Made by a program: the position numbers and the translations under genes
Source of the DNA: Cellulophaga sp. HaHaR_3_176
GTDB taxonomy: Bacteria > Bacteroidota > Bacteroidia > Flavobacteriales > Flavobacteriaceae
Length of the DNA stretch: 64,000 bases
Assembly: GCF_019021925.1 (NCBI RefSeq)
Contig: NZ_CP058990.1
Span: forward strand, 1,294,001-1,358,000
Direction of reading: 5' to 3'
Shown here: one piece after another, positions 1 through 64,000 of the stretch
Position numbering within the stretch: position 1 is the first letter of the stretch
Layout: every line of letters starts with the position of its first letter
The notes under the pieces: model-generated
Databases searched by the model: none
The model's input: only the letters and a program-made list of their open reading frames with translations
Told to the model about the DNA's origin: nothing

Positions 1-43
1 GCGAAAACATAATATTTATCAAATTAACTCTTTTTTAAAAATA

Positions 44-72
44 AAAAAGCTACTCTATTTGAGTAGCTTTTT
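44..72. terminator. bidirectional terminator hairpin
   Basis: A perfect 12-bp inverted repeat (AAAAAGCTACTC, loop TATTT) with A-tract and T-tract flanks. It lies just downstream of the minus-strand gene ending at 127 and would end the operon that begins near 4330. The symmetric A/T tracts would also let it work for plus-strand transcription entering from the left. Confidence 0.85.
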
Positions 73-126
73 CTATATTATAAAATATTTTGGAAAGCAA
101 ATCTATATATAATGTATAATAAACTC

Positions 127-897
127 TTATTTATTAGCAGCTTTTATTTGTTCTCGTAAACCAAAGTAAAAAGTATCAAATTCAGGAGATACTTTGATAT
201 TTAAACCTTCAGAAAAACCTCCATCTTTAGCTGATGCAGAAATTCTGGTTGCAGCAACAGAAAAGTTTTTTTGTAACATATTAGCAATACTAGATGCTTG
301 TATTAATGCCATATCAAACTCACCAGTATTCGTAACTGCTTCAACAGTAATATTTGTATTTGAATGCAAGTTTAAAACAGTAGCTATTTTACCTAAATAA
401 GCTTCAGCAGTAGCGTCCTTAGTAGTTAATCCAGTTCTGATGGCTTCATTTAAAGAAACGATTACAGCACCGCTAGCTACATTTATAGAGCTATTTTCGC
501 CTAATGATTTTTTAAAATCTGTTAGTACCAATAACGCAATAGAATCGTGAGTACTAAAAGCATCAGTAATTTGCTTTAATTGAGCTTCTTTAGATTGAAG
601 AGAAGCTAAAGTTTTACCAATATTTTCAGATTTTTCAATCGATGCTTTTGTGAAACTATTGATGTTTTGCATTAACGATTTATTTGTTTCTAATAACTCA
701 TCAGCTTGTGCTTTATAAGATTCCGACTCTGTTTTACTAACAATCTCTTTTTTCCTAGAAATAGCTAATTCACTTTCTGTTTCAGAAATTTGTGTTTTTA
801 AATTGTCTATTTCTAATATTAAATCACTTTTTTTCTGTGCTTGCATTGTTACTATGCTCAACATGAAAACTACTAAAAGGGTGAAATTTTTAATCAT
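127..897 (-). CDS. degenerate OmpA-like coiled-coil periplasmic protein
   Basis: A 256-residue protein with a signal peptide (cleavage after the AQA near residue 21), a long coiled coil (about 22-115) and a C-terminal domain that follows the OmpA-family lipoprotein at 7649-8497 in layout. Shared layout includes the NxxKxLxSLQxKE stretch, the D-S-I/V segment and the closing FDTFYF/IDQFYE region. The peptidoglycan-binding signature is lost: the GHTD region reads AVTNTG, the LSxxRA helix reads ALIQASS, and the NRR motif is absent. I infer an exported structural paralog that no longer binds diaminopimelate in the usual way. It is the last gene of a minus-strand operon, 26 nt after the oxidoreductase gene and just before a terminator. 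The function is unknown. Confidence 0.75.
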   Translation of the reverse strand: MIKNFTLLVVFMLSIVTMQAQKKSDLILEIDNLKTQISETESELAISRKKEIVSKTESESYKAQADELLETNKSLMQNINSFTKASIEKSENIGKTLASLQSKEAQLKQITDAFSTHDSIALLVLTDFKKSLGENSSINVASGAVIVSLNEAIRTGLTTKDATAEAYLGKIATVLNLHSNTNITVEAVTNTGEFDMALIQASSIANMLQKNFSVAATRISASAKDGGFSEGLNIKVSPEFDTFYFGLREQIKAANK

Positions 898-923
898 TAT
901 TTTAATAAATTATAATTTGATAC

Positions 924-2486
924 TTATTTATTGGTAATTACCGATTTTCCTCCTAAAAAAATACAATCGTATAATTCTTGCATACCGTTAAAAGGAACGG
1001 GTGTTTTTTGATATTTATAAGCTGAACGTAAATCTCTATTCATATCAGTGTCATCTACATTTACTTGTATATCTTCCATATGAAATTGACAAGGATGTTC
1101 ATAACCAGCTGCATGTGTAATTTCTAAAAATTCTTTTCTAAATGATTTAAAGTATTGCGCTAAACGATCTGATTTTAATGGAACATCAATTCCATTTTGC
1201 AACCATTTATTTTGAGTAGCAATACCAGTAGGGCAGCGGTTGGTGTGGCAAACTTGTGCTTGAATACAACCAATACTCATCATAGCTTCACGAGCTACAT
1301 TTATACAATCAACACCCATAGCAAATGCCATAGCTGCTTTTGCTGGAAAACCTAATTTACCACTTCCAATAAATACAATACGATCTGTAAGTTCTCTATT
1401 TAAAAATACTTTATATAAACTAGAAAACCCGTAGACCCATGGTAAAGAAACATGATCTGCAAAACTTGGCGGAGCAGCACCGGTACCACCTTCACCACCA
1501 TCTACAGTTATAAAATCAGGGCCTTTACCTGTTTTTAACATTAAATCTGCTAGTTGTTCCCATTGGTCAATTTTACCAATAGCACCTTTAATACCAACTG
1601 GTAGTCCTGTTTCTTCTGCTATTTTTTCAATTAGTTGAAGCAATTCAGGAATTGTTTTAAAAGCTTTATGAGTAGCTGGAGAAAGTACATCCTTTCCAAC
1701 TTCTACGCCTCTAATTTCAGCTAGTTCAGGTGTGATTTTTGCACCTGGTAAAACACCACCTTTCCCTGGTTTTGCCCCTTGTGAAAGTTTAATTTCAATA
1801 GCTTTAATACATGGGTTGTTTTCTACTAATGCTTTAAGTTTTTCGATAGATAAGCTTCCTTCATCAGAACGAACACCAAAGTAGCCAGTTCCAAAATGAA
1901 ATACTACATCGCCACCTTGTTTATGATAAGGAGACAAACCACCTTCACCTGTATTATGGTAAGCATCAGATTTAGCAACACCTTTATTTAAAGATTCTAC
2001 TGCTGCAGCCGATAATGAGCCAAAACTCATCGCAGAAACATTTATTACAGACTTTGGTCGGTATAATTTTCTACGCTTATTATAAGCACCCATAACTTTA
2101 GCACAAGGCACAAAACTAGTATCTATTTGATTTGGATGTTCCGCAGGCACTTCATACGCCATCATTTGGTTTTTTACAAAAATATGATGATGTGCATAAA
2201 TATCTCTGTCAGTACCAAATCCTTCGTAATTATTTTCTTTCTTTGCAGAAGCATAAATCCAACCTCTTTCTATTCTATTAAAAGGAAGTTCCTCTCTATT
2301 ATTTGCTACAAAATATTGACGCATTTCAGGCCCTATACTTTCTAGCCAATACCTAAAATGACCTACAATAGGGAAGTTGTGTGAAATAGTATGTGAGCGT
2401 TGAAAAAATATATCTCTAATGGCAACTATTACTATTATAATTAGAAGCCAAACCCACCATGAAATACTAGTTATAAAATCTATCAT
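924..2486 (-). CDS. FMN-binding glutamate synthase family protein
   Basis: A 520-residue protein matching the FMN/Fe-S synthase domain of glutamate synthase, without the glutaminase or FAD/NADPH parts. One N-terminal membrane helix (about 8-24) anchors it. Visible signatures are the GGEGGTGAAPP phosphate loop, the central TIM-barrel segment with KGAIGK, and Cys407-x5-Cys413-x4-Cys418, which matches the [3Fe-4S] ligands of GltB. Known relatives are annotated only by domain. Whether it makes glutamate is doubtful because no amidotransferase or GltD partner is adjacent. It sits between an M20 amidohydrolase, which could release amino acids, and a periplasmic OmpA-like protein. The family call is firm; the substrate is unknown. 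Confidence 0.88.
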   Translation of the reverse strand: MIDFITSISWWVWLLIIIVIVAIRDIFFQRSHTISHNFPIVGHFRYWLESIGPEMRQYFVANNREELPFNRIERGWIYASAKKENNYEGFGTDRDIYAHHHIFVKNQMMAYEVPAEHPNQIDTSFVPCAKVMGAYNKRRKLYRPKSVINVSAMSFGSLSAAAVESLNKGVAKSDAYHNTGEGGLSPYHKQGGDVVFHFGTGYFGVRSDEGSLSIEKLKALVENNPCIKAIEIKLSQGAKPGKGGVLPGAKITPELAEIRGVEVGKDVLSPATHKAFKTIPELLQLIEKIAEETGLPVGIKGAIGKIDQWEQLADLMLKTGKGPDFITVDGGEGGTGAAPPSFADHVSLPWVYGFSSLYKVFLNRELTDRIVFIGSGKLGFPAKAAMAFAMGVDCINVAREAMMSIGCIQAQVCHTNRCPTGIATQNKWLQNGIDVPLKSDRLAQYFKSFRKEFLEITHAAGYEHPCQFHMEDIQVNVDDTDMNRDLRSAYKYQKTPVPFNGMQELYDCIFLGGKSVITNK

Positions 2487-2512
2487 TTACTTTTAAATTT
2501 TGTTCAAATGTA

Positions 2513-3787
2513 TTATTTATTTAAATAATCTAAACTCATTTCAGTAAGTGTTTTTACACCTAAAAGTAAACCACTTTCATCTATCTTAAAATCAGGAGTA
2601 TGATGCGGAAATGATGTTTCGTTGCCAGGTGTCATTCCTCCTAAAAAGAAATAAAAACCAGGAATTTTTTCTTGAAAATAAGAAAAATCTTCACCACCTG
2701 TCGTTGCTTTTGTAATTTTTACATTTTCAGATCCCGCAACACGTTGCATTGTTGGTAACATTTGATTTACTAAATCAGTGTCATTATTAGTTATAGCGGT
2801 AAAACTTTCTACTGAAAATGTAGCTTCACCCCCATAGGCTTTAGCTATGGTTTCTGTAATTTCTTTCATTCTGCGTAAAATAAGCTCACGCATTTCAGGG
2901 TTTAATGTTCGAATTGTTCCTATAAGTTCAGCACTTTCAGGAATTATATTAAAACGAACACCGCTTGTAATTTTTCCAACCGTAATTACTGCTGCTTCTT
3001 CTGTTAAATTAGATTCTCTACTAATTATAGTCTGTAAACCATCAATAATTTTAGCACTTATTAAAATAGGGTCAACGCCTGACCATGGTTGTGAGCCATG
3101 TGTTTGTTTACCTTTTACGTTTATTACAAAGCGTTCTACAGCAGCCATTATACCACCTGTTTTATAACGAATAACGCCTACAGGTGTTGCTGAATTTATA
3201 TGAAGCCCAAAAATAGCATCTACCTTAGGGTTTTCTAAAACATTTTCTTTAATCATTAATTTAGCACCACCTTCTTCACCTGGAGGTGGGCCTTCTTCTG
3301 CTGGCTGAAAAATAAATTTAATAGTACCCTTTATTTGATCTTTATTTTTAGATAAAATTTCAGCAACACCCATTAAAATAGCAGTGTGTGTATCATGTCC
3401 GCAAGCATGCATAACACCAGTTTCTACACCTAAAAAATCTGCTTTTACATTCGACTTAAATAATAAATCATTTCTTTCTGTTACAGGTAACGCATCAATA
3501 TCGGCACGTAGTGCGATAACCTTCCCAGGTTTGTTTCCTTTTAAAATACCAACAACACCCGTTTTAGCAACACCTGTTTCAACTTTTATTCCTAAGGATT
3601 TTAAGTGTTTTGCAATTTTTTCAGCAGTTTTAAATTCTCTATTCGATAATTCTGGATTTTGGTGAAAATCTCTTCTCCATTCAATTACTTTGCTTTCTAT
3701 CGATTCAAAATCTTTTTCTGGAATAGAATTTTGTGCAAATGCACAAAACCCGAAAAGTAGAAACCCTTTGAGTATTATTTTTTTCAT
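2513..3787 (-). CDS. exported M20 family amidohydrolase
   Basis: A 424-residue zinc amidohydrolase of the M20 IAA-amino-acid/hippurate hydrolase type, which cleaves N-acyl amino acids. A signal peptide (cleavage after CAFA, about residue 18) sends it out of the cytoplasm. Metal and catalytic residues are visible: Cys129 and His131 in ACGHDTH, the glutamate pair in QPAEEG (about 164-165), His196 in GLHIN, and GGEDFSYF near the C terminus. The dimerisation domain (about 210-320) is complete. It starts 3 nt after the DsrE-like gene and is followed by the FMN oxidoreductase gene, so the operon probably handles an N-acylated amino-acid pool. The natural substrate cannot be read from the sequence. 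Confidence 0.9.
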   Translation of the reverse strand: MKKIILKGFLLFGFCAFAQNSIPEKDFESIESKVIEWRRDFHQNPELSNREFKTAEKIAKHLKSLGIKVETGVAKTGVVGILKGNKPGKVIALRADIDALPVTERNDLLFKSNVKADFLGVETGVMHACGHDTHTAILMGVAEILSKNKDQIKGTIKFIFQPAEEGPPPGEEGGAKLMIKENVLENPKVDAIFGLHINSATPVGVIRYKTGGIMAAVERFVINVKGKQTHGSQPWSGVDPILISAKIIDGLQTIISRESNLTEEAAVITVGKITSGVRFNIIPESAELIGTIRTLNPEMRELILRRMKEITETIAKAYGGEATFSVESFTAITNNDTDLVNQMLPTMQRVAGSENVKITKATTGGEDFSYFQEKIPGFYFFLGGMTPGNETSFPHHTPDFKIDESGLLLGVKTLTEMSLDYLNK

Positions 3788-3790
3788 ATG

Positions 3791-4330
3791 CTAAAATTTA
3801 ATTAGTCTGTAATCTTCGTTTTGTAATTGAACAAGAGCCGTCATTGCAGAAAGTGAAAGTTGCACCCCATTAATCATTTCTGTTTTTTTAATTTTTCGAT
3901 GACTAGCTGTTTGGCCACATAAAATTATTTGTACATCAGCATCGATTAATGCATTTATCAATTCTAAATTTGGATTTTTAATGCCATATCTTTCTTTATA
4001 AGCAGCATCTGTGAGTATATCTTTAGCTGCAGCGCCATGAATAACTAAAGCTACGTGTAATTGCTTTTTAGACATGCCGGATTGTGCATGCATATTTAAA
4101 AAACGAGCACCTGTTTCTATCGAAGCATTACTTTTATTATTTTCTTTAGGACTATAGCCTACATCAAAAACAGCTTTAAAATCGGCAGAAACATCATAAT
4201 TAAAATCTTGGTCAGCTAATTCAAAAACTTTTCCAAAACCATTAATGATTGGATCTTTAGTTATTTCTTTTTTACAACTAAATTGTATAATAAAAATAGA
4301 TAAAATTAGAAGGTATTGTATTAATTTCAT
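3791..4330 (-). CDS. DsrE-like lipoprotein
   Basis: I choose the ATG at 4330 (179 residues) over an in-frame ATG at 4402. The shorter product begins with a type II signal peptide ending in the lipobox FSC, and a TATATTTG -7 box at 4384-4391 would place transcription start downstream of 4402. The mature protein resembles the DsrE/YchN fold, with an A-L-V-I-H-G-A-A segment and a central Cys in ILCGQTASHRK where DsrE-type proteins carry their sulfur-handling cysteine. It is the first gene of the four-gene minus-strand operon ending at 127. A role in periplasmic sulfur or redox chemistry is inference; the fold call is moderate. Confidence 0.75.
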   Translation of the reverse strand: MKLIQYLLILSIFIIQFSCKKEITKDPIINGFGKVFELADQDFNYDVSADFKAVFDVGYSPKENNKSNASIETGARFLNMHAQSGMSKKQLHVALVIHGAAAKDILTDAAYKERYGIKNPNLELINALIDADVQIILCGQTASHRKIKKTEMINGVQLSLSAMTALVQLQNEDYRLIKF

Positions 4331-4380
4331 TAAAGTCTGACTAAGTATTTTGATAATATGGTGTGAATTTTCATCATTCC

Positions 4381-4408
4381 ATTCAAATATATTCAAATTC
4401 ATTTGAAT
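4381..4408 (-). promoter_or_regulatory. promoter -7 box with phased ATTCAAAT repeats
   Basis: TATATTTG on the minus strand (4384-4391) fits the Bacteroidetes -7 consensus TAnnTTTG and would drive the DsrE/M20/oxidoreductase operon. It is embedded in three copies of ATTCAAAT starting at 4381, 4391 and (inverted) 4401, exactly 10 bp apart. The last two form a perfect 8-bp palindrome with a 2-nt spacer. This could be an operator, which is inference. Confidence 0.5.
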
Positions 4409-4504
4409 GGGTAATTATTGTTCATAATTATTAAACGCATCATTTTAGTATGCAATCAATTATAGTTAAATTCACACCTCCATTAAAAAACAAAGTAAAA
4501 GCAC

Positions 4505-6835
4505 TTGGAAAACTACATAAATCAGTTGAATGAAGCTCAGCGAGCACCTGTATTACATAAAGATGGACCTTTAATTGTAATTGCAGGAGCCGGTTCTGGG
4601 AAAACAAGGGTATTAACGTACCGTATTGCGTATTTGATGAACCAAGGTGTTGATTCGTTCAATATTTTGGCTCTTACATTTACCAATAAGGCAGCACGTG
4701 AAATGAAAGAGCGTATTTCAAGTATTGTTGGTAGTACAGAAGCAAAAAATTTGATGATGGGAACATTCCATTCTGTTTTTGCTAGATTGTTGCGATATGA
4801 TGGAGATAAATTAGGCTTTCCTAGTAATTTCACAATTTATGATACGCAAGATTCCCAACGTTTGATAGCTTCAATTATCAAAGAAATGGGACTTGATAAA
4901 GATATTTATAAATATAAACAGGTACAAAATAGAATATCATCTTTCAAAAATAGTTTAATAACAGTTCGTGCTTATTATAATGACAATGATTTGCAAGAAG
5001 CCGATGCTATGGCAAAAAAACCCCGAATAGGGGAAATTTATGAAAAATATGTAGATCGCTGCTTTAAAGCAGGAGCTATGGATTTTGATGATTTATTGTT
5101 ACGGACAAATGAACTTTTAAATCGTTTTCCTGAAGTATTAGCAAAATACCAAGATCGTTTTAGATACGTTTTAGTTGATGAGTACCAAGATACAAACCAC
5201 TCTCAATACTTAATAATTAAGGCATTATCAGATAAGTTTCAAAATATTTGTGTAGTTGGTGATGATGCGCAAAGTATTTATTCTTTCCGTGGAGCAAATA
5301 TTAGTAATATTTTAAATTTTCAGAAAGATTACGATAATGTTATAATGTATCGTTTAGAGCAAAATTACAGATCTACTCGTAATATTGTTAACGCAGCAAA
5401 CTCTATCATAGCTAATAATACAAATCAATTAGAAAAAGTAGTTTGGACCGATAATGATGATGGTCCGGCAATAAAAATACACCGTAGTACTACCGATGCA
5501 GAAGAAGGCAGGTTTGTCGCAGGTTCAATTTTTGAGAATAGAATGCAGCATCAAATGTCTAACGGTAGCTTTGCTGTTTTATACCGAACAAATTCACAGT
5601 CAAGAGCAATTGAAGATGCCTTGAGAAAACGAGATATTCCTTATAGAATTTATGGTGGTTTATCTTTTTACCAACGTAAAGAGATAAAAGATGTTTTGGC
5701 ATATTTACGTTTGGTAATCAACCCAAAAGATGAAGAAGCTTTAAAACGTGTAATTAATTTTCCTGCACGTGGAATAGGGCAAAGTACACTTGATAAATTG
5801 AGTGTAGCGGCGAACCATTATGGTCGTTCTATTTTTGAAGTTATTGAAAATTTAGATCGTATTAATCTAAAAATTAATAACGGAACTAAAAATAAACTGG
5901 CGGATTTTACAAACATGATCAAAAGTTTTCAGATCATGAATGAAACTACTGATGCTTTTGCTTTGTCAGAACATGTAGCGAAAAAAACAGGACTTCTTTT
6001 AGAATTTAAAAAAGACGGTACACCTGAAGGAATTGCAAAAATGGATAATATCGAAGAATTATTAAACGGTATTAAAGATTTTGTTGAAGGACAAAAAGAA
6101 ATTGAAGATGCAACCGGTAACATAAGTGAGTTTTTAGAAGATGTAGCCCTTGCTACAGATTTAGATAATGATACTGGTGATGATGATCGTGTAGCTTTAA
6201 TGACAATACACTTAGCAAAGGGATTAGAGTTTCCGCATGTGTATATAGTTGGAATGGAAGAAGATTTATTCCCTTCTGGTATGAGTATGAGTACACGGAG
6301 TGAGTTAGAGGAAGAACGTCGTTTGTTTTATGTAGCATTAACAAGGGCTGAAAAACAAGCCTATTTAACGTACACACAAAACAGATACCGTTGGGGTAAA
6401 TTGGTAGATGCAGAGCCTAGTCGTTTTATAGAAGAAATTGATGAGAAATTTGTAGAGAATTTAACTCCTATTGATAGAGCTGGTTATAGGTATAAACCTT
6501 TAGTTGATGCTGATATTTTTGGAGATGTAGATAAGAGTAAGTTACGACAAGTAAAACCTAAAAGTGGTGTGCCACCAACAGTAACTACGCCAAATGAAAA
6601 TCAATTACGCAAACTACGTAAGTTAAAACCAGAATTAGCTCAACCTATAGGTAACACTAATACTATAGATCCAGCCTTGGCAGAAGGAAGTATGATAAAC
6701 CATACTCGATTTGGTAGGGGTAGAGTAGTTAAATTAGAAGGCGTTGGTAATGATAGAAAAGCAGAAATTCAGTTTGATACTGCTGGCGTTAAAAAGTTGC
6801 TTCTCCGTTTTGCAAAACTAGAAGTAATAGGGTAA
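4505..6835 (+). CDS. uvrD: UvrD/PcrA-type superfamily 1 DNA helicase
   Basis: A 776-residue 3'-5' helicase of nucleotide excision and mismatch repair and replication restart. All SF1 motifs are present: Q motif LNEAQRAPV (8-16), Walker A GAGSGKT (28-34), motif Ia TFTNKAA, motif II DEYQDTN, motif III GDDAQSIYSFRGA, and motif VI ALTRAEKQAYL. A C-terminal Tudor-like PcrA domain with HTRFGRGRVV follows. The start must be TTG at 4505: a TAA lies two codons upstream, the next in-frame ATG would remove the Q motif and Walker A, and the family N terminus fits the TTG. No Shine-Dalgarno is visible. It is divergent from the DsrE-like operon and is followed by the YciO-type gene. PcrA and UvrD cannot be told apart here. 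Confidence 0.95.
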   Translation: MENYINQLNEAQRAPVLHKDGPLIVIAGAGSGKTRVLTYRIAYLMNQGVDSFNILALTFTNKAAREMKERISSIVGSTEAKNLMMGTFHSVFARLLRYDGDKLGFPSNFTIYDTQDSQRLIASIIKEMGLDKDIYKYKQVQNRISSFKNSLITVRAYYNDNDLQEADAMAKKPRIGEIYEKYVDRCFKAGAMDFDDLLLRTNELLNRFPEVLAKYQDRFRYVLVDEYQDTNHSQYLIIKALSDKFQNICVVGDDAQSIYSFRGANISNILNFQKDYDNVIMYRLEQNYRSTRNIVNAANSIIANNTNQLEKVVWTDNDDGPAIKIHRSTTDAEEGRFVAGSIFENRMQHQMSNGSFAVLYRTNSQSRAIEDALRKRDIPYRIYGGLSFYQRKEIKDVLAYLRLVINPKDEEALKRVINFPARGIGQSTLDKLSVAANHYGRSIFEVIENLDRINLKINNGTKNKLADFTNMIKSFQIMNETTDAFALSEHVAKKTGLLLEFKKDGTPEGIAKMDNIEELLNGIKDFVEGQKEIEDATGNISEFLEDVALATDLDNDTGDDDRVALMTIHLAKGLEFPHVYIVGMEEDLFPSGMSMSTRSELEEERRLFYVALTRAEKQAYLTYTQNRYRWGKLVDAEPSRFIEEIDEKFVENLTPIDRAGYRYKPLVDADIFGDVDKSKLRQVKPKSGVPPTVTTPNENQLRKLRKLKPELAQPIGNTNTIDPALAEGSMINHTRFGRGRVVKLEGVGNDRKAEIQFDTAGVKKLLLRFAKLEVIG

Positions 6836-6956
6836 TTTTTTTATTTAGAAATAGTATTCGAAGTATTTTTAAGTTAAATTAAGGCAAAGAGTGCGTTTTT
6901 AAAACAGTAAATTTATTTAATAAGAATATTTTTTTATTAATTAATACAATCATGTT

Positions 6957-7577
6957 ATGTCAGAATTTATAAAAATATATCCAGAGAATCCGAACCCTAA
7001 AGAAATAAAACGAGTTGTTGATGTTCTTCGTAAAGGTGGTCTAATAATTTACCCTACCGACACTGTTTATGGTTTAGGTTGCGATATAACAAATACAAAG
7101 GCATTAGAAAAAATTGCAAGAATTAAAGGTGTTAAATTAGAAAAGGCAAACTGGTCATTTATATGTGCTGATTTAAGTAACTTATCAGATTACGTTCGCC
7201 AGATAGATTCTCCCACTTTTAAAATTCTAAAAAGAGCCTTGCCAGGCCCCTATACTTTCATACTACCAGGTAATAATAATTTACCTAAAATATTTAAAAA
7301 GAAAAAAACTGTTGGTATAAGAGTGCCTGACAATTCTATAGCAAAAGCTTTAGTTGAGGCATTAGGAAACCCAATTGTATCTACATCAATTAGAGATGAA
7401 GATGAATTGTTAGAATACACTACAGACCCTGAATTAATTTATGAAAAGTGGCAAAATTTAGTAGATATTGTTATTGATGGTGGTTACGGAGATAATGTTG
7501 CATCAACTGTTATAGATTTATCTGAAGCAGAACCAGAAATTATAAGAGAAGGTAAAGGAAGTTTAGATATTTTTTAA
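6957..7577 (+). CDS. Sua5/YciO/YrdC family protein
   Basis: A 206-residue protein with the YrdC fold of threonylcarbamoyl-AMP synthases, which act in tRNA t6A formation. Seen are the KGGLIIYPTDTVYGLGCD segment near residues 24-41 and the GIRVPDN and PIVSTS segments. The length and the KGVKLEKANWSFICAD stretch, where Sua5/TsaC have KxR-x4-P-L, are closer to the YciO branch, whose role in t6A is uncertain. It begins 121 nt after uvrD and ends before a bidirectional terminator. The fold is certain; TsaC activity is not. Confidence 0.85.
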   Translation: MSEFIKIYPENPNPKEIKRVVDVLRKGGLIIYPTDTVYGLGCDITNTKALEKIARIKGVKLEKANWSFICADLSNLSDYVRQIDSPTFKILKRALPGPYTFILPGNNNLPKIFKKKKTVGIRVPDNSIAKALVEALGNPIVSTSIRDEDELLEYTTDPELIYEKWQNLVDIVIDGGYGDNVASTVIDLSEAEPEIIREGKGSLDIF

Positions 7578-7602
7578 TTCATCTATTTTTTTTAAGCACA
7601 AA

Positions 7603-7628
7603 AAAAGGCGACCAATTGGTCGCCTTTT
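7603..7628. terminator. bidirectional terminator hairpin
   Basis: A perfect 26-bp palindrome built from AAAAGGCGACC and its complement around AATT, between the convergent YciO-type gene (plus) and the OmpA gene (minus). The A and T tracts on both sides make it usable in both directions. Confidence 0.9.
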
Positions 7629-7648
7629 ATATTTTTAATCAATTATGA

Positions 7649-8497
7649 TTAATTGATTTTAGGATCTTTCATTCCGTCTTCAATCATTTCATAGAATTGA
7701 TCTATTTTAGGAAGAACAACTATACGAGTTCTTCTGTTTTTAGCTTTATCTGTAGCAGATACAGGTACATAAGAAGATCTTGCAGCAGCAGTCATACGCT
7801 TAGGATCTACATTGTAATCGTTCTGTAAAATTCTAACAATAGCAGTTGCTCGTTTAGCACTTAAATCCCAGTTGTCTAATAAAACACCTTTTCTATAAGG
7901 TACTGAATCAGTGTGACCTTCAACCATAAATTCGAAATCTGGTTTGTTATTTACAACTTTAGCAACTTTACCCAAAATTTCATTAGCTCTACCAGTTACG
8001 TTATAACTACCGCTGCTAAATAATAATTTATCAGATATAGAAACAAAAACAACACCTTTTTCTACACTAATTTCAATATCTTCATCATCCAAGTTTCCAA
8101 GAACACCTTTTAAACTTTGTACTAAAGAAAGGTTTACAGAATCTCTACGAGTAATAGCGTCGTTTAATTTTCTAATAGTTAAATCTTTCTCTTGTAAACT
8201 TTCTAAAGATTTCTCTAAATTTTGAGCTCCCTTAGACGAAAGAGTGGTAAGGTTACCCATATTATTAATTAATTCTTGATTATTGCTTTTCAAGAATGCA
8301 TTTTGATCTTCTAATGTTTTTAAACGAGAAGAAGCAGATGCCTTTTCTTCTAAACATGTATTAAGCTTAACTGATGCAGAATTTAATAAATCTTGAGTTT
8401 CTTTATTCTTCGCCTCCAGCTCTGCATATTTCTTTTGTGACACACAAGAGGATAAAAGTAATGTAACCCCTAAACAGCCTAAAATGATTTTCTTCAT
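7649..8497 (-). CDS. OmpA family peptidoglycan-associated lipoprotein
   Basis: A 282-residue lipoprotein: type II signal peptide with lipobox LLSSC (Cys18), a coiled coil (about 22-120), and an OmpA/MotB domain (about 150-265). The peptidoglycan ligands are intact: GHTDS, NWDLSAKRA and KNRRTRI. It should tether the outer membrane to the murein. It differs from the shorter paralog at 127-897, which has lost these residues. The gene lies 77 nt downstream of the glycosyltransferase gene and ends at a strong shared terminator. Confidence 0.92.
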   Translation of the reverse strand: MKKIILGCLGVTLLLSSCVSQKKYAELEAKNKETQDLLNSASVKLNTCLEEKASASSRLKTLEDQNAFLKSNNQELINNMGNLTTLSSKGAQNLEKSLESLQEKDLTIRKLNDAITRRDSVNLSLVQSLKGVLGNLDDEDIEISVEKGVVFVSISDKLLFSSGSYNVTGRANEILGKVAKVVNNKPDFEFMVEGHTDSVPYRKGVLLDNWDLSAKRATAIVRILQNDYNVDPKRMTAAARSSYVPVSATDKAKNRRTRIVVLPKIDQFYEMIEDGMKDPKIN

Positions 8498-8574
8498 AAT
8501 TTTTAAAACTAAAATTAATTTGTTAATTCAAAGTAAAATTATACAAAAACCAATAAGTTAACAGTACTTATTAG

Positions 8575-9579
8575 TTAATCTTTTACTAAAATGTTAAATT
8601 TTCTAATATGATATACGAAATGTGACCATACGATGGACTTCGCTGCATAGTAATTTGGCATGTATTTAGCTTTTTCACGCTTTTTAAAAATCTTATTGAA
8701 ATTTTTATAAAAGCTCAAATGTGCTTTTAAAATTGCCAGACAATGGTTTAATTTACCTTGAAAAATAAATCTAATCCCTGCAACACCATCTAATAATAAT
8801 CTAATAAAAATTATTGGGAAAGCTTTTTTACGAGGTAAATTTTTTGCGATAGAATATAAAGAGTTTCTGAAATTTAAATATGTTTTTTTAGGATTCATGT
8901 TGCTAAGCGTAGAGCCACCCAAATGATAAATTTTAGAACTACCTACATACATAACTTTATGTCCATGATTTTTGGCTCTCCAACACAAATCTACCTCTTC
9001 TTGGTGGGCAAAGTAATCTTCATCAAAACCTTTTAGTTCGTTGAATACCGTTTTTTTGATAAACATACAAGCACCTGTTGCCCAAAAAATTTCTTTTACA
9101 TCGTTATATTGACCTTTATCTTTTTCTAAAGCTTGAAATATTCTTCCGCGACAAAAAGGATAGCCTAATTGATCAATAAAACCACCAGCAGCACCAGCAT
9201 ACTCAAAATAGTCTTTTTGTTTGTAATCTAAAATTTTAGGCTGAACTATAGCTACTTCATAATCTTTTTTAAAAATATTTCTAATAGGTGTTAACCAGTT
9301 TTCAGTTACCTCTACATCTGAATTAAGTAGACAGTAAATATCAGCATCAATATGTACTAAAGCGTCGTTATATCCTTTTGCAAAACCACCATTAGTGGTG
9401 TTTTGTACTATCTGAATAGAAGGGTAGTTGTTTTTTATGAAGGAAATTGAATTATCTGTAGATGCATTATCTGCAACATATATTTCAGCTCCTTTAGAAT
9501 GTGCTTGAACAGAGGGTAAAAATTGTTCTAATAATTTCTCTCCATTCCAATTAAGTATAACTACTGCAATTTTTAACAT
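8575..9579 (-). CDS. family 2 glycosyltransferase
   Basis: A 334-residue GT-A enzyme of the GT2 rhamnosyltransferase-like group, acting on the cytoplasmic face of the membrane in surface-polysaccharide or lipid glycosylation. The N terminus has VVILNWNG, the nucleotide-binding DNASTDNS, the NGGFAKGYN loop and LLNSDVEV as the DxD-type metal site (about 85-92). The central WATGACMFIKK and the acceptor loop with DEDYFAHQEEVDLCWR are typical. The C-terminal region is basic and amphipathic, suggesting peripheral membrane binding. The neighbours do not form a polysaccharide cluster, so the acceptor is unknown. Confidence 0.9.
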   Translation of the reverse strand: MLKIAVVILNWNGEKLLEQFLPSVQAHSKGAEIYVADNASTDNSISFIKNNYPSIQIVQNTTNGGFAKGYNDALVHIDADIYCLLNSDVEVTENWLTPIRNIFKKDYEVAIVQPKILDYKQKDYFEYAGAAGGFIDQLGYPFCRGRIFQALEKDKGQYNDVKEIFWATGACMFIKKTVFNELKGFDEDYFAHQEEVDLCWRAKNHGHKVMYVGSSKIYHLGGSTLSNMNPKKTYLNFRNSLYSIAKNLPRKKAFPIIFIRLLLDGVAGIRFIFQGKLNHCLAILKAHLSFYKNFNKIFKKREKAKYMPNYYAAKSIVWSHFVYHIRKFNILVKD

Positions 9580-9623
9580 GTAATCAAAGCCAAATACATA
9601 TTGGCAAACTTTTTCATTTATAG

Positions 9624-9646
9624 TATCTATTAGATATTAATAGATA
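9624..9646. repeat. perfect 9-bp inverted repeat upstream of glycosyltransferase
   Basis: TATCTATTA, 5-nt spacer GATAT, TAATAGATA. It lies 45 bp upstream of the glycosyltransferase start and 33 bp after the HsdR-N gene stop. It has no GC-rich stem or T-tract, so an operator fits better than a terminator, but in DNA this AT-rich it may be chance. Confidence 0.3.
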
Positions 9647-9678
9647 AAATGTGTTCATCATTTTTTGAAGTTCACAAA

Positions 9679-10125
9679 TTAACGGCTAAAATCAGGAATA
9701 TTCTCTAAAAAAGAATATTTTTCTTCTTCAAAGTCCATTTTACAATATATATGAGTCATTCCATTTGTAACCATTAAAAATTCGGATTGTAATTGCATAT
9801 TATATTTTGCAATTTGATCAAATGTTATTTGCGTTATAGGTATTTCAGGAGCTTTACACTCAACTAATAAAAAAATATCACCATTAGGTTTAAAGATGAC
9901 GATATCATATCTTTTTTTTAAAGAGTTGATAGTCAATTGCTTTTCAACGTTAATAAGACTTAGAGGGTATTTTTTATCGTTAATTAAATAATGAACAACA
10001 TGTTGGCGTACCCATTCTTCAGGTTGTAATACCACAAATTTTTTGCGTACTACATCAAAAATATAGATTTTATTTTCGTTATTTTTGAAACGAAAGTCAT
10101 AAGTAGGTAAATTTAGCACTTGCAT
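9679..10125 (-). CDS. HsdR N-terminal domain (PD-(D/E)xK) protein
   Basis: A 148-residue stand-alone version of the nuclease domain found at the N terminus of type I restriction HsdR subunits. The nuclease core is visible as RYDIVIF followed by FLLVECKAP, giving the D...ExK catalytic pattern near residues 74-92. No helicase, HsdM or HsdS gene is nearby, so it is not a restriction system. It is divergent from holA with only 26 bp between start codons. From memory, this pairing recurs in Bacteroidetes. A housekeeping nuclease linked to replication is inference. Confidence 0.82.
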   Translation of the reverse strand: MQVLNLPTYDFRFKNNENKIYIFDVVRKKFVVLQPEEWVRQHVVHYLINDKKYPLSLINVEKQLTINSLKKRYDIVIFKPNGDIFLLVECKAPEIPITQITFDQIAKYNMQLQSEFLMVTNGMTHIYCKMDFEEEKYSFLENIPDFSR

Positions 10126-10151
10126 GACACAAATTTGATGATTTTTTCTGA

Positions 10152-11150
10152 ATGGATGAAGTAAAAAAGATTGTAAACGATATAAAAGCAGGAGCTATTA
10201 AACCTATTTATTTTTTGACGGGTGAAGAGGCTTATTATATTGATAAGCTTGCTGAATACATTGAAAAAACTATTCTTTCAGAAGAAGAACGAGGCTTTAA
10301 CCAAATGGTTTTATATGGTAAAGATGTTACAGTAGATGATATTATAAGTAATGCTAAGCGTTATCCTATGATGGCCGAACATCAAGTTATTATTGTTAAA
10401 GAAGCACAACACCTTTCAAGAACTATAGAGAATTTGGCAGCTTATGCTGAAAATCCTCAATTATCTACGGTTTTAGTAATTTGTTATAAATATGCCAAGC
10501 TAGATAAACGTAAAAAAATATATAAGGCTATAAAAAAAACAGGAGTACTGTTTGAAAGTAAAAAATTATATGAGAATCAGGTATCAGATTGGATTCGTAA
10601 AGTTTTAGCAGGTAGCGGTTATACAATTACACCTAAAGCAGCTATATTATTGGTGGAATTTTTAGGAACTGATTTAAGTAAAATAAATAACGAGTTAGAA
10701 AAACTTAAAATAGTTATTCCTAAAACTCAAGAAATTACACCTGAAGCCATAGAAATAAATATAGGTATAAGTAAAGATTATAATAATTTTGAGCTAAAAA
10801 AGGCTTTAGGGGAACGTAATGTGTTAAAAGCAACTAGAATTCTAAATTATTTTGCACAAAACCCAAAAGACAATCCTTTTGTGTTGACAATTACTTTATT
10901 GAATTCATTTTTCACTCAATTACTACAGTATCATGGTTTAAGCGATCATAGCTCTAAAAGTGTAGCGAGTGCTTTAGGTATTAACCCTTATTTTGTAAAA
11001 GAGTTTCAGGTAGCAGCTAAAAATTATCCCATGAAAAAGGTTAGTGGAATAATTGCACACTTGAGAGATTTAGATGTAAAAGGAAAAGGAGTAGGAGCTA
11101 ACTTATCACAAGAAGATCTTTTAAAAGACCTTCTTGTAAAAATCATATAA
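10152..11150 (+). CDS. holA: DNA polymerase III subunit delta
   Basis: A 332-residue clamp-loader delta subunit, which opens the beta clamp. The N terminus has the delta hallmark IYFLTGEEAYYIDKL (about 19-33), then the degenerate AAA+ module with VIIVKEAQ and the lid region LSKINNELEKL. The C-terminal collar domain follows, with ALGINPYFVKEF. Length is normal. The start ATG follows directly on the divergent HsdR-N gene, leaving 26 bp for two promoters. It ends 4 nt before the convergent DoxX stop. Confidence 0.93.
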   Translation: MDEVKKIVNDIKAGAIKPIYFLTGEEAYYIDKLAEYIEKTILSEEERGFNQMVLYGKDVTVDDIISNAKRYPMMAEHQVIIVKEAQHLSRTIENLAAYAENPQLSTVLVICYKYAKLDKRKKIYKAIKKTGVLFESKKLYENQVSDWIRKVLAGSGYTITPKAAILLVEFLGTDLSKINNELEKLKIVIPKTQEITPEAIEINIGISKDYNNFELKKALGERNVLKATRILNYFAQNPKDNPFVLTITLLNSFFTQLLQYHGLSDHSSKSVASALGINPYFVKEFQVAAKNYPMKKVSGIIAHLRDLDVKGKGVGANLSQEDLLKDLLVKII

Positions 11151-11154
11151 TTTA

Positions 11155-11532
11155 TTATTTACGATCAATGCTATATGTACTAGGACCTACTAAAATAATA
11201 ACAACAAAAACAAGTAAATAAAGTATAGCCATTTCTTTTTTTGCAAACGAATCTGCTCCGTGGGTTATAAATGCAGCTACAGCCATTGTAATTGCAGCTG
11301 GTATTGCAGCCCATCTTGTTTTAAAGCCAAATATGATTAAAATTGGGCATAAAAATTCGCCTATAACAGCTAAAAATAGAGAAGGAGCAGCACCTATACC
11401 AAAAGGATCAGCAAATTCTAAATTTCCACTTATTAAATTTTGAAATTTAGGTAAACCGTGAGTTAACATCATCGCAGATACTACAACACGCAATAATAGT
11501 AGGCCTATATCATTAAATAGTTTCTTTTGCAT
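11155..11532 (-). CDS. DoxX family membrane protein
   Basis: A 125-residue integral membrane protein with four predicted helices (about 9-27, 47-67, 72-90, 97-117). The N-terminal LLLLRVVVSAMMLTHGLPKF and the following GN/PFGIG loop are typical of DoxX/TQO-small-subunit-like proteins. The family is linked loosely to thiol or redox balance at the membrane; the partner is unknown here. It follows the convergent holA by 4 nt. The E1 gene upstream ends 119 nt away, so it probably has its own promoter. Confidence 0.85.
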   Translation of the reverse strand: MQKKLFNDIGLLLLRVVVSAMMLTHGLPKFQNLISGNLEFADPFGIGAAPSLFLAVIGEFLCPILIIFGFKTRWAAIPAAITMAVAAFITHGADSFAKKEMAILYLLVFVVIILVGPSTYSIDRK

Positions 11533-11651
11533 AATATTTTGGGGTAATTTTCATTAAAAATAACAATTATTTTGCATTGAAGTAAATTAACTGTAAAATT
11601 TTTGAATAACTCATAAAATAGGTCTTGTAAATCAGATTAATACGTATTATT

Positions 11652-14063
11652 TTAATGTAAGCTAGGGTAGTTGTTAGGGTCAGCTTCTCTAATAATACTA
11701 TAAATTTTTTCAAAAATATCTTCTGCATTAGGTTTTGAAAAATAATCACCATCTGATGAATATGCTGGCCTGTGATTTTTAGCAGTTAAGGTCTGTGGAG
11801 GACTATCTAAATACTGATAAGCACCTTGAGCTTCTATAATTTCTTGTACCAAATATGAAGAACAACCACCAGGTACATCTTCATCAATCACTAAAAGTCT
11901 GTTTGTTTTTTTAATACTTTCAACCACATCATGATTTAAATCAAAAGGAAGTAAACTTTGAGCATCAATTACTTCAACATCAATGCCAACTTCTCTCAAT
12001 TCTTTAGCTACTTGTAAAACTATTCTTAATGTTGAACCGTATGATAGTACTGTAATATCAGTACCTGTTTTTACAGTTTCTACAACTCCAATAGGAGTGC
12101 AAATTTCACCTAAGTTATTTGGTAATTTTTCTTTTAATCTATAACCGTTCAAACTTTCTACTACTACTGCAGGTTCATCACTTTTCATTAATGTATTGTA
12201 GAAACCGGCAGCTTTAACCATGTTTCTAGGAACTAGAATATGCATTCCTTTTAAGAAATTGATCATTCCGCCCATTTGTGAACCTGAATGCCATATACCT
12301 TCTAATCTATGACCTCTAGTTCTTATGATAAGTGGTGCTTTTTGTTTACCGACAGTTCTATATAAAAGTGTTGCTAAATCATCACTTAAGGTTTGTAAAC
12401 CGTATAATATATAATCTAAATATTGGATTTCTGCTATTGGTCTAAGCCCTCTTAAAGCCATTCCAATACCTTGTCCAACAATTGTAGCTTCACGAATACC
12501 TGTATCAGCGACTCTAAGCTCTCCGTATTTTTCTTGTAAACCTTCTAAGCCTTGGTTAACATCACCAATAGCTCCTGTATCTTCTCCAAAGATTAATGCT
12601 TCAGGATGATTTTTAAGTAATTTATCAAAGTTTTCTTTTAGAATAACTCGACCATCAACTTGTCTAATTTCCTCATCATAAGTTGGTTCAACACTTTTAA
12701 TATTGGTAGCTTTATTAGGTAGTTCACTATATAGGTGTGAACTATATTTATGTTGTGTATTTTTATAAAATACAGCAATCCAATCTATTAGTTCTTTCCT
12801 AGCTTCAGTTTGTTCACCAATTAAATAACGTAATGTTTTTCTCGCTTTAGATAGAATGTCTTTTTTTATAGGCTCATCTATGGCAATTAAATCGTTTTTA
12901 ATACGAGTAATAAATACTTTATTAGGACTGCCTAAAGAAACTTTTTCTAAAATAGAAATTAATTCTTTTTTCGCAATTTTATGCGGATCTAAAAGCTCAT
13001 TCCAGGCTTCTTTTTTAGCCGTACGAACTTTTTTACGGATTTCTTTTTCTAAATCTTTTAATTCATCATCAGTAGATACTCCTATTTCTAGTATCCATTC
13101 TCTAAAACGCTTATTACAGTCGTTATCTTTTTCCCATTGTAAACGTTCTTCATTTTTATAACGCTCATGAGAGCCTGAAGTTGAATGACCTTGTGGTTGT
13201 GTTAATTCGTTTACATGTATTAAAACAGGTACATGCTCTTCTCTAGCGATATCGGCTGCATTCTCATACGTATGTATAAGTGCCGTATAATCCCACCCGT
13301 TTACACGTAATATTTCAAAACCTTTTTCGTTTTCTGTTCTTTGAAATCCTTTTAAAATTTCAGAGATATTTTCTTTTGTAGTTTGATGTTTTGCATGAAC
13401 AGATATACCGTATTCATCATCCCAAACACTAATAACCATAGGTACTTGTAAAACACCAGCAGCATTTATAGTTTCAAAAAAGTGACCTTCACTAGTACTA
13501 GCATTACCTATTGTACCCCAAGCAACTTCATTTCCGTTATTTGAAAATTTGGTAGCATCAATTCCTTTAACATTTCTGTAAATTTTTGATGCTTGAGCTA
13601 AACCTAAAAGTCTAGGCATTTGGCCAGCAGTAGGGGAGATGTCTGCACTACTATTTTTTTGAGCAGTTAAATCTTTCCAAGAACCATCTTCATTTAAACT
13701 ATGAGTAACAAAATGGCCTCCCATTTGTCTACCAGCACTCATTGGTTCTTTTTCTATATCTGTTGTGGCGTATAAACCATGAAAAAATTGTTTAGGAGTA
13801 AGCTTGCCTATGGCCATCATAAAAGTTTGGTCACGATAATAACCACTTCTAAAATCTCCATTTTTAAATGAGCGAGCCATAGCTAATTGTGGTAACTCTT
13901 TACCGTCTCCGAAAATACCAAACTTAGCTTTCCCAGTCAGTACTTCACGACGCCCCAATAAACTACATTCTCTACTTATAACTGCGATTTCGTAATCGTT
14001 AAGAATTTGCGTCTTAAAATCATCAAAAGAAATATCGTTATTTGCTTGCAGATCTACTTTCAT
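11652..14063 (-). CDS. fused 2-oxoacid dehydrogenase E1 alpha/beta with altered thiamine site
   Basis: An 803-residue fusion of E1 alpha (about 1-390) and E1 beta (about 470-795), as in branched-chain-type 2-oxoacid dehydrogenases that pass acyl groups to an E2 lipoyl protein. The beta half has GEDTGAIGDVNQG, the ADTGIREATIVGQGIGMALRG stretch (split here only for naming) and the transketolase C-terminal LLPFDL region. The thiamine-metal motif is unusual: where relatives have G-[DE]-G...NN, this protein has Gly186-Asn187-Ala188...Asp215-Asp216, with the following Tyr218 kept. The acidic and amide ligands look swapped. A linker of about 80 residues joins the halves. A promoter at 14084-14114 precedes it. 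The substrate is not known; a second fused E1 lies at 60821-62797. Confidence 0.88.
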   Translation of the reverse strand: MKVDLQANNDISFDDFKTQILNDYEIAVISRECSLLGRREVLTGKAKFGIFGDGKELPQLAMARSFKNGDFRSGYYRDQTFMMAIGKLTPKQFFHGLYATTDIEKEPMSAGRQMGGHFVTHSLNEDGSWKDLTAQKNSSADISPTAGQMPRLLGLAQASKIYRNVKGIDATKFSNNGNEVAWGTIGNASTSEGHFFETINAAGVLQVPMVISVWDDEYGISVHAKHQTTKENISEILKGFQRTENEKGFEILRVNGWDYTALIHTYENAADIAREEHVPVLIHVNELTQPQGHSTSGSHERYKNEERLQWEKDNDCNKRFREWILEIGVSTDDELKDLEKEIRKKVRTAKKEAWNELLDPHKIAKKELISILEKVSLGSPNKVFITRIKNDLIAIDEPIKKDILSKARKTLRYLIGEQTEARKELIDWIAVFYKNTQHKYSSHLYSELPNKATNIKSVEPTYDEEIRQVDGRVILKENFDKLLKNHPEALIFGEDTGAIGDVNQGLEGLQEKYGELRVADTGIREATIVGQGIGMALRGLRPIAEIQYLDYILYGLQTLSDDLATLLYRTVGKQKAPLIIRTRGHRLEGIWHSGSQMGGMINFLKGMHILVPRNMVKAAGFYNTLMKSDEPAVVVESLNGYRLKEKLPNNLGEICTPIGVVETVKTGTDITVLSYGSTLRIVLQVAKELREVGIDVEVIDAQSLLPFDLNHDVVESIKKTNRLLVIDEDVPGGCSSYLVQEIIEAQGAYQYLDSPPQTLTAKNHRPAYSSDGDYFSKPNAEDIFEKIYSIIREADPNNYPSLH

Positions 14064-14083
14064 AAGTATAGTTATATATTTTG

Positions 14084-14114
14084 CAAAAATACCAAAATAG
14101 AATGAATTTTACAA
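14084..14114 (-). promoter_or_regulatory. promoter of fused E1 gene
   Basis: Minus-strand TATTTTTG -7 box (14084-14091), a 20-nt spacer and a TTG -33 box (14112-14114), fitting the Bacteroidetes pattern. The ATG is at 14063, giving a short leader. Confidence 0.6.
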
Positions 14115-14224
14115 TTTGTATATTACTATAAATATTAATGATAATTTAAGTTTTAGTAAATTTTGAGGTTTTCAATTATTATATTTTCAGTTAATTAATA
14201 TAAAATTGAGAATTCAATAAGCTT

Positions 14225-17068
14225 TTAGAACCATTTTCTAGTAAATAGTCGGGTAAGTGTTTTAGGACTTAAAGTTACAATAAATCGTATTTTTTGTCCA
14301 TAATCAGGCTGAGAAACTTCCCAACCATTATTAGAGTATAAAGGAAAGTACAGTTCAAAATAATCAGGGACTAGGTTAAGTCGAACCCCTGAGTCATAAA
14401 CAAAACGTGCATTTTCTCTTTTATTTTTTATAAAACCAACATCGCCATATAATTCTATAGATCGCCATACGCTAACACTTGCGTTTGTTGTTACTATAAA
14501 ATCGTTAGCAAAAGGATTTTGTAATTTAGACTTAAAACCACCTTCTGCGACTACTAATTGTTGACTATAAATACCTGACGATTCAGACCTACCTAAATAA
14601 TTATAATCAAATAAATAATCTGTAGGTCTGTCTAAAGCAAAACTATAAAAGTTAGTGTCAGTTGTATTATTTTTTATGAATTTACCCGCGTAAAAACGAG
14701 TATTTAACTGCATGTTATTTTCAAATAATTTTCTGTATTCTAAATTTACGATTACTTTACTGAAATTATGAGCTATTTGTAAATCTGAAGACCACGATAA
14801 ATAATTGATAACACCGTTATTATTCATTCCGTATCTTAAATTTAAAATACTATAATCGGGCGTTGTTTCTAAGTCTTCAATTTCTTCTCCAACAGATCTA
14901 AAAATGTTTACATATCTTAAATTTAAATAACTTCTTTTATTTGATCTAAAATCATCAGGACGCCAACCAAGACTGATTGAAGGTGTAAATGATGTATAAC
15001 GAGAATCAGTTTGAAAGTGAAATGACGAATAACCAAATGAATAACTAGAAATATAAAAACCTGTTTTATTATGGTATTTTCTATAGTTAATATTTGCTGA
15101 GCCTACTAATGCTTTTTCTTTCATAGCGTAAGCAGGAGCTATGTCAAACAAAAAAGGTTTATCTAAAAATGTTTTATTGTAAATACGTAAAGCAGGGGTT
15201 ATACCATCGTATATGTTAAAACGTAAGGTAGGTACATAAAATATTTGATTGTAAAAAGGGTCTTCTGTATCTCTAAAGAACTGAAATTTTAATTTTTTGT
15301 TACTAGCAAGAAAACCTTTTAATGATTTCCAATTATCACGTTCATTAAATTCAGGTATTTTATGATCGTAATTTAAAACGAGTTTATCTTCTCCACTTTT
15401 CGGAATTGTAAATGTTTTTGTAGAATCTATACCCGTAAACCAATATCTAGAAACAATTGAATCCTTTTTTAAACCAAACATGGAAATAGGTACATTAGTT
15501 CCACTCTTATTTTTTAGTGTAACTAAAAGAGAATCGTTAACATTTGTGACTTTTTTTATTTTAAAATCAATACGTTCATTAGTGGTAACGTATTCATCTA
15601 AAAACCAAGAAATATCTTTATCGACATTGTCTTTCAATATTTCTTCAAAATCGTTTGATGATACAGATCGCAACCTATAATTCGTATAAAAATCTTTAAT
15701 ACTTTTATCTACATTTTCTTTGCCAACATAATTTGCTAAAAAAGATAGCCCAGCACCAGCCTTATATCTATTACCTATTTTTTGATTGAATTTCAGAAGA
15801 GAATCATTAGATGTTGTTAATGGTTGATCTAGATTTTTTCTTGCTCCGTACATATAGAGTAGTGGGTACTGCTCAGTAAACTTAATCTTAGCCAGGTTAA
15901 AATTCTTAAAGCCCCAAATATTAGATAATTTGCCTAATAATTTTTGATCAGGATAATATTCTTCTACATAAGAAATCATCATATAATTAACTAATGCATC
16001 CATTACCCATTTTTCTTTTCGGGTATCTAAAAAAATAGTTTCATTAAAAAAGTGATTTAATGCAGTTTTTAAAAATTTTAGTTCAAATTGAAATTGATTT
16101 TCATAAGGTCGAACAAAAGAGGGGAGTTGGTTGACACCGTAAAGCGGATCTTTATTATAGTCTAAATTACTTACTAAAAAATTACTATGAGGGTAGGCTC
16201 CTAAATGGTTTGAAATATAGTTAGCTACTTTATCTATTGCTATAGCTCTAGATATTTCATCAAATTTATTGACATTTATATCTGTAGTTATAGCAATGTC
16301 ATGCGATATATGTTTGGTATAATTTTGTTCTGATGTAATGATTAAGTCGCAACTTTTTCTATAATCACCTCTCAAATTTACTTGTGTTGAATTTTGGAAT
16401 TTTGTTTCTTCCTCTATTTCAAAGTTTGATGCTACAAATAAATTTTCAGGATAATCAAAAATAATATCAGTATTGGTTATGCCTGTATATAGATCTTCTA
16501 AATTTTTATTTGAATATAAATGCCAATCACCATCATAGACAGCAGGTGTTAAATACCAATCTTTTAAATAGTATTCATTTTTATTGCTGTAGCCAAACAG
16601 CGTAAATTTATTGGGTGGTAATTTAACCTCGTAAGTTAAATATAGGCTGGCATACTCATTCGGAGCTAGTTTTTTGTTTAATTTAAAAGTAAGTATATCA
16701 TAATCAACATCTCTACCCCAGCGTAAACCAGTGTAGTTGTCATCAACAGCACTTAAAATTTTAGTATACCCTCTATCGCTATCTTTTGCAAGATGCATAC
16801 TTCTTTTAAAATCTTCTTCAAATCTTTTTGCTAGTTGAGTTTTTTTATTACTGTAAGCATTAGCCCAGTCATTAAAATGTAATACCTCTAATGTATCATT
16901 AGAGGTATTATGAAATTTAAATTCTTGAACAATAGATATCGTCTTACTTTTACCGTTTAAAGATGCGGTAATTTTATTAAAATGCTGCGAACGCATTTGG
17001 CAGCTAAAAAAGAATAGCGTAGCACAAATAAGAGTCCTTAATAAGAAATACAATTTCTTTTTAAACAT
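14225..17068 (-). CDS. inactive M1-peptidase-like protein with C-terminal outer-membrane barrel
   Basis: A 947-residue exported protein (N-terminal hydrophobic segment with FFFSC, possibly a lipobox, and then SQ). Residues about 30-250 form the beta-sandwich seen in M1 aminopeptidases. The following region fits the gluzincin catalytic domain, but the zinc motif HExxH is replaced by TALNH (His339 is the only residue kept), the downstream glutamate is absent (WVMDALVNY) and the GAMEN loop reads GVNQLPS. Residues about 600-947 are beta-strand rich and end in an aromatic residue (RKWF), as in outer-membrane barrels. I infer a non-enzymatic surface or barrel protein. It starts 6 nt after the LOG-family gene, in the uvrA transcription unit direction. 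Confidence 0.75.
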   Translation of the reverse strand: MFKKKLYFLLRTLICATLFFFSCQMRSQHFNKITASLNGKSKTISIVQEFKFHNTSNDTLEVLHFNDWANAYSNKKTQLAKRFEEDFKRSMHLAKDSDRGYTKILSAVDDNYTGLRWGRDVDYDILTFKLNKKLAPNEYASLYLTYEVKLPPNKFTLFGYSNKNEYYLKDWYLTPAVYDGDWHLYSNKNLEDLYTGITNTDIIFDYPENLFVASNFEIEEETKFQNSTQVNLRGDYRKSCDLIITSEQNYTKHISHDIAITTDINVNKFDEISRAIAIDKVANYISNHLGAYPHSNFLVSNLDYNKDPLYGVNQLPSFVRPYENQFQFELKFLKTALNHFFNETIFLDTRKEKWVMDALVNYMMISYVEEYYPDQKLLGKLSNIWGFKNFNLAKIKFTEQYPLLYMYGARKNLDQPLTTSNDSLLKFNQKIGNRYKAGAGLSFLANYVGKENVDKSIKDFYTNYRLRSVSSNDFEEILKDNVDKDISWFLDEYVTTNERIDFKIKKVTNVNDSLLVTLKNKSGTNVPISMFGLKKDSIVSRYWFTGIDSTKTFTIPKSGEDKLVLNYDHKIPEFNERDNWKSLKGFLASNKKLKFQFFRDTEDPFYNQIFYVPTLRFNIYDGITPALRIYNKTFLDKPFLFDIAPAYAMKEKALVGSANINYRKYHNKTGFYISSYSFGYSSFHFQTDSRYTSFTPSISLGWRPDDFRSNKRSYLNLRYVNIFRSVGEEIEDLETTPDYSILNLRYGMNNNGVINYLSWSSDLQIAHNFSKVIVNLEYRKLFENNMQLNTRFYAGKFIKNNTTDTNFYSFALDRPTDYLFDYNYLGRSESSGIYSQQLVVAEGGFKSKLQNPFANDFIVTTNASVSVWRSIELYGDVGFIKNKRENARFVYDSGVRLNLVPDYFELYFPLYSNNGWEVSQPDYGQKIRFIVTLSPKTLTRLFTRKWF

Positions 17069-17074
17069 ATAAAA

Positions 17075-17761
17075 TTAAAAGTTAGGACTATGCGTATGAC
17101 CTTTATAAAAGTTATCTATTATTTCAACAACCTCTTCTTTAGTGTCAGCCATTTTAATTAAATCTAAATCTTTCGGGCTAATATTACCTTCTTTTAACAT
17201 GGTATCTTTAACCCAGTCCATTAAGCCTTCCCAAAATTCAGTACCTACCAAAATTATAGGAAATTTTTCAATTTTATTTGTTTGTATTAAAGTCATTGCT
17301 TCAAAAAGTTCATCTAATGTTCCGAACCCACCAGGCATAACAACAAACCCTTGGCTATATTTTACAAACATTACTTTTCTAACAAAAAAGTAATCAAAAT
17401 CTAAACTCTTATCACTATCAATATAAGGATTGTCATGTTGTTCAAAAGGTAAATCTATATTTAAACCTACTGATGTACCACCTGCTATATGAGCTCCTTT
17501 ATTACCAGCTTCCATTATACCTGGTCCACCACCAGTAATAACACCATAACCAGCTTCTGCGATACTTTTTGCAATTTCTATAGCTAATTGATAATATTTA
17601 GCATCAGACTTGGTTCTTGCAGATCCAAAAATAGATACACACGGACCAATAAGGCTCATTTTTTCAAATCCATTTACAAATTCTCCCATTATTTTAAATA
17701 ATGCCCAAGAGTCATTTGTTTTTATTTCATTCCAGCCTTTATGATGTTGTTCTTTTCTCAT
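17075..17761 (-). CDS. LOG family (TIGR00730) Rossmann-fold protein
   Basis: A 228-residue protein of the LOG/lysine-decarboxylase-like family, whose characterised members are nucleoside 5'-monophosphate phosphoribohydrolases (cytokinin-activating in plants). The family signature PGGFGTLDELFE (about 142-153) and the GGGPGIMEAGNKGA phosphate loop are intact, as is SIFGSART. The bacterial substrate is usually AMP or a related nucleotide. It lies 62 nt downstream of uvrA and 6 nt upstream of the M1-like barrel gene, so the three may share a transcript. Confidence 0.9.
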   Translation of the reverse strand: MRKEQHHKGWNEIKTNDSWALFKIMGEFVNGFEKMSLIGPCVSIFGSARTKSDAKYYQLAIEIAKSIAEAGYGVITGGGPGIMEAGNKGAHIAGGTSVGLNIDLPFEQHDNPYIDSDKSLDFDYFFVRKVMFVKYSQGFVVMPGGFGTLDELFEAMTLIQTNKIEKFPIILVGTEFWEGLMDWVKDTMLKEGNISPKDLDLIKMADTKEEVVEIIDNFYKGHTHSPNF

Positions 17762-17823
17762 TCTTTATTTTAAAATTTTATAATCCAGAAGTCAATATAA
17801 CTTTTTTATTTGTTTTCTACTTA

Positions 17824-20658
17824 TTACAAACTTAATTCTTTTCTTAAGAATTTAGCAGTGTAACTATTTTCATCTTTACAAACCTCTTCAGGGGTGCCTT
17901 TTGCGACTAATTTTCCGCCACCTTTCCCACCTTCATATCCAATATCTATCAAATAGTCTGCCATTTTAATAACATCCATATTATGCTCGATTACTAAAAT
18001 GGTATTTCCTTTATCGACTAACTTATCTAAAACTTCCATTAAAACTCTTATATCTTCAAAATGAAGACCTGTTGTTGGTTCGTCTAATATATAAAAAGTA
18101 TTCCCCGTATCTCTTTTTGAAAGCTCAGTTGCTAATTTTATACGTTGTGCTTCACCACCTGATAAGGTTGTTGATTGCTGGCCTAATGATATATAACCTA
18201 AACCAACATCTTGTATTGTTTTTACCTTTTTGTAAATTTTAGGTATCAATTCAAAGAAATCTACAGCTTCATTAATCGTCATTTCTAAAACATCAGCAAT
18301 AGATTTACCTTTATATCTAATCTCTAATGTTTCTCTATTAAAACGTTTCCCATTACAGGTTTCACATTCTACATAAACATCTGGTAAAAAGTTCATTTCT
18401 ATAACTCTCAATCCTCCACCTTGGCAAGTTTCACAACGCCCACCTTTCACATTAAAACTAAATCGACCAGCTTTGTAGCCTCTTATAGCTGCTTCAGGTG
18501 TTTTTGTAAATAAAGCTCTGATTTCTCCAAATACACCTGTATATGTAGCAGGATTTGATCTTGGTGTTCTACCAATAGGGGATTGATTAATGTCAATTAC
18601 CTTATCAATATGCTCTAAGCCCGTTATTTTTTTATAAGGCATTGGTTTTTTAACACCATTAAAATAATGAGCATTCATAATTGGGTAAAGAGTTTCGTTT
18701 ATCAAGGTAGATTTTCCACTACCAGAAACACCTGTAACACCAATCATTTTACCTAAAGGTAATTTTACAGTAACGTTTTTTAAATTATTACCTGTACAAC
18801 CCGAAAGAACAATTTCTTTCCCGTTACCTTTTCTTCTTTCTTTAGGTTCAGCAATTTGCTTTTTACCTGTAATATAATCAGCCGTTAATGTATTGAAGTT
18901 CTTTAAATCTTCAGGTTTCCCTTCTGAAATTATTTCGCCACCATATTTACCAGCCTTAGGGCCTATATCAATAACATGATCGGCTCTTTCAATCATATCT
19001 TTATCATGTTCTACAACAATAACGGAGTTTCCTATGTCACGTAACGATTCTAATGATTTTATCAATCGCTCATTATCTCTTTGATGTAGACCTATACTAG
19101 GCTCGTCTAAAATATATAAAACACCTACTAATTGTGAACCAATTTGTGTAGCTAGCCGTATGCGCTGCGCTTCACCACCAGATAAGGTTTTGGAACTTCT
19201 ATTTAAAGACAAGTAATCTAAACCAACATCTAATAAAAATTGAACTCTAGTACTTATTTCTTTTATAATTTCTTCTGCAATTTTTAATTGATTTCCTTCT
19301 ATTTTTTTAGGAAGATTTTTAAAGAAAAGCGCTAATTCAGAAATATCTAAATTTGCTAAATCTGCTATGTTTTTCTCATCAACTTTAAAGTTTAATGACT
19401 CTTTACGTAAACGAGAACCAGAACACGTAGGACAACTAATCTTATCCATATATTCTTTTGCCCAACGTTTTATAGACGTTGATTCAGCAGCATCAAACTG
19501 GCTTTTAATGAAGTTAGAAATACCTTCATAATCTATTTTATACGTACGTTTAACACCTAATGTTTTAGAATCTAAATCAAAACTTTCGTTTGCACCATTT
19601 AACAAAACATGAATAGCTTCATCAGATATCTTTTCAATTGGGTCGTTTATTGTAAAGTTATAGCGCTGACCAATAGTTTCTATCTGCTTAAATGCCCAAG
19701 AGTTCTTATAATCTCCAAGAGGAGCAATACCACCTGTTTTAATGGTCAACTTTTTATTTGGGAATATTTTATTTTCGTTTACCTCGTATACATGTCCTAA
19801 ACCGCTACAATGTGGGCACATACCTTTAGGTGAGTTAAAAGAGAATGTATTAGGTTCAGGATTAGGATAAGAAATGCCCGTCGTTGGACACATTAAATCA
19901 CGACTAAAATAACGAGCGATTTTTTCACCTTCTTCTAATACCATTAGTACATTTTCACCACTATACATGGCCGTATTTATGGTTTCAGCTAAACGCTTAT
20001 CAAAATCTTCAGTATCAATAACTTTTAATCGATCAATAACTATTTCAATATCATGAACCTTATAACGGTCCACTTTCATGCCTTTAACAATATCTTTTAC
20101 TTCTCCATCAACTCTAACTTTTACAAAACCTTGTTTAGCAATTTGCTCAAACAATTCTCTATAATGACCTTTTCGGGATTTAATTACAGGAGCCAGAATA
20201 TTAATTTTTTTCTGATCGTAATCCGTTTTAATTAAAGCTCGTATTTGTTCATCATTATAACTGACCATTTTTTCGCCTGTATTATAACTATATGCATCTC
20301 CTGCACGAGCAAATAATAGACGTAAAAAATCATAAATTTCAGTTATAGTACCTACTGTAGATCTTGGTGATTTAGATGTGGTTTTTTGTTCTATAGCAAT
20401 AACGGGAGATAAGCCATCGATTTTATCTACATCAGGACGTTCTAACCCACCTAAAAATTGACGTGCATAGGCTGAGAAAGTTTCTATATATCTTCTTTGG
20501 CCTTCTGCATAAATAGTGTCAAAAGCTAAGGAGGATTTTCCACTACCAGAAAGACCGGTAATAACTACCAGTTTTTCTCGGGGGATTGTTATATCTATAT
20601 TTTTAAGGTTATGGGCTCTAGCACCTTTAACCTCAATGTTTTCTTCGTAATTTATCAT
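17824..20658 (-). CDS. uvrA: excinuclease ABC subunit A
   Basis: A 944-residue UvrA, the damage-sensing ATPase of nucleotide excision repair. It has two ABC modules: Walker [10 protein letters not shown] near the N terminus and GVSGSGKST near residue 640. ABC signatures (LSGGEAQRI) occur twice, and the zinc-binding Cys pairs are intact ([20 protein letters not shown]...CETCNGK). I take the ATG at 20658. The longer frame begins with TTG at 20673, which would lie almost at the transcription start predicted from the -7 box at 20677-20684. Length is normal. It is followed by the LOG-family gene. Confidence 0.97.
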
Positions 20659-20676
20659 TTTCTTTTTCTGCAATTA

Positions 20677-20684
20677 CAAAAATA
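20677..20684 (-). promoter_or_regulatory. -7 promoter box of uvrA
   Basis: Minus-strand TATTTTTG fits TAnnTTTG. It lies 19 bp upstream of the ATG at 20658. No clear -33 TTG at proper spacing was seen. Confidence 0.45.
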
Positions 20685-20784
20685 CAATTTTGACAGCGAA
20701 TTTTGTAGTTGAGTATATTTAGTTTTTTGTGTTTTAAAATGCTTAACATAAATTAGCATTTCAATTATTTAATTTATCTGAAAT

Positions 20785-21312
20785 ATGCAATTATTAGGAA
20801 TTGGATCTAGAATAAAAAATACAGAGAATGGTATTGGTGTTGTTACCAATGTAACTTCAAAATATTATTGGGTTACTTTTATTGAAAGTGGATTAGAAAC
20901 TATTGATATAAACTCTGATTTTGAAATTATTGAAGCTATTGATGGAGAAGTTGATACTATAAGTTTTTCTGAGGTAGAGCAATCATTAATTTCAATTTTA
21001 AGAAAATGGAGCGATACTAGTTCAATTACACCTATAGCTGATAAATGGAAGGAAGGCAAATTAATTTTACAACCTGGAGATATTAAATTGAGTGATAAAA
21101 TTATCCCTATTGATACCTTCTTTCATAAAATAGTTATGGTTCGTGATCGTGTGCGAGTTATGGAACAAAAAATTAATTCAAGTAAAAACTTAGGTGATCA
21201 AGAAAAAATAGATTTACAACAATACCTTACTCGTATTTATGGTAGTTTAACCACTTTTAATGTGTTATTTAAAAACCAGAGTGATAATTTCATAGGAGGT
21301 AAATCTAAATAA
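20785..21312 (+). CDS. conserved hypothetical protein
   Basis: A 175-residue soluble protein I do not recognise. The N-terminal 50 residues look like a small beta-barrel with GIGSRIKNTENGIGVV and YYWVTF, similar in feel to the KOW/SH3-like folds that measure sequence context, but this is only an impression. Residues about 62-170 are helical and charged, with no signal peptide and no catalytic motif. It is divergent from uvrA and abuts the convergent DUF4130 gene with no spacer between the stop codons. It has ordinary base composition for the region and is probably a real gene. Confidence 0.7.
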   Translation: MQLLGIGSRIKNTENGIGVVTNVTSKYYWVTFIESGLETIDINSDFEIIEAIDGEVDTISFSEVEQSLISILRKWSDTSSITPIADKWKEGKLILQPGDIKLSDKIIPIDTFFHKIVMVRDRVRVMEQKINSSKNLGDQEKIDLQQYLTRIYGSLTTFNVLFKNQSDNFIGGKSK

Positions 21313-22086
21313 CTAAATTGCTTTTTTTTCACTTAAATATTTCCAATAGCGCTTTGGTACATGTCGTGTATGCAACTTCATATTTATACGAGATTTAATA
21401 TTTGTACTCTTAAAATAGTCATTCCAAAGGGTTTGATAATCGTATTCTGAAGTTGTAAAAGCATTGCTTTTGTGAATATTGTTGGTATGTGGGTTCTCTA
21501 AATTTAATGAAACAACTTCAACACTTTGTAAGTTGTAATAAATGCCATACTTGCGTTTTACATCATAAATTAACCATTGTTGATCAGCATATCTATTTTT
21601 AAAATGCTTAGAAATTAAAGGTAATATATCAAAATCAGGTTCAATATTTGAAAAATATATTTCATCTTTAGTTAACTGAAAACGTACAAAAGCTTCCATT
21701 CTATGTTTTTCTCTACCAACAGATTTTGCTAATTGACTAATACGCAAAACAATATCATCTGAATAATTTAGATGTATAATTTCATTTTTTGAAAACAATT
21801 TTTGAATGTATCGGTAGAGAAGTAATTCAATACCTTTTGTTTCACTTAAAAAAGCAAAATATATCTTTTTAATTGATGAATTACTTTTATTCTGAATGCC
21901 ATTCCATACTCTTTTTGCTTTATCTAATTGAGTATAAATTGATTCGATGTCAGAAAACAAACCCCCTTGAGAATTTACTTCATTTTGAATATCTGCAATT
22001 TCCATTTTTTGTTCAAAGACCTCAAAAACAGCCGTTAAAAACCCATTAAAACTACCGTCATAAATTAAAATTTTAGCCTCTTTCAT
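21313..22086 (-). CDS. DUF4130/TIGR03915 putative DNA repair protein
   Basis: A 257-residue protein of the TIGR03915/DUF4130 family. The start ILIYDGSFNGFLTAVFEVFE and the C-terminal stretch with QQWLIYDVKRKYGIYYN and HTRHVPKRYWKYL are typical. Family members are nearly always encoded beside the radical SAM protein TIGR03916, as here (12 nt downstream), and are presumed to act with it in DNA repair or modification. The domain may resemble the uracil-DNA-glycosylase fold in part, but I cannot show catalytic residues. Expression is likely controlled by the S24 repressor whose gene is divergent. Confidence 0.85.
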   Translation of the reverse strand: MKEAKILIYDGSFNGFLTAVFEVFEQKMEIADIQNEVNSQGGLFSDIESIYTQLDKAKRVWNGIQNKSNSSIKKIYFAFLSETKGIELLLYRYIQKLFSKNEIIHLNYSDDIVLRISQLAKSVGREKHRMEAFVRFQLTKDEIYFSNIEPDFDILPLISKHFKNRYADQQWLIYDVKRKYGIYYNLQSVEVVSLNLENPHTNNIHKSNAFTTSEYDYQTLWNDYFKSTNIKSRINMKLHTRHVPKRYWKYLSEKKAI

Positions 22087-22097
22087 GTTTATATTTA

Positions 22098-23360
22098 TTA
22101 ATTAAATAAACTTAATTGCGCACTATAACTTGATCTGAATTTCCCTTGTGAATTTTGGAGTATTAATCCTTTTATTTGTTCTGCTTGTAAATCCTTTTGC
22201 GAATATTCATTAGAGTCACATATTAAAAAATATTTAGCACGATTAAGAGCTACTCCTATTTTTTTTAAATGATCCCAATTTAGTCTTCGATACTTTCTAG
22301 CATTTATAATTTTATGAACCGAATACATTCCTAAACCAGGTATTCTTGCTAACATTTTTGAATCTGCCGTATTAACATCAATGGGAAAACTATTTAAGTT
22401 TCGCAATGCCCAACCCAATTTCGGATCTACATCGATATCTAAATTCGGATGCTCATCATTTAATATTTCTTTGACATTGAAACCATAAAATCGCAACAAC
22501 CAATCTGTTTGATATAACCTGTTTTCTCGTAACATTGGTACTTGAGATCCAATAGCAGGTAATCTTTTATCATCGGCAACAGGCACATAACCAGAATAAT
22601 AAACCCTTTTCATATTATAATTTTTATAATAATGAGTCGCAGAATACATAATGTCTTTATCAGTTTCTCCCGTAGCACCAATAATCATTTGTGTACTTTG
22701 ACCAGCAGGAGCATAAATAGGAGTGCTTTTAATAATTTTCTTTTCTGATTTGTATTGAATAATTTCATTTTTCACCTTCAACATAGGTTTTATAAAATCT
22801 TCATGTTTTTTATCGGGTGCTAAAAGTTTTAAACCAGATATGGTAGGTATTTCAATATTTACAGACAAACGATCTGCATATAGCCCAGCTTCACGCATTA
22901 GTTCATCGCTTGCACCAGGTATGGATTTTAAATGAATATAGCCATTAAAATTTTCTTCTAAACGAAGTTTCTTAGCGACCGAAACTAAACGCTCCATGGT
23001 ATAATCTGCATTTTTAAATATTCCAGAACTCAAGAAAAGACCTTCGATATAGTTTCTGCGATAAAAGTTGATTGTCAAATCAACTACCTCTTGAATTTTA
23101 AATGCTGCACGTTTAATATCATTACTTTTTCTAGTAACACAATATGCACAGTCAAAAATGCAATGATTTGTCAATAGGATTTTTAATAATGATATACAAC
23201 GACCATCTTCTGAATAACTATGACAAATACCCATACCAGTACTATCGCCAAGCCCATTATTCTTATTTTTACGATTGCTACCACTACTAGAGCAGGAAAC
23301 ATCGTATTTAGCAGCGTCTGCTAAAATATTTAATTTTTCTCTTATTCTATCAAAAGACAT
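22098..23360 (-). CDS. TIGR03916 radical SAM DNA repair/modification protein
   Basis: A 420-residue radical SAM enzyme. The [4Fe-4S]/SAM motif is Cys67-x3-Cys71-x2-Cys74 (HCIFDCAYC). An extra N-terminal Cys (SCSSSG, CHSY) may bind metal. The C-terminal 100 residues hold a helix-hairpin-helix pair (LARIPGLGMYSVHKIINARK and a second HhH-like segment near KKIGVALNRAKYF), which suggests DNA binding. Family knowledge: it is named a putative DNA modification/repair protein and is paired with TIGR03915. It is the first gene of the two-gene operon, with a -7 box at 23378-23385 that overlaps the palindrome region. Confidence 0.88.
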   Translation of the reverse strand: MSFDRIREKLNILADAAKYDVSCSSSGSNRKNKNNGLGDSTGMGICHSYSEDGRCISLLKILLTNHCIFDCAYCVTRKSNDIKRAAFKIQEVVDLTINFYRRNYIEGLFLSSGIFKNADYTMERLVSVAKKLRLEENFNGYIHLKSIPGASDELMREAGLYADRLSVNIEIPTISGLKLLAPDKKHEDFIKPMLKVKNEIIQYKSEKKIIKSTPIYAPAGQSTQMIIGATGETDKDIMYSATHYYKNYNMKRVYYSGYVPVADDKRLPAIGSQVPMLRENRLYQTDWLLRFYGFNVKEILNDEHPNLDIDVDPKLGWALRNLNSFPIDVNTADSKMLARIPGLGMYSVHKIINARKYRRLNWDHLKKIGVALNRAKYFLICDSNEYSQKDLQAEQIKGLILQNSQGKFRSSYSAQLSLFN

Positions 23361-23377
23361 TGATTGTGTAATTTATC

Positions 23378-23385
23378 CAAAATTA
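23378..23385 (-). promoter_or_regulatory. -7 promoter box of radical SAM/DUF4130 operon
   Basis: Minus-strand TAATTTTG fits TAnnTTTG, 18 bp from the start codon at 23360. It lies one base from palindrome 1 (23387-23397), so binding there would block this promoter. No strong -33 box was seen. Confidence 0.5.
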
Positions 23386-23386
23386 T

Positions 23387-23397
23387 GGAAATATTCC
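23387..23397. promoter_or_regulatory. putative S24-repressor operator 1
   Basis: GGAA-ATA-TTCC, the core of the two neighbouring palindromes (4-bp arms, 3-nt spacer). It abuts the -7 box of the radical SAM operon. Confidence 0.5.
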
Positions 23398-23401
23398 TAA
23401 T

Positions 23402-23418
23402 ATTGGAAATATTCCAAT
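23402..23418. promoter_or_regulatory. putative S24-repressor operator 2
   Basis: ATTGGAA-ATA-TTCCAAT: perfect 7-bp arms around a 3-nt spacer. Its centre is 18 bp from operator 1. It is upstream of the minus-strand -7 box and shares the core with operators 1 and 3. Confidence 0.65.
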
Positions 23419-23423
23419 AAATA

Positions 23424-23442
23424 TTTTGGATTATATCCAAAA
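23424..23442. promoter_or_regulatory. putative S24-repressor operator 3
   Basis: TTTTGGAT-TAT-ATCCAAAA: perfect 8-bp arms around a 3-nt spacer. It overlaps the -33 box (23425-23428) of the repressor's own promoter, which suggests autoregulation. The arms share TTGGA with operator 2. Confidence 0.65.
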
Positions 23443-23454
23443 AGTGTATATTTG
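23425..23454 (+). promoter_or_regulatory. promoter of S24 repressor gene
   Basis: TTTG (23425-23428), 18-nt spacer, TATATTTG (23447-23454), a good Bacteroidetes promoter. The ATG is at 23500, giving a leader of about 40 nt. Confidence 0.6.
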
Positions 23455-23499
23455 ATAATAATTAAAATCTATTATTGATTTTATTGAGGACACACTACC

Positions 23500-24258
23500 A
23501 TGGAGAACGAACTTACCCTAAAACGATTTATTGAAATACGAAGAGAGTTAGGTTTTACACAGGCTGAATTTGCTGCACTTTTAGGGGTTTCTACAACTAC
23601 AGCAGACATTGAGAGAGGAAGAACTAAATTATCAGGTAAAATTGTTGTTGAATTGTTTAAGCAATTTAAAATAAACCCTTTATGGTTGTTTGGTGATAGT
23701 GATAATAAATATTTAGAATCTTCAAATACAAGTGTGATACCAAAAGTAGTGACTGTAGATTCTGCCGATAGAGATAATATGGTTTTAGTAAATGCGAAAG
23801 CTGCTGCGGGTTACCCTCAAAATATTGCAGATACTAGCTGGTACCAACAATTACCTGCTTTTGATTTACCGATACCTGAATTTAGAAATGCTACCTACAG
23901 AGGTTTTCAAGTAGAAGGAGATAGTATGTTGCCTAATTTAAAGCAAGGGGAGTGGGTACTCGCAAAAGCTATTGAGCATATAGATGATGTGAATCCTAAT
24001 AAAATTTATGTAGTTGTTCTACAAGATGCTGTATTGGTTAAAAAAGTAATTAAAAAACCAAATTCGAATAATGTAACTCTTGTTTCTTTAAATGAAACAT
24101 ACCCTCCATACGAGATAAAGCCTTTTCAAATTCAAGAAATATGGCAGGTAAATAGTAAAATTACTTTTGGAATAGATGCAACAACTGAAACTGGTCTTTT
24201 AAGACAACTTCAAGAATCTATGGAAGAACTTAAAAGCCAACTTAAAAAACCAAATTAA
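23500..24258 (+). CDS. XRE-S24 self-cleaving LexA/CI-like repressor
   Basis: A 252-residue regulator: an N-terminal Cro/CI helix-turn-helix (about 6-60, with LGFTQAEFAALLGVSTTT) joined to an S24 peptidase domain (about 95-215). The self-cleavage parts are intact: AAAGYP with an Ala103-Gly104 bond, Ser142 in EGDSM, and Lys181 in VLVKKV. A short C-terminal coiled coil (about 228-250) may help oligomerise. LexA and CI proteins with this plan are cleaved when RecA filaments form on damaged DNA. It is divergent from the radical SAM/DUF4130 repair operon, with three palindromes between. I infer a local damage-response switch. Confidence 0.88.
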   Translation: MENELTLKRFIEIRRELGFTQAEFAALLGVSTTTADIERGRTKLSGKIVVELFKQFKINPLWLFGDSDNKYLESSNTSVIPKVVTVDSADRDNMVLVNAKAAAGYPQNIADTSWYQQLPAFDLPIPEFRNATYRGFQVEGDSMLPNLKQGEWVLAKAIEHIDDVNPNKIYVVVLQDAVLVKKVIKKPNSNNVTLVSLNETYPPYEIKPFQIQEIWQVNSKITFGIDATTETGLLRQLQESMEELKSQLKKPN

Positions 24259-24260
24259 GT

Positions 24261-24542
24261 TTATTTATAAATACACTTATAAGATGTGTCTTTGGTAACT
24301 TTTACATCAAAAGAAGTATTTGCTTCTACTTTAAATGTTTCGAAAACTTCATATGTTTTCCAAATAGTTTCTCTTTTCTGTTTTACTTTCATTTCTCCTG
24401 AGACTACAGTCATATATTCAACTGAAGTAGTGTTAAATGTGTATGCTCCAGGAGCCATAACTCCTACCGTTGCAGTACCTTCTTCATTCTCAAAGGCTAT
24501 AGAAACAACTTTATTATCAAAATAGGTATTTGTTTTAAACAT
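24261..24542 (-). CDS. ppnP: pyrimidine/purine nucleoside phosphorylase
   Basis: A 93-residue single-domain cupin of the PpnP (YaiE/DUF1255) family, which phosphorolyses purine and pyrimidine nucleosides in the cytoplasm. Family features are the start FKTNTYFDNKVVSIAFEN, the GVMAPGAYTFNT turn and the EYMTVVSGEM strand. Length is exactly as expected. It converges on the S24 repressor gene with 2 nt between stops. It follows the small lysine-rich gene by 84 nt, so it may have its own promoter. Confidence 0.92.
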   Translation of the reverse strand: MFKTNTYFDNKVVSIAFENEEGTATVGVMAPGAYTFNTTSVEYMTVVSGEMKVKQKRETIWKTYEVFETFKVEANTSFDVKVTKDTSYKCIYK

Positions 24543-24626
24543 ATCTAACTTTTTTGTGTTTACAAGGTAAATTTAATTCCTATTTCTTAAATAAACTTAG
24601 TGTTAACAAACCAATAAAATATTGTT

Positions 24627-24773
24627 TTATTTTTCTTTAGCCTTTTTTATAATCTCTTTTAAACGTTGCTTTCTCATTTCTTTTTCGTCCCTAAGCTTAT
24701 TGATTTTTCTACCCATTAACTTTGTATGCTTAGCCTTATTTTTAGTGTTTTTTTCTTTTCCTTTTTTACTCAT
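24627..24773 (-). CDS. small lysine-rich basic protein
   Basis: A 48-codon frame, ATG at 24773 and TAA at 24627-24629. It encodes a highly charged protein, about 40% Lys, beginning MSKKGKEKNTKNKAKH and ending in helical KEIIKKAKEK. Two things support it as real: the start lies 3 nt after the stop of the upstream membrane-protein gene, as in an operon, and the frame is free of stops through a region otherwise empty. It has no recognisable domain; nucleic-acid or ribosome binding would suit its charge, but that is inference. Confidence 0.6.
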   Translation of the reverse strand: MSKKGKEKNTKNKAKHTKLMGRKINKLRDEKEMRKQRLKEIIKKAKEK

Positions 24774-24776
24774 TTT

Positions 24777-25490
24777 TTAATTATAAGCTTTAATATCTCC
24801 CATATCTAACGTTACAGGACCAATAACATGTTTAGATGGTAGAAAAATACCATTATCCATAACTTTCCATTCATCCCAAGAAGCTTCAATACCTCCAATA
24901 GGTATTATATCTACCCACATTTGATAACTGATAGGGAAACCATTGGGCTGTATTTTCCATAAGTATGAATCTCCAGGTGTTGTTCCTCCAGAACCATATG
25001 TAACTAATAAACCTTCTGAGCCATCTTTTAACTTAACAATTTTACGAGTTGTTCCGTTATCTAAAACTTTGAAAGGAGCTAAAAGCCAAAATGAATCATT
25101 ATTAAAATAATTCCAAGCAGTGACAAATGCTTCTCTTGACTCTTTAGCTGTAATTTTAGTATTTTCTTTAGAGACAATACTTAAATAGATATCATTTAAA
25201 TTAAGATCTACTGTATAATCATCCCATTTTACAATTACAATATCTGTTTTCTTATCCCATTTATAAGAATGAGAACCATTAGCAAAAGACCATTCTAAAA
25301 ATCTAGTTGTAGTATATGCTTCATAGTTAATTGCAGTCAACATTTTTTTAGCTAAAACATCAGCTTGTTTAGTATTATTTCCTTTAGGTAAAGGCTTGTT
25401 AAATACAAAATAACAAATCAATGCTATGATTAATAATAAGCTTATAATTACACTTATAATTTTAAATATTTTTTTAAAAAAATTCTTCAT
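24777..25490 (-). CDS. membrane-anchored conserved hypothetical protein
   Basis: A 237-residue protein with one N-terminal membrane helix (about 12-31) and a soluble remainder outside the cytoplasm. Seen are LEWSFANGSHSYKWDKKTDIV, WNYFNNDSFWLLAPFKV and a glycine-rich turn GSGGTTPGDSYLWK. The pattern of paired aromatic strands recalls LolA/LppX-like lipid-carrier folds, but I cannot show this. It starts 8 nt after the gamma-glutamyltransferase gene stop and ends 3 nt before the lysine-rich small gene. The function is unknown. Confidence 0.75.
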   Translation of the reverse strand: MKNFFKKIFKIISVIISLLLIIALICYFVFNKPLPKGNNTKQADVLAKKMLTAINYEAYTTTRFLEWSFANGSHSYKWDKKTDIVIVKWDDYTVDLNLNDIYLSIVSKENTKITAKESREAFVTAWNYFNNDSFWLLAPFKVLDNGTTRKIVKLKDGSEGLLVTYGSGGTTPGDSYLWKIQPNGFPISYQMWVDIIPIGGIEASWDEWKVMDNGIFLPSKHVIGPVTLDMGDIKAYN

Positions 25491-25498
25491 ATTCTTTA

Positions 25499-27190
25499 TT
25501 AATATCCTACAGCTGTATCATCTCCTCTTTTATCAGCACCAGCTTCTAATTTTCCATTAGGTAAAACCTGAATAGCATCAACTTTTCCTATAATCGGGTT
25601 ATTTTCTTCATTAATAATATAACCTTTATTTTTTAGTTCATTTTTTAGTTCATTCGAAAAACCATTTGGCTCAAAAACAACTACATCAGGTAACCATTGG
25701 TGGTGGAATCTTGGAGCATTTACAGCTTCTTGCATGCTCATATCAAATTCGTATGTGTTTAATATTGTTTGTGCTACAGCAGTAATAATGGTAGACCCAC
25801 CTGGTGTACCAACAACCATCCATAATTTCCCGTTTTTTTCTACAATTGTAGGCGTCATGCTACTTAGCATTCTTTTTTCTGGTTGAATATTGTTTGCTTC
25901 GGCACCTATAAGTCCAAACATATTCGGGACACCTGCTTTTGAGCTAAAGTCATCCATTTCATTATTTAAAAAGAAACCTAACTCATCACAATATACTTTT
26001 GAACCAAAGTTACCATTTAATGTTGTTGTTACTGAAACTGCATTTCCTTCTGAATCAACAATAGAGTAGTGGGTAGTTTCCATGCTTTCTACAATTTCTA
26101 CATTGCCATGTGATACATTTTCAGATTTTGTTGCTTTATCAAATGAAAAATCAGCCATACGTTCTTTCATATAGCTATCTTTTAATAAATTATTTAACGG
26201 AATTTCAACAAAATCAGGATCTCCTAAATAATAGTTTCTATCTGCATAGGCACGCCGAGAAGCTTCAGTAAATAATTGAATAGTTTTTTCAGAATTATGA
26301 CCAAAAGCAGCAATATCATAAGGTTCTATCATTTTAAAAATCTGATTCATAGTTACACCTCCACTACTTGGAGGACTCATCGAAATTATTTTTAAGCTTT
26401 TATAATCAAAAACCACAGGTTTACGCCACTTTACTTCATAACTAGCTAAATCATCTTCAGTAACAAACCCACCATTTTTTTGAATAAAATTTGCTAATTT
26501 TTTAGCAATCTCACCTTTGTAAAATCCATCTTTTCCTTTTTCAACAATTGTACGAAGAGTTTTTGCTAGATTAGGGTACTTTATTAAATCACCTTCTTTA
26601 TAGATTGTCGCAAATTTTGTACTATCGCTATTAACATCAATAAAAACTTCTCTATAATTATCAAGCATTTCTGCTTGTTTACCAGTAACAAGTACTCCGT
26701 TTTCAGCCAATGCAATTACAGGCTCAAAAATAGTTGACAAAGGTAGCTTTCCAAATTTTTTATGAACTTCTAATATTCCAGCAACAGAACCAGGTACACC
26801 TGTAGCTGTTACACCCAATGTGCTCATATTTGGAATTACATTACCCAGAGAGTCTAAATACATATCGCGATGTGCTGATTTAGGTGCTTTTTCTCTAAAA
26901 TCTAATGAACCAACAGTTCCATTTGAGCCTCTGTAAACCATAAAACCACCACCACCAATATTACCTGCTCTAGGGTAAGCTACTGCTAATGCTAATTGTG
27001 TACCAACCATAGCATCAAAAGCATTACCGCCTTTTTTCATAATCTCAGATCCTATTTCTGATGCTTCTTCTCTAGCGGAAACAACCATAGCTTTATCTGT
27101 GACTAAGCCTGTAGTAATAGGTTTAGTTACTTCTACTTTGCAGCTAACAAAGCATAGGAGCATTAATACTATATAAATTATGTTTTTCAT
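25499..27190 (-). CDS. ggt: gamma-glutamyltransferase lipoprotein
   Basis: A 563-residue Ntn-hydrolase that hydrolyses or transfers the gamma-glutamyl group of glutathione and related peptides in the periplasm or at the outer membrane. A lipobox FVSC near residue 17 suggests a lipoprotein, which is less usual for the family. The proenzyme cleavage site and nucleophile are visible: Thr373 in ETTHYSIVD, dividing the large and small subunits. Substrate-binding segments GNIGGGGF and SSMTPT are present. It follows acpH by 20 nt and is followed by the hypothetical membrane gene. Confidence 0.93.
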   Translation of the reverse strand: MKNIIYIVLMLLCFVSCKVEVTKPITTGLVTDKAMVVSAREEASEIGSEIMKKGGNAFDAMVGTQLALAVAYPRAGNIGGGGFMVYRGSNGTVGSLDFREKAPKSAHRDMYLDSLGNVIPNMSTLGVTATGVPGSVAGILEVHKKFGKLPLSTIFEPVIALAENGVLVTGKQAEMLDNYREVFIDVNSDSTKFATIYKEGDLIKYPNLAKTLRTIVEKGKDGFYKGEIAKKLANFIQKNGGFVTEDDLASYEVKWRKPVVFDYKSLKIISMSPPSSGGVTMNQIFKMIEPYDIAAFGHNSEKTIQLFTEASRRAYADRNYYLGDPDFVEIPLNNLLKDSYMKERMADFSFDKATKSENVSHGNVEIVESMETTHYSIVDSEGNAVSVTTTLNGNFGSKVYCDELGFFLNNEMDDFSSKAGVPNMFGLIGAEANNIQPEKRMLSSMTPTIVEKNGKLWMVVGTPGGSTIITAVAQTILNTYEFDMSMQEAVNAPRFHHQWLPDVVVFEPNGFSNELKNELKNKGYIINEENNPIIGKVDAIQVLPNGKLEAGADKRGDDTAVGY

Positions 27191-27210
27191 ACCTATAATT
27201 ATATTAAATT

Positions 27211-27795
27211 TTAAAGTGTTATAAATTTTTGTTTAGAATATACAGTTAGCTCTTTGAAAAAGGAAGTAAACTCTTTCTCAAACTCAAGATAATGCTCTTC
27301 TAAATCTAAAATAGCAAAATTCATTTTAGATTTATTTTTTGTTCTTCTATTAACACCATCCAATACCTTACTAATTCCTTCAAGTTTAGAATAGTTAAAT
27401 ATCCAATTATCAGCAATCATATAAGGCATCATATGTTTTGTATTATCAGGCAAAATTTTATAATTATCTTCTAAAAGATCATAAAATTTATCTACAAAAA
27501 TAGCTAAAGGAACATCAGAATACATACTCCAATTTTTAGCTAAAAAATGATCATAAAAAATATCTACTATAACACCACTATAGTGTCCGTAGTTTTCATG
27601 TAATTTTTTAGTGCTTTTTCTTACGGTAGGGTGTGCATCAGTAAATGTATCTATAAAACGATGTAGCTTAATACCTTTTTGAATACGCTCTGGTAGATGT
27701 TTGTATTTATTTCCACGAATACTATCTGCAATAAAATTACCAATTGTAATTTCATCGTCATTAAAAGATAAATAAATATGAGCTAAAAAATTCAT
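27211..27795 (-). CDS. acpH: acyl carrier protein phosphodiesterase
   Basis: I take the ATG at 27795 (194 residues). A longer in-frame start at 27846 adds 17 hydrophobic residues not seen in the family, and it overlaps the likely glmM promoter zone. The protein matches AcpH/DUF479, an HD-like metal phosphodiesterase that removes 4'-phosphopantetheine from holo-ACP: MNFLAHIYLS, GNFIADSIRG, HRFIDTFTDAHP and VDIFYDHFLAKNW are all typical, with His/Asp metal ligands. It is the first gene of a minus-strand run leading to ggt. Confidence 0.88.
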   Translation of the reverse strand: MNFLAHIYLSFNDDEITIGNFIADSIRGNKYKHLPERIQKGIKLHRFIDTFTDAHPTVRKSTKKLHENYGHYSGVIVDIFYDHFLAKNWSMYSDVPLAIFVDKFYDLLEDNYKILPDNTKHMMPYMIADNWIFNYSKLEGISKVLDGVNRRTKNKSKMNFAILDLEEHYLEFEKEFTSFFKELTVYSKQKFITL

Positions 27796-27861
27796 AAATA
27801 ATTTTAAAAGTATTAACCTCGAATTTACAAATAAGGATAATAGCATTTGATATGATACGTT

Positions 27862-27869
27862 TATATTTG
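27862..27869 (+). promoter_or_regulatory. -7 promoter box of glmM
   Basis: TATATTTG matches TAnnTTTG, 22 bp before the glmM ATG. A -33 TTG at regular spacing was not seen. Confidence 0.5.
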
Positions 27870-27891
27870 CAAAAAACTTTATAACATATTT

Positions 27892-29280
27892 ATGACATTA
27901 ATTAAATCAATATCAGGAATAAGAGGTACCATTGGAGGTAAACCAGGAGATAATTTAACGCCAATTGATGCTGTTAAATTTGCAGCAGCTTATGGTATTT
28001 GGTTAAAAGAATATTCTAAAAAAGATAAATTAAAAGTTGTAATAGGTAGAGATGCTCGTTTATCTGGTGAAATGATCCAGAATATAGTAGTATCTACATT
28101 AGTAGGTTTAGGTATTGATGTTATTGATTTAGATTTATCTACAACACCTACTGTAGAAATAGCTGTTCCTTTAGAAGAAGCAGATGGTGGTATTATACTT
28201 ACTGCAAGCCATAATCCAAAACAATGGAATGCTTTAAAATTATTAAATGAAAGAGGTGAATTTTTAGATGCAGCTCAAGGTGCTATTATTCTTGAAATTG
28301 CCGAAAAAGAAGATTTCAATTTTTCAGAAGTTGATGATTTAGGAGAAATTACTAAAAATGATTCATATATAGATATTCATATTGATGAAGTTTTAAATCT
28401 TCCTCTTATTGATGCAGATGTAATAAAAGCAGCTAAATTTAAAGTTGTTGTAGATGGTGTAAACTCTACAGGTGGTATTGCGATACCAAAACTTTTAAAA
28501 GAATTAGGTGTTGAAGTTGTTGAGTTATATTGTGACCCTACAGGTCATTTTCCGCATAATCCAGAACCTTTAAAAGAACATTTAGGAGATATTTGTGCTT
28601 TAGTTTTAGAAGAAAAAGCAGATTTTGGTTTGGTAGTAGACCCCGATGTTGATCGTTTAGCTTTTATTAGTAATGACGGAGAAATGTTTGGTGAAGAGTA
28701 TACTTTAGTTGCTTGTGCAGATTATGTATTAGGTAAAACAAAAGGGAATACAGTATCTAACTTATCATCTTCAAGAGCGTTAAGAGATATTACCGAAAAA
28801 CATGGTGGAACTTACGAAGCCGCAGCTGTTGGTGAAGTTAATGTTGTTACCAAAATGAAAGCAAACAATGCAATTATTGGAGGCGAAGGTAATGGTGGTA
28901 TAATTTACCCAGAAAGCCATTATGGTAGAGACTCTTTAGTAGGTACCGCATTATTTTTAATGCTAATGGCTGAAAAAGGGGGTACGGTTGCAGAATTAAG
29001 AGCAAGTTACCCTTCTTATTTTATGAGTAAGAAAAAAATACAATTAACTCCAGGTTTAGATGTAGATGGTATTTTAGTAGCTATGGCAGATAAATATAAA
29101 GGTGAAGAAATTTCGACTATAGATGGTGTGAAAATTGATTTTGCAGAAAACTGGGTACATCTACGTAAATCGAATACAGAACCTATAATCAGAATTTATA
29201 CAGAAGCTAAATCTCAAAATGAAGCAGATACATTAGCTAATAGAATAATTGAAGAAATAAAAGCAGTAGCTGGTTTATAA
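27892..29280 (+). CDS. glmM: phosphoglucosamine mutase
   Basis: A 462-residue phosphohexomutase. The phosphoserine loop TASHNP (Ser106), the metal loop VDPDVDR (about 248-254), the sugar-binding GGEGNGG and the C-terminal phosphate loop KSNTEPIIRIY are intact. GlmM converts glucosamine-6-phosphate to glucosamine-1-phosphate for UDP-GlcNAc, hence peptidoglycan and lipid A. Bacteroidetes have one or more homologs in this family, so phosphomannomutase activity is possible, but the EGNGG loop fits GlmM. It ends at a strong terminator shared with the convergent acyltransferase gene. Confidence 0.88.
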   Translation: MTLIKSISGIRGTIGGKPGDNLTPIDAVKFAAAYGIWLKEYSKKDKLKVVIGRDARLSGEMIQNIVVSTLVGLGIDVIDLDLSTTPTVEIAVPLEEADGGIILTASHNPKQWNALKLLNERGEFLDAAQGAIILEIAEKEDFNFSEVDDLGEITKNDSYIDIHIDEVLNLPLIDADVIKAAKFKVVVDGVNSTGGIAIPKLLKELGVEVVELYCDPTGHFPHNPEPLKEHLGDICALVLEEKADFGLVVDPDVDRLAFISNDGEMFGEEYTLVACADYVLGKTKGNTVSNLSSSRALRDITEKHGGTYEAAAVGEVNVVTKMKANNAIIGGEGNGGIIYPESHYGRDSLVGTALFLMLMAEKGGTVAELRASYPSYFMSKKKIQLTPGLDVDGILVAMADKYKGEEISTIDGVKIDFAENWVHLRKSNTEPIIRIYTEAKSQNEADTLANRIIEEIKAVAGL

Positions 29281-29297
29281 ACCAAACTGATAATCAT

Positions 29298-29333
29298 AAA
29301 AAGCGGAACGATTTTAAAATCGTTCCGCTTTTT
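29298..29333. terminator. bidirectional terminator hairpin
   Basis: A perfect 36-bp palindrome: 18-bp arms AAAAAGCGGAACGATTTT with no loop beyond the centre. It lies between convergent glmM and the acyltransferase gene; its right edge is 4 nt from that gene's stop. Confidence 0.92.
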
Positions 29334-29337
29334 TATT

Positions 29338-30219
29338 TTAATGTAAATGTGCTAAACCTCTATGTTTCCATCTACGGTGTGTCCATAAATAATGCTCAGG
29401 TTTTTCGTTTATTTGTTGTTCTGTTAATCTTAAAAATTGATCTGTAATTTCATTTTTATCAGTGCTTTTTCCGGCGGTAGTTATTGGTATAAATTCAGCC
29501 TTATAATATCCTCTTTTTACTTTTGATACCTTTAAAAAAACAACTGCTAAGTCCATTTTACGAGCCATTAATTCTGCACCAGTAAATACAGGCACTTTAA
29601 TGCCCATAAACTCTGTCCAATATGGAGCTCTGTGTTTTTGAGGAGATTGATCGCTAACCATTCCATAAGTACTATGCACATTATTCTGTACATTTCTAAA
29701 AACTGTTTTAACAGTTTCTTCTTGTGTTATTAATGTTGTATTCCAACGGGCACGAACTTTTTTTATCCAACGATCAAAATATGTATTTGCTATTTTTTGA
29801 TACACAGCATATCCTTTAGAATCTACATAATTGTTAATACTAACATTCCATTCCCAATTAGCATAATGAGAACAAACAATCAAAACACTTTTAGTTTTTT
29901 CAATTTCTTTTAAAACTTCAATATTTTCAACTGTATACCTTTTTTTTACATCATCTTTAGATAGGTTCATGGTTTTTATCATTTCCATAAACATATCACA
30001 CATATGACCATAAAAAGCACGTTGAATTTTCAATAAATCTTGTTCACTTTTTTTAGGAAAAACTAGTTTCAAATTATTATAAACTACTTTTTTTCGATAG
30101 CCTACAATAGTATAAACAAGAAAAAATACAAAATCAGATAAAGCGTAAAATAAGGTATATGGGAGTATGGATATGAACCAAAGAATAGGGTAAACTAAAA
30201 TAAAAACTAGTAACTGCAT
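29338..30219 (-). CDS. LpxL/HtrB-type lipid A acyltransferase
   Basis: A 293-residue acyltransferase of the LpxL/HtrB/MsbB family, which adds secondary acyl chains to lipid A at the inner membrane. The N terminus is hydrophobic (about 1-40), followed by the catalytic HxxxxE motif (His118...Glu123 in SHYANWEW). The DQSP segment and the acceptor region with FMGIKVPVFTG are present. The closing HYLWTHRRWKHR is diagnostic. The gene is divergent from the rhomboid gene with back-to-back -7 boxes. The acyl chain used cannot be read here. Confidence 0.9.
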   Translation of the reverse strand: MQLLVFILVYPILWFISILPYTLFYALSDFVFFLVYTIVGYRKKVVYNNLKLVFPKKSEQDLLKIQRAFYGHMCDMFMEMIKTMNLSKDDVKKRYTVENIEVLKEIEKTKSVLIVCSHYANWEWNVSINNYVDSKGYAVYQKIANTYFDRWIKKVRARWNTTLITQEETVKTVFRNVQNNVHSTYGMVSDQSPQKHRAPYWTEFMGIKVPVFTGAELMARKMDLAVVFLKVSKVKRGYYKAEFIPITTAGKSTDKNEITDQFLRLTEQQINEKPEHYLWTHRRWKHRGLAHLH

Positions 30220-30236
30220 GTAATATTATATTAGTA

Positions 30237-30244
30237 CAAATATA
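30237..30244 (-). promoter_or_regulatory. -7 promoter box of acyltransferase gene
   Basis: Minus-strand TATATTTG, 17 bp from the start codon at 30219. It is 2 bp from the opposing plus-strand box of the rhomboid gene. Confidence 0.5.
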
Positions 30245-30246
30245 AC

Positions 30247-30254
30247 TATATTTG
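30247..30254 (+). promoter_or_regulatory. -7 promoter box of rhomboid gene
   Basis: Plus-strand TATATTTG, 24 bp before the ATG at 30279. It is nearly contiguous with the minus-strand box at 30237-30244, so the two promoters probably compete. Confidence 0.5.
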
Positions 30255-30278
30255 AAACCAAACCGAATAGCTTAGTTT

Positions 30279-30932
30279 ATGTTAAATATGCACCCTGTAA
30301 CCATTGCAATTATTGTTATCAATGTTTTAGTTTCTTTAAAAGGTTTCAAGGACACTATTTTTTTTAATAGGTATAAGTTTCAAATAGGATCGGTATTAAA
30401 TGGACAGAAAGATAGAATAGTAACTTCTGGTTTTTTACATGTTGATATTTCTCATTTATTCTTTAATATGTTTACACTGTATTTTTTTGCAGATGTTGTA
30501 ATTGCATGGTTAGGGCCTATTCAATTTATTATCATATACATTATCAGTTTAATAGCTGGTAGTTTATTATCTATGTTTTTTCATAAAGAAGAACCTTATT
30601 ATAGTGCAGTAGGAGCAAGTGGAGCAGTAACAGGCATTTTATACGCTGCAATACTCTTACAGCCTAATATGAAATTAGCACTACTATTTATACCTATACC
30701 ATTACCTGCATATGTTTTTGGAATAGGTTATTTGTTATATTCTATTTATGGAATGAAAAGTAGATTAGGTAATATTGGCCATACAGCGCATTTTGGAGGT
30801 GCAATAGGAGGCTATGTTACAACTTTAATTTTTATACCAAGTTTATTGGTTACAGATCCTTTAATGGTGGGATTGCTTGCTATACCAATAATAATACTGT
30901 TCATTCTTCAAAAAGTAGGAAAAATACGATAA
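30279..30932 (+). CDS. rhomboid family intramembrane serine protease
   Basis: A 217-residue membrane protease with six predicted helices. The serine is in GASGAVTG (Ser114) and the histidine in GHTAHFGG (His171). The conserved HLFFNMF loop (about 59-65) before helix 2-3 supports oxyanion-hole geometry. Length is as expected for the minimal bacterial form with no N-terminal zinc finger. Either of two ATGs (30279 or three codons later) may be used. The substrate is unknown. It is divergent from the acyltransferase gene. Confidence 0.92.
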   Translation: MLNMHPVTIAIIVINVLVSLKGFKDTIFFNRYKFQIGSVLNGQKDRIVTSGFLHVDISHLFFNMFTLYFFADVVIAWLGPIQFIIIYIISLIAGSLLSMFFHKEEPYYSAVGASGAVTGILYAAILLQPNMKLALLFIPIPLPAYVFGIGYLLYSIYGMKSRLGNIGHTAHFGGAIGGYVTTLIFIPSLLVTDPLMVGLLAIPIIILFILQKVGKIR

Positions 30933-31065
30933 AAAACACACTTAAAACGTACTTTAACCTACTTTAAGGTTGTTTTATCGAAAAAAATGACTATCGATTA
31001 TAAGATTTAGCTTATTTTGCCGTTAATAATAAGAGAGCCCCAAATCTCTTTAAAACCTACTTATA

Positions 31066-32700
31066 ATGAAAAGAATTCCCCTAATGCTAGTCTTAGGACT
31101 AGTCTTTGTATCATCATGTTCTGATGAAACTACAGTTTTTGAAAAATCAGATGATAATTTATTTCTAGAAAATAACCAAAACCTTCTCATTGAAAGTGTA
31201 AATTTTGAAAATGCTGGTGTTTTAGATATTAATTTAGAAAGTCAACTTTTAGGAAAAACATCAAAAGCAGGAGGAGAACTAGCTGGTGATTATCCACTTT
31301 CTTTAGTCGCACAAATTACACCTCCTTCATTTCAAGGCGGCGAAAATTTAACAGCATCGCATGTATTTTTAGACAATAATATAGCATACGTTTCATACAA
31401 TACTGTCGAAGATGGATTTGCTGGTGGAGTTGATGCAATCGATATTTCAGATCCTCATAATCCATATATATTATCAAGACTTTATTATTCTAATGCAGAT
31501 ATTAATGCAGTTGGTTATAAAGATGGTTACATATATGCTGTTGGTGGTGTAGATTCTGAACAATCAGTAACAGCAACTTCAAATTCTTTCTTAGCTAAAA
31601 TTTCAGCTCCGAGTGGACGTATTGATGTTAGTGCAGGTATTGTTTACGGATTTCAAGAAGGTTATGTTGGTACTGATATAGCTGTAAATGATAATATATA
31701 TGTTACTAGTGGTAAAGATGGTACATTATCTGTTTATGATGCAAACACAGTTGAAAATATTAAAGAAATGCCTTTTTCAGATTTACGTTCTGTAGCTATT
31801 GACAACAATAGAATAGGTGTTTTAGATGCTAGTGCTGGTGTAAGTGTTTTTGATGAAAATTTTGTTTTATTAAAAGAAATTTCAATTACTTCAGATTTTG
31901 GAGAAGTTTCTAAAAGAACAATAGATTTTTCTGGCGACAGAGTTATTGTAGCAGAAGGCTCTAAAGGAGCAGGTGTGTATAGCACAACAACTGGCGCGTT
32001 ATTGGAATATATTCCAATCATGATTAATCCAGAAGGTTCTGATAGTCAAGATAATGTTACTAATGCTATTGCCGTTAATGAAGAAGTTATTTTAATGGCT
32101 AATGGTGGTGCAGGTTTATCTTTATCTAAAGAGGAAGGAGATTCATCAAGCCCTGTTGGAGTTTTAGATTTAGATGGCTCTATAAATTACGTTATTTCAA
32201 ATGGTGATTATATTTTTGCAGCATCAGGTACTGCTGGTTTACAAATTATAAAAATGAATAAGCCTTCAGAATCTTTAGAAAACAGATGCTCTGAATTGAC
32301 AAATTATAACGGTAGTAGTAACCTTAATGTAAATTCAGGAGAAGTAATCGAATATAAAGGTTCTAAAAGATTAAGCAGTATTAATGTTGGTGGTCAATTA
32401 CTGCTTTGTGGTTCATGGTCTGTTCAAGAAAATACAACTATAAATGAAGATGGTTTATTTGAACTTAATGGTTATATTATTGTTGGTAGAAATAGTAAAA
32501 GAAGAGATGTAATTATTAATTCAAACGCAAAGTTAAGAGTTGAAGGTAGACTAATAATTTACGGAGACTTAATTTTAAATGATGGTGCTTCATTAGAATT
32601 TATAGGTTCAGATTCTGATGTATATGTTAGAGGTTCTGTTATAAAATCAGAATCAGCAACTATAACAGGTGAGTATAGAGATTTAAACAATAAGTTTTAA
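31066..32700 (+). CDS. LVIVD-repeat lipoprotein with C-terminal beta-rich domain
   Basis: A 544-residue lipoprotein (lipobox VSSC near residue 18). Residues about 80-400 hold LVIVD-type beta-propeller repeats: motifs such as GVDAIDISDPHNP, AVGYKDGYIYAVGG and SNGDYIFAASGTAGLQIIK mark successive blades. The last 130 residues (about 415-544) are a different beta-rich stretch (GQLLLCGSWSVQENTT, LRVEGRLIIYGDLIL) that looks like a short parallel beta-helix. LVIVD proteins are surface proteins of unknown function. It begins 133 nt after the rhomboid gene, likely as its own unit, and ends at a terminator. Confidence 0.85.
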   Translation: MKRIPLMLVLGLVFVSSCSDETTVFEKSDDNLFLENNQNLLIESVNFENAGVLDINLESQLLGKTSKAGGELAGDYPLSLVAQITPPSFQGGENLTASHVFLDNNIAYVSYNTVEDGFAGGVDAIDISDPHNPYILSRLYYSNADINAVGYKDGYIYAVGGVDSEQSVTATSNSFLAKISAPSGRIDVSAGIVYGFQEGYVGTDIAVNDNIYVTSGKDGTLSVYDANTVENIKEMPFSDLRSVAIDNNRIGVLDASAGVSVFDENFVLLKEISITSDFGEVSKRTIDFSGDRVIVAEGSKGAGVYSTTTGALLEYIPIMINPEGSDSQDNVTNAIAVNEEVILMANGGAGLSLSKEEGDSSSPVGVLDLDGSINYVISNGDYIFAASGTAGLQIIKMNKPSESLENRCSELTNYNGSSNLNVNSGEVIEYKGSKRLSSINVGGQLLLCGSWSVQENTTINEDGLFELNGYIIVGRNSKRRDVIINSNAKLRVEGRLIIYGDLILNDGASLEFIGSDSDVYVRGSVIKSESATITGEYRDLNNKF

Positions 32701-32710
32701 TACATTTAAA

Positions 32711-32754
32711 CAATAAAAAAGCCCTATTTGATTTCAAATAGGGCTTTTTTATTG
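32711..32754. terminator. bidirectional terminator hairpin
   Basis: 21-bp arms (CAATAAAAAAGCCCTATTTGA and its complement) with a 2-nt loop, flanked by A and T tracts. It separates the convergent LVIVD gene and the TlpA-like gene. Confidence 0.92.
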
Positions 32755-32767
32755 TTTAAAATTCAGA

Positions 32768-33880
32768 TTAAATTTTGCCAATCAATTCAGCAATTTTGTT
32801 CTCTAAATCTTTACCTCTTAAATCTTTAGCTACAATAACACCATTTTCATCTAAAATAAAAGTAGCAGGTATAGCTCTAACATTGTATAATTTAGCAATT
32901 TCATCAAAGTATTTAACATTACTAACATGATTCCACTCTAATCCGTCAGCAGCAATAGCATCTTTCCATTCATCTGCAGATCTGTCTAAAGAAACACCTA
33001 TAATACTTAAACCATTGTCTCTGTATTTATCATAAATACGAACTAAATTAGGGTTTTCAGCTCTACAAGGCTTACACCAACCAGCCCAAAAATCTAAAAT
33101 AGTAACTTTTCCTAATACATCATTTAATGCTAATTTTTCTCCTGTAGGTGTTGGAGCAGAAAAATCTGGTGCTTTTTCACCAATTGCAGTTCTTTTTGTT
33201 TTCTCTAATTGCTTTAAAATTTTAATACCAACGCTTGTTGTTTTAATTTTAGGATCTAAAGACTCAAGCATTTCTCTAACTTCCGATTCTGGATAAGATT
33301 TACTTGCTAAAACTTTATCTAACAACATTACAGATATTAATGCAGTTGGATTTTCTTTTATGTATTTAATTTCATAATTTTTAGCTTCTTCTTGCATTTC
33401 CATATTTTCAGCCTGTAGAGCTTCTTGTGTAGCAGTATCTCCATTAGCTCTTGCTTTTTCAAAATCAGCACGCATAGACATTACTCTTTTTGAAAAATCT
33501 CTACTATTTTTTAAATAGTTATAGAACATTTCATTCTGCTCTGTACCTTCAATTTTAGCAAAAGCAATACTATCTTTTTGAAAAGAAATATCAATAGTAC
33601 CATTTTCAATGACTACAGGAATGTTTCCGTTTACTTTATCAATGAAAATATACTGCAAATCTAAAGAATCTGCTTTTCCTATAAATTTGAATTTACCATT
33701 TTCAATTGTTGTAGTATCAACATCAATTGGCTGATTCATTTTATTAATTCTTTTCAAGAAAACTTTCGTTCCGTTTTCTATCTCACCATCTATACTTGCT
33801 TCAATAGAAAATCCTTCAGGGTTACTATTACATGATATTAATAAAGCTAAAGCAAAGAATCCGAATATGATTTTTTTCAT
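32768..33880 (-). CDS. TlpA-like thioredoxin-fold lipoprotein
   Basis: A 370-residue lipoprotein (lipobox LLISC near residue 17) in three parts: an N-terminal DUF4369-type beta domain (about 20-115), a helical middle (about 120-225) and a C-terminal thioredoxin-like AhpC/TSA-Redoxin domain with WAGWCKPC (about residue 265-272) and the cis-Pro loop VRAIPATFILDE. It should reduce disulfides of exported proteins in the periplasm, as TlpA/ResA do. The closing terminator is shared with the LVIVD gene. Confidence 0.9.
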   Translation of the reverse strand: MKKIIFGFFALALLISCNSNPEGFSIEASIDGEIENGTKVFLKRINKMNQPIDVDTTTIENGKFKFIGKADSLDLQYIFIDKVNGNIPVVIENGTIDISFQKDSIAFAKIEGTEQNEMFYNYLKNSRDFSKRVMSMRADFEKARANGDTATQEALQAENMEMQEEAKNYEIKYIKENPTALISVMLLDKVLASKSYPESEVREMLESLDPKIKTTSVGIKILKQLEKTKRTAIGEKAPDFSAPTPTGEKLALNDVLGKVTILDFWAGWCKPCRAENPNLVRIYDKYRDNGLSIIGVSLDRSADEWKDAIAADGLEWNHVSNVKYFDEIAKLYNVRAIPATFILDENGVIVAKDLRGKDLENKIAELIGKI

Positions 33881-33968
33881 GTTTCTATTTAATTAATTTT
33901 CGTAAATGTACTTATATCTTTTAGGATATAAAAAAACCGATTGATATATCAATTTTATCTTATTAATT

Positions 33969-34484
33969 TTAAAACTGATATCTAACTCCTAAACCGATGT
34001 CAAAATCAAAACTATCAGTAAATTCACTATATCCTAATAAACCAATTTCAGGTCTAAAATCTAAAGATAAAACTAAGGGGAAATCAAAATTGTATTCAAT
34101 ACCTATATTTCCTGCTACAAAAACGAACAAACCACCATCAACCTCTTCAAATACAGTTGGGTTGTTATTACTTGGCCTTGGTTCAAAATCAACATTACCT
34201 AAACCACCACCAACTCCGTAGTACCAATTAAAATCACCATCTAAAGGTAATACCCATTGGTAAATACCTGTAAGTTTGAAAGAATCGTAAGCTCTACTAT
34301 CTCTCCAACCTAAATTAGCTTCTATTCTATTATTACTAGAAATAGATTTTTGATATGATATTTCAGCACCTAATCCATCGCTATCACCAAGTCTTAAACC
34401 TATTGTGTGGTCAGATATATCTTGAGCACTCATCATCATTGGTAAACTGAACAAAGTAAAAAGAATAATTTTTAACAATTTCAT
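33969..34484 (-). CDS. small outer-membrane beta-barrel protein
   Basis: A 171-residue exported protein (signal peptide ending MSA, about residue 20). Alternating aromatic/hydrophobic strands and turns such as YYGVGGGLGNVDF and LGVRYQF at the C terminus (final Phe) indicate an eight-strand OmpX/OmpW-like barrel. The function is unknown. It lies 88 nt upstream of the TlpA-like gene, same strand, with a -7 box 24 bp from its start. Confidence 0.8.
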   Translation of the reverse strand: MKLLKIILFTLFSLPMMMSAQDISDHTIGLRLGDSDGLGAEISYQKSISSNNRIEANLGWRDSRAYDSFKLTGIYQWVLPLDGDFNWYYGVGGGLGNVDFEPRPSNNNPTVFEEVDGGLFVFVAGNIGIEYNFDFPLVLSLDFRPEIGLLGYSEFTDSFDFDIGLGVRYQF

Positions 34485-34508
34485 TTGTTTTTATTTTAAA
34501 ATTTGAGT

Positions 34509-34516
34509 CAAAAATA
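34509..34516 (-). promoter_or_regulatory. -7 promoter box of outer-membrane protein gene
   Basis: Minus-strand TATTTTTG, 24 bp from the start codon at 34484, fitting TAnnTTTG. Confidence 0.45.
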
Positions 34517-34577
34517 GAATTTTGATACTGTTCTGTAGTTAATAAAAACTTAATTTAGCAATCAAAATTTTTACAGC

Positions 34578-37490
34578 TTGAAAACTACATTATTAGAAAA
34601 TCTAGAAAGTAAATTAGAAGGTGAATTAAAAATAGATAAATTATCGAAAGCATTGTACTCTACCGATGCTTCTGTTTATCGAAAAACACCTTTAGCAGTT
34701 GCTTTTCCTAAAAGCGTAAGTGATATAAAAAATCTTATTTTATTTGCGAAAGATAATAATGTAGGTTTAATTCCGAGAACAGCAGGTACGTCTTTAGCAG
34801 GGCAATGTGTAGGTGATGGTATTGTTGTTGATGTTTCTAAAAATTTCACAAAAATACTTTCATTAGATGAAGATAAAATGCAAGTCACTGTACAACCAGG
34901 AGTTGTGCGTGATGAGTTAAACAATTATTTAGCTCCGTTTGGATTGTTTTTCGGACCAAATACATCTACAGCTAATAGATGTATGATTGGTGGTATGGTA
35001 GGTAATAATTCATCAGGTACAACATCTATTCAATATGGAGTTACTAGAGAATTTACAACAAGTTTAAAAACAATATTAGCCAATGGTGAAGAAGCTGAAT
35101 TTAAAGCTTTGACTTCAGATGAGTTCATAGCCAAAACAAAACTAGATTCTTTCGAAGGCTCCATCTATAAAAATTTATATAATGAGCTTTCTGTAAAAGA
35201 AACTCAAGATGAAATTATTAATGAATTTCCTAAACCTCAAATTCATAGAAGAAATACAGGTTATGCAATTGATGAATTGCTAAAGAGTTCAATTTTTGGA
35301 GGACAAAAACCTTTAATTAATGTTTGCGAATTATTAAGTGGTAGTGAAGGCACTTTAGCTTTCACAACTGAGATTACTTTACAATTATCTCCTGTACCTC
35401 CAACGCTATCAGCTATGGTGGTAACACATTACAATAGTCTCGAAGACTGTTTAACAGATGTGGCTCCAACTATGAAACACAATTTGCACACGTGCGAAAT
35501 GATGGACAAGGTAATTTTAGATTGTACTAAAAATAACCGAGAGCAACTTAAAAATAGGTTTTTTGTACAGGGAGATCCTGCTGCACTTTTATTGTTAGAA
35601 GTAAAATCAGAAACAGAAGAAGATTTAAAAGCACAAATTGAATCTTTATTAACAACAATAAAAGATTCTGGTTTAAGCTATTCTAATGCAATTTTAAATG
35701 CAGAAGAAGGTAAAATGGCAAGTGAATTGCGTAAAGCTGGTTTAGGTTTATTAGGTAATATTGTTGGAGATAAAAAAGCTGTTGCCTGTATAGAAGATAC
35801 AGCTGTAGCCGTAGAAGATTTAAAAGATTTTATAGGAGAGTTTACCGAAATAATGACCAAATACAAGCAGAATGCAGTTTATTATGCACATGCTGGAGCA
35901 GGGGAGTTACACTTAAGGCCAATTTTAAATCTTAAAAAATCAGAAGATGTTAGTCTTTTTAGAGCTATAACTACTGATGTAGCTTTCTTAACAAAAAAAT
36001 ACAAAGGGTCGTTTAGTGGCGAACATGGCGATGGAATAGTTAGAGCAGAATTTATCCCTATTATGATAGGGAATAAAAATTTCGAACTTTTAAAAAGAGT
36101 AAAAACATATTTCGATCCTAAAAGCATATTTAATCCAGGTAAAATTGTTGATGCATACCCAATGGATGAATCGTTGCGTTATGAAATTGACAGAAAAGAA
36201 CCTGAAATTAAAACATTATTAGATTTTTCTGATAGTGAAGGTATTTTAAAAGCTGCTGAAAAATGTAATGGTAGTGGTGATTGTAGAAAAAGCCATACAG
36301 CAGCAGGAGGGATGTGCCCTAGTTTTCATGCCACAAAAAACGAAAAGGATACTACAAGAGGTAGAGCAAATGCTTTAAGAGAATTTTTAACGACTTCAGA
36401 CGCACCTAACAAGTTCGATCAAAAAGAGTTAAAAGAAGTTTTTGATTTATGTTTAAGTTGTAAAGCTTGTGCTAGTGAGTGCCCAAGTAATGTAGATATT
36501 GCAACTTTAAAAACAGAGTTTTTATACCAATATCAAGAAGCAAATGGGTATCCTTTACGAGGAAAGTTATTTGCATATAATACAAAATTAAATAAATTAG
36601 GGAGTAAGGTTGCGGGCTTAACAAACGCTGTTTACGACTCTAGTTTTTTAGGTGGTTTGTTAAAAAAAGCCTCAGGCGTTGCTAAAGAAAGAAGCTTACC
36701 TAAGGTCTATAATTTTAATTTCAATAAACACCTTCAACTATTTAAAAATCAAAACATAAGTAAAAATAAAAATATAGTTCTTTATATAGATGAATTTACG
36801 AATTACTTAGATATAGAATTAGGAAAAGACGCTATTGAAGTGCTTACTAAATTAGGGTATTCTGTTGAGTTATTTTATGCAGAAAGCGGAAGAACATATT
36901 TGTCTAAAGGTTTTTTAAAAGAAGCTAAAAAGTTAGCTTTAGAGAATATACCAAAACTTCAGGCATTTGCAGAAAAAGGTCTACCTGTTGTTGGTTTAGA
37001 ACCTTCTGCGATATTAACTTTTAGAGATGAGTACAAGCGTTTTTCAACTGATAAGAAATCAGCTGAGTTAATAGCTGGTAATGTTTTCTTGATTGAAGAG
37101 TTTTTAGCTTCTGAAGCTCAAAAAGGTGAATTAACCTCTAATTTATTTACTGAAGAAACTAAAAAGGTTAAAATACATGGACACTGCCATCAAAAAGCAC
37201 TTTCTAATCAAAAAGTAACTTTCGATATTTTAAATTTACCTAAAAATTACGAAGTATCTATAATTACTTCAGGTTGTTGTGGTATGGCTGGTTCATTTGG
37301 TTACGAAAAAGAACATTATGAGATAAGTATGCAAGTAGGAGAATTAAAGCTTTTTCCAAGTGTTAGAAAAGCTTCTGCTGAAACTATTATATCTGCAAAC
37401 GGAACAAGTTGTCGTCATCAAATATATGATGGAACAAAAAGAGAAGCGAAGCACCCTATAACAATTTTAAAAGAAGCTTTAATCAGTTGA
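34578..37490 (+). CDS. FAD/Fe-S oxidoreductase (D-lactate/glycolate dehydrogenase-like)
   Basis: A 970-residue fusion of an FAD-linked oxidase (GlcD-like, about 1-530) and an Fe-S reductase (GlpC-like, about 555-970). The FAD domain has RTAGTSLAGQCVG and GMVGNNSSGTTSIQYG; the oxidase C-terminal domain has HGDGIVRAEF. Fe-S motifs are CNGSGDCRK...CP and CLSCKACASECP. CCG domains (HGHCHQKAL, SGCCGMAGSFG) follow. The best match is quinone-linked D-2-hydroxyacid (D-lactate) dehydrogenase. The start must be TTG at 34578: a TAA lies nine codons upstream and no ATG precedes the conserved STDASVYRKTPLAVAFP region. Its 3' end overlaps the convergent phosphoesterase gene by 12 bp. Confidence 0.9.
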   Translation: MKTTLLENLESKLEGELKIDKLSKALYSTDASVYRKTPLAVAFPKSVSDIKNLILFAKDNNVGLIPRTAGTSLAGQCVGDGIVVDVSKNFTKILSLDEDKMQVTVQPGVVRDELNNYLAPFGLFFGPNTSTANRCMIGGMVGNNSSGTTSIQYGVTREFTTSLKTILANGEEAEFKALTSDEFIAKTKLDSFEGSIYKNLYNELSVKETQDEIINEFPKPQIHRRNTGYAIDELLKSSIFGGQKPLINVCELLSGSEGTLAFTTEITLQLSPVPPTLSAMVVTHYNSLEDCLTDVAPTMKHNLHTCEMMDKVILDCTKNNREQLKNRFFVQGDPAALLLLEVKSETEEDLKAQIESLLTTIKDSGLSYSNAILNAEEGKMASELRKAGLGLLGNIVGDKKAVACIEDTAVAVEDLKDFIGEFTEIMTKYKQNAVYYAHAGAGELHLRPILNLKKSEDVSLFRAITTDVAFLTKKYKGSFSGEHGDGIVRAEFIPIMIGNKNFELLKRVKTYFDPKSIFNPGKIVDAYPMDESLRYEIDRKEPEIKTLLDFSDSEGILKAAEKCNGSGDCRKSHTAAGGMCPSFHATKNEKDTTRGRANALREFLTTSDAPNKFDQKELKEVFDLCLSCKACASECPSNVDIATLKTEFLYQYQEANGYPLRGKLFAYNTKLNKLGSKVAGLTNAVYDSSFLGGLLKKASGVAKERSLPKVYNFNFNKHLQLFKNQNISKNKNIVLYIDEFTNYLDIELGKDAIEVLTKLGYSVELFYAESGRTYLSKGFLKEAKKLALENIPKLQAFAEKGLPVVGLEPSAILTFRDEYKRFSTDKKSAELIAGNVFLIEEFLASEAQKGELTSNLFTEETKKVKIHGHCHQKALSNQKVTFDILNLPKNYEVSIITSGCCGMAGSFGYEKEHYEISMQVGELKLFPSVRKASAETIISANGTSCRHQIYDGTKREAKHPITILKEALIS

Positions 37491-38330
37491 AGGTGATGAC
37501 CCTTTTTCTTTTTTAGAAGTGATAGATGCTATTAATTCGTGAATATCTAAGTCTTTTATGTCTTCATCTGCATAAAAGGGTGAAAGCTTATCGTTTGAAT
37601 AGTTATAAATTTTCCACCTTTTAAAAGAGTATTCTAAAGCAGTTAAATTTTCTACCCAATCACCAGAGTTTAGGTAAGTGCATTGTCCTAATTTGTTTTC
37701 AAATACTTCCTTTTTTGGTTGGTGTATGTGTCCACAAATAACATAATTATATCCATTTTCTATTGCTAGTTCTGCTGCTGTTTTTTCAAAGTCATTAATA
37801 TATTTAACAGCTCCTTTTACACTGTTTTTTATTCTTTTAGACAGTGAAAATTTTTCCTTCCCCATTTTAATTAAAAACCAATTGATAATTCTGTTAATTA
37901 TAATTAGAAGATCATAGCCATAACCGCCTAATTTTGCTAACCATTTGGCATTTTGTATAGAGGCATCAAAAACATCGCCATGAAAAAACCAACATTTTTT
38001 TCCATGTAAATCAAGTACAAGTTTGTCAACAATACTAACATAACCTATTGATGTACCGCTGAACTTTCGTAGCATTTCATCATGATTTCCCGTTATATAA
38101 ATCACTTCAGTACCGTTAGAAGCCATACCTATAATTTTTTTTAAAACCTTTAGGTGTGAAGGTGGAAAGTAGCGTTTACTAAATTGCCAGATATCAATAA
38201 TATCTCCGTTTAAAATAAGTTTTTTAGGTTGTATGCTATTTAGGTAAGAAATAAGTTCATCGGCATGACAACCATAAGTTCCCAAATGTACATCTGAAAT
38301 AACGGCTACATCTATTTTTCTTTTTTTCAA
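37479..38330 (-). CDS. LpxH-like metallophosphoesterase
   Basis: A 283-residue calcineurin-like phosphoesterase: ISDVHLGTYG (metal site 1), LNGDIIDIW (site 2), TGNHDE (site 3), WFFHGDVFD and ICGHIHQPKK are all present. It resembles the LpxH/UDP-2,3-diacylglucosamine diphosphatase family of lipid A synthesis; the YDLLIIINRIINW insert is typical of the Bacteroidetes form. The exact reaction is likely but not certain. The C terminus overlaps the 3' end of the FAD/Fe-S gene. A TATATTTG box (38347-38354) lies 16 bp upstream. Confidence 0.83.
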   Translation of the reverse strand: MKKRKIDVAVISDVHLGTYGCHADELISYLNSIQPKKLILNGDIIDIWQFSKRYFPPSHLKVLKKIIGMASNGTEVIYITGNHDEMLRKFSGTSIGYVSIVDKLVLDLHGKKCWFFHGDVFDASIQNAKWLAKLGGYGYDLLIIINRIINWFLIKMGKEKFSLSKRIKNSVKGAVKYINDFEKTAAELAIENGYNYVICGHIHQPKKEVFENKLGQCTYLNSGDWVENLTALEYSFKRWKIYNYSNDKLSPFYADEDIKDLDIHELIASITSKKEKGSSPSTD

Positions 38331-38346
38331 AATCTATCTGTTTTCA

Positions 38347-38354
38347 CAAATATA
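38347..38354 (-). promoter_or_regulatory. -7 promoter box of phosphoesterase gene
   Basis: Minus-strand TATATTTG, 16 bp from the start codon at 38330. Confidence 0.45.
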
Positions 38355-38469
38355 TACTTGAAGGTATAAAGTAATTATCATTTAAAAATCAACAATTTAT
38401 CAGCTAATTGTTAAGTTTTTATTATGTGTTTTATTACAAAGTAAATTCTGCATTAAGAGGCTTCTAAGT

Positions 38470-38500
38470 TTTGCATTGTATCATTTTAGAATTACCTTTG
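38470..38500 (+). promoter_or_regulatory. promoter of aroC
   Basis: TTTG (38470-38473), 19-nt spacer, TACCTTTG (38493-38500): a full match to the Bacteroidetes consensus. The ATG at 38522 follows after 21 nt. Confidence 0.7.
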
Positions 38501-38521
38501 AAAGGTTAAATTTTATTAGAA

Positions 38522-39586
38522 ATGGCAGGAAATACTATCGGAAATTTGTTTAAAATATCCACTTTTGGAGAATCACATGGTGTAGCAATTGGTGGAGTTA
38601 TAGATGGTTGCCCTGCAGGTATAACAATAGATTTTGATGCTATTCAAAAAGAATTAGACCGTCGTAAGCCTGGTCAATCAGCAATTGTAACACAAAGAAA
38701 AGAACCAGATACGGTAGAGTTTTATTCAGGTATTTTTGAAGGAAAAACTACAGGTACGCCAATTGGCTTTGCTATACATAATACAAATCAAAAATCTCAC
38801 GATTATTCTCACATAAAAGATTCATACAGACCTTCGCATGCAGATTATGTGTATGATCAAAAATATGGTTTTAGAGATTATCGAGGTGGTGGTCGTAGTT
38901 CTGCTCGTGAAACAGCTAGTAGAGTAGTTGCAGGTGCAATTGCTAAACAATTTTTAAGCACTATAAAAATAAATGCATTTGTTTCTCAAGTTGGCTCTTT
39001 AAAGCTAGATAAAGAATATTCAGAATTAGATTTTTCACTAATAGAGAGTAACCCTGTTCGTTGTCCTGATCAAGCTACTGCTGCTAAAATGGAAGAGTAT
39101 ATTAAAAAAATAAAAAAAGAAGGTGATACCATAGGTGGTGTAATTACTTGTGTTATACAAAATGTACCTGTTGGTTTAGGAGAACCTGTTTTTGATAAAT
39201 TGCATGCAGAGCTAGGTAAAGCTATGTTATCAATAAATGCAGTTAAAGGGTTTGAATATGGTAGTGGCTTTGACGGTGTTGCGATGAAAGGTAGTGATCA
39301 TAACGATCAATATAATTCTGATGGCACAACAAAAACAAACAGAAGTGGAGGTATCCAAGGTGGTATTTCTAATGGTATGGATATCTATTTTAATGTCGCT
39401 TTTAAACCCGTTGCTACTGTAATACAACCATATGAAACTATTGATAAAGAAGGGAATATGGTAAAAACACAAGGTAAAGGACGTCATGACCCTTGTGTAG
39501 TGCCTAGAGCAGTACCTATTGTGGAGGCAATGGCTGCTATAGTGTTGGCAGACTATTCTTTATTAAACAGAACCATAAAATTATAG
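38522..39586 (+). CDS. aroC: chorismate synthase
   Basis: A 354-residue FMN-dependent lyase that makes chorismate from EPSP, the last step of the shikimate pathway. Family motifs are complete: GESHG near the N terminus, the [14 protein letters not shown] segment, [19 protein letters not shown] and the [24 protein letters not shown] region, with [17 protein letters not shown] at the end. Length is normal. Its promoter is one of the clearest in the window. It is followed by the symporter gene after 60 nt, perhaps on a separate promoter. Confidence 0.97.
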
Positions 39587-39646
39587 TTAGGGATTTGGTA
39601 GATTAAGGTTCAAAACTGTATCTTTCTGTCCTAAACTAATTATTTT

Positions 39647-40948
39647 ATGAAGAAATTGGAATTGCATTGGCAAATTTTAATAGGCATGTTAGCCGGAGTA
39701 TTATTTGCATTTATAATGGTTCAATTTAATTGGGGTGCAAAATTTGTTTCAGATTGGATAAAACCTTTCGGGAATATATTTATTAACTCTCTTAAACTTA
39801 TTGCAGTTCCTTTAATACTTGCTTCACTAATAAAAGGAGTCTCAGATTTAAAAGATATCTCTAAGCTTTCTCAAATGGGAGGTAGGACTATAGTAATATA
39901 TATATTTACTACTATAGTAGCAGTTTCTATAGGTTTAGCAGTAGTAAACGTTATACAACCAGGAAAATCTATATCAGAAGAAACAAGAACCCAATTAGTT
40001 GAAAACTATAAAGGTGATGCTGATTCTAGAATTGCACAAGCACACAAGCAAGAAGAATCTGGACCATTACAGGCGCTTGAAGATATTGTACCTAGTAATA
40101 TTTTTAAAGCGGCAAGTGACAATGGTAACATGCTACAAGTAATATTCTTTGCTATTTTCTTCGGTATTGGATTGATTCTTATCCCTGAAGAACATTCAAC
40201 ACCAGTAAAAAAATTCTTTGACGGTTTTAACGAAGTAATTCTAAAACTGATTGATTTAATTATGCTAGCTGCTCCGTTTGGAGTATTTGCTTTATTAGCA
40301 GCACTAGTGGTTGAATCCCCTAGTTTAGATCTTTTTAAAGCATTAGCTTGGTATGCATTGTGTGTTATTGTCGGTCTATTTTTAATGATATGTGTATATG
40401 TTGGTTTGGTATGGTTATTCACTAAAAAATCACCTTCCTTTTTCTTAAAAGCAATGTCACCTGCACAACTTTTAGCATTCTCTACAAGCTCTAGCGCTGC
40501 TACATTACCGGTTACAATGGAACGTGTAGAAGAGCATTTAGGAGTAGATGAAGAGGTTACCAGCTTTGTACTACCTATTGGAGCTACTATTAATATGGAT
40601 GGCACAAGTTTATACCAAGCTGTAGCTGCTATTTTTATAGCACAAGCATTCGGAATGGATTTAGATTTGTGGGCTCAATTAGGAATTATTGTTACCGCTA
40701 CACTAGCTTCTATTGGTAGTGCCGCTGTTCCAGGAGCAGGTATGGTAATGCTTGTTATTGTTCTTTCTCAGGCAGGAATACCAGAAGCTGGTCTTGCTTT
40801 GATTTTTGCAGTAGATAGACCATTAGATATGTGTAGAACTGTTGTAAATGTTACGGGTGATGCTGCTGTATCTATGATTGTTGCTAAATCTGTAGATAAA
40901 TTACATGAACCTAAAGAGAAAAAATGGGACGATAACTATAAAGCCTAA
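39647..40948 (+). CDS. dicarboxylate/amino acid:cation symporter
   Basis: A 433-residue inner-membrane transporter of the DAACS (GltP/DctA) family, coupling Na+ or H+ to uptake of glutamate, aspartate or C4-dicarboxylates. Seen are eight or so membrane helices, the serine-rich reentrant loop FSTSSSAATLPVT, the NMDGTSLY motif for cation/substrate binding and the second reentrant loop GSAAVPGAGMVML. The DRPLDMCRTVVNVTGD segment with Arg suggests an acidic substrate. An approximate promoter (TTTG, then TATCTTTC with one mismatch) is just upstream. It ends at a terminator. Confidence 0.93.
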   Translation: MKKLELHWQILIGMLAGVLFAFIMVQFNWGAKFVSDWIKPFGNIFINSLKLIAVPLILASLIKGVSDLKDISKLSQMGGRTIVIYIFTTIVAVSIGLAVVNVIQPGKSISEETRTQLVENYKGDADSRIAQAHKQEESGPLQALEDIVPSNIFKAASDNGNMLQVIFFAIFFGIGLILIPEEHSTPVKKFFDGFNEVILKLIDLIMLAAPFGVFALLAALVVESPSLDLFKALAWYALCVIVGLFLMICVYVGLVWLFTKKSPSFFLKAMSPAQLLAFSTSSSAATLPVTMERVEEHLGVDEEVTSFVLPIGATINMDGTSLYQAVAAIFIAQAFGMDLDLWAQLGIIVTATLASIGSAAVPGAGMVMLVIVLSQAGIPEAGLALIFAVDRPLDMCRTVVNVTGDAAVSMIVAKSVDKLHEPKEKKWDDNYKA

Positions 40949-40967
40949 AAACAATCATTTAAATATA

Positions 40968-40999
40968 AAAAAAAGAGTCCTATTTTGGACTCTTTTTTT
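40968..40999. terminator. bidirectional terminator hairpin
   Basis: AAAAAAAGAGTCC, 6-nt loop TATTTT, GGACTCTTTTTTT. It ends the symporter gene; it also lies 109 bp beyond the stop of the convergent lipid operon and may stop that transcript. Confidence 0.9.
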
Positions 41000-41107
41000 A
41001 TGCTTATTCATGAAATTTATCTGGTATAAGTTATACACTCTATAGACATATAAGCATCTTAAAGTAAAATAGCATCATTTGATTTACAACAAATTAACTA
41101 ATACTAC

Positions 41108-42802
41108 TTAAAAATTTACTTTAGCTGATGAAACGGTGAAGATTCCAAAATCATCAATGAGCATGGTTTCTTTATAGATTCCGTTATACGCCATCAATCT
41201 ATCTAATTCTTTTTGAGATCTTCTTCTCATCACCCAATTTTTCTTTTGATGACTATTTAAAACATAAGCAATCATTTTCAATTGTGGATGCCAAGGCTGA
41301 CCCGTATAGACCACATTAGCATTCTTTTCTGCTACAGACTGTATTCCTGCAAGCGCTTTACTCGCCATTTCATTATCACCAAAGAGTTCTAATATCCCGG
41401 ACACAATAATAATAGTTGGCTCAAAATTAATTTTCGTATAGGTTTCCGGGTCAAAACAATCAAAATCTGTAAATCGTACGTTCTTATAACCTTTACTGTC
41501 AATAACTTTCTGTCCTATTTCAATATTCTCTTTTACAAATTCATTGATTACAATTTCTGCCTCGGGGTATTTATCCTTAATGTCAAAAAGGTAATTTCCG
41601 GTACCACCAGCAATGTCCAAGATTTTAATCGTACGGCCTTCTTTTATTAAGTTTTCTATATTCTTTTCTAAAAGTTGTAATAGGTGTTGCTTTCGTATTC
41701 TAATTCCTCGCCAACCTATTGCTTCAAGGTAATTTTTATCCATTATAGTTCCAAAACCTAATTTGCCTTTAGGTTTATTATGGTAGACATAATCTAAAGA
41801 TGCTCCAGAGTCAAAACCATGTTCTAGGCCAATAGCCATTCCATTACTAATTTTTCCTATTTTACTTAAAGACCATTTTTGAAACTTGAAATTTAAGTTA
41901 TTACCTTCTTTATTTTGTAGACTCTTATGTTCTACTATTGAAAATTGGTCTGGCTCAAGGCTAAGCTTTTTCTGGGGCTGATTAAAACTCTGTACTGCAA
42001 AAGCTTTTATCTTATCATAGACAAGTTCTTTATTCGTTTCAAACAAAATGCCATGAAAAAAGTCTGGCAATACTTCAAGTTGCTTTAAATTTGTGTCTAA
42101 CTTATTGAAAAATATTTTTTGATCTTTATTAAATACCACCTTGTCTTTCTCTGCAGACAAAATAAGTGTTGGTGTATCTATAGCCTCTGCATCTTCTACC
42201 AAGCGTTTACCTGCATCTGCTAAGTCTATTAATAAATTTGCATCAATAGACCGTGTAATTAGAGAATCTGTATCATAGGCTTTCTGCTGTGCTACATCGT
42301 GCGTTAGCATGGTAGATTTTACATAACTTTTAATAATCAAACCCTTCTTTAGCTTAGTACCCAAAGTAATCATCTCATTCGCTAAAGGTACAATTAGGTT
42401 TATTTTAAAAGCCGGAGCAAGCAATGCCATACCTGCAATATTCGGCGCATAATCATGAACCCATGCAGAAGCAACTACACCACCAATACTATTAGCTATT
42501 ACAAAAATATCAGTACTAGGTATGGTGTATGCTGATTTTAAATAGTGCGCAAAAACATCTAAATCTCTCACATAATCCATAAAAACAGAAGATGTTTCCG
42601 TCTTCGTATGGCCATGACCACGAAGATCAAAAGCAAAAATATTATACTCTGAAAATTGAGAAGAGGTGGCAATATCATTTAAACGCTCAGAATGTTCATG
42701 TCCACGGTGAATGATGATAACACTCTTTTGAGATGGCTTGAAATTCCATTTGCGATAAAAAATTTCGCTTCCATCAAAACTATTAAAATGTCCATTGCTC
42801 AT
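41108..42802 (-). CDS. fused alpha/beta-hydrolase and SAM-dependent methyltransferase
   Basis: A 564-residue two-domain protein. Residues about 1-275 are a monoacylglycerol-lipase-like alpha/beta-hydrolase: IIHRGHEHSERL oxyanion region, nucleophile in ANSIGG (first Gly of GxSxG replaced by Ala), Asp in SAEKDKVVF and His in PDFFHG. Residues about 310-564 are a class I methyltransferase with motif I DIAGGTGNY. This fusion is known by annotation in several phyla; I know of no product. It is the last gene of the six-gene lipid operon and overlaps the PAP2-phosphatase gene by 4 nt. A role in hydrolysing or methylating a lipid head group is inference. Confidence 0.88.
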   Translation of the reverse strand: MSNGHFNSFDGSEIFYRKWNFKPSQKSVIIIHRGHEHSERLNDIATSSQFSEYNIFAFDLRGHGHTKTETSSVFMDYVRDLDVFAHYLKSAYTIPSTDIFVIANSIGGVVASAWVHDYAPNIAGMALLAPAFKINLIVPLANEMITLGTKLKKGLIIKSYVKSTMLTHDVAQQKAYDTDSLITRSIDANLLIDLADAGKRLVEDAEAIDTPTLILSAEKDKVVFNKDQKIFFNKLDTNLKQLEVLPDFFHGILFETNKELVYDKIKAFAVQSFNQPQKKLSLEPDQFSIVEHKSLQNKEGNNLNFKFQKWSLSKIGKISNGMAIGLEHGFDSGASLDYVYHNKPKGKLGFGTIMDKNYLEAIGWRGIRIRKQHLLQLLEKNIENLIKEGRTIKILDIAGGTGNYLFDIKDKYPEAEIVINEFVKENIEIGQKVIDSKGYKNVRFTDFDCFDPETYTKINFEPTIIIVSGILELFGDNEMASKALAGIQSVAEKNANVVYTGQPWHPQLKMIAYVLNSHQKKNWVMRRRSQKELDRLMAYNGIYKETMLIDDFGIFTVSSAKVNF

Positions 42803-44109
42803 ATATTGATTGTCTTTAAAAAATCCTGTACATAGCTATGTATTACAGCATTTTTATGGGTGGTTTTTATTTTTAGTACTGCTTCGTCTAAAGGTAAAGA
42901 TAGAATATTTTTCACAACAAGAATTCCTATAAATGTACTTCTACTAACCCCAATAGTACAATGAATTAGTATTTTTCCACCTTTAGGTAATTCTTTGTAA
43001 TGTGTTGTTATTTCTAAGACGATTCTTTTAATTTCGATAATATCGAAAGCTCCGATATCCAATAAGGGAACAGCATTGTATAGACAATTTTGTTTTATTG
43101 CTTTATTTTCTTCCAATTCTGCCGAAAAATCATACACTAATGTGTTTTGATTGCCATTAAAATTTTGAAATTCTGAATAATCAAGCCTCGACGAAACATA
43201 CAGCTTTGGAATAAGTTCTATAGGCTTTTTATTTTTCCTTAAAAATTTCCAAAACAACCAGTACAGCCCGATGTATGGGAAATACACTATTTTTTTATAC
43301 CACGGAATAGTACCCTGGTTATTTTTTAAAAAGTATATGCTATTTTTTTGGTAATGATACCCCACTAAAAATAGAACCAATGTGGGCCATAATAAAATGA
43401 GTCCGCTCGCATGATAAAATTCAAAGACCACCAGACTTAACAGAATCACCAGCCAGCTTCCTAAAAAATAATAGTTGGCAAGGTGAAAGCTTCGCAGCTT
43501 AAAATTATTATCCTGTGCTGGAAAAACGATAAAGCTCAATTGCCCTAAAATAGCCCCAGTAACGACATCTAGCAAATGATGTTGATAGGTGGTGAGTGTG
43601 GAAAGGCCCAATAACATGAGCCATACTGCTGCCACATATCGCCACGCATTTTTCAAATTTCTAAAGACAGACCAAAATATAAAAGCAAAAGCAATATGTA
43701 ATGATGGAGCTTCATTGAAAGGAGAATCTACTTTTTCAATAAATTGAAAGAAAAAATTGAATAAAATAGTACTCGTTTCTGGTTTTATGAATGAAAATTT
43801 TAAAGGGAATAATAGAAAGAAAAGTCCGCCAACAACACTCACAAATAATACCCGTTTTGTCAAAGTCTGTAGTTCTTGCCTTGTTTTACAAAGAAAAAAG
43901 ACAATAACAAAAAATATTCCGCTGGTCATATAAGGAATTACTGTCCAAGCAATAAAGGGGGTATACTTCTCAAAACTAAAAATAAATGAAGGCACATAAT
44001 CTAACGTAGACGCATACCAAGCATTCACATTATAAAACAGACTAAATACAGTAGCACAGAGCGCCGCTAGCTTTATTCTTATCCCTATTGCTATTCTTGT
44101 TTCATCCAT
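42799..44109 (-). CDS. fused PAP2 and dual-specificity phosphatase
   Basis: A 436-residue membrane protein. The N-terminal part (about 15-260) has several helices and a PAP2-type site: APSLHIA in place of PSGH, and HHLLD for the H-x3-D of the third motif. The PSLH form recalls Aur1/inositolphosphotransferase-like PAP2 proteins. The C-terminal part (about 290-436) is a cysteine phosphatase with HCTIGVSRS, the HCx5R loop of dual-specificity and PTPMT1-like lipid phosphatases. Both domains suit removal or transfer of phosphate on a phospholipid. It overlaps the SDR gene by 19 nt and the hydrolase-methyltransferase gene by 4 nt, so it is translationally coupled. Confidence 0.9.
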   Translation of the reverse strand: MDETRIAIGIRIKLAALCATVFSLFYNVNAWYASTLDYVPSFIFSFEKYTPFIAWTVIPYMTSGIFFVIVFFLCKTRQELQTLTKRVLFVSVVGGLFFLLFPLKFSFIKPETSTILFNFFFQFIEKVDSPFNEAPSLHIAFAFIFWSVFRNLKNAWRYVAAVWLMLLGLSTLTTYQHHLLDVVTGAILGQLSFIVFPAQDNNFKLRSFHLANYYFLGSWLVILLSLVVFEFYHASGLILLWPTLVLFLVGYHYQKNSIYFLKNNQGTIPWYKKIVYFPYIGLYWLFWKFLRKNKKPIELIPKLYVSSRLDYSEFQNFNGNQNTLVYDFSAELEENKAIKQNCLYNAVPLLDIGAFDIIEIKRIVLEITTHYKELPKGGKILIHCTIGVSRSTFIGILVVKNILSLPLDEAVLKIKTTHKNAVIHSYVQDFLKTINI

Positions 44110-44846
44110 TTGGCTTTTTTATACATAATAAGATTAAGGATAGGAGGAGGGAGTAGCGATAAGAATGTCATCATCCATTTCATTTTTAAAGGAAAAATAA
44201 CTAGCTTTTTTTTAGCATCAATAGCTTCGATAATTTTTTTTGTGGCCACATCAAGCGGCACTAAAAAAGGTTTTTTACTTAAGTCGTTGTTGTTTAATGC
44301 TCTTAATTTTAAAGTATCAATATACCCCGGAGCAATAGTAGTTATTGAAATGCCGAAAGGTTTTAAGGCTCTATGATAAGCATCTGAAATTTGGAGTATT
44401 GCACGTTTAGTTTTCGTATAAAGACTAGAGTTTTTATAATCTAAAATACCTGATACAGATGAAATTACCACAATATGACCAATTTTTTGATTTAGCATAG
44501 CTGTTCTTGCTACTTCGAAGCAATTAGTAGCTCCTAAAATATTGGTTTTAAGCATTTGTGCAGCTTCTTCATAAGAAATATTTCCTGCAACATCTTCTGC
44601 GTAGCTACCTGTGCAATTTATGAAGAGATCCAGATTTTCTTGTTTATTTAAAAAGCTTTGTACGGCCAACGTAAGTGAAGAAATCTCACAAACATCTGCC
44701 TGATACGCAAGTATATTAGAAGGCTTATTCTCTGAAATTTTATCTAAATCTCTACCACAAACCCCAACATGAAAGCCCTTAGCGCAATAATGTAGTGCTA
44801 ATGAATATCCAATTCCAGAAGTTCCGCCAGCAATAAAAATATTCAT
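44091..44846 (-). CDS. short-chain dehydrogenase/reductase
   Basis: I take the ATG at 44846 (251 residues), since the Rossmann fold begins there with NIFIAGGTSGIGYS. A longer frame from 44957 would run into the patatin-like gene and adds nothing family-like. NAD(P) motif GGTSGIG, the CGRD turn, the Ser in ISSVSG and Tyr-x3-Lys in YTKTK are intact. The C-terminal FPLKMKWMMTFLSLLPP is amphipathic and may reach the membrane. Its place inside the lipid operon suggests oxidation or reduction of a lipid chain or head group, which is inference. Confidence 0.88.
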   Translation of the reverse strand: MNIFIAGGTSGIGYSLALHYCAKGFHVGVCGRDLDKISENKPSNILAYQADVCEISSLTLAVQSFLNKQENLDLFINCTGSYAEDVAGNISYEEAAQMLKTNILGATNCFEVARTAMLNQKIGHIVVISSVSGILDYKNSSLYTKTKRAILQISDAYHRALKPFGISITTIAPGYIDTLKLRALNNNDLSKKPFLVPLDVATKKIIEAIDAKKKLVIFPLKMKWMMTFLSLLPPPILNLIMYKKAKWMKQE

Positions 44847-44905
44847 ATGTAAAAGGCTATTTTCATGAGTGTATAAATGTAAGTTTTTCAAAGCAATTAA
44901 TAGAA

Positions 44906-45949
44906 TTACTTTTCTATTTGCATGCTCTTCATGGTTTGCTGATATCCGTACTCCCATTGTTTATCCATATCATCTTTAAAGTCTTGGTAAGATTTAGGGT
45001 ATTCAAAGCAAATCTCAACGTTTTTCCAGTCTATACTTTTCTTGATGTAATGCCCTTCTAAATCTTTCTTGATATGAACGGTATCAATCTGAAAATTAGC
45101 GCCCTGATTTTCAATTTCTTGTAAACGTTGGTTGCCACTATACCCTAAAACTGCACGTACTAAGGCTTCTTCAACCGGACTATAAGACTGTTTTTTTTCT
45201 ATAGTTACCGTATTGGCTAAATGTTTAGCCAATTCAATAGGAATTAAATCAATAGCGCCTCCTGCAAAGTAGGTGTCTTCTAAGTATACAGGAGCCACAT
45301 AATACATATCAGAAACAGAAATCCGTGCACTAACTAACATGGAGAGATTTGTTTTAATTTCTACTGATCCTGATACGGCACTGTTTTTATAATTTTCGGA
45401 AGTAATGGTAATTGCGCTTAGGTCTATTTTACTAGCCGTTTCTTCATCTGTAAATATCACTTTTTGATACAATTTTTTACCGTCTCTTTTTTGCCCTATA
45501 AGCTTAGGATCAAAAAGTATTTGAGAACCTATAAAGAGTGTAGGTACTTTTGAAGAAAACTTCGTTGCTGTTAATGCCGGAAAATCTTCTGAAAAATCCT
45601 GAGATACGTCTGCAAGATATTTATGGAATACATCTTCCATAAAAGGGGCGTTCTTTTTAGATAACATTTTTTGGAGTGAAAGAAATCCTATCCTCGATAA
45701 CTTCTTCTCTTTTGTTAAACGTTCTTTTGTTGCAAATTGATAATACTCTTCTGATTTTAAATATGCTTTGCGTGATATCGTATCTGGAAAAGTATTAATT
45801 ACTGTTGCAGCAAAAGCACCTCCACATGTTGCAATAAGAACATCTGGTTTCATTTGTAACTCTTCTAATGCCGCATACATTCCAAGGTAAATCATTAACC
45901 GTGTACCTCCGCCAGAAAGAATAAAAGCGTTATTAAATTTACGTTGCAT
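44906..45949 (-). CDS. patatin-like protein with altered dyad
   Basis: A 347-residue patatin-fold protein. The oxyanion loop SGGGTR (12-17) is intact. Where active patatins have GxSxG this one reads IATCGG with Cys42 in place of Ser, and the Asp of the DGG/DGA motif reads AGG (Ala229), although an Asp sits three residues after it (Asp234). Either a Cys nucleophile works with another acid, or the protein is a non-catalytic lipid binder. It lies 3 nt after the CdsA gene and 59 nt before the SDR gene. The family call is firm; phospholipase activity is doubtful. Confidence 0.85.
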   Translation of the reverse strand: MQRKFNNAFILSGGGTRLMIYLGMYAALEELQMKPDVLIATCGGAFAATVINTFPDTISRKAYLKSEEYYQFATKERLTKEKKLSRIGFLSLQKMLSKKNAPFMEDVFHKYLADVSQDFSEDFPALTATKFSSKVPTLFIGSQILFDPKLIGQKRDGKKLYQKVIFTDEETASKIDLSAITITSENYKNSAVSGSVEIKTNLSMLVSARISVSDMYYVAPVYLEDTYFAGGAIDLIPIELAKHLANTVTIEKKQSYSPVEEALVRAVLGYSGNQRLQEIENQGANFQIDTVHIKKDLEGHYIKKSIDWKNVEICFEYPKSYQDFKDDMDKQWEYGYQQTMKSMQIEK

Positions 45950-45952
45950 AGC

Positions 45953-46768
45953 TTAGCTTTTTATTAATAACGGTAGTACCCAAAAGAAAATGGGCGCATT
46001 AAAAATAAGACTATCCATTCTATCCATAAGTCCGCCATGCCCAGGCAGTAACGCCCCAGTGTCTTTCATATTTGTTTTTCGCTTTAGTAGAGACATAAAA
46101 ACATCTCCAAAAAAACCTGAAACTCCCAAAATTATACCTAAAATTACATGAATTAGAATCGTAGAAGTCAAAAGAAAATACCCTAAAATAGTACTAAGTA
46201 CTGTGGTGAGAAACACACCTCCTATAACACCTTCCCAAGTCTTATTAGGACTAATTTTAGGCATTACTTTATGATTTCCAAAAAGCTTACCCATAAAATA
46301 TTGAAAGACATCATTTAATTCTGTAAGAACCACTAAATAAATAAGGGCTTTTATACCAAAAGCACTCTCTCTTAAATATAATAAATGCGGAAAAATCAGA
46401 AGGCTTAAGCTTAGCCCTATTACAATGCCAACACCTTGCTTTACGGTAACTTTTAGCATCAGAAAATAGATGAGAAATGTAATTAAGAAAGCAACAGCAT
46501 ACAGAAAATAATGTTCAAAATATAAAAAATAAAGCAATGAAAATTGTACAATCCCTAAGCTTAAAGCGGTAATGAGAAGGTTTCTTTTAACTTGAAACAT
46601 CCTTAAGAATTCATATAAAACTTGGCACCCTATCCAAGAGATAAAAAGTTTCATTGTTATAGAACTAGATATAGATATGGCAAATACTAAAATAATATAG
46701 CTCCATGTCTTTACCCGTAGCGGAACATCAGAAAATTTATTTTCAGAATTGTTTACTTCAAGCTCCAT
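45953..46768 (-). CDS. CdsA-like phosphatidate cytidylyltransferase
   Basis: A 271-residue integral membrane protein with about eight helices. The C-terminal CDS signature is complete: SLLKRKTNMKDTG followed by LLPGHGGLMDRMDS, and SPNKTWEGVIGG precedes it. It activates phosphatidic acid with CTP to CDP-diacylglycerol. Its placement next to a CDP-alcohol transferase suggests it is a dedicated enzyme for this operon rather than the housekeeping copy, which I have not seen in this window. It overlaps the upstream transferase gene by 11 nt. Confidence 0.92.
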   Translation of the reverse strand: MELEVNNSENKFSDVPLRVKTWSYIILVFAISISSSITMKLFISWIGCQVLYEFLRMFQVKRNLLITALSLGIVQFSLLYFLYFEHYFLYAVAFLITFLIYFLMLKVTVKQGVGIVIGLSLSLLIFPHLLYLRESAFGIKALIYLVVLTELNDVFQYFMGKLFGNHKVMPKISPNKTWEGVIGGVFLTTVLSTILGYFLLTSTILIHVILGIILGVSGFFGDVFMSLLKRKTNMKDTGALLPGHGGLMDRMDSLIFNAPIFFWVLPLLIKS

Positions 46769-47360
46769 GTAATGCTTTCTTTAGACGTGTAAAAGTACTG
46801 AGTACGAGCAATAAAATAATTATTCCAAAAATGTACCTAGAATAACTCGTAAGGTTTACACTAAAAAATAGGAGTAGACCATAAATACTTAAAAGTAAAG
46901 CACGATCACTTTTACCCATAGGACCATCATTTTTACGTTCTTTTCCTACTACTTTTCCTAATACTCCTGCAAATTCATTGATGATACTTAATGATATAAA
47001 CCCAATGATGATATATGAGCTCTCTGGTTGAAACTTAATCAAGGGAAAGAAAATAATAACGTCAGATACTAAATCTCCCATTTCATTTAGAACTTCACCT
47101 AATGCACTGGTTTGATTAAATTTTCTAGCCATCATGCCATCTAGGGCATTTAACGCCATTCGTAACAATAGTCCAATAGGTAAACTTAAGAAGAACCAGT
47201 GTATCCTATCTGCGTTCCAGAATAACAATCCAATAATAAAAGATACTAAAATAGAAGCTACCGTAATTTGATTTGCAGTTACATTACATTTATGTAAAAA
47301 AATTAAAACAGGATTTAAAATTTGTTGAAATTTGGGTTTTAATTTATAAATGGAAATCAT
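46758..47360 (-). CDS. CDP-alcohol phosphatidyltransferase with Asn-substituted motif
   Basis: A 200-residue membrane enzyme with about six helices. The CDP-alcohol motif D-x2-D-G-x2-A-R-x8-G-x3-D-x3-D is recognisable, but two of its four Asp are Asn: Asn71-x2-Asp74-Gly75...Ala78-Arg79...Gly88-x3-Asn92-x3-Asp96. In solved relatives these Asp residues bind the two catalytic metals and act as base. It is the first gene of the six-gene lipid operon, with a -7 box at 47390-47397. Its alcohol substrate is unknown. Because the rest of the motif and the fold are kept, I infer a distinct subfamily rather than decay. Confidence 0.85.
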   Translation of the reverse strand: MISIYKLKPKFQQILNPVLIFLHKCNVTANQITVASILVSFIIGLLFWNADRIHWFFLSLPIGLLLRMALNALDGMMARKFNQTSALGEVLNEMGDLVSDVIIFFPLIKFQPESSYIIIGFISLSIINEFAGVLGKVVGKERKNDGPMGKSDRALLLSIYGLLLFFSVNLTSYSRYIFGIIILLLVLSTFTRLKKALHGA

Positions 47361-47389
47361 GTAAGCTGCTTTTTTTCTACATTATATTT

Positions 47390-47397
47390 CAAATCTA
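47390..47397 (-). promoter_or_regulatory. -7 promoter box of six-gene lipid operon
   Basis: Minus-strand TAGATTTG fits TAnnTTTG, 29 bp before the first gene's ATG at 47360. A -33 box at normal spacing was not seen. Confidence 0.4.
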
Positions 47398-47586
47398 AGC
47401 CTTTTTATTAGAAATTACTCTATATCATTACAACACTAAAAATACCACAAACGAGTTCTTTAAGATGTATCATTTCTGTAATGAAACATTAATTTTTTAA
47501 TTTATAGCTACTCAACGAAAAATTAAAAGACACGAAAATGACTCAAATAGATTGATTACCTTGCGGCGTTTTAATACTCATAAATA

Positions 47587-48756
47587 ATGAATGCAAAGGA
47601 CTTAGTAGACTTACAGAGAACAAATGAATCTTTGTTTGATATAGACTCTAATTTAGATAGACTCGTAAAAAAAATTGAGCTTCTTAGCTATTTAAACCCT
47701 TCAAATACAGAAAAAGAAAAGCAACGTTTCTTTTCATCGAAATATACTATAAATCCGGAATTAAAATACCCGAAAATTAAATTTCATCCGTATAAATTAC
47801 ATAGGATGTTTTTTTCACAACGTTTAGAGCGTATTACAGATCAGAAAGTACAAAAACTGTATCAAGATATTATCTATTATTACTCAAATATGGTTCAATG
47901 TATACAAACTATAGGAGAACCTAAAAAGTTCCATTACAACTCTTTACGTGTGTATGGAACGCCTACTGAAAAGGATGTGCAGAATGCTAAATTCATTTTA
48001 CATCATTTTGATGAAGATGAGAGTGTTGATATGGAAAAAATATACACACCGAATGATGCTAAAGACTATTTTGAAGAGTTTTCGAAACAATATAATTTTC
48101 CGTTAAATATTAAGTTTTCGACAGCTATAGCGGCTGATGCTATGGTAAGTAATAGTACACAGACTTTATTGATAAAAAAGAATACTAAATTCAGCAAAAA
48201 CCAACTAATTACTTTAGCCAACCACGAAATTGGTGTGCATTTAGTAACTACATATAATGGTTTAGAACAACCATTAAAGATTTTTTCAAATGGTTTCCCT
48301 CGAAATGTAGAAACACAAGAAGGCCTTGCTGTATTTAGTGAATACATGAGTGGAGCTTTAACTTTAAAAAGACTCAAAACTCTGGCATATAGAGTTTTAG
48401 CATCAGACAGCTTAATTAAAGGTTATACCTTTTCTGATACTTTTGATATGATACACGGACAGTATAAATTAAATAGAGATGATGCTTTTGGTATTACTCT
48501 TAGAGTACACAGAGGAGGCGGATTTACTAAAGATAGGTTGTATTTAAGTGGATTAAAAAAAATATACAAACGCCACCAAAGAGGAGAAAGTTTAGATAAT
48601 TTATTAACTGGTAAAGTTACTATGGATTATGAAGCTGATATTGTTAATCTTCAAAACTTAGGTTTAGCAAATCCTATAACTCATAATAACATAGCTTATT
48701 TAGAAAATAAAAACGAGAATAAAACATTAGATTTTATACTTAATCATATGAAATAA
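47587..48756 (+). CDS. QEGLA-motif (DUF1704) putative metallopeptidase
   Basis: A 389-residue protein of the TIGR02421/DUF1704 family named for the QEGLA motif, seen here in NVETQEGLAVF. The zinc site is complete: NHEIGVH gives HExxH and the Glu of QEGLA is the likely third ligand. Known relatives in eukaryotes (MATCAP) are tubulin tyrosine carboxypeptidases; in bacteria the family was linked to flavohemoglobin expression, with no substrate. No signal peptide is seen, so it should act in the cytoplasm. It is divergent from the lipid operon (226 bp apart, enough for two promoters) and ends at a terminator. Confidence 0.88.
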   Translation: MNAKDLVDLQRTNESLFDIDSNLDRLVKKIELLSYLNPSNTEKEKQRFFSSKYTINPELKYPKIKFHPYKLHRMFFSQRLERITDQKVQKLYQDIIYYYSNMVQCIQTIGEPKKFHYNSLRVYGTPTEKDVQNAKFILHHFDEDESVDMEKIYTPNDAKDYFEEFSKQYNFPLNIKFSTAIAADAMVSNSTQTLLIKKNTKFSKNQLITLANHEIGVHLVTTYNGLEQPLKIFSNGFPRNVETQEGLAVFSEYMSGALTLKRLKTLAYRVLASDSLIKGYTFSDTFDMIHGQYKLNRDDAFGITLRVHRGGGFTKDRLYLSGLKKIYKRHQRGESLDNLLTGKVTMDYEADIVNLQNLGLANPITHNNIAYLENKNENKTLDFILNHMK

Positions 48757-48759
48757 TTT

Positions 48760-48795
48760 AAAAGCTCAGTACTATATATACGTTGCTGAGCTTTT
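48760..48795. terminator. terminator hairpin
   Basis: AAAAGCTCAG, 16-nt loop, CTGAGCTTTT followed by T residues. It follows the QEGLA gene (stop at 48756) and lies 18 bp from the stop of the convergent MuiA-like gene. Confidence 0.8.
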
Positions 48796-48812
48796 TTATT
48801 GATTTTTTATAT

Positions 48813-50852
48813 TTATAAGGTAATATGCCTTTCTTTGGGGTATTTAACCTGAAAAGAGAAAGATTCTTTAGCTTCTTCTTTTGATTTAAGTTTCATTTTC
48901 CAAGTTAGTAGACCTTTTTTTTCATCGTAAATAGCATTATTTGTAATAATATCTTCTACTTTAATTTCTTTATTCTGAGAAATAGGTATTCTATCCATTA
49001 TCATTACATCAATAGCATTTGATTTATTATTTTTAATTTCTAAATTATAAGTTCTATTTAAAATACGGTTATTACCTGTAAAAGATTTGCTTTTAAAGTT
49101 TCTGTCTTGTTTTCTCGTAATTGTAATGGCGTCATCAACACCTAATGAAACAGTCATTTCTTTGTTTATAGTATAAGGATCAATTGTAGTTTTCCCTGCA
49201 AAACTGCCATTAAAGTAAACATTAGCTTCTCCTGGCAACAAATTTAATTTCTCCCAATCCTTGAATCTAGCCGTAAGAAAAACATTTTCATTAATTACTG
49301 GAGCAGCAAAAAACTCATAACTAGCATCAAGCTTAAATGTATTAATTTCTATGGATGAAAGATCTCCATCACTAGTAATAGAACAGGTTTTTTTTATACT
49401 AAACTTAGTACTGGTAACATCTTCTTGGCTTGTGCTTTTTTTCGTCGAAATTAATACAATGCCATTTGTTGCTCGACTCCCATAAATTTCTATACTAACC
49501 TCATTATTTAAAATTTCTATATCCTGAATCTCACTTACATCTAAATCACCTTCTTCAAATCCTTCCACAGGAACGCCATCAATAATATATAAAGGTTGAG
49601 AAGCCTTGGTAACATTTGATACCCCTCTAATCTGAATACCTGAAACTTTACCGGACAATGCACGTGTAATATTCGATTTTTCTCGACTCCCATAACCTAC
49701 AATTATAACCTCTTCTAAAGCTTCTAAATTTTCTTCAAGGTTTAAATTAATTCTAGAGGAGTAAATTGGTGTTTCATTAGTATTAAATCCTAAATGTGAA
49801 AAAACAAGTTCTTGCCCTGCTTGTGTATCTAAAGTATAAAAACCATCAAAATCTGTTTGGGTACCAATATTAGTTCCTTTTATAACAACATTACAGCCAG
49901 GTAATGGAGTACCAGACTCATCAGTAACAATACCTGATACTTTCTTAACTGTAGGGTTGTGCGTATATTTTTGCTTTTTTACCTGAGATAGGTATGACTT
50001 TCTGTGTCCAAAATTTAAATAATCTGTATTAACAGTAGGTTTTATTGTTAAAATATTCGGATTACCTGAAGATAGGGTTAATGCTACATCATTCCAATTC
50101 TCACCAGTTTTTTGATATACATGTGCTTTATAAATAAACTGTAATGGATCGTTTAATTTATTCGATTTGATATCGTAATTAGGTATCCAACCAGCATCTT
50201 GAACATTATATTTAATTTCTAATGTTAAATTTGAAATTATTGGAGTATCAAATTTTATACTGATTTCTCCTTTTGGTTTTATGGGTACTGAATTTTTTTC
50301 AGCTAATTGATTTCTGTAATCTTTAATAGAAATACTTAACTCATTGATTTTTGAATTTATGGAGAATATTTCATTTCTAATAGCTGTAATACGTTCTCTA
50401 TAGTAGGTGCTAATCGTTTTTAGTTTTTCTAGGTCTAAATTTTGATTTGTTGCACTAACTGTTCGGTTTTTTATAATTACAACTTCCTCTTCATCTAGGC
50501 CAGCTATCTTATTTTTAAGCATAGATATTTTCAATTCTAATGTTTTGATTTTAGTACTGATTTCATCAACTTCTATATTAATAATTGGTTTATCCAAATA
50601 GTTAATATCGTAACTAATAGAAAGTATAGAAGCAGCCTGTAAACCAGAAATTTGAATACTACTTTCATCTATTTTAGAAGATAAGCCTGTGAAAACAAGT
50701 TCAGATGTGCCATTTTCAATAGTAAATATAGCTTGTCGAGTAATTTCAGCACTGTTTTGATAAACAGTAACGGCTTTAATTTTTGAAGGAATTTTTTCGG
50801 ATCCGAAAATTAAAAATGGTAAAAACAGAGTTATAAAAAGTACTTTTTTCAT
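48813..50852 (-). CDS. MuiA-like (DUF4139) protein with inserted SusC-type plug module
   Basis: A 679-residue exported protein (signal peptide ending near residue 18). The MuiA/DUF4140-DUF4139 frame is seen at about 22-100, a coiled coil at about 95-185 and the DUF4139 sandwich at about 195-300 and 490-679. Between them, at about 304-473, lies a carboxypeptidase-regulatory domain (KKVSGIVTDESGTPLPGC, TQTDFDGFYTL) and a TonB-plug-like segment (EEVIIVGYGSREKSNITRALS, LYIIDGVP, RATNGIVLISTKK). No 22-strand barrel follows. Mucoidy inhibitor A-like proteins affect capsule in other bacteria. The insert probably docks the protein to a partner; function is unknown. A leader inverted repeat at 50858-50912 lies upstream. 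Confidence 0.82.
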   Translation of the reverse strand: MKKVLFITLFLPFLIFGSEKIPSKIKAVTVYQNSAEITRQAIFTIENGTSELVFTGLSSKIDESSIQISGLQAASILSISYDINYLDKPIINIEVDEISTKIKTLELKISMLKNKIAGLDEEEVVIIKNRTVSATNQNLDLEKLKTISTYYRERITAIRNEIFSINSKINELSISIKDYRNQLAEKNSVPIKPKGEISIKFDTPIISNLTLEIKYNVQDAGWIPNYDIKSNKLNDPLQFIYKAHVYQKTGENWNDVALTLSSGNPNILTIKPTVNTDYLNFGHRKSYLSQVKKQKYTHNPTVKKVSGIVTDESGTPLPGCNVVIKGTNIGTQTDFDGFYTLDTQAGQELVFSHLGFNTNETPIYSSRINLNLEENLEALEEVIIVGYGSREKSNITRALSGKVSGIQIRGVSNVTKASQPLYIIDGVPVEGFEEGDLDVSEIQDIEILNNEVSIEIYGSRATNGIVLISTKKSTSQEDVTSTKFSIKKTCSITSDGDLSSIEINTFKLDASYEFFAAPVINENVFLTARFKDWEKLNLLPGEANVYFNGSFAGKTTIDPYTINKEMTVSLGVDDAITITRKQDRNFKSKSFTGNNRILNRTYNLEIKNNKSNAIDVMIMDRIPISQNKEIKVEDIITNNAIYDEKKGLLTWKMKLKSKEEAKESFSFQVKYPKERHITL

Positions 50853-50857
50853 TTTTA

Positions 50858-50912
50858 GTTGGTTTTAAATTCAACATAAACTTAAGTTTAGTCTTAAACT
50901 TTAAAAACCAAC
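50858..50912. repeat. imperfect inverted repeat upstream of MuiA-like gene
   Basis: GTTGGTTTTAAA (50858-50869) and TTTAAAAACCAAC (50900-50912), a 12-bp match with one bulged base, enclosing an inner AAACTTAAGTTT-type repeat. It begins 5 bp before the start codon, so it could be an operator or fold in the mRNA leader and cover the ribosome site. Confidence 0.35.
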
Positions 50913-50972
50913 ATTTAGTAAAGTAGGTATTTGAGAAAGGGAAGTATACTTTTGAAATAGTTTAGTACATTT

Positions 50973-51386
50973 TCAATCTAAAAATTTTGATTTTAGTTCT
51001 GGTGTAGGAATCATACAAGATTCTTTTTTACCATACCATTTATACCTATTTCTAGCAATAAAATCATAAATCGTATTTCTGAACCCTTCAGGTACCCATT
51101 CAAATATCACTAATAGAGACCAAATACCGCCAAAGGTCTTTCCTATTTTTAAGGCTGCAGTAGATTTTATATAATAAGCTATGCCTGGTTCTATTAAAAT
51201 AATAGAATCAACTTCAGTTGTACTTATATTACGTTCTGTAGCTAATCTTTTTCCAATATCACTCTGTAAAGCAGCAAAACGATACATATCAATTTTATCA
51301 TGCTTAATTATGAATTGAATTGATGAATTGCAAAGATTACAAACACCATCAAAAAGAATTATTTTATGTGATTTATTATTTTTCAT
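50973..51386 (-). CDS. thiol-disulfide oxidoreductase DCC family protein
   Basis: A 137-residue DUF393 protein. The motif D-G-V-C-N-L-C-N near residues 14-21 is the DxxCxxC signature that names the family, a thioredoxin-like redox site. The rest (RFAALQSDIGKRLA, GGIWSLLVIF, FIARNRYKWYGKKESC) is typical. No signal peptide is seen. The electron partner is unknown. It lies 100 nt downstream of the mutS2 gene and 120 nt upstream of the MuiA-like gene, and is probably its own unit. Confidence 0.88.
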   Translation of the reverse strand: MKNNKSHKIILFDGVCNLCNSSIQFIIKHDKIDMYRFAALQSDIGKRLATERNISTTEVDSIILIEPGIAYYIKSTAALKIGKTFGGIWSLLVIFEWVPEGFRNTIYDFIARNRYKWYGKKESCMIPTPELKSKFLD

Positions 51387-51486
51387 TTAATATTTTTTAC
51401 GAATTTTTTAATCTTTTTTTCGTAAAAAAAAGCAAGAGTAAGATATGGTAAAAACAAGTACACTTTACTTACTTTATCAATTTAAA

Positions 51487-53667
51487 TTATTTCTTTTTCT
51501 TTACAGCCTCCACTAATTCTAGCTGATTTATACTAACATTAGTAGTGAAAATCCCGTAATTAACTACAGCTTTATTTTTTTCTAGTTTATCGATACTACC
51601 AACAGCTTTACCATCTAACATACGAACACGATCACCAATTTTAAATACCGGTCTAGGTTTATTTTTTTCAACTATAGCTTTAGTTTTCTTTTCTACCTTT
51701 TTCTCTTCTCGGATTACTTCTACTTTTTGAATAACCTCTTTTTCAACAGCTATTTTCTTTGCTTTTTCAATTTTAACTTGCTGTGTACTTTTCTTTTTTC
51801 GTTTACTATTTTCCGTTTCTACAATTCGTAATAGTTCAGAAACTAAAGGGCGTTTCTTTTTATCTTGAAAATACTTAAGAGCAGCATCATTAACCTTATT
51901 ACCTAAATAAATCATGCGTTGGCTAGAATCATACAACTCTTGGTAATTTTCTAATTTAGATTTTACTTTTGTGTTTAGCTCTTCAAACTTGCTAGCTTCA
52001 CTTCTAGCTTTAGATTCTTCTTCTTTTAACTTATTACCTGTTTTAGCCATTGAGCTGCGCTCTTTTTGCAGTTTAGCGATAGTTGCATCAAAACGAACCT
52101 TACCATGCTCAATTTTCTTTTTAGCTCTATTAATTAAGCTATAGGGTATTCCGTTTTTTTGTGCCACCTCAAATGTAAACGAACTACCTGCTTGGCCTAA
52201 AACTAATTGATATGTAGGCTCTAAAGTTTTAGAGTCGAAAAGCATGTTTGCATTAGTTGCATGTGGTAATTCGTTAGCTAGTAATTTTAAGTTAGAGTAG
52301 TGGGTCGTAATTACTCCATAAGAACCACGCTCGTAAAAAACTTCTAAAAATATTTCAGCCAAAGCACCACCAAGTTCGGGATCACTACCAGTACCAAATT
52401 CATCAATTAAAAACATCGTATTTTCATCACATTTGCGTAAAAAATAGTTCATATTTTTTAATCGATAACTGTATGTACTTAAGTGATTTTCAATAGATTG
52501 ATTGTCTCCAATATCTGTCAATATTCTATCAAATAAACATATTTTACTACGTTCATGAACAGGTATTAAAAGTCCACTCTGCACCATTACCTGTAAAATA
52601 CCTAAGGTTTTAAGTGTAATACTTTTTCCACCTGCATTAGGCCCAGAAATAACAATAATTCTATTTTCTGAATGTAAAGAAATGGTTTGCGGATGCGTTT
52701 TTTCGTTTTTTCTTTTATTTGTTAAGTAAAGTAATGGGTGGTAAGCATCTCTTAGATACATCTCTTTTTCATCACTAACTTCTGGTAATACAGCATCCAT
52801 CTCTAAAGCATATTTTGCTTTGGCCGACGTAATATCTATATGAGATAAAAAATCTTGATAACAAGCTAATTCGGGTATAAAAGGGGTAATGTGAGCCGTA
52901 AGTTCACGAAGTATTCTTTGGATTTCTTCACGTTCATCAAATTCTAAATTATTTAATTGACGACTGAATTGTAATGAAGCCTCTGGTTCTATATAAACAA
53001 TACTACCAGTTTTAGACGTTCCCATTACAGAACCTTTTACCTTTTTTCGGTACATAGCTTTTACAGCAAGTACTCGTCTATTATCTACAACAGACTCTCT
53101 TATTTCATCTAAAAACTCTGAAGCGTTGTAGGTTGTAAGTGCCCTTGTGAAGCTTTGGTTTATTTTACCTTTTAAACCACTAATTTCATAACGAATAAGT
53201 CTTAAATTATCAGATGCGTTATCTTTTATTTCACCAAAACGATCTATTACAGTATCAATTTTAGCAGGTATTTCTAGATTTAATTCTACTTCTTCTGAAG
53301 CATTAAAAAGTAACGGATAATACTCTTTAAATTTCTTTAAAAACTTTTTTAAAGTATTTACGGTACTACAAATATTACCTATTCTTCTAAAACCACTAAT
53401 TTCAATAGTGGCATTTTCTATTTTTAATAATTTTAATTCATTATTTATTGCATCAAAACCATGATTAGGAATTCTATTATCGTTTGAAAATGAAGAAACA
53501 TATTCTGATGTTTGCCCTAAATGAATAAGAATTGCCTCTCTGGTACCCAGAGGTTTAACCTTCAAAGCGTTTTCTTTTCCTAATTCTGTAATGCAACGAG
53601 CTGCAATTTGATCTAAAACAGTGAAAAATTCTAAATCTTGAAGTGTCTTTTTATTAATCTTATTCAT
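51487..53667 (-). CDS. MutS2-like protein lacking the Smr domain
   Basis: A 726-residue MutS2. The core clamp region and ATPase are present: Walker A GPNAGGKS near residue 340, Walker B-like FLIDEFGTGSDP, and a linking coiled coil (about 500-640). MutS2 in Firmicutes and Helicobacter ends in a Smr nuclease domain of about 80 residues; here the tail is a lysine-rich linker and a small KOW-like patch (VFKIGDRVRMLDGKAVGSI). So the classical nicking activity should be missing. Ribosome rescue or recombination control has been proposed for MutS2; which applies is unknown. It is divergent from the DUF6340 gene. Confidence 0.9.
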   Translation of the reverse strand: MNKINKKTLQDLEFFTVLDQIAARCITELGKENALKVKPLGTREAILIHLGQTSEYVSSFSNDNRIPNHGFDAINNELKLLKIENATIEISGFRRIGNICSTVNTLKKFLKKFKEYYPLLFNASEEVELNLEIPAKIDTVIDRFGEIKDNASDNLRLIRYEISGLKGKINQSFTRALTTYNASEFLDEIRESVVDNRRVLAVKAMYRKKVKGSVMGTSKTGSIVYIEPEASLQFSRQLNNLEFDEREEIQRILRELTAHITPFIPELACYQDFLSHIDITSAKAKYALEMDAVLPEVSDEKEMYLRDAYHPLLYLTNKRKNEKTHPQTISLHSENRIIVISGPNAGGKSITLKTLGILQVMVQSGLLIPVHERSKICLFDRILTDIGDNQSIENHLSTYSYRLKNMNYFLRKCDENTMFLIDEFGTGSDPELGGALAEIFLEVFYERGSYGVITTHYSNLKLLANELPHATNANMLFDSKTLEPTYQLVLGQAGSSFTFEVAQKNGIPYSLINRAKKKIEHGKVRFDATIAKLQKERSSMAKTGNKLKEEESKARSEASKFEELNTKVKSKLENYQELYDSSQRMIYLGNKVNDAALKYFQDKKKRPLVSELLRIVETENSKRKKKSTQQVKIEKAKKIAVEKEVIQKVEVIREEKKVEKKTKAIVEKNKPRPVFKIGDRVRMLDGKAVGSIDKLEKNKAVVNYGIFTTNVSINQLELVEAVKKKK

Positions 53668-53832
53668 TTCGATTCAAAGATACATTGAAATAAATATTCA
53701 TCAAAAGATTTAATAAACAACCCCATTAACTAATCTATTTACACCGGTTACAATAAGAGTTACTGTTTTTTCGTTATTTATTAGTTATTATCTACTCATT
53801 AAAATAATTAAACCAACCTTCTATACTATACC

Positions 53833-54882
53833 ATGAAAAATCAAATAAAAATTCTTATTTACGTAAGCTCTGTCATTTTTTTATCAGCATGTAGCTCTAC
53901 AAATAAAATGACAATGGGAGTTACCACGCCTGCTAAGGTTTTTCTTTCGTCTGATGTGAAGAATATTGGAATTATAAATAGAAGTATTCCCTCTAAAGAA
54001 AACCAAGAACTCGATAAAATTGATCAAATACTTTCTGCTGAAGGTCGAAATTTAGATGAAAAAGGAGCAGAGGCAGCAATATCATCATTGTCTTCTGAAT
54101 TAAGTATGATTAAAAATTTTGATGATATTAAAATTCTTGAAAATATAGAAGGTGTAAAAAGTGGATTAGCAGTATTACCAGCAACCTTATCTTGGGAGAT
54201 GATAGATCAATTATGTAAAGAAAACAATGTAGATGTGATTTTATCATTAGCATTTTACGATACAGATACAAAAACAGCTTATAAAGTTACAACTATGCCT
54301 CTAGAAAATAATTTAGGAGTAAAAGTAGATGTACCTGCTCAAGAAGTTACATTAAACACTCTTGTAACTTGTGGATGGCGTTTATATGACCCACAATCGA
54401 AGCTAGTTATTGATGATTATCAGTACAATAAAAAAATGGTGTTTACAGGTAAAGGAATTAATCCTTTAAAAGCTATAGAGGCAGTAAAACGCAGAAATGA
54501 AACTATTCAAGAATATAGTCGAAATGTTGGTATTGCTTATGCTAATAGGTATATACCTAATAAAGTAAGAATATCGAGAGATTATTATATTACAGGAACT
54601 GATAATTTCAAAATCGCACAACGACGTGCTTTAACTGGCGATTGGATTGGTGCTGCTGACCTTTGGAAGCAAGAATTAAATAGTACTGATTTAAAAATTT
54701 TAGGTCGTGCGAATTATAATATGGCCATTAGTAGTGAAATAAATGGAGATTTAGATCAAGCAATTAAATACGCATCAAGTGCATATACAGATTATGAAAA
54801 TAAGCTAGCTTTAGATTATGTAAACATACTTAAACATAGAAAAATGCAAAGTCAAATTTTAGAAGAGCAGCTTTCTAATTAA
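53833..54882 (+). CDS. DUF6340 lipoprotein with TPR-like C terminus
   Basis: A 349-residue lipoprotein (lipobox LSAC near residue 20). The Bacteroidetes-specific DUF6340 domain covers about 30-250: it begins with a segment on cell-envelope stress (SSDVKNIGIINRSIPS), includes a TLNTLVTCGWRLYDP strand and ends near the YYITGTDNFK stretch. The last 90 residues (ALTGDWIGAADLWKQEL, NYNMAISSEINGDLDQAIKYA) are two TPR-like helical pairs. The function is not known; outer-membrane or periplasmic binding is likely. It lies 58 nt before ung. Confidence 0.82.
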   Translation: MKNQIKILIYVSSVIFLSACSSTNKMTMGVTTPAKVFLSSDVKNIGIINRSIPSKENQELDKIDQILSAEGRNLDEKGAEAAISSLSSELSMIKNFDDIKILENIEGVKSGLAVLPATLSWEMIDQLCKENNVDVILSLAFYDTDTKTAYKVTTMPLENNLGVKVDVPAQEVTLNTLVTCGWRLYDPQSKLVIDDYQYNKKMVFTGKGINPLKAIEAVKRRNETIQEYSRNVGIAYANRYIPNKVRISRDYYITGTDNFKIAQRRALTGDWIGAADLWKQELNSTDLKILGRANYNMAISSEINGDLDQAIKYASSAYTDYENKLALDYVNILKHRKMQSQILEEQLSN

Positions 54883-54940
54883 TTTTTAAAGGATGTTAAT
54901 GTTTTATCTATTTTTGATTATATCAAACTAATAATTAAGT

Positions 54941-55612
54941 ATGAAATTAGATATACATGATAGCTGGGCAACTCATTTAAATGAAGAGTTTAAAAAACCA
55001 TATTTCATTAATTTGATGAATTTTGTAGATAATGAGTATAGAGAGCATACTTGTTACCCCGAAAAAGATGCTATTTTTTCAGCATTCAATCACAGTACTT
55101 TTGATGGCACTAAAATAGTAATAATAGGTCAAGACCCATACCATGGTATCAACCAAGCTAACGGGTTATGCTTTTCAGTAAAAGATGGTATAACTCACCC
55201 TCCTTCATTAAAAAACATATTTAAAGAACTAGAATCTGATATTCAAATGGCTTACCCTAATAGTGGTAATTTAGAATCTTGGGCTAAACAAGGCATTTTG
55301 TTATTAAATGCAACATTAACTGTACGCTCAAGTGAAGCAGGGAGCCACCAAAAACAAGGTTGGGAAATTTTCACAGATGCTGTAATCAAATTAATTTCTT
55401 CAAAAAAAGAAAATGTAATTTTTTTACTATGGGGAGGATTCGCAAAGAAAAAAATAAAAATTATTGATCAAAAAAAGCATCATATTTTAGAATCTGGTCA
55501 CCCATCTCCTTTGAGTGCAAATAGGGGGTTTTGGTTCGGAAATGCACATTTTAGTACTACAAACGAGATTTTGAAAAAACTAAAAGAACCAACTGTTGTT
55601 TGGGATTTATAG
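54941..55612 (+). CDS. ung: uracil-DNA glycosylase
   Basis: A 223-residue family 1 uracil-DNA glycosylase that removes uracil from DNA as the first step of base excision repair. The water-activating loop GQDPYHG (Asp65), the HPSPLSA motif with the catalytic His and the uracil-pocket AKQGILLLNATLTV strand are intact. Length is normal. It follows the DUF6340 gene by 58 nt, perhaps on the same transcript, and precedes the receiver gene by 188 nt. Confidence 0.97.
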   Translation: MKLDIHDSWATHLNEEFKKPYFINLMNFVDNEYREHTCYPEKDAIFSAFNHSTFDGTKIVIIGQDPYHGINQANGLCFSVKDGITHPPSLKNIFKELESDIQMAYPNSGNLESWAKQGILLLNATLTVRSSEAGSHQKQGWEIFTDAVIKLISSKKENVIFLLWGGFAKKKIKIIDQKKHHILESGHPSPLSANRGFWFGNAHFSTTNEILKKLKEPTVVWDL

Positions 55613-55800
55613 AAATTACTATTTAAAGCTTTATTTTTTAAAGAAATATCTTGTTAATAATATTTTGAACTAGTGTTTATATTACTTATTTTCGCCACCT
55701 AAATTAACCCATTAACAATAAGATTTTACCTTGATAGATTTTTACCCCAAATCAAGTATTCTATTGGATAGTATTGCCTTATTTAATTAAGACCATTTAG

Positions 55801-56202
55801 ATGGAAGTAAAATCAATTTTATTAGTAGATGATGATGAATCTACTAACTTTATAAATAGCGTTTTTATAAAGAAGTTAGACATCGATGTTGATGTTTATA
55901 TAACTTTAGATGGAGCCGAAGCCCTCGAATTAATTGATACTTCGAAAGATGAAGAGGATTTTTTCCCTTGTTTAATTATTTTAGATATCAATATGCCTGG
56001 TATGAATGGTTGGGCATTTTTAGATAATTATAAAAACTTACCAGCTTCTATAAAAGATAATTGTGTTGTTGTAATGACGACAGTTAGTGAAGATGAAAAA
56101 GATTTAATTAGAGCTAACAACAACAATGATGTTAAAGAATATTTTCAAAAGCCAATGTCTGATGAAAAATTCAGTACGTTAATTTACAAATATTTTATGT
56201 AA
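55801..56202 (+). CDS. stand-alone response regulator receiver
   Basis: A 133-residue CheY-like receiver with no output domain. The acidic pocket DDDE (10-13), the phosphoacceptor Asp62 in ILDINMPGMNG, the switch Thr of VVMTT and the Lys of FQKPM (about 117) are intact. It should relay phosphate to or from a histidine kinase encoded elsewhere. A possible promoter (TTTTG, 19 nt, TATTTTCG) lies upstream with one mismatch in the -7 box. It ends at a hairpin shared with the convergent gene. Confidence 0.92.
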   Translation: MEVKSILLVDDDESTNFINSVFIKKLDIDVDVYITLDGAEALELIDTSKDEEDFFPCLIILDINMPGMNGWAFLDNYKNLPASIKDNCVVVMTTVSEDEKDLIRANNNNDVKEYFQKPMSDEKFSTLIYKYFM

Positions 56203-56230
56203 AAAAAATCCTATTAATATAGGATTTTTT
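56203..56230. terminator. bidirectional terminator overlapping a stop codon
   Basis: AAAAAATCCTAT, loop TAAT, ATAGGATTTTTT. It begins at the stop of the receiver gene and includes the last codons and stop of the convergent substrate-binding-protein gene (stop 56214-56216), so the two 3' ends share one hairpin. Confidence 0.85.
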
Positions 56231-57059
56231 TATAATTTATTTTCTCAGAAATTAAGTTAAGTTTCAACAATGAATTTTGAACATTTTCTAATGTTTTATT
56301 TTCCATTTTTGATTGGCTCCATTTTGTAATAGATAGCCATTCTTTAATATCTTCTAATTTTTGATTATATGAATTAGATAATGTTTTATCAATACTAGGA
56401 ATCGTCTTAAACTCTTCTGTATACATATTTATCACCTCTAAAATATGTTTTAAAGCACTCCTATTTTCCGCTATAAAGCTATCAGTAGCAGCTACTACAA
56501 AACATGGCCATGGAGTAGGGCAATCTTCAATTCTTCTAAAGGTTCCATTGTCTACTAAAGGTTTTGTAGTAAACCTTTCCCACATAAAAAAGTCTGCAGT
56601 ATTATTAGTTAAAGCAGTTACAGCTCCCTCTAAATTATTTATAACTTCAAAGTTTAGCTTTTCTGTATTCCAATTTTCCTTTTCAGCCATAACGTATGCC
56701 ATTAGATGGCTACCGCTTCCAAACCTACTAATAGCAGCCTTAGTATTTTCTAATTCTGATATTTTTTTGTAAGTACTATCAGCCGCAACGTGTATACCCC
56801 ATAATAAAGGAGATGATATATATTCCTGAACTATTTTTGTAGGATTACCTTCTGTTATGCTTTTTACAATACCTTCTGTTAAAATAATAGCTAGGTCTGT
56901 TTCATTATCGGCTAGCATTTGACACATTTTGCCTGTGCCTTCAGGTATATCTGTCCATTCAAGTTCAATACCTCGTTCTTTAAAAGCATTTTCATCAATA
57001 GCTAAATGCCAAGGCATATTAAAATGCTCTGGAACACCAATTATTTTAACTTTTTTCAT
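56214..57059 (-). CDS. cytoplasmic ABC-type substrate-binding-like protein
   Basis: A 281-residue protein of the periplasmic-binding-protein fold (NMT1/THI5/taurine-type), with KIIGVPEHFNMPWHLAIDENAFKERG at the start and the hinge GSGSHLMAYVMAEKENW. It has no signal peptide or lipobox, and no ABC permease or ATPase is nearby, so it may bind its ligand inside the cell or serve as an enzyme, as THI5-like proteins do. The start overlaps the nucleoside phosphorylase stop by one base (TAATG). The link to nucleosides is suggested only by position. Confidence 0.78.
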   Translation of the reverse strand: MKKVKIIGVPEHFNMPWHLAIDENAFKERGIELEWTDIPEGTGKMCQMLADNETDLAIILTEGIVKSITEGNPTKIVQEYISSPLLWGIHVAADSTYKKISELENTKAAISRFGSGSHLMAYVMAEKENWNTEKLNFEVINNLEGAVTALTNNTADFFMWERFTTKPLVDNGTFRRIEDCPTPWPCFVVAATDSFIAENRSALKHILEVINMYTEEFKTIPSIDKTLSNSYNQKLEDIKEWLSITKWSQSKMENKTLENVQNSLLKLNLISEKINYKKILY

Positions 57060-57928
57060 TATTCAGTAAGCTTTTTAAGAGTGTATTGTATTAGTGTTTC
57101 AATAGATTTTGTTGGTGTTGCAGAAAATTCACCAGTGCTACGGTTTGCAACAATACAATTAAGAGAAACAGCTCTATGACCTAATAGTTTAGACAAACCA
57201 TATATACCAGAAGTTTCCATTTCTAAATTGGTAATATTTAAACCATTATACTCAAAAGAAGCTAATTTTGAGTTAAGGTTCTCATCTTCTGTTTTTAATC
57301 TTAATTTTCTTCCTTGTGGGCCATAAAAACCAACATTAGTTGCTGTAAAACCTTTCACTAAAAGCTCGGAGTCAATAATTGAAGCTAAATCTGCATCAAA
57401 ATTTACTACATAAGGGGTCGATTTATGTTTAGACCATTGTGTATGTGCTATAAACCTGTCTTGTATCTTATCGTCTAAAATAGATTCAGCATCATAAAAA
57501 CGTAGTAAACTATCAAAACCAATTGCATATTCACTTAAAAGAAAAGAATCGATCGGAATATGTGGTTGTATAGCTCCTGATGTACCTATTCTAATGATAT
57601 CTAGTTGCGTGTGTTTTTCTTTTACTTCTCGTTTATCAAAATCAATATTAACTAAGGCATCTAGCTCATTTAAGACAATATCAATATTATCAGTACCAAT
57701 ACCTGTAGATACTACAGATATTCGTTTGCCATTTAAAACACCAGTATGTGTAATAAATTCTCTTTTACCTTTTTTTAATTCGATGCTATCAAAGTGTTTA
57801 GATACTTCTGAAACACGATCAGGGTCACCCACGGTTATAACTGTGTTGGCGATATCTTCGGGTAATAAATTAAGGTGATAAATGCTTTTATCAGCATTAA
57901 GGATAAGCTCTGAGGATTCTAGCTTCAT
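57059..57928 (-). CDS. nucleoside phosphorylase (uridine phosphorylase-like)
   Basis: A 289-residue protein of the PNP/UDP family, phosphorolysing nucleosides in the cytoplasm. Seen are TVGDPDRV (phosphate site), VVSTGIGTDNIDIVLNELDALV, RIGTSGAIQPHIPIDSF and the NLEMETSGIYGLSKLLGH segment carrying the Glu-x-Glu for ribose. It is bigger than PpnP at 24261 and unrelated to it, so the window has two phosphorolytic enzymes. It follows the DUF1835 gene by 1 nt and overlaps the substrate-binding-like gene by 1 nt, so the three are coupled. Confidence 0.9.
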   Translation of the reverse strand: MKLESSELILNADKSIYHLNLLPEDIANTVITVGDPDRVSEVSKHFDSIELKKGKREFITHTGVLNGKRISVVSTGIGTDNIDIVLNELDALVNIDFDKREVKEKHTQLDIIRIGTSGAIQPHIPIDSFLLSEYAIGFDSLLRFYDAESILDDKIQDRFIAHTQWSKHKSTPYVVNFDADLASIIDSELLVKGFTATNVGFYGPQGRKLRLKTEDENLNSKLASFEYNGLNITNLEMETSGIYGLSKLLGHRAVSLNCIVANRSTGEFSATPTKSIETLIQYTLKKLTE

Positions 57929-57929
57929 G

Positions 57930-58862
57930 CTATAATTTTAAAATTTTGTTTGTATCTGAGTTGAAAAGGAAATTATACTTTAAAGCTCCACCTAAGTAAA
58001 CATCATTTTGTTGAATACAGGAGTAGTAGCTTGTGTCTCCTTTTAATATAAGTTTCCCTTTTTGAGATAATCTCACAGGATTAAAAGATGTAAATAATGG
58101 TTTTAAGCGTACTAAAGCTCTCTGAAATTGACTGTCGCTAAAACCTAATATACCTTGATTTTTAAGTAATACTTGTAAGAACTCTGTTTTTGATTGTGGC
58201 TTTTTATCAATAGCTTGTTTCAAAATATTTGTTTCCATTTCATTTAATCCATTTTTAATAGATGGGAATCTATGTAGATGCGATTGAATGCTTTTTTCTA
58301 AATATTTAAATTGATAATTTTTAAAATCAGTTAAATTTTCTAATCGAATAGGGTTGTCACTACAATAAAGTTGCCATACATAATCAGCATATTCAATATC
58401 ATCTTGTGTTAAAATAACCTTATTCTCAAATTTACTACGTAATTGCTCGTCTGTTAATTCATTTAGGCCAAAAAGCGTATCACTACTGTCTTCCTTACCA
58501 CTACAAACTAATGATATTTCAGCATATTTACGATGTGTTTTTAACCAACTTATAACAGCTAGCAAATTAACCTGACAAAATAAATCGTACTCAAACCATA
58601 AAACAATTTGATCTTCTTTTTTATGATTACATAAAGAGCGGTATTCTTTAAGTGTCTTATTTATAAAAGTAGATTTACTTACTTTATAATTCTTATTTAG
58701 AAATTCAAAACGAGTTTTCCAAAAAGATTCACTTCCTACATTGTTTTCTGTTTTACCTTCACAAAGCATTTCACGCCAAGTTATGATATCTCCAGAAAGT
58801 TTTAAACTTTTTAATTTTTTTGTAAAATTATCGCCGTTTGTAATATGAAGTAGGGAGCCCAT
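57930..58862 (-). CDS. DUF1835 domain protein
   Basis: A 310-residue soluble protein with a DUF1835-type N terminus: LHITNGDNFTKKLKSL and IITWREMLCEGKT. A second stretch (QIVLWFEYDLFCQVNLLAVISWL) follows at about 100-130. The C-terminal 100 residues hold a winged-helix-like segment (QRALVRLKPLF and LSQKGKLILKGD), which may correspond to the domain that often follows DUF1835. No signal peptide. The function is unknown. It is coupled to the nucleoside phosphorylase gene (1 nt). Confidence 0.8.
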   Translation of the reverse strand: MGSLLHITNGDNFTKKLKSLKLSGDIITWREMLCEGKTENNVGSESFWKTRFEFLNKNYKVSKSTFINKTLKEYRSLCNHKKEDQIVLWFEYDLFCQVNLLAVISWLKTHRKYAEISLVCSGKEDSSDTLFGLNELTDEQLRSKFENKVILTQDDIEYADYVWQLYCSDNPIRLENLTDFKNYQFKYLEKSIQSHLHRFPSIKNGLNEMETNILKQAIDKKPQSKTEFLQVLLKNQGILGFSDSQFQRALVRLKPLFTSFNPVRLSQKGKLILKGDTSYYSCIQQNDVYLGGALKYNFLFNSDTNKILKL

Positions 58863-58936
58863 TTTTGGAGATTTAAAAAGTTAACAATTAATAAATGTAA
58901 CATTAATTGGCAAAGAATAAAAGATAATTAACAGAA

Positions 58937-59266
58937 TTAACCACCAACTCTTTTCACTTTAAAACCCTTTTCTGTAAGCATTTGCATTATTTTATCTCTA
59001 TAATCACCTTGTATAATTATAGAATCATCTTTAAATGACCCACCAACACTCAATTTTGTCTTAATTTCTTTAGCTAATTTTTTAAAATCTTCATTAGCTC
59101 CAGTATAACCTTCTAAAATTGTTGTTGGTTTACCTTTTCTTTTCTCGTACTTACAAAGTATAGGATCGTCTTGCATCCATATTTTATTTTCAGAAGAAAC
59201 ATCTTTTTTTATTTCTTCTTCTTTGTGTTCTGGGAAAAGATTTTTAAGTTGATCTTTTAAATCCAT
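58937..59266 (-). CDS. SUI1/eIF1-like translation factor
   Basis: A 109-residue protein of the SUI1/YciH family. The C-terminal domain (about 38-109) has KRKGKPTTILEGYTG, the KKLAKEIKTKLSVGGSFKDDSIIIQGDYR core and the closing MLTEKGFKVKRVGG, all family signatures. In bacteria YciH-type proteins affect start-codon choice; two genes in this window use TTG, but no link is shown. It lies 20 nt after the DinB-like gene and 74 nt before DUF1835. Confidence 0.92.
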   Translation of the reverse strand: MDLKDQLKNLFPEHKEEEIKKDVSSENKIWMQDDPILCKYEKRKGKPTTILEGYTGANEDFKKLAKEIKTKLSVGGSFKDDSIIIQGDYRDKIMQMLTEKGFKVKRVGG

Positions 59267-59286
59267 TAGTTTATTTTAAATATTTT

Positions 59287-59730
59287 TTAATCAAAAAAGC
59301 GTCTGTGATAATTTATTTGTCCTAAATGATATGCTAGATGTGATGCAATATGAATTAAAAAATAAGTATTCGATTTTTTTTCATTATTAAAAAGTCGGAT
59401 TGTACAATCCTTCTCCAAATCAGACGCTTCTATATTATTTAGCGTATCTTCTATAACAATTATTACATCATCAATCTGCTTTAACATGGCAGCACGATCA
59501 ACGTTTTTTAATGTAAATTCGGCATCTCTATTTCTTATATATCCTGTATTACCATAACCAACACCTATGAAAGTGTTTAAGTTGCCAACTAAATGTAAAC
59601 ACAGGTTGCCAGTACTATTTGTAATGTTGTTATCAACCTTCCACATAGTGCTTTCATCTGTATAACTCAAAATTTCCTCTTTAAGTTTTAATAAATCTCT
59701 CTTGAAAAGAAATTTTAATGAGTCTAACAT
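59287..59730 (-). CDS. DinB/DUF1572-like protein
   Basis: A 147-residue four-helix-bundle protein. The metal-binding His residues typical of the DinB/YfiT superfamily are visible: LHLVGNLNTF (His about 47) and HIASHLAYHLGQINYHRR (about 127-144). DinB-like proteins bind zinc or nickel, and some are thiol S-transferases. The function here is not known. It lies 6 nt after the 2OG-Fe oxygenase gene and 20 nt before the SUI1 gene. Confidence 0.85.
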   Translation of the reverse strand: MLDSLKFLFKRDLLKLKEEILSYTDESTMWKVDNNITNSTGNLCLHLVGNLNTFIGVGYGNTGYIRNRDAEFTLKNVDRAAMLKQIDDVIIVIEDTLNNIEASDLEKDCTIRLFNNEKKSNTYFLIHIASHLAYHLGQINYHRRFFD

Positions 59731-59736
59731 TGTTGC

Positions 59737-60687
59737 TTATTTTTTTATTAATCCTAATTCAATCAAACGCTCATGTAAAAATTCTCCTGCTGTAATATCT
59801 TCATATAACTTAGGGTTATCTTCAGTAACACAATTATCTAAACAATTTAGCGACATTTCGCTTATAGGATGCATAAAAAATGGAACAGAATATCTAGATG
59901 TTCCCCAAAGTTCTTTTGGTGGGTTTACAACTTGATGTATTGTAGATTTTAACTTGTTATTTGTTAATCTAGAAAGCATATCACCAACATTAATCATTAA
60001 CTGATCTGGTCTAGCAATAGCATCTACCCATTCATCTTTATGGTTTTTTACCTGTAATCCTTTTCCATGAGCACCCATCAACAATGTAATCAAGTTAATA
60101 TCACCATGTGCAGCAGCTCTAACTGCATTTTTAGGTTCTGATTGTATCGGTGGATAATGTATAGGTCTTAAAATAGAGTTTCCATTTTTGATATAATCAT
60201 CAAAATATGTTTCTTCTAAATTTAAATGTATGGCTAAAGCTCTTAAAACATATTTAGCTGTTTTTTCAAGCATTTTATACGTTTCTTCACCTACAGTATT
60301 GAAATCTGTAAGCTCTTTAACAGTAACATTATCAGGGTATACTTCATTTAAATTAGTACCATCTTCAACATACTGTCCAAAATGCCAAAACTCTTTTAAA
60401 TCACCTTCTTTTTTACCTTTTGCATGTTCTTTTCCGAAAGATGTATATCCTCGTTGACCACCAATACCGGGTATTTCGTATGAATCTTTTACTTCTTGCG
60501 GAAGTTTGAAAAAGTTTTTAATTTCGCCATATAGGTTTTCTACCAGATTTTCTGATAAAAAATGACCACTAAGCGCTACAAAGCCAATTTCTTCAAAAGC
60601 ACTTCCTATTTCTTTTATGAATTTTTCTTTTCTATTAGCATCACCAGACACAAAGTCCTGTAAATCTACGCTTGGAATACCACTCAT
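59737..60687 (-). CDS. isopenicillin-N-synthase-like 2OG-Fe(II) oxygenase
   Basis: A 316-residue non-heme iron oxygenase of the isopenicillin N synthase/gibberellin oxidase family. The iron triad is visible: His-x-Asp in AAHGDINLITLL and the distal His in STIHQVVNPP. The 2-oxoglutarate Arg-x-Ser motif is RYSVPFF, with Arg and Ser as expected. The N-terminal DIOX_N-like part with GFVALSGHFLS is complete. The substrate is unknown; no biosynthetic cluster surrounds it. It is the first gene of a six-gene minus-strand run with a -7 box at 60707-60714. Confidence 0.92.
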   Translation of the reverse strand: MSGIPSVDLQDFVSGDANRKEKFIKEIGSAFEEIGFVALSGHFLSENLVENLYGEIKNFFKLPQEVKDSYEIPGIGGQRGYTSFGKEHAKGKKEGDLKEFWHFGQYVEDGTNLNEVYPDNVTVKELTDFNTVGEETYKMLEKTAKYVLRALAIHLNLEETYFDDYIKNGNSILRPIHYPPIQSEPKNAVRAAAHGDINLITLLMGAHGKGLQVKNHKDEWVDAIARPDQLMINVGDMLSRLTNNKLKSTIHQVVNPPKELWGTSRYSVPFFMHPISEMSLNCLDNCVTEDNPKLYEDITAGEFLHERLIELGLIKK

Positions 60688-60706
60688 CTTAAATATAATT
60701 TATATT

Positions 60707-60714
60707 CAAATTTA
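60707..60714 (-). promoter_or_regulatory. -7 promoter box of oxygenase operon
   Basis: Minus-strand TAAATTTG fits TAnnTTTG, 19 bp from the start codon at 60687. It could drive the run from 60687 down to 56214. Confidence 0.45.
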
Positions 60715-60820
60715 ATAAAATTATAGAGTAAACCTCTATTTTGTTAATATTAGATTTATTTCTGCTCTTTTTGTTACATTTATACCAGTCTAATTATCTA
60801 ACACTTATAGTTTAATTGCT

Positions 60821-62797
60821 ATGCAGTATACAACCTTCTCTGTTTCTGATTATAAAAAAATAGAACTTTATAAAAAGCTTATAAAACCACGTATGATTGA
60901 AGAGAAAATGTTGATTCTCTTACGTCAAGGTAAAATATCAAAATGGTTTAGTGGTATAGGTCAAGAAGCTATCTCTGTGGGTGTTACCATGGCTATGCAT
61001 GCAACAGAATATATATTACCGATGCATAGAAATTTGGGTGTTTTTACATCTAGAGAAATTCCTTTACATAGGTTATTTGCACAATGGCAAGGTAAATCAA
61101 GTGGGTTTACAAAAGGTAGAGATCGTAGTTTTCATTTCGGAACTCAAGAGTATAAAATTATAGGAATGATTTCTCATCTAGGGCCACAATTAGGCGTTGC
61201 TGATGGTATTGCCCTTGCTGATAAACTAAAGGGAGTTAAACATGTTACGGCAGTTTTTACTGGAGAAGGAGCAACCAGTGAAGGTGATTTTCATGAAGCA
61301 TTAAATGTAGCTTCGGTATGGAATTTACCTGTTTTATTTTGCGTTGAAAATAATGGTTACGGCTTATCAACACCAACTAAAGAACAATTTAACTGTGAGC
61401 ATATTGCCGATAAGGGTATTGGGTATGGTATGGAATCGCATATTATTGATGGTAATAATATTTTAGAAGTTTATACAAAAGTAAATTCTCTTTGTTGTGA
61501 TTTAAGAGAGAATCCTCGACCTATTTTATTGGAATTTAAAACCTTTAGAATGCGTGGCCATGAAGAGGCTAGTGGCACTAAATATGTGCCTAAAGAGTTG
61601 TTAGATGAATGGGAAGTTAAAGACCCAATTTCTAATTACGAAAAGTTTTTGCTTGAAGAAGGTTTATTAACTAATGCGAGCATTCAAGAAATTAAAGAAA
61701 CAATACAAGTAGAGATTGATGAAAATTTACAATTAGCTTTTAATGAAGATGCTATTACGTCAACAATAGAAGAGGAATATAATGATGTTTATAAGAAATT
61801 TGAATATGAAAGCCATAATCCTGGCGTTCAGAAAGAGAATATAAGGTTAATTGACGCAGTTTCTCAAAGTTTAAAACAATCGATGCAAAAGCATGATAAC
61901 CTTGTTATAATGGGGCAAGATATTGCTGATTATGGCGGTGTTTTTAAAATTACAGAAGGGTTTACTGATCTTTTTGGTAAAGAAAGAGTTCGTAATACAC
62001 CTATTTGTGAATCTGCTATAGTTTCTGCAGGTATGGGACTGTCTATAAACGGAATGAAAGCTGTTGTTGAAATGCAATTTGCCGATTTTGTAAGTAGTGG
62101 TTTTAATCCTATTGTTAATTATTTAGCTAAATCTCATTACAGATGGGGAGAAAAAGCAGATGTAGTAGTGCGCATGCCATGCGGAGCAGGTGTTGGTGCA
62201 GGTCCGTTTCACTCACAAACAAACGAAGCTTGGTTTACTAAAACTCCCGGTTTAAAAGTCGTATATCCTGCTTTTCCGTATGATGCTAAAGGTCTTTTAG
62301 CAACTGCTATTAATGATTCGAATCCTGTTTTATTTTTTGAACACAAGGCTTTGTACCGTAGTTTATATCAAGATGTACCTACAGATTATTATACACTTCC
62401 CTTTGGAGAGGCCGCTATTTTAGAAACAGGTAATGATGTTACTATCGTTACCTATGGCGCAGGTGTACATTGGGCCTTAGAAGCTTTAGATGTTAATAAA
62501 GATATCAGTGCCGATTTAATAGATTTAAGAACTTTACAACCTTTAGATACAACTTCAATTTTTTCATCGGTTAAAAAAACAGGCCGATTATTAATTTTAC
62601 AAGAAGACAGTTTGTTTGGCAGTATGGCAAGTGATATTTCAGCCTTGGTAATGGAAAATTGCTTCGAATACTTAGATGCACCTGTTAAAAGAGTTGGGAG
62701 TTTAGATACACCAATCCCATTTTCTAAAAACCTTGAAAACAACTATTTACCAAAAGAGAGGTTTAAAATAGCCTTGCTCGAATTACTGGCATACTAG
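60821..62797 (+). CDS. fused 2-oxoacid dehydrogenase E1 alpha/beta, branched-chain type
   Basis: A 658-residue fusion of E1 alpha (about 1-320) and beta (about 335-658) from a thiamine-dependent 2-oxoacid dehydrogenase. The thiamine motif is intact: Gly148-Glu149-Gly150 (the GEG form found in branched-chain E1) and Asn177-Asn178 in VENNGYG. The beta half has MGQDIADYGGVFKITEG and the CESAIVSAGMGLSINGMK strand. It decarboxylates branched-chain 2-oxoacids and transfers the acyl group to a lipoyl E2, probably for branched-chain catabolism or fatty-acid starters. No E2 or E3 is nearby. It differs from the 803-residue E1 at 11652-14063, whose motif is altered. Confidence 0.92.
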   Translation: MQYTTFSVSDYKKIELYKKLIKPRMIEEKMLILLRQGKISKWFSGIGQEAISVGVTMAMHATEYILPMHRNLGVFTSREIPLHRLFAQWQGKSSGFTKGRDRSFHFGTQEYKIIGMISHLGPQLGVADGIALADKLKGVKHVTAVFTGEGATSEGDFHEALNVASVWNLPVLFCVENNGYGLSTPTKEQFNCEHIADKGIGYGMESHIIDGNNILEVYTKVNSLCCDLRENPRPILLEFKTFRMRGHEEASGTKYVPKELLDEWEVKDPISNYEKFLLEEGLLTNASIQEIKETIQVEIDENLQLAFNEDAITSTIEEEYNDVYKKFEYESHNPGVQKENIRLIDAVSQSLKQSMQKHDNLVIMGQDIADYGGVFKITEGFTDLFGKERVRNTPICESAIVSAGMGLSINGMKAVVEMQFADFVSSGFNPIVNYLAKSHYRWGEKADVVVRMPCGAGVGAGPFHSQTNEAWFTKTPGLKVVYPAFPYDAKGLLATAINDSNPVLFFEHKALYRSLYQDVPTDYYTLPFGEAAILETGNDVTIVTYGAGVHWALEALDVNKDISADLIDLRTLQPLDTTSIFSSVKKTGRLLILQEDSLFGSMASDISALVMENCFEYLDAPVKRVGSLDTPIPFSKNLENNYLPKERFKIALLELLAY

Positions 62798-62942
62798 TTT
62801 TAGCGATACTAATTAATTGTTTTGAAGCAAGTAAGCTTATCTATAATAAGCAACTTGCACTTGTTTAACAGCAAATTAACTATGTAAATATAATTTGCCT
62901 TACGTTTTCAACGTATATATAAACTATAAACAAATAATTATT

Positions 62943-63425
62943 ATGAGAAAAATTATGGTATTGAGCCTAGTATTCACAATGCTTTTAGCATCGTGCTCGG
63001 CTACAAAAGCAGTACGTGAAAAGAGAGATGTAATTAATGGTACATGGACTTTAAATGATGTTAATTATACAGACCAAGACGGAACTTTCAAATCTATATT
63101 ATTTAACGATGCACAAGATATCTGTTTCGAAGGCAGTACTTGGTTTTTTAGAGATAATAATAGTACTGGATCTTATACAATAGCTCCTTCTAGTTTATGT
63201 AGTGATGGCGATCGTTTTATAAGGTGGTCAGTTATTGAAAGTGAAATGGGTTTAAACCAACTTCAGTTTAAAATGATTGATGAAAAGAAAAACGATGTTT
63301 CTGGTGGATTAGGATACCGTTTAGATATCGAAAATTTAACGGAAACTACAATGACGCTTAAGTCTAGAGTTACGGCAAACGGATCTCCTGTTTCTGTTGT
63401 TTACAAATTCTCAAAACAACAATAA
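62943..63425 (+). CDS. lipocalin-like lipoprotein
   Basis: I take the ATG at 62943 (160 residues) because the signal peptide starts there, with the lipobox LLASC; the longer frame opens with a TTG at 62895 and adds unlike residues. The mature protein has a lipocalin-like pattern: GTWTLNDVNY near the N terminus, a paired Cys (ICFEGSTWFF and SLCSDG), and a closing strand VVYKFSKQQ. It should bind a small lipophilic ligand at the outer membrane; the ligand is unknown. It is followed by the OmpA gene after 23 nt. Confidence 0.85.
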   Translation: MRKIMVLSLVFTMLLASCSATKAVREKRDVINGTWTLNDVNYTDQDGTFKSILFNDAQDICFEGSTWFFRDNNSTGSYTIAPSSLCSDGDRFIRWSVIESEMGLNQLQFKMIDEKKNDVSGGLGYRLDIENLTETTMTLKSRVTANGSPVSVVYKFSKQQ

Positions 63426-63448
63426 AAAATAATTTTAAAAGAAAAAAT

Positions 63449-64000
63449 ATGAAAAATATAGCAATAAAAGTATCATCAATTGTAATGGTATTAGCACTTA
63501 CAGTGAGCTGTAGTGCCGTTAAAAATGCAAATAATAAACAAAAAGGTGCTGTAATTGGTGCAGGTAGTGGTGCCGCCATTGGTGGCATTATTGGTAACAA
63601 TGTAGGTAAAGGAAACAATACTGCTTTAGGGGCTATTTTAGGTGCCGTAGTTGGTGGTGCTGCAGGTGGTTATATTGGTAACCGAATGGATAAGCAAGCG
63701 GAACGTATTGAAGAAGAAATACCTGGTGCCGAAGTAACAAGAGTTGGTGAAGGCATCAACGTTGTTTTTAATGAAGATGCAGGTGTTTATTTTGATACAA
63801 ATAAATCAGTAGTTAAAGGTACATCAGCAACTACATTAGATAAATTAACTGGTATTTTAAATGAATACCCTGATACAAATATTTTAATAGAAGGTCATAC
63901 CGATAGTGCTGGTGCAGATGAATATAACATGACGTTATCAAAACAAAGAGCTCAATCTGTATCTCAATATCTTTCAGATAATGGTATCATGCCTTATCGT
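63449..64000 (+). CDS. OmpA family lipoprotein with glycine zipper (partial, runs past window end)
   Basis: An open frame from ATG at 63449 with no stop by 64000 (184 residues seen). It has a lipoprotein signal (VSCSAVK, Cys near residue 21), a glycine-zipper segment (GAVIGAGSGAAIGGIIG, then GAILGAVVGGAAGG, about 34-80) that may insert in a membrane, and an OmpA domain (about 100 on) with YFDTNKS, EGHTDS and LSKQRAQSV. The NRR-type motif should lie beyond the edge. It follows the lipocalin-like gene by 23 nt, so the two are probably one operon of envelope lipoproteins. Confidence 0.9.
   Translation, partial: MKNIAIKVSSIVMVLALTVSCSAVKNANNKQKGAVIGAGSGAAIGGIIGNNVGKGNNTALGAILGAVVGGAAGGYIGNRMDKQAERIEEEIPGAEVTRVGEGINVVFNEDAGVYFDTNKSVVKGTSATTLDKLTGILNEYPDTNILIEGHTDSAGADEYNMTLSKQRAQSVSQYLSDNGIMPYR

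Follow-up and report, generated by a model that had tools for sequence, protein, structure and literature searches.

An enlarged ynbABCD gene set with patatin-fold and short-chain dehydrogenase genes in Cellulophaga

Layout of the operon and its kinship with ynbABCD

Six genes, all on the minus strand, lie at positions 41108-47360 of the window, the whole 64,000-nucleotide stretch of DNA that was analysed (Table 1). An earlier note on this DNA had described them as a single phospholipid-type operon, and they do look like one. The spacing it gave (overlaps of 11, 19 and 4 nt and gaps of 3 nt and 59 nt) agrees with the coordinates; the 59-nt gap results from our preference for the ATG at 44846 as the start of gene S, whose frame is open up to 44957. 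The family assignments for the six genes also agree with the Pfam matches, the dual-specificity phosphatase model (DSPc) alone scoring below its cut-off.

Table 1. Features of the operon region, with positions in the window
Feature	Position	Strand	Assignment or remark
Gene A, YnbA orthologue	46758..47360	-	CDP-alcohol phosphotransferase subfamily; Pfam CDP-OH_P_transf
Gene B, YnbB orthologue	45953..46768	-	CdsA-like CTP:phosphatidate cytidylyltransferase; Pfam CTP_transf_1
Gene P	44906..45949	-	Patatin-fold protein; Pfam Patatin
Gene S	44091..44846	-	Classical short-chain dehydrogenase/reductase (SDR); Pfam adh_short
Gene D, YnbD orthologue	42799..44109	-	PAP2 + dual-specificity phosphatase fusion; Pfam PAP2/PAP2_3
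Gene C, YnbC orthologue	41108..42802	-	Monoglyceride-lipase-like alpha/beta hydrolase + class I methyltransferase fusion; Hydrolase_4 + Methyltransf_20 (PF12147)
TAGATTTG, Bacteroidota -7-like promoter element	47390..47397	-	Kept in 5/5 distinct upstream regions aligned
Terminator-like hairpin, bidirectional	40968..40999	.	Between dctA and operon 3' end

The promoter element TAGATTTG matches TAnnTTTG, which we take to be the Bacteroidota -7 consensus. The upstream alignment has six rows representing five distinct regions, L031 and L129 being one contig. Scanning for sigma-70 style promoters gave 25 hits against 30.4 in shuffles, which is the level of chance. An RNA element was rejected as well, with no Rfam match at gathering score between 40900 and 48000.

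Genes A-D are orthologues of E. coli K-12 YnbA-D, with 31-40% identity in BLASTP and E values of 1e-42 (A), 3e-42 (B), 8e-147 (C) and 3e-56 (D). Their being encoded together places the locus among ynbABCD modules, and the residues typical of that family are present: N71 and N92 in A, D153, Q156 and the KD/DR signature in B, QxWHP in C, and PSLH and QHHxxD in D. The four orthologous genes are likewise adjacent in E. coli (b1408-b1411), where both domain fusions are shared and YnbA carries the same double-Asn motif. The E. coli locus has neither P nor S, and its genes run A-B-C-D where those of Cellulophaga run A-B-P-S-D-C. Judged by sequence, the Cellulophaga operon is the ynbABCD set enlarged by the P and S genes; the gene set is known, and what is new is the enlarged P-S variant of that uncharacterised set. 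The earlier note knew of no described end product for the operon, and we found none either, but it missed the orthology to ynbABCD. Similarly, both fusions it reported are present but went unrecognised as the ynbC (C) and ynbD (D) of RefSeq. Our search of the literature on the ynbABCD operon found no function, apart from a reported connection between YnbB and the glycolipid MPIase.

Active-site residues of the encoded proteins

Gene A scores above the gathering cut-off of PF01066 (40.9 bits, cut-off 22) and contains the motifs NxxDGxxARx8GxxxNxxxD and GPxGKSDRA. The family signature D1xxD2GxxAR...GxxxD3xxxD4 is incomplete, with D1 and D3 replaced by Asn (N71 and N92) in all 78 readable rows of an 82-row alignment, the other 4 being gapped at the motif; D74, G75, A78, G88 and D96 are conserved. 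The two other family members of the Cellulophaga genome have Asp at both D1 and D3. Reading A as a plain CDP-alcohol transferase, as had been proposed, is too simple given this altered metal-site motif. Excerpts of PMC10182977 and PMC8727905 describe Asp-to-Ala changes that cripple related enzymes, and A, missing two metal-ligand Asp residues in its sequence, could be inactive.

Among solved structures, the best profile match of A was PIPS from M. tuberculosis. R153 and R192 align with PIPS R155 and R195 and are conserved in 81/81 and 80/80 rows with residues; the consulted parts of PMC4634129 and PMC6506517 report that the PIPS arginines bind the phosphate of the acceptor. PIPS R94, at a Lys/Arg position after D4, is reported as critical for inositol phosphate. 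Across the 22 rows displayed, A has Leu, Val or Ile at this position, a hydrophobic replacement that argues against plain inositol phosphate as the acceptor. An assignment as inositol-phosphate synthase was rejected, given curated-model scores far under cut-off (76.2/180 bits for archaetidylinositol phosphate synthase NF040950, and 44.4/170 and 28.1/350 for the PIPS models NF045883 and NF052561) and the lack of conservation at R94.

In PI-phosphate pathways, a PI-phosphate synthase is followed by a phosphatase. The Cellulophaga operon resembles these pathways, and the phosphatidylinositol-phosphate and archaetidylinositol-phosphate synthases, in the PIPS profile match, the two acceptor-phosphate Arg residues and the presence of a phosphatase gene, and differs from them in its changed metal-site motif, the loss of R94 and the additional lipase-methyltransferase and P-S genes. 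A single-sequence search with A had cholinephosphotransferases as its weak top match (E 2e-4); these enzymes use diacylglycerol as acceptor. We also rejected this identity, which, according to a passage of PMC3781023, EcoCyc once gave YnbA and later removed.

Gene B matches CTP_transf_1 with 190.5 bits and has an intact KR-KD-HGG-DR-D signature, in which S226, K229, R230, K235, D236, D249, R250 and D252 are invariant (77/77 rows with residues). Since a separate CdsA is encoded elsewhere in the genome (L146), B is an extra copy. YnbB, even when overproduced, did not complement loss of cdsA in the portion of PMC6362211 consulted, suggesting that B may not be a bulk CDP-DAG synthase.

The catalytic dyad of patatins consists of Ser in GxSxG and Asp in DG[GA], and it is found in the patatin-like phospholipases PlpD, CapV and patatin. 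P adopts the patatin fold (structure model pLDDT 91.2) but differs from these enzymes at both positions: Cys42 replaces the nucleophilic Ser in 52/52 rows, and the dyad Asp position, 229 (Ala229 in Cellulophaga), is Ala in 19, Leu in 29 and Met in 4 of the 52. The plain patatin-like reading of the earlier note is too simple, since the Ser-Asp dyad is missing. A sequence search of solved structures with P returned no match up to E 0.1.

In C, the lipase residues S105, D220 and H250 and the SAM-site residues D396 and G400 are invariant (84/84 rows with residues), and the class I SAM methyltransferase fold and SAM motif I are present. A structure search with the methyltransferase domain returned general small-molecule methyltransferases, from which a substrate could not be named. 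D scores 34.2 bits for PAP2 (cut-off 27.2), and its C2/C3 pattern, PSLH...QHHxxD, is nearly invariant (PSLH, H177 and D181 each 55/55; H178 54/55). The DSPc score is 24.5 bits against a cut-off of 33.5; given that the Cys, Gly, Arg and Ser of the C(x)5RS loop are invariant in 55/55 rows, the DSP domain is likely genuine. YnbD did not rescue undecaprenyl-pyrophosphate or PGP phosphatase mutants in the excerpt available from PMC7413402. We drew no membrane topology for D because a crude hydropathy scan placed helices within the soluble DSP domain.

Module variants and probable horizontal acquisition

Loci for comparison were the best 80 of 113 matches to the window's C; L129-L131 and L133 were left out of the 84-locus comparison, as their contigs have the lengths of those of L031, L032, L034 and L033, which were already counted. 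The order A-B-P-S-D-C occurs in 21 of these 84 loci, all Bacteroidota, and this recurrence argues that the arrangement is not due to chance. Flavobacteriaceae and Weeksellaceae share it, so a restriction to close relatives, which the earlier note had named as grounds against its reading, is not borne out. P and S also lie downstream of ynbC in Aliivibrio, Psychrobacter and a Moraxella plasmid, and a PlsC acyltransferase takes their place in many other proteobacteria. PlsC-type modules (Pseudomonas, Agrobacterium, a Shinella plasmid) share A, B, C and D, but where Cellulophaga has P and S they encode a small membrane protein and an acyltransferase of the PlsC family. Within ~4.8 kb of C, P was found in 51/84 loci, PlsC in 25/84 and both in 0/84, an exclusivity that tracks lineages and has few independent events behind it.

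YnbA and YnbC are fused in all 29 Psychrobacter loci, with the domains confirmed for one (L088); many rows are closely related, these 29 among them, and row counts are not counts of independent events. The tree omits 23 of the 29. Fusobacterium vincentii has the order C-A-B, and A, B and C are the genes kept most widely across modules. The phosphatase step suggested earlier is also too simple, since D is dispensable, being absent from a 14.7-kb Fusobacterium stretch and not found in genome G040. In E. coli, the ynbABCD stretch is at least 80% covered in 4242 of 5426 genomes.

A higher GC content than the flanks, noted earlier by eye, is supported by GC3, which is 0.259 for the six concatenated operon genes against a mean of 0.176 (SD 0.028) for the other 47 genes of the window. 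The same 7 of 18 genus genomes carry C, A and P, which shows gain and loss as a block, and A and P occur in no further genome of the 60 relatives searched; weak PF12147 matches (G007, E 3.5e-4, and similar ones elsewhere) were not scored as C. A sister genome has an empty site at the operon position, and plasmid copies of the module exist (Moraxella and Shinella plasmids). Together, GC3, the empty site and the plasmid copies indicate that the operon was probably acquired horizontally, as the earlier note had thought possible. A phage origin was rejected, since none of 50,697 phage records matched C in a tblastn search.

Proposed function and alternatives

The operon is best read as an enlarged ynbABCD module of probable horizontal origin, and we consider it an even chance that it builds a minor methylated phospholipid beyond the housekeeping pathway. 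B would make CDP-diacylglycerol where it is used, and A, with its altered metal site, would transfer phosphatidyl to a small alcohol with a phosphate or some other anionic group, R153 and R192 holding this acceptor. Where D is present, its DSP and/or PAP2 domain would remove the phosphate. C would methylate the head group or a precursor, while its lipase domain might deacylate or transacylate. The P-S pair would do the acyl-chain work done by PlsC in other variants, with P acting as an acyltransferase via a Cys acyl-enzyme and S as a reductase for a keto or aldehyde group. We counted orthology, the A-C fusion, the recurring order, the C-A-B set of Fusobacterium vincentii, block gain and loss, the intact catalytic residues of B and C, the separate CdsA, the PIPS match with its Arg pair and the P/PlsC exclusivity for this reading. 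Against it we counted the YnbB and YnbD complementation failures, the loss of R94, the weak cholinephosphotransferase match, the Asp loss in A, the lack of D in some modules, and the limits of the P/PlsC exclusivity, which include the choice of loci by similarity to the window's C.

More tentatively, and with somewhat less than even confidence, the ynbABCD family as a whole may make an undescribed methylated phospholipid, common under inducing conditions to E. coli and scattered bacteria from several phyla, with a double-Asn transferase class and, in P-S variants, a Cys patatin-fold acyltransferase replacing PlsC. The module is found in most E. coli genomes, yet the operon product is unassigned; the comparison yields testable handles (the A-B-C core, the natural Asp-to-Asn pair, and the Cys patatin-fold protein alternating with PlsC) that make it a tractable lipidomics problem. 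If A and P are active, two textbook active-site rules change.

It is unlikely, though worth weighing, that the module instead serves to produce or adjust an MPIase-like glycolipid with a pyrophosphate linkage. B would then couple a sugar phosphate with diacylglycerol pyrophosphate, and the remaining proteins would tailor or recycle this lipid. The title of a 2019 paper presents YnbB as a paralogue of CdsA that is dedicated to MPIase. In the sections of PMC6362211 consulted, YnbB overproduction raised MPIase about as much as CdsA did, YnbB did not replace the growth function of CdsA, and loss of ynbB aggravated the defect under Tam41p expression; the same sections state, however, that MPIase was not significantly altered when ynbB alone was knocked out. 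Moreover, the set includes enzymes (CDP-alcohol transferase, methyltransferase, lipases) for which MPIase synthesis has no obvious need. We regard as more doubtful a role in repair or turnover, in which, under envelope stress, damaged phospholipids would be hydrolysed and modified again and no new lipid would be built. The lipase-like, patatin-like and two phosphatase-like domains would suit such a role, and ynbA is said in part of PMC12871917 to be activated by BglJ-RcsB, but the most widely kept genes, A, B and C, point to synthesis. Also in its favour, polyphosphate built up in one strain background when ynbC carried a transposon, but Keio deletions had no such effect and the insertion could be polar (PMC2435150). 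PMC13313352, in which ynbC appears only in a list of mutated genes, was given no weight.

Finally, we think it quite improbable that A is no longer a transferase, its double-Asn site binding CDP-lipid or metal only and the protein serving as a subunit or scaffold for C. The replacement of two metal-ligand Asp residues by N71 and N92 and the A-C fusion in Psychrobacter fit this idea. However, D74, D96, G75, A78, G88 and the acceptor Arg pair are still conserved, and the Asn residues are strictly kept with no drift, which suggests retained chemistry.

Relation to the E. coli ynbABCD genes

As the earlier note described, gene calls in the window place six minus-strand genes here, in a host genome of 3.8 Mb. 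They encode a CDP-alcohol transferase (A), a CdsA-like protein (B), a patatin-like protein (P), an SDR (S), a PAP2-dual-specificity phosphatase (DSP) fusion (D), and an alpha/beta-hydrolase-methyltransferase fusion (C). Pfam agrees with these domain assignments, the sole exception being the DSP domain, which falls under its cut-off. Each of A, B, C, and D has its match in one E. coli K-12 protein, YnbA, YnbB, YnbC, and YnbD, respectively (BLASTP E values from 3e-42 for B to 8e-147 for C; pairwise MAFFT alignments give 38%, 40%, 40%, and 31% identity), and none matches a second Ynb protein at E <0.08. Given these matches, the two fusion proteins are YnbC and YnbD, and RefSeq gives E. coli ynbC and ynbD the same fusion names. 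Nothing in E. coli ynbABCD corresponds to P or S. We are nearly certain that this operon belongs to the ynbABCD group, in an enlarged form.

Upstream of the operon, TAGATTTG, a match to the Bacteroidota -7 consensus, is kept in 5/5 distinct genus loci aligned (six rows, two of which, L129 and Cellulophaga baltica DSM 24729, are the same contig). In one of these loci, L128, the upstream region has diverged apart from TAGATTTG.

The operon is real, conserved, and mobile, and the function of the ynbABCD group is unsettled in E. coli as well. In published work, YnbB overproduction increases the glycolipid MPIase, and YnbB cannot replace CdsA (PMC6362211); YnbD, examined as the fourth PAP2 protein of E. 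coli, did not rescue undecaprenyl-pyrophosphate and PGP phosphatase mutants (PMC7413402); EcoCyc withdrew the cholinephosphotransferase label for YnbA (PMC3781023); BglJ-RcsB is said to activate ynbA (PMC12871917); and a ynbC insertion led to polyphosphate accumulation in HMS174(DE3), Keio deletions being without effect (PMC2435150). Our literature search, with subscription journals mostly outside its coverage, returned no six-gene combination and, among the matches listed, no product for the ynb genes or operon; the earlier note likewise knew of no described end product. The chemistry proposed for the operon (local CDP-diacylglycerol supply, transfer to an anionic alcohol, dephosphorylation, acyl remodelling, and methylation) could as readily prove wrong as right.

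Coordinates of the operon and of associated features
Feature	Sequence	Position	Strand
Operon	window	41108-47360	minus
Bidirectional terminator-like hairpin, between operon and dctA	window	40968-40999	
DUF4140/DUF4139 protein	window	48813-50852	minus
Second DctA-like gene in the dctA-MATCAP interval	L122 (G001)	8230-9531	
DctA-like gene and several unrelated genes in the dctA-MATCAP interval	L124 (G014)	3400-9700	
Hydrophobic protein after ynbD	L109	13076-13513	
Hydrophobic protein after ynbD	L056	13071-13547	
MFS-PlsC-AMP-binding fusion	L048 (marine MAG)	773-4213	plus

Active site of the CDP-alcohol transferase

Positions D1 and D3 of the CDP-alcohol transferase motif are Asn in A in 78/78 aligned rows with residues (4 of 82 rows are gapped there). 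Fusobacterium, Moraxella, and Shinella carry Asn at these two positions as well. Over loci, counting duplicates, the pattern is N/N in 89 matches and D/D in 2. In the two further family members of the host, both positions are Asp. E93, D100, R142, and the tested GPxGKSDR residues of A are likewise conserved. PIPS of M. tuberculosis binds two metals through all four Asp (PMC6506517), and Asp-to-Ala changes leave CHPT1 with <20% activity and abolish the function of fungal Cho1 (PMC10182977, PMC8727905). A shares with PIPS an Arg pair (R153 and R192, aligned with R155 and R195), reported in PIPS as acceptor-phosphate binders, but lacks its Asp at D1/D3 and its R94, replaced by Leu, Val, or Ile. 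Based on the motif changes, the Arg pair, and the R94 replacement, we read A as a predicted transferase for an anionic acceptor other than inositol phosphate. Among the matches listed, and with subscription journals mostly outside coverage, we found no report of Asn-substituted CDP-alcohol transferases or of a Cys-type patatin.

Module variants

We compared 84 loci (79 distinct loci from the best 80 of 113 C matches, E. coli, and 4 from further relatives), scoring neighbours only within ~4.8 kb of C. The order A-B-P-S-D-C, which the earlier note had proposed seeking elsewhere, recurs in 21 loci, every one from Bacteroidota: Cellulophaga, Chryseobacterium, and assemblies that carry the labels Algibacter and Aquimarina. 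L047 and L050, two of the 21, each have a gene broken into two frames. In Psychrobacter, A and C matches share one open frame followed by P in 29/29 loci, with S and a reversed B in 28/29; one such protein (L088) carries PF01066 (23.0 bits, cut-off 22) with the hydrolase and methyltransferase domains. In Aliivibrio the order is A-C-P-S, and both B and D are reversed. Pseudomonas, Agrobacterium, the Ochrobactrum group, Neptunomonas, and others pair A, B, C, and D with a PlsC-family acyltransferase (PF01553) and a small hydrophobic protein. In a 14.7-kb stretch of Fusobacterium vincentii just three of the genes were found, ordered C-A-B, and in G040, a relative from another genus, A-B-P-S is remote from C, and D was not found at E <= 0.001. 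P occurs in 51/84 loci, PlsC in 25/84, both in none, and neither in 8/84; of these 8, three (L049, L062, L077) sit at contig ends or on short contigs. Across these loci A, B, and C are retained most widely, D is common yet dispensable, and P-S and PlsC look like alternatives to each other.

Several smaller observations concern these modules. The hydrophobic protein after ynbD in PlsC-type proteobacterial modules (L109, L056, and similar loci) has 140-160 aa and no Pfam match. The fusion protein adjoining the marine MAG's module is a second acyl-chain enzyme there. For Psychrobacter lacking D near the module, the PAP2 part of D matched elsewhere in 5/8 genomes searched (G488, G489, G491, G492, G494; L138-L142).

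Insertion site and probable horizontal transfer

C, A, and P occur in the same 7/18 genomes of the genus. A and P gave no match at E <= 1e-8 in the other 42 relatives searched; C is present at E <1e-89 in 2/43 other genomes of the family (G040, G053) and in 0/394 sampled other genomes of the phylum at E <= 1e-30. Of the named relatives found, Cellulophaga baltica DSM 24729 is the nearest, with a C protein 95% identical and flanking aroC, dctA, and MATCAP genes at 88-97% identity. In the host and four other genomes (G005, G010, G013, G016) the operon sits between dctA and a MATCAP-family gene, whose match ends in G004, without the operon, lie 27 nt from each other. The stretches surrounding the operon in G017 and G009 show neither gene. 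The contents of the interval in G001 and G014 suggest an insertion hot spot within the genus; in G014, one of the unrelated genes was named by eye as an ACR3-like transporter.

The higher GC earlier noted by eye is borne out by computation: the six genes have a GC3 of 0.259, and the other 47 genes of the window average 0.176 (SD 0.028). C matches 57/72,556 plasmid records, 29 with coverage of at least 80%; these matches include a Fusobacterium replicon of 2.1 Mb that the collection classes as a plasmid. Also among them is a mobilizable plasmid of Moraxella osloensis, on which transposases adjoin A, C, P, S, B, and a PAP2 gene; its annotated C gene comprises the methyltransferase part only. The C tree places Bacteroidota in one clade (SH-aLRT 99) and Aliivibrio with Psychrobacter in a second; a third group is made up of the remaining proteobacteria, E. 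coli among them, together with an Elusimicrobium MAG, with several long branches making the deep joins unsure.

Elsewhere in the window, the DUF4140/DUF4139 protein has an odd insertion, with CarboxypepD_reg_2 and TonB plug domains within its DUF4139 stretch; the DUF4139 match spans residues 211-673 of 679 aa, the model having only 205 positions.
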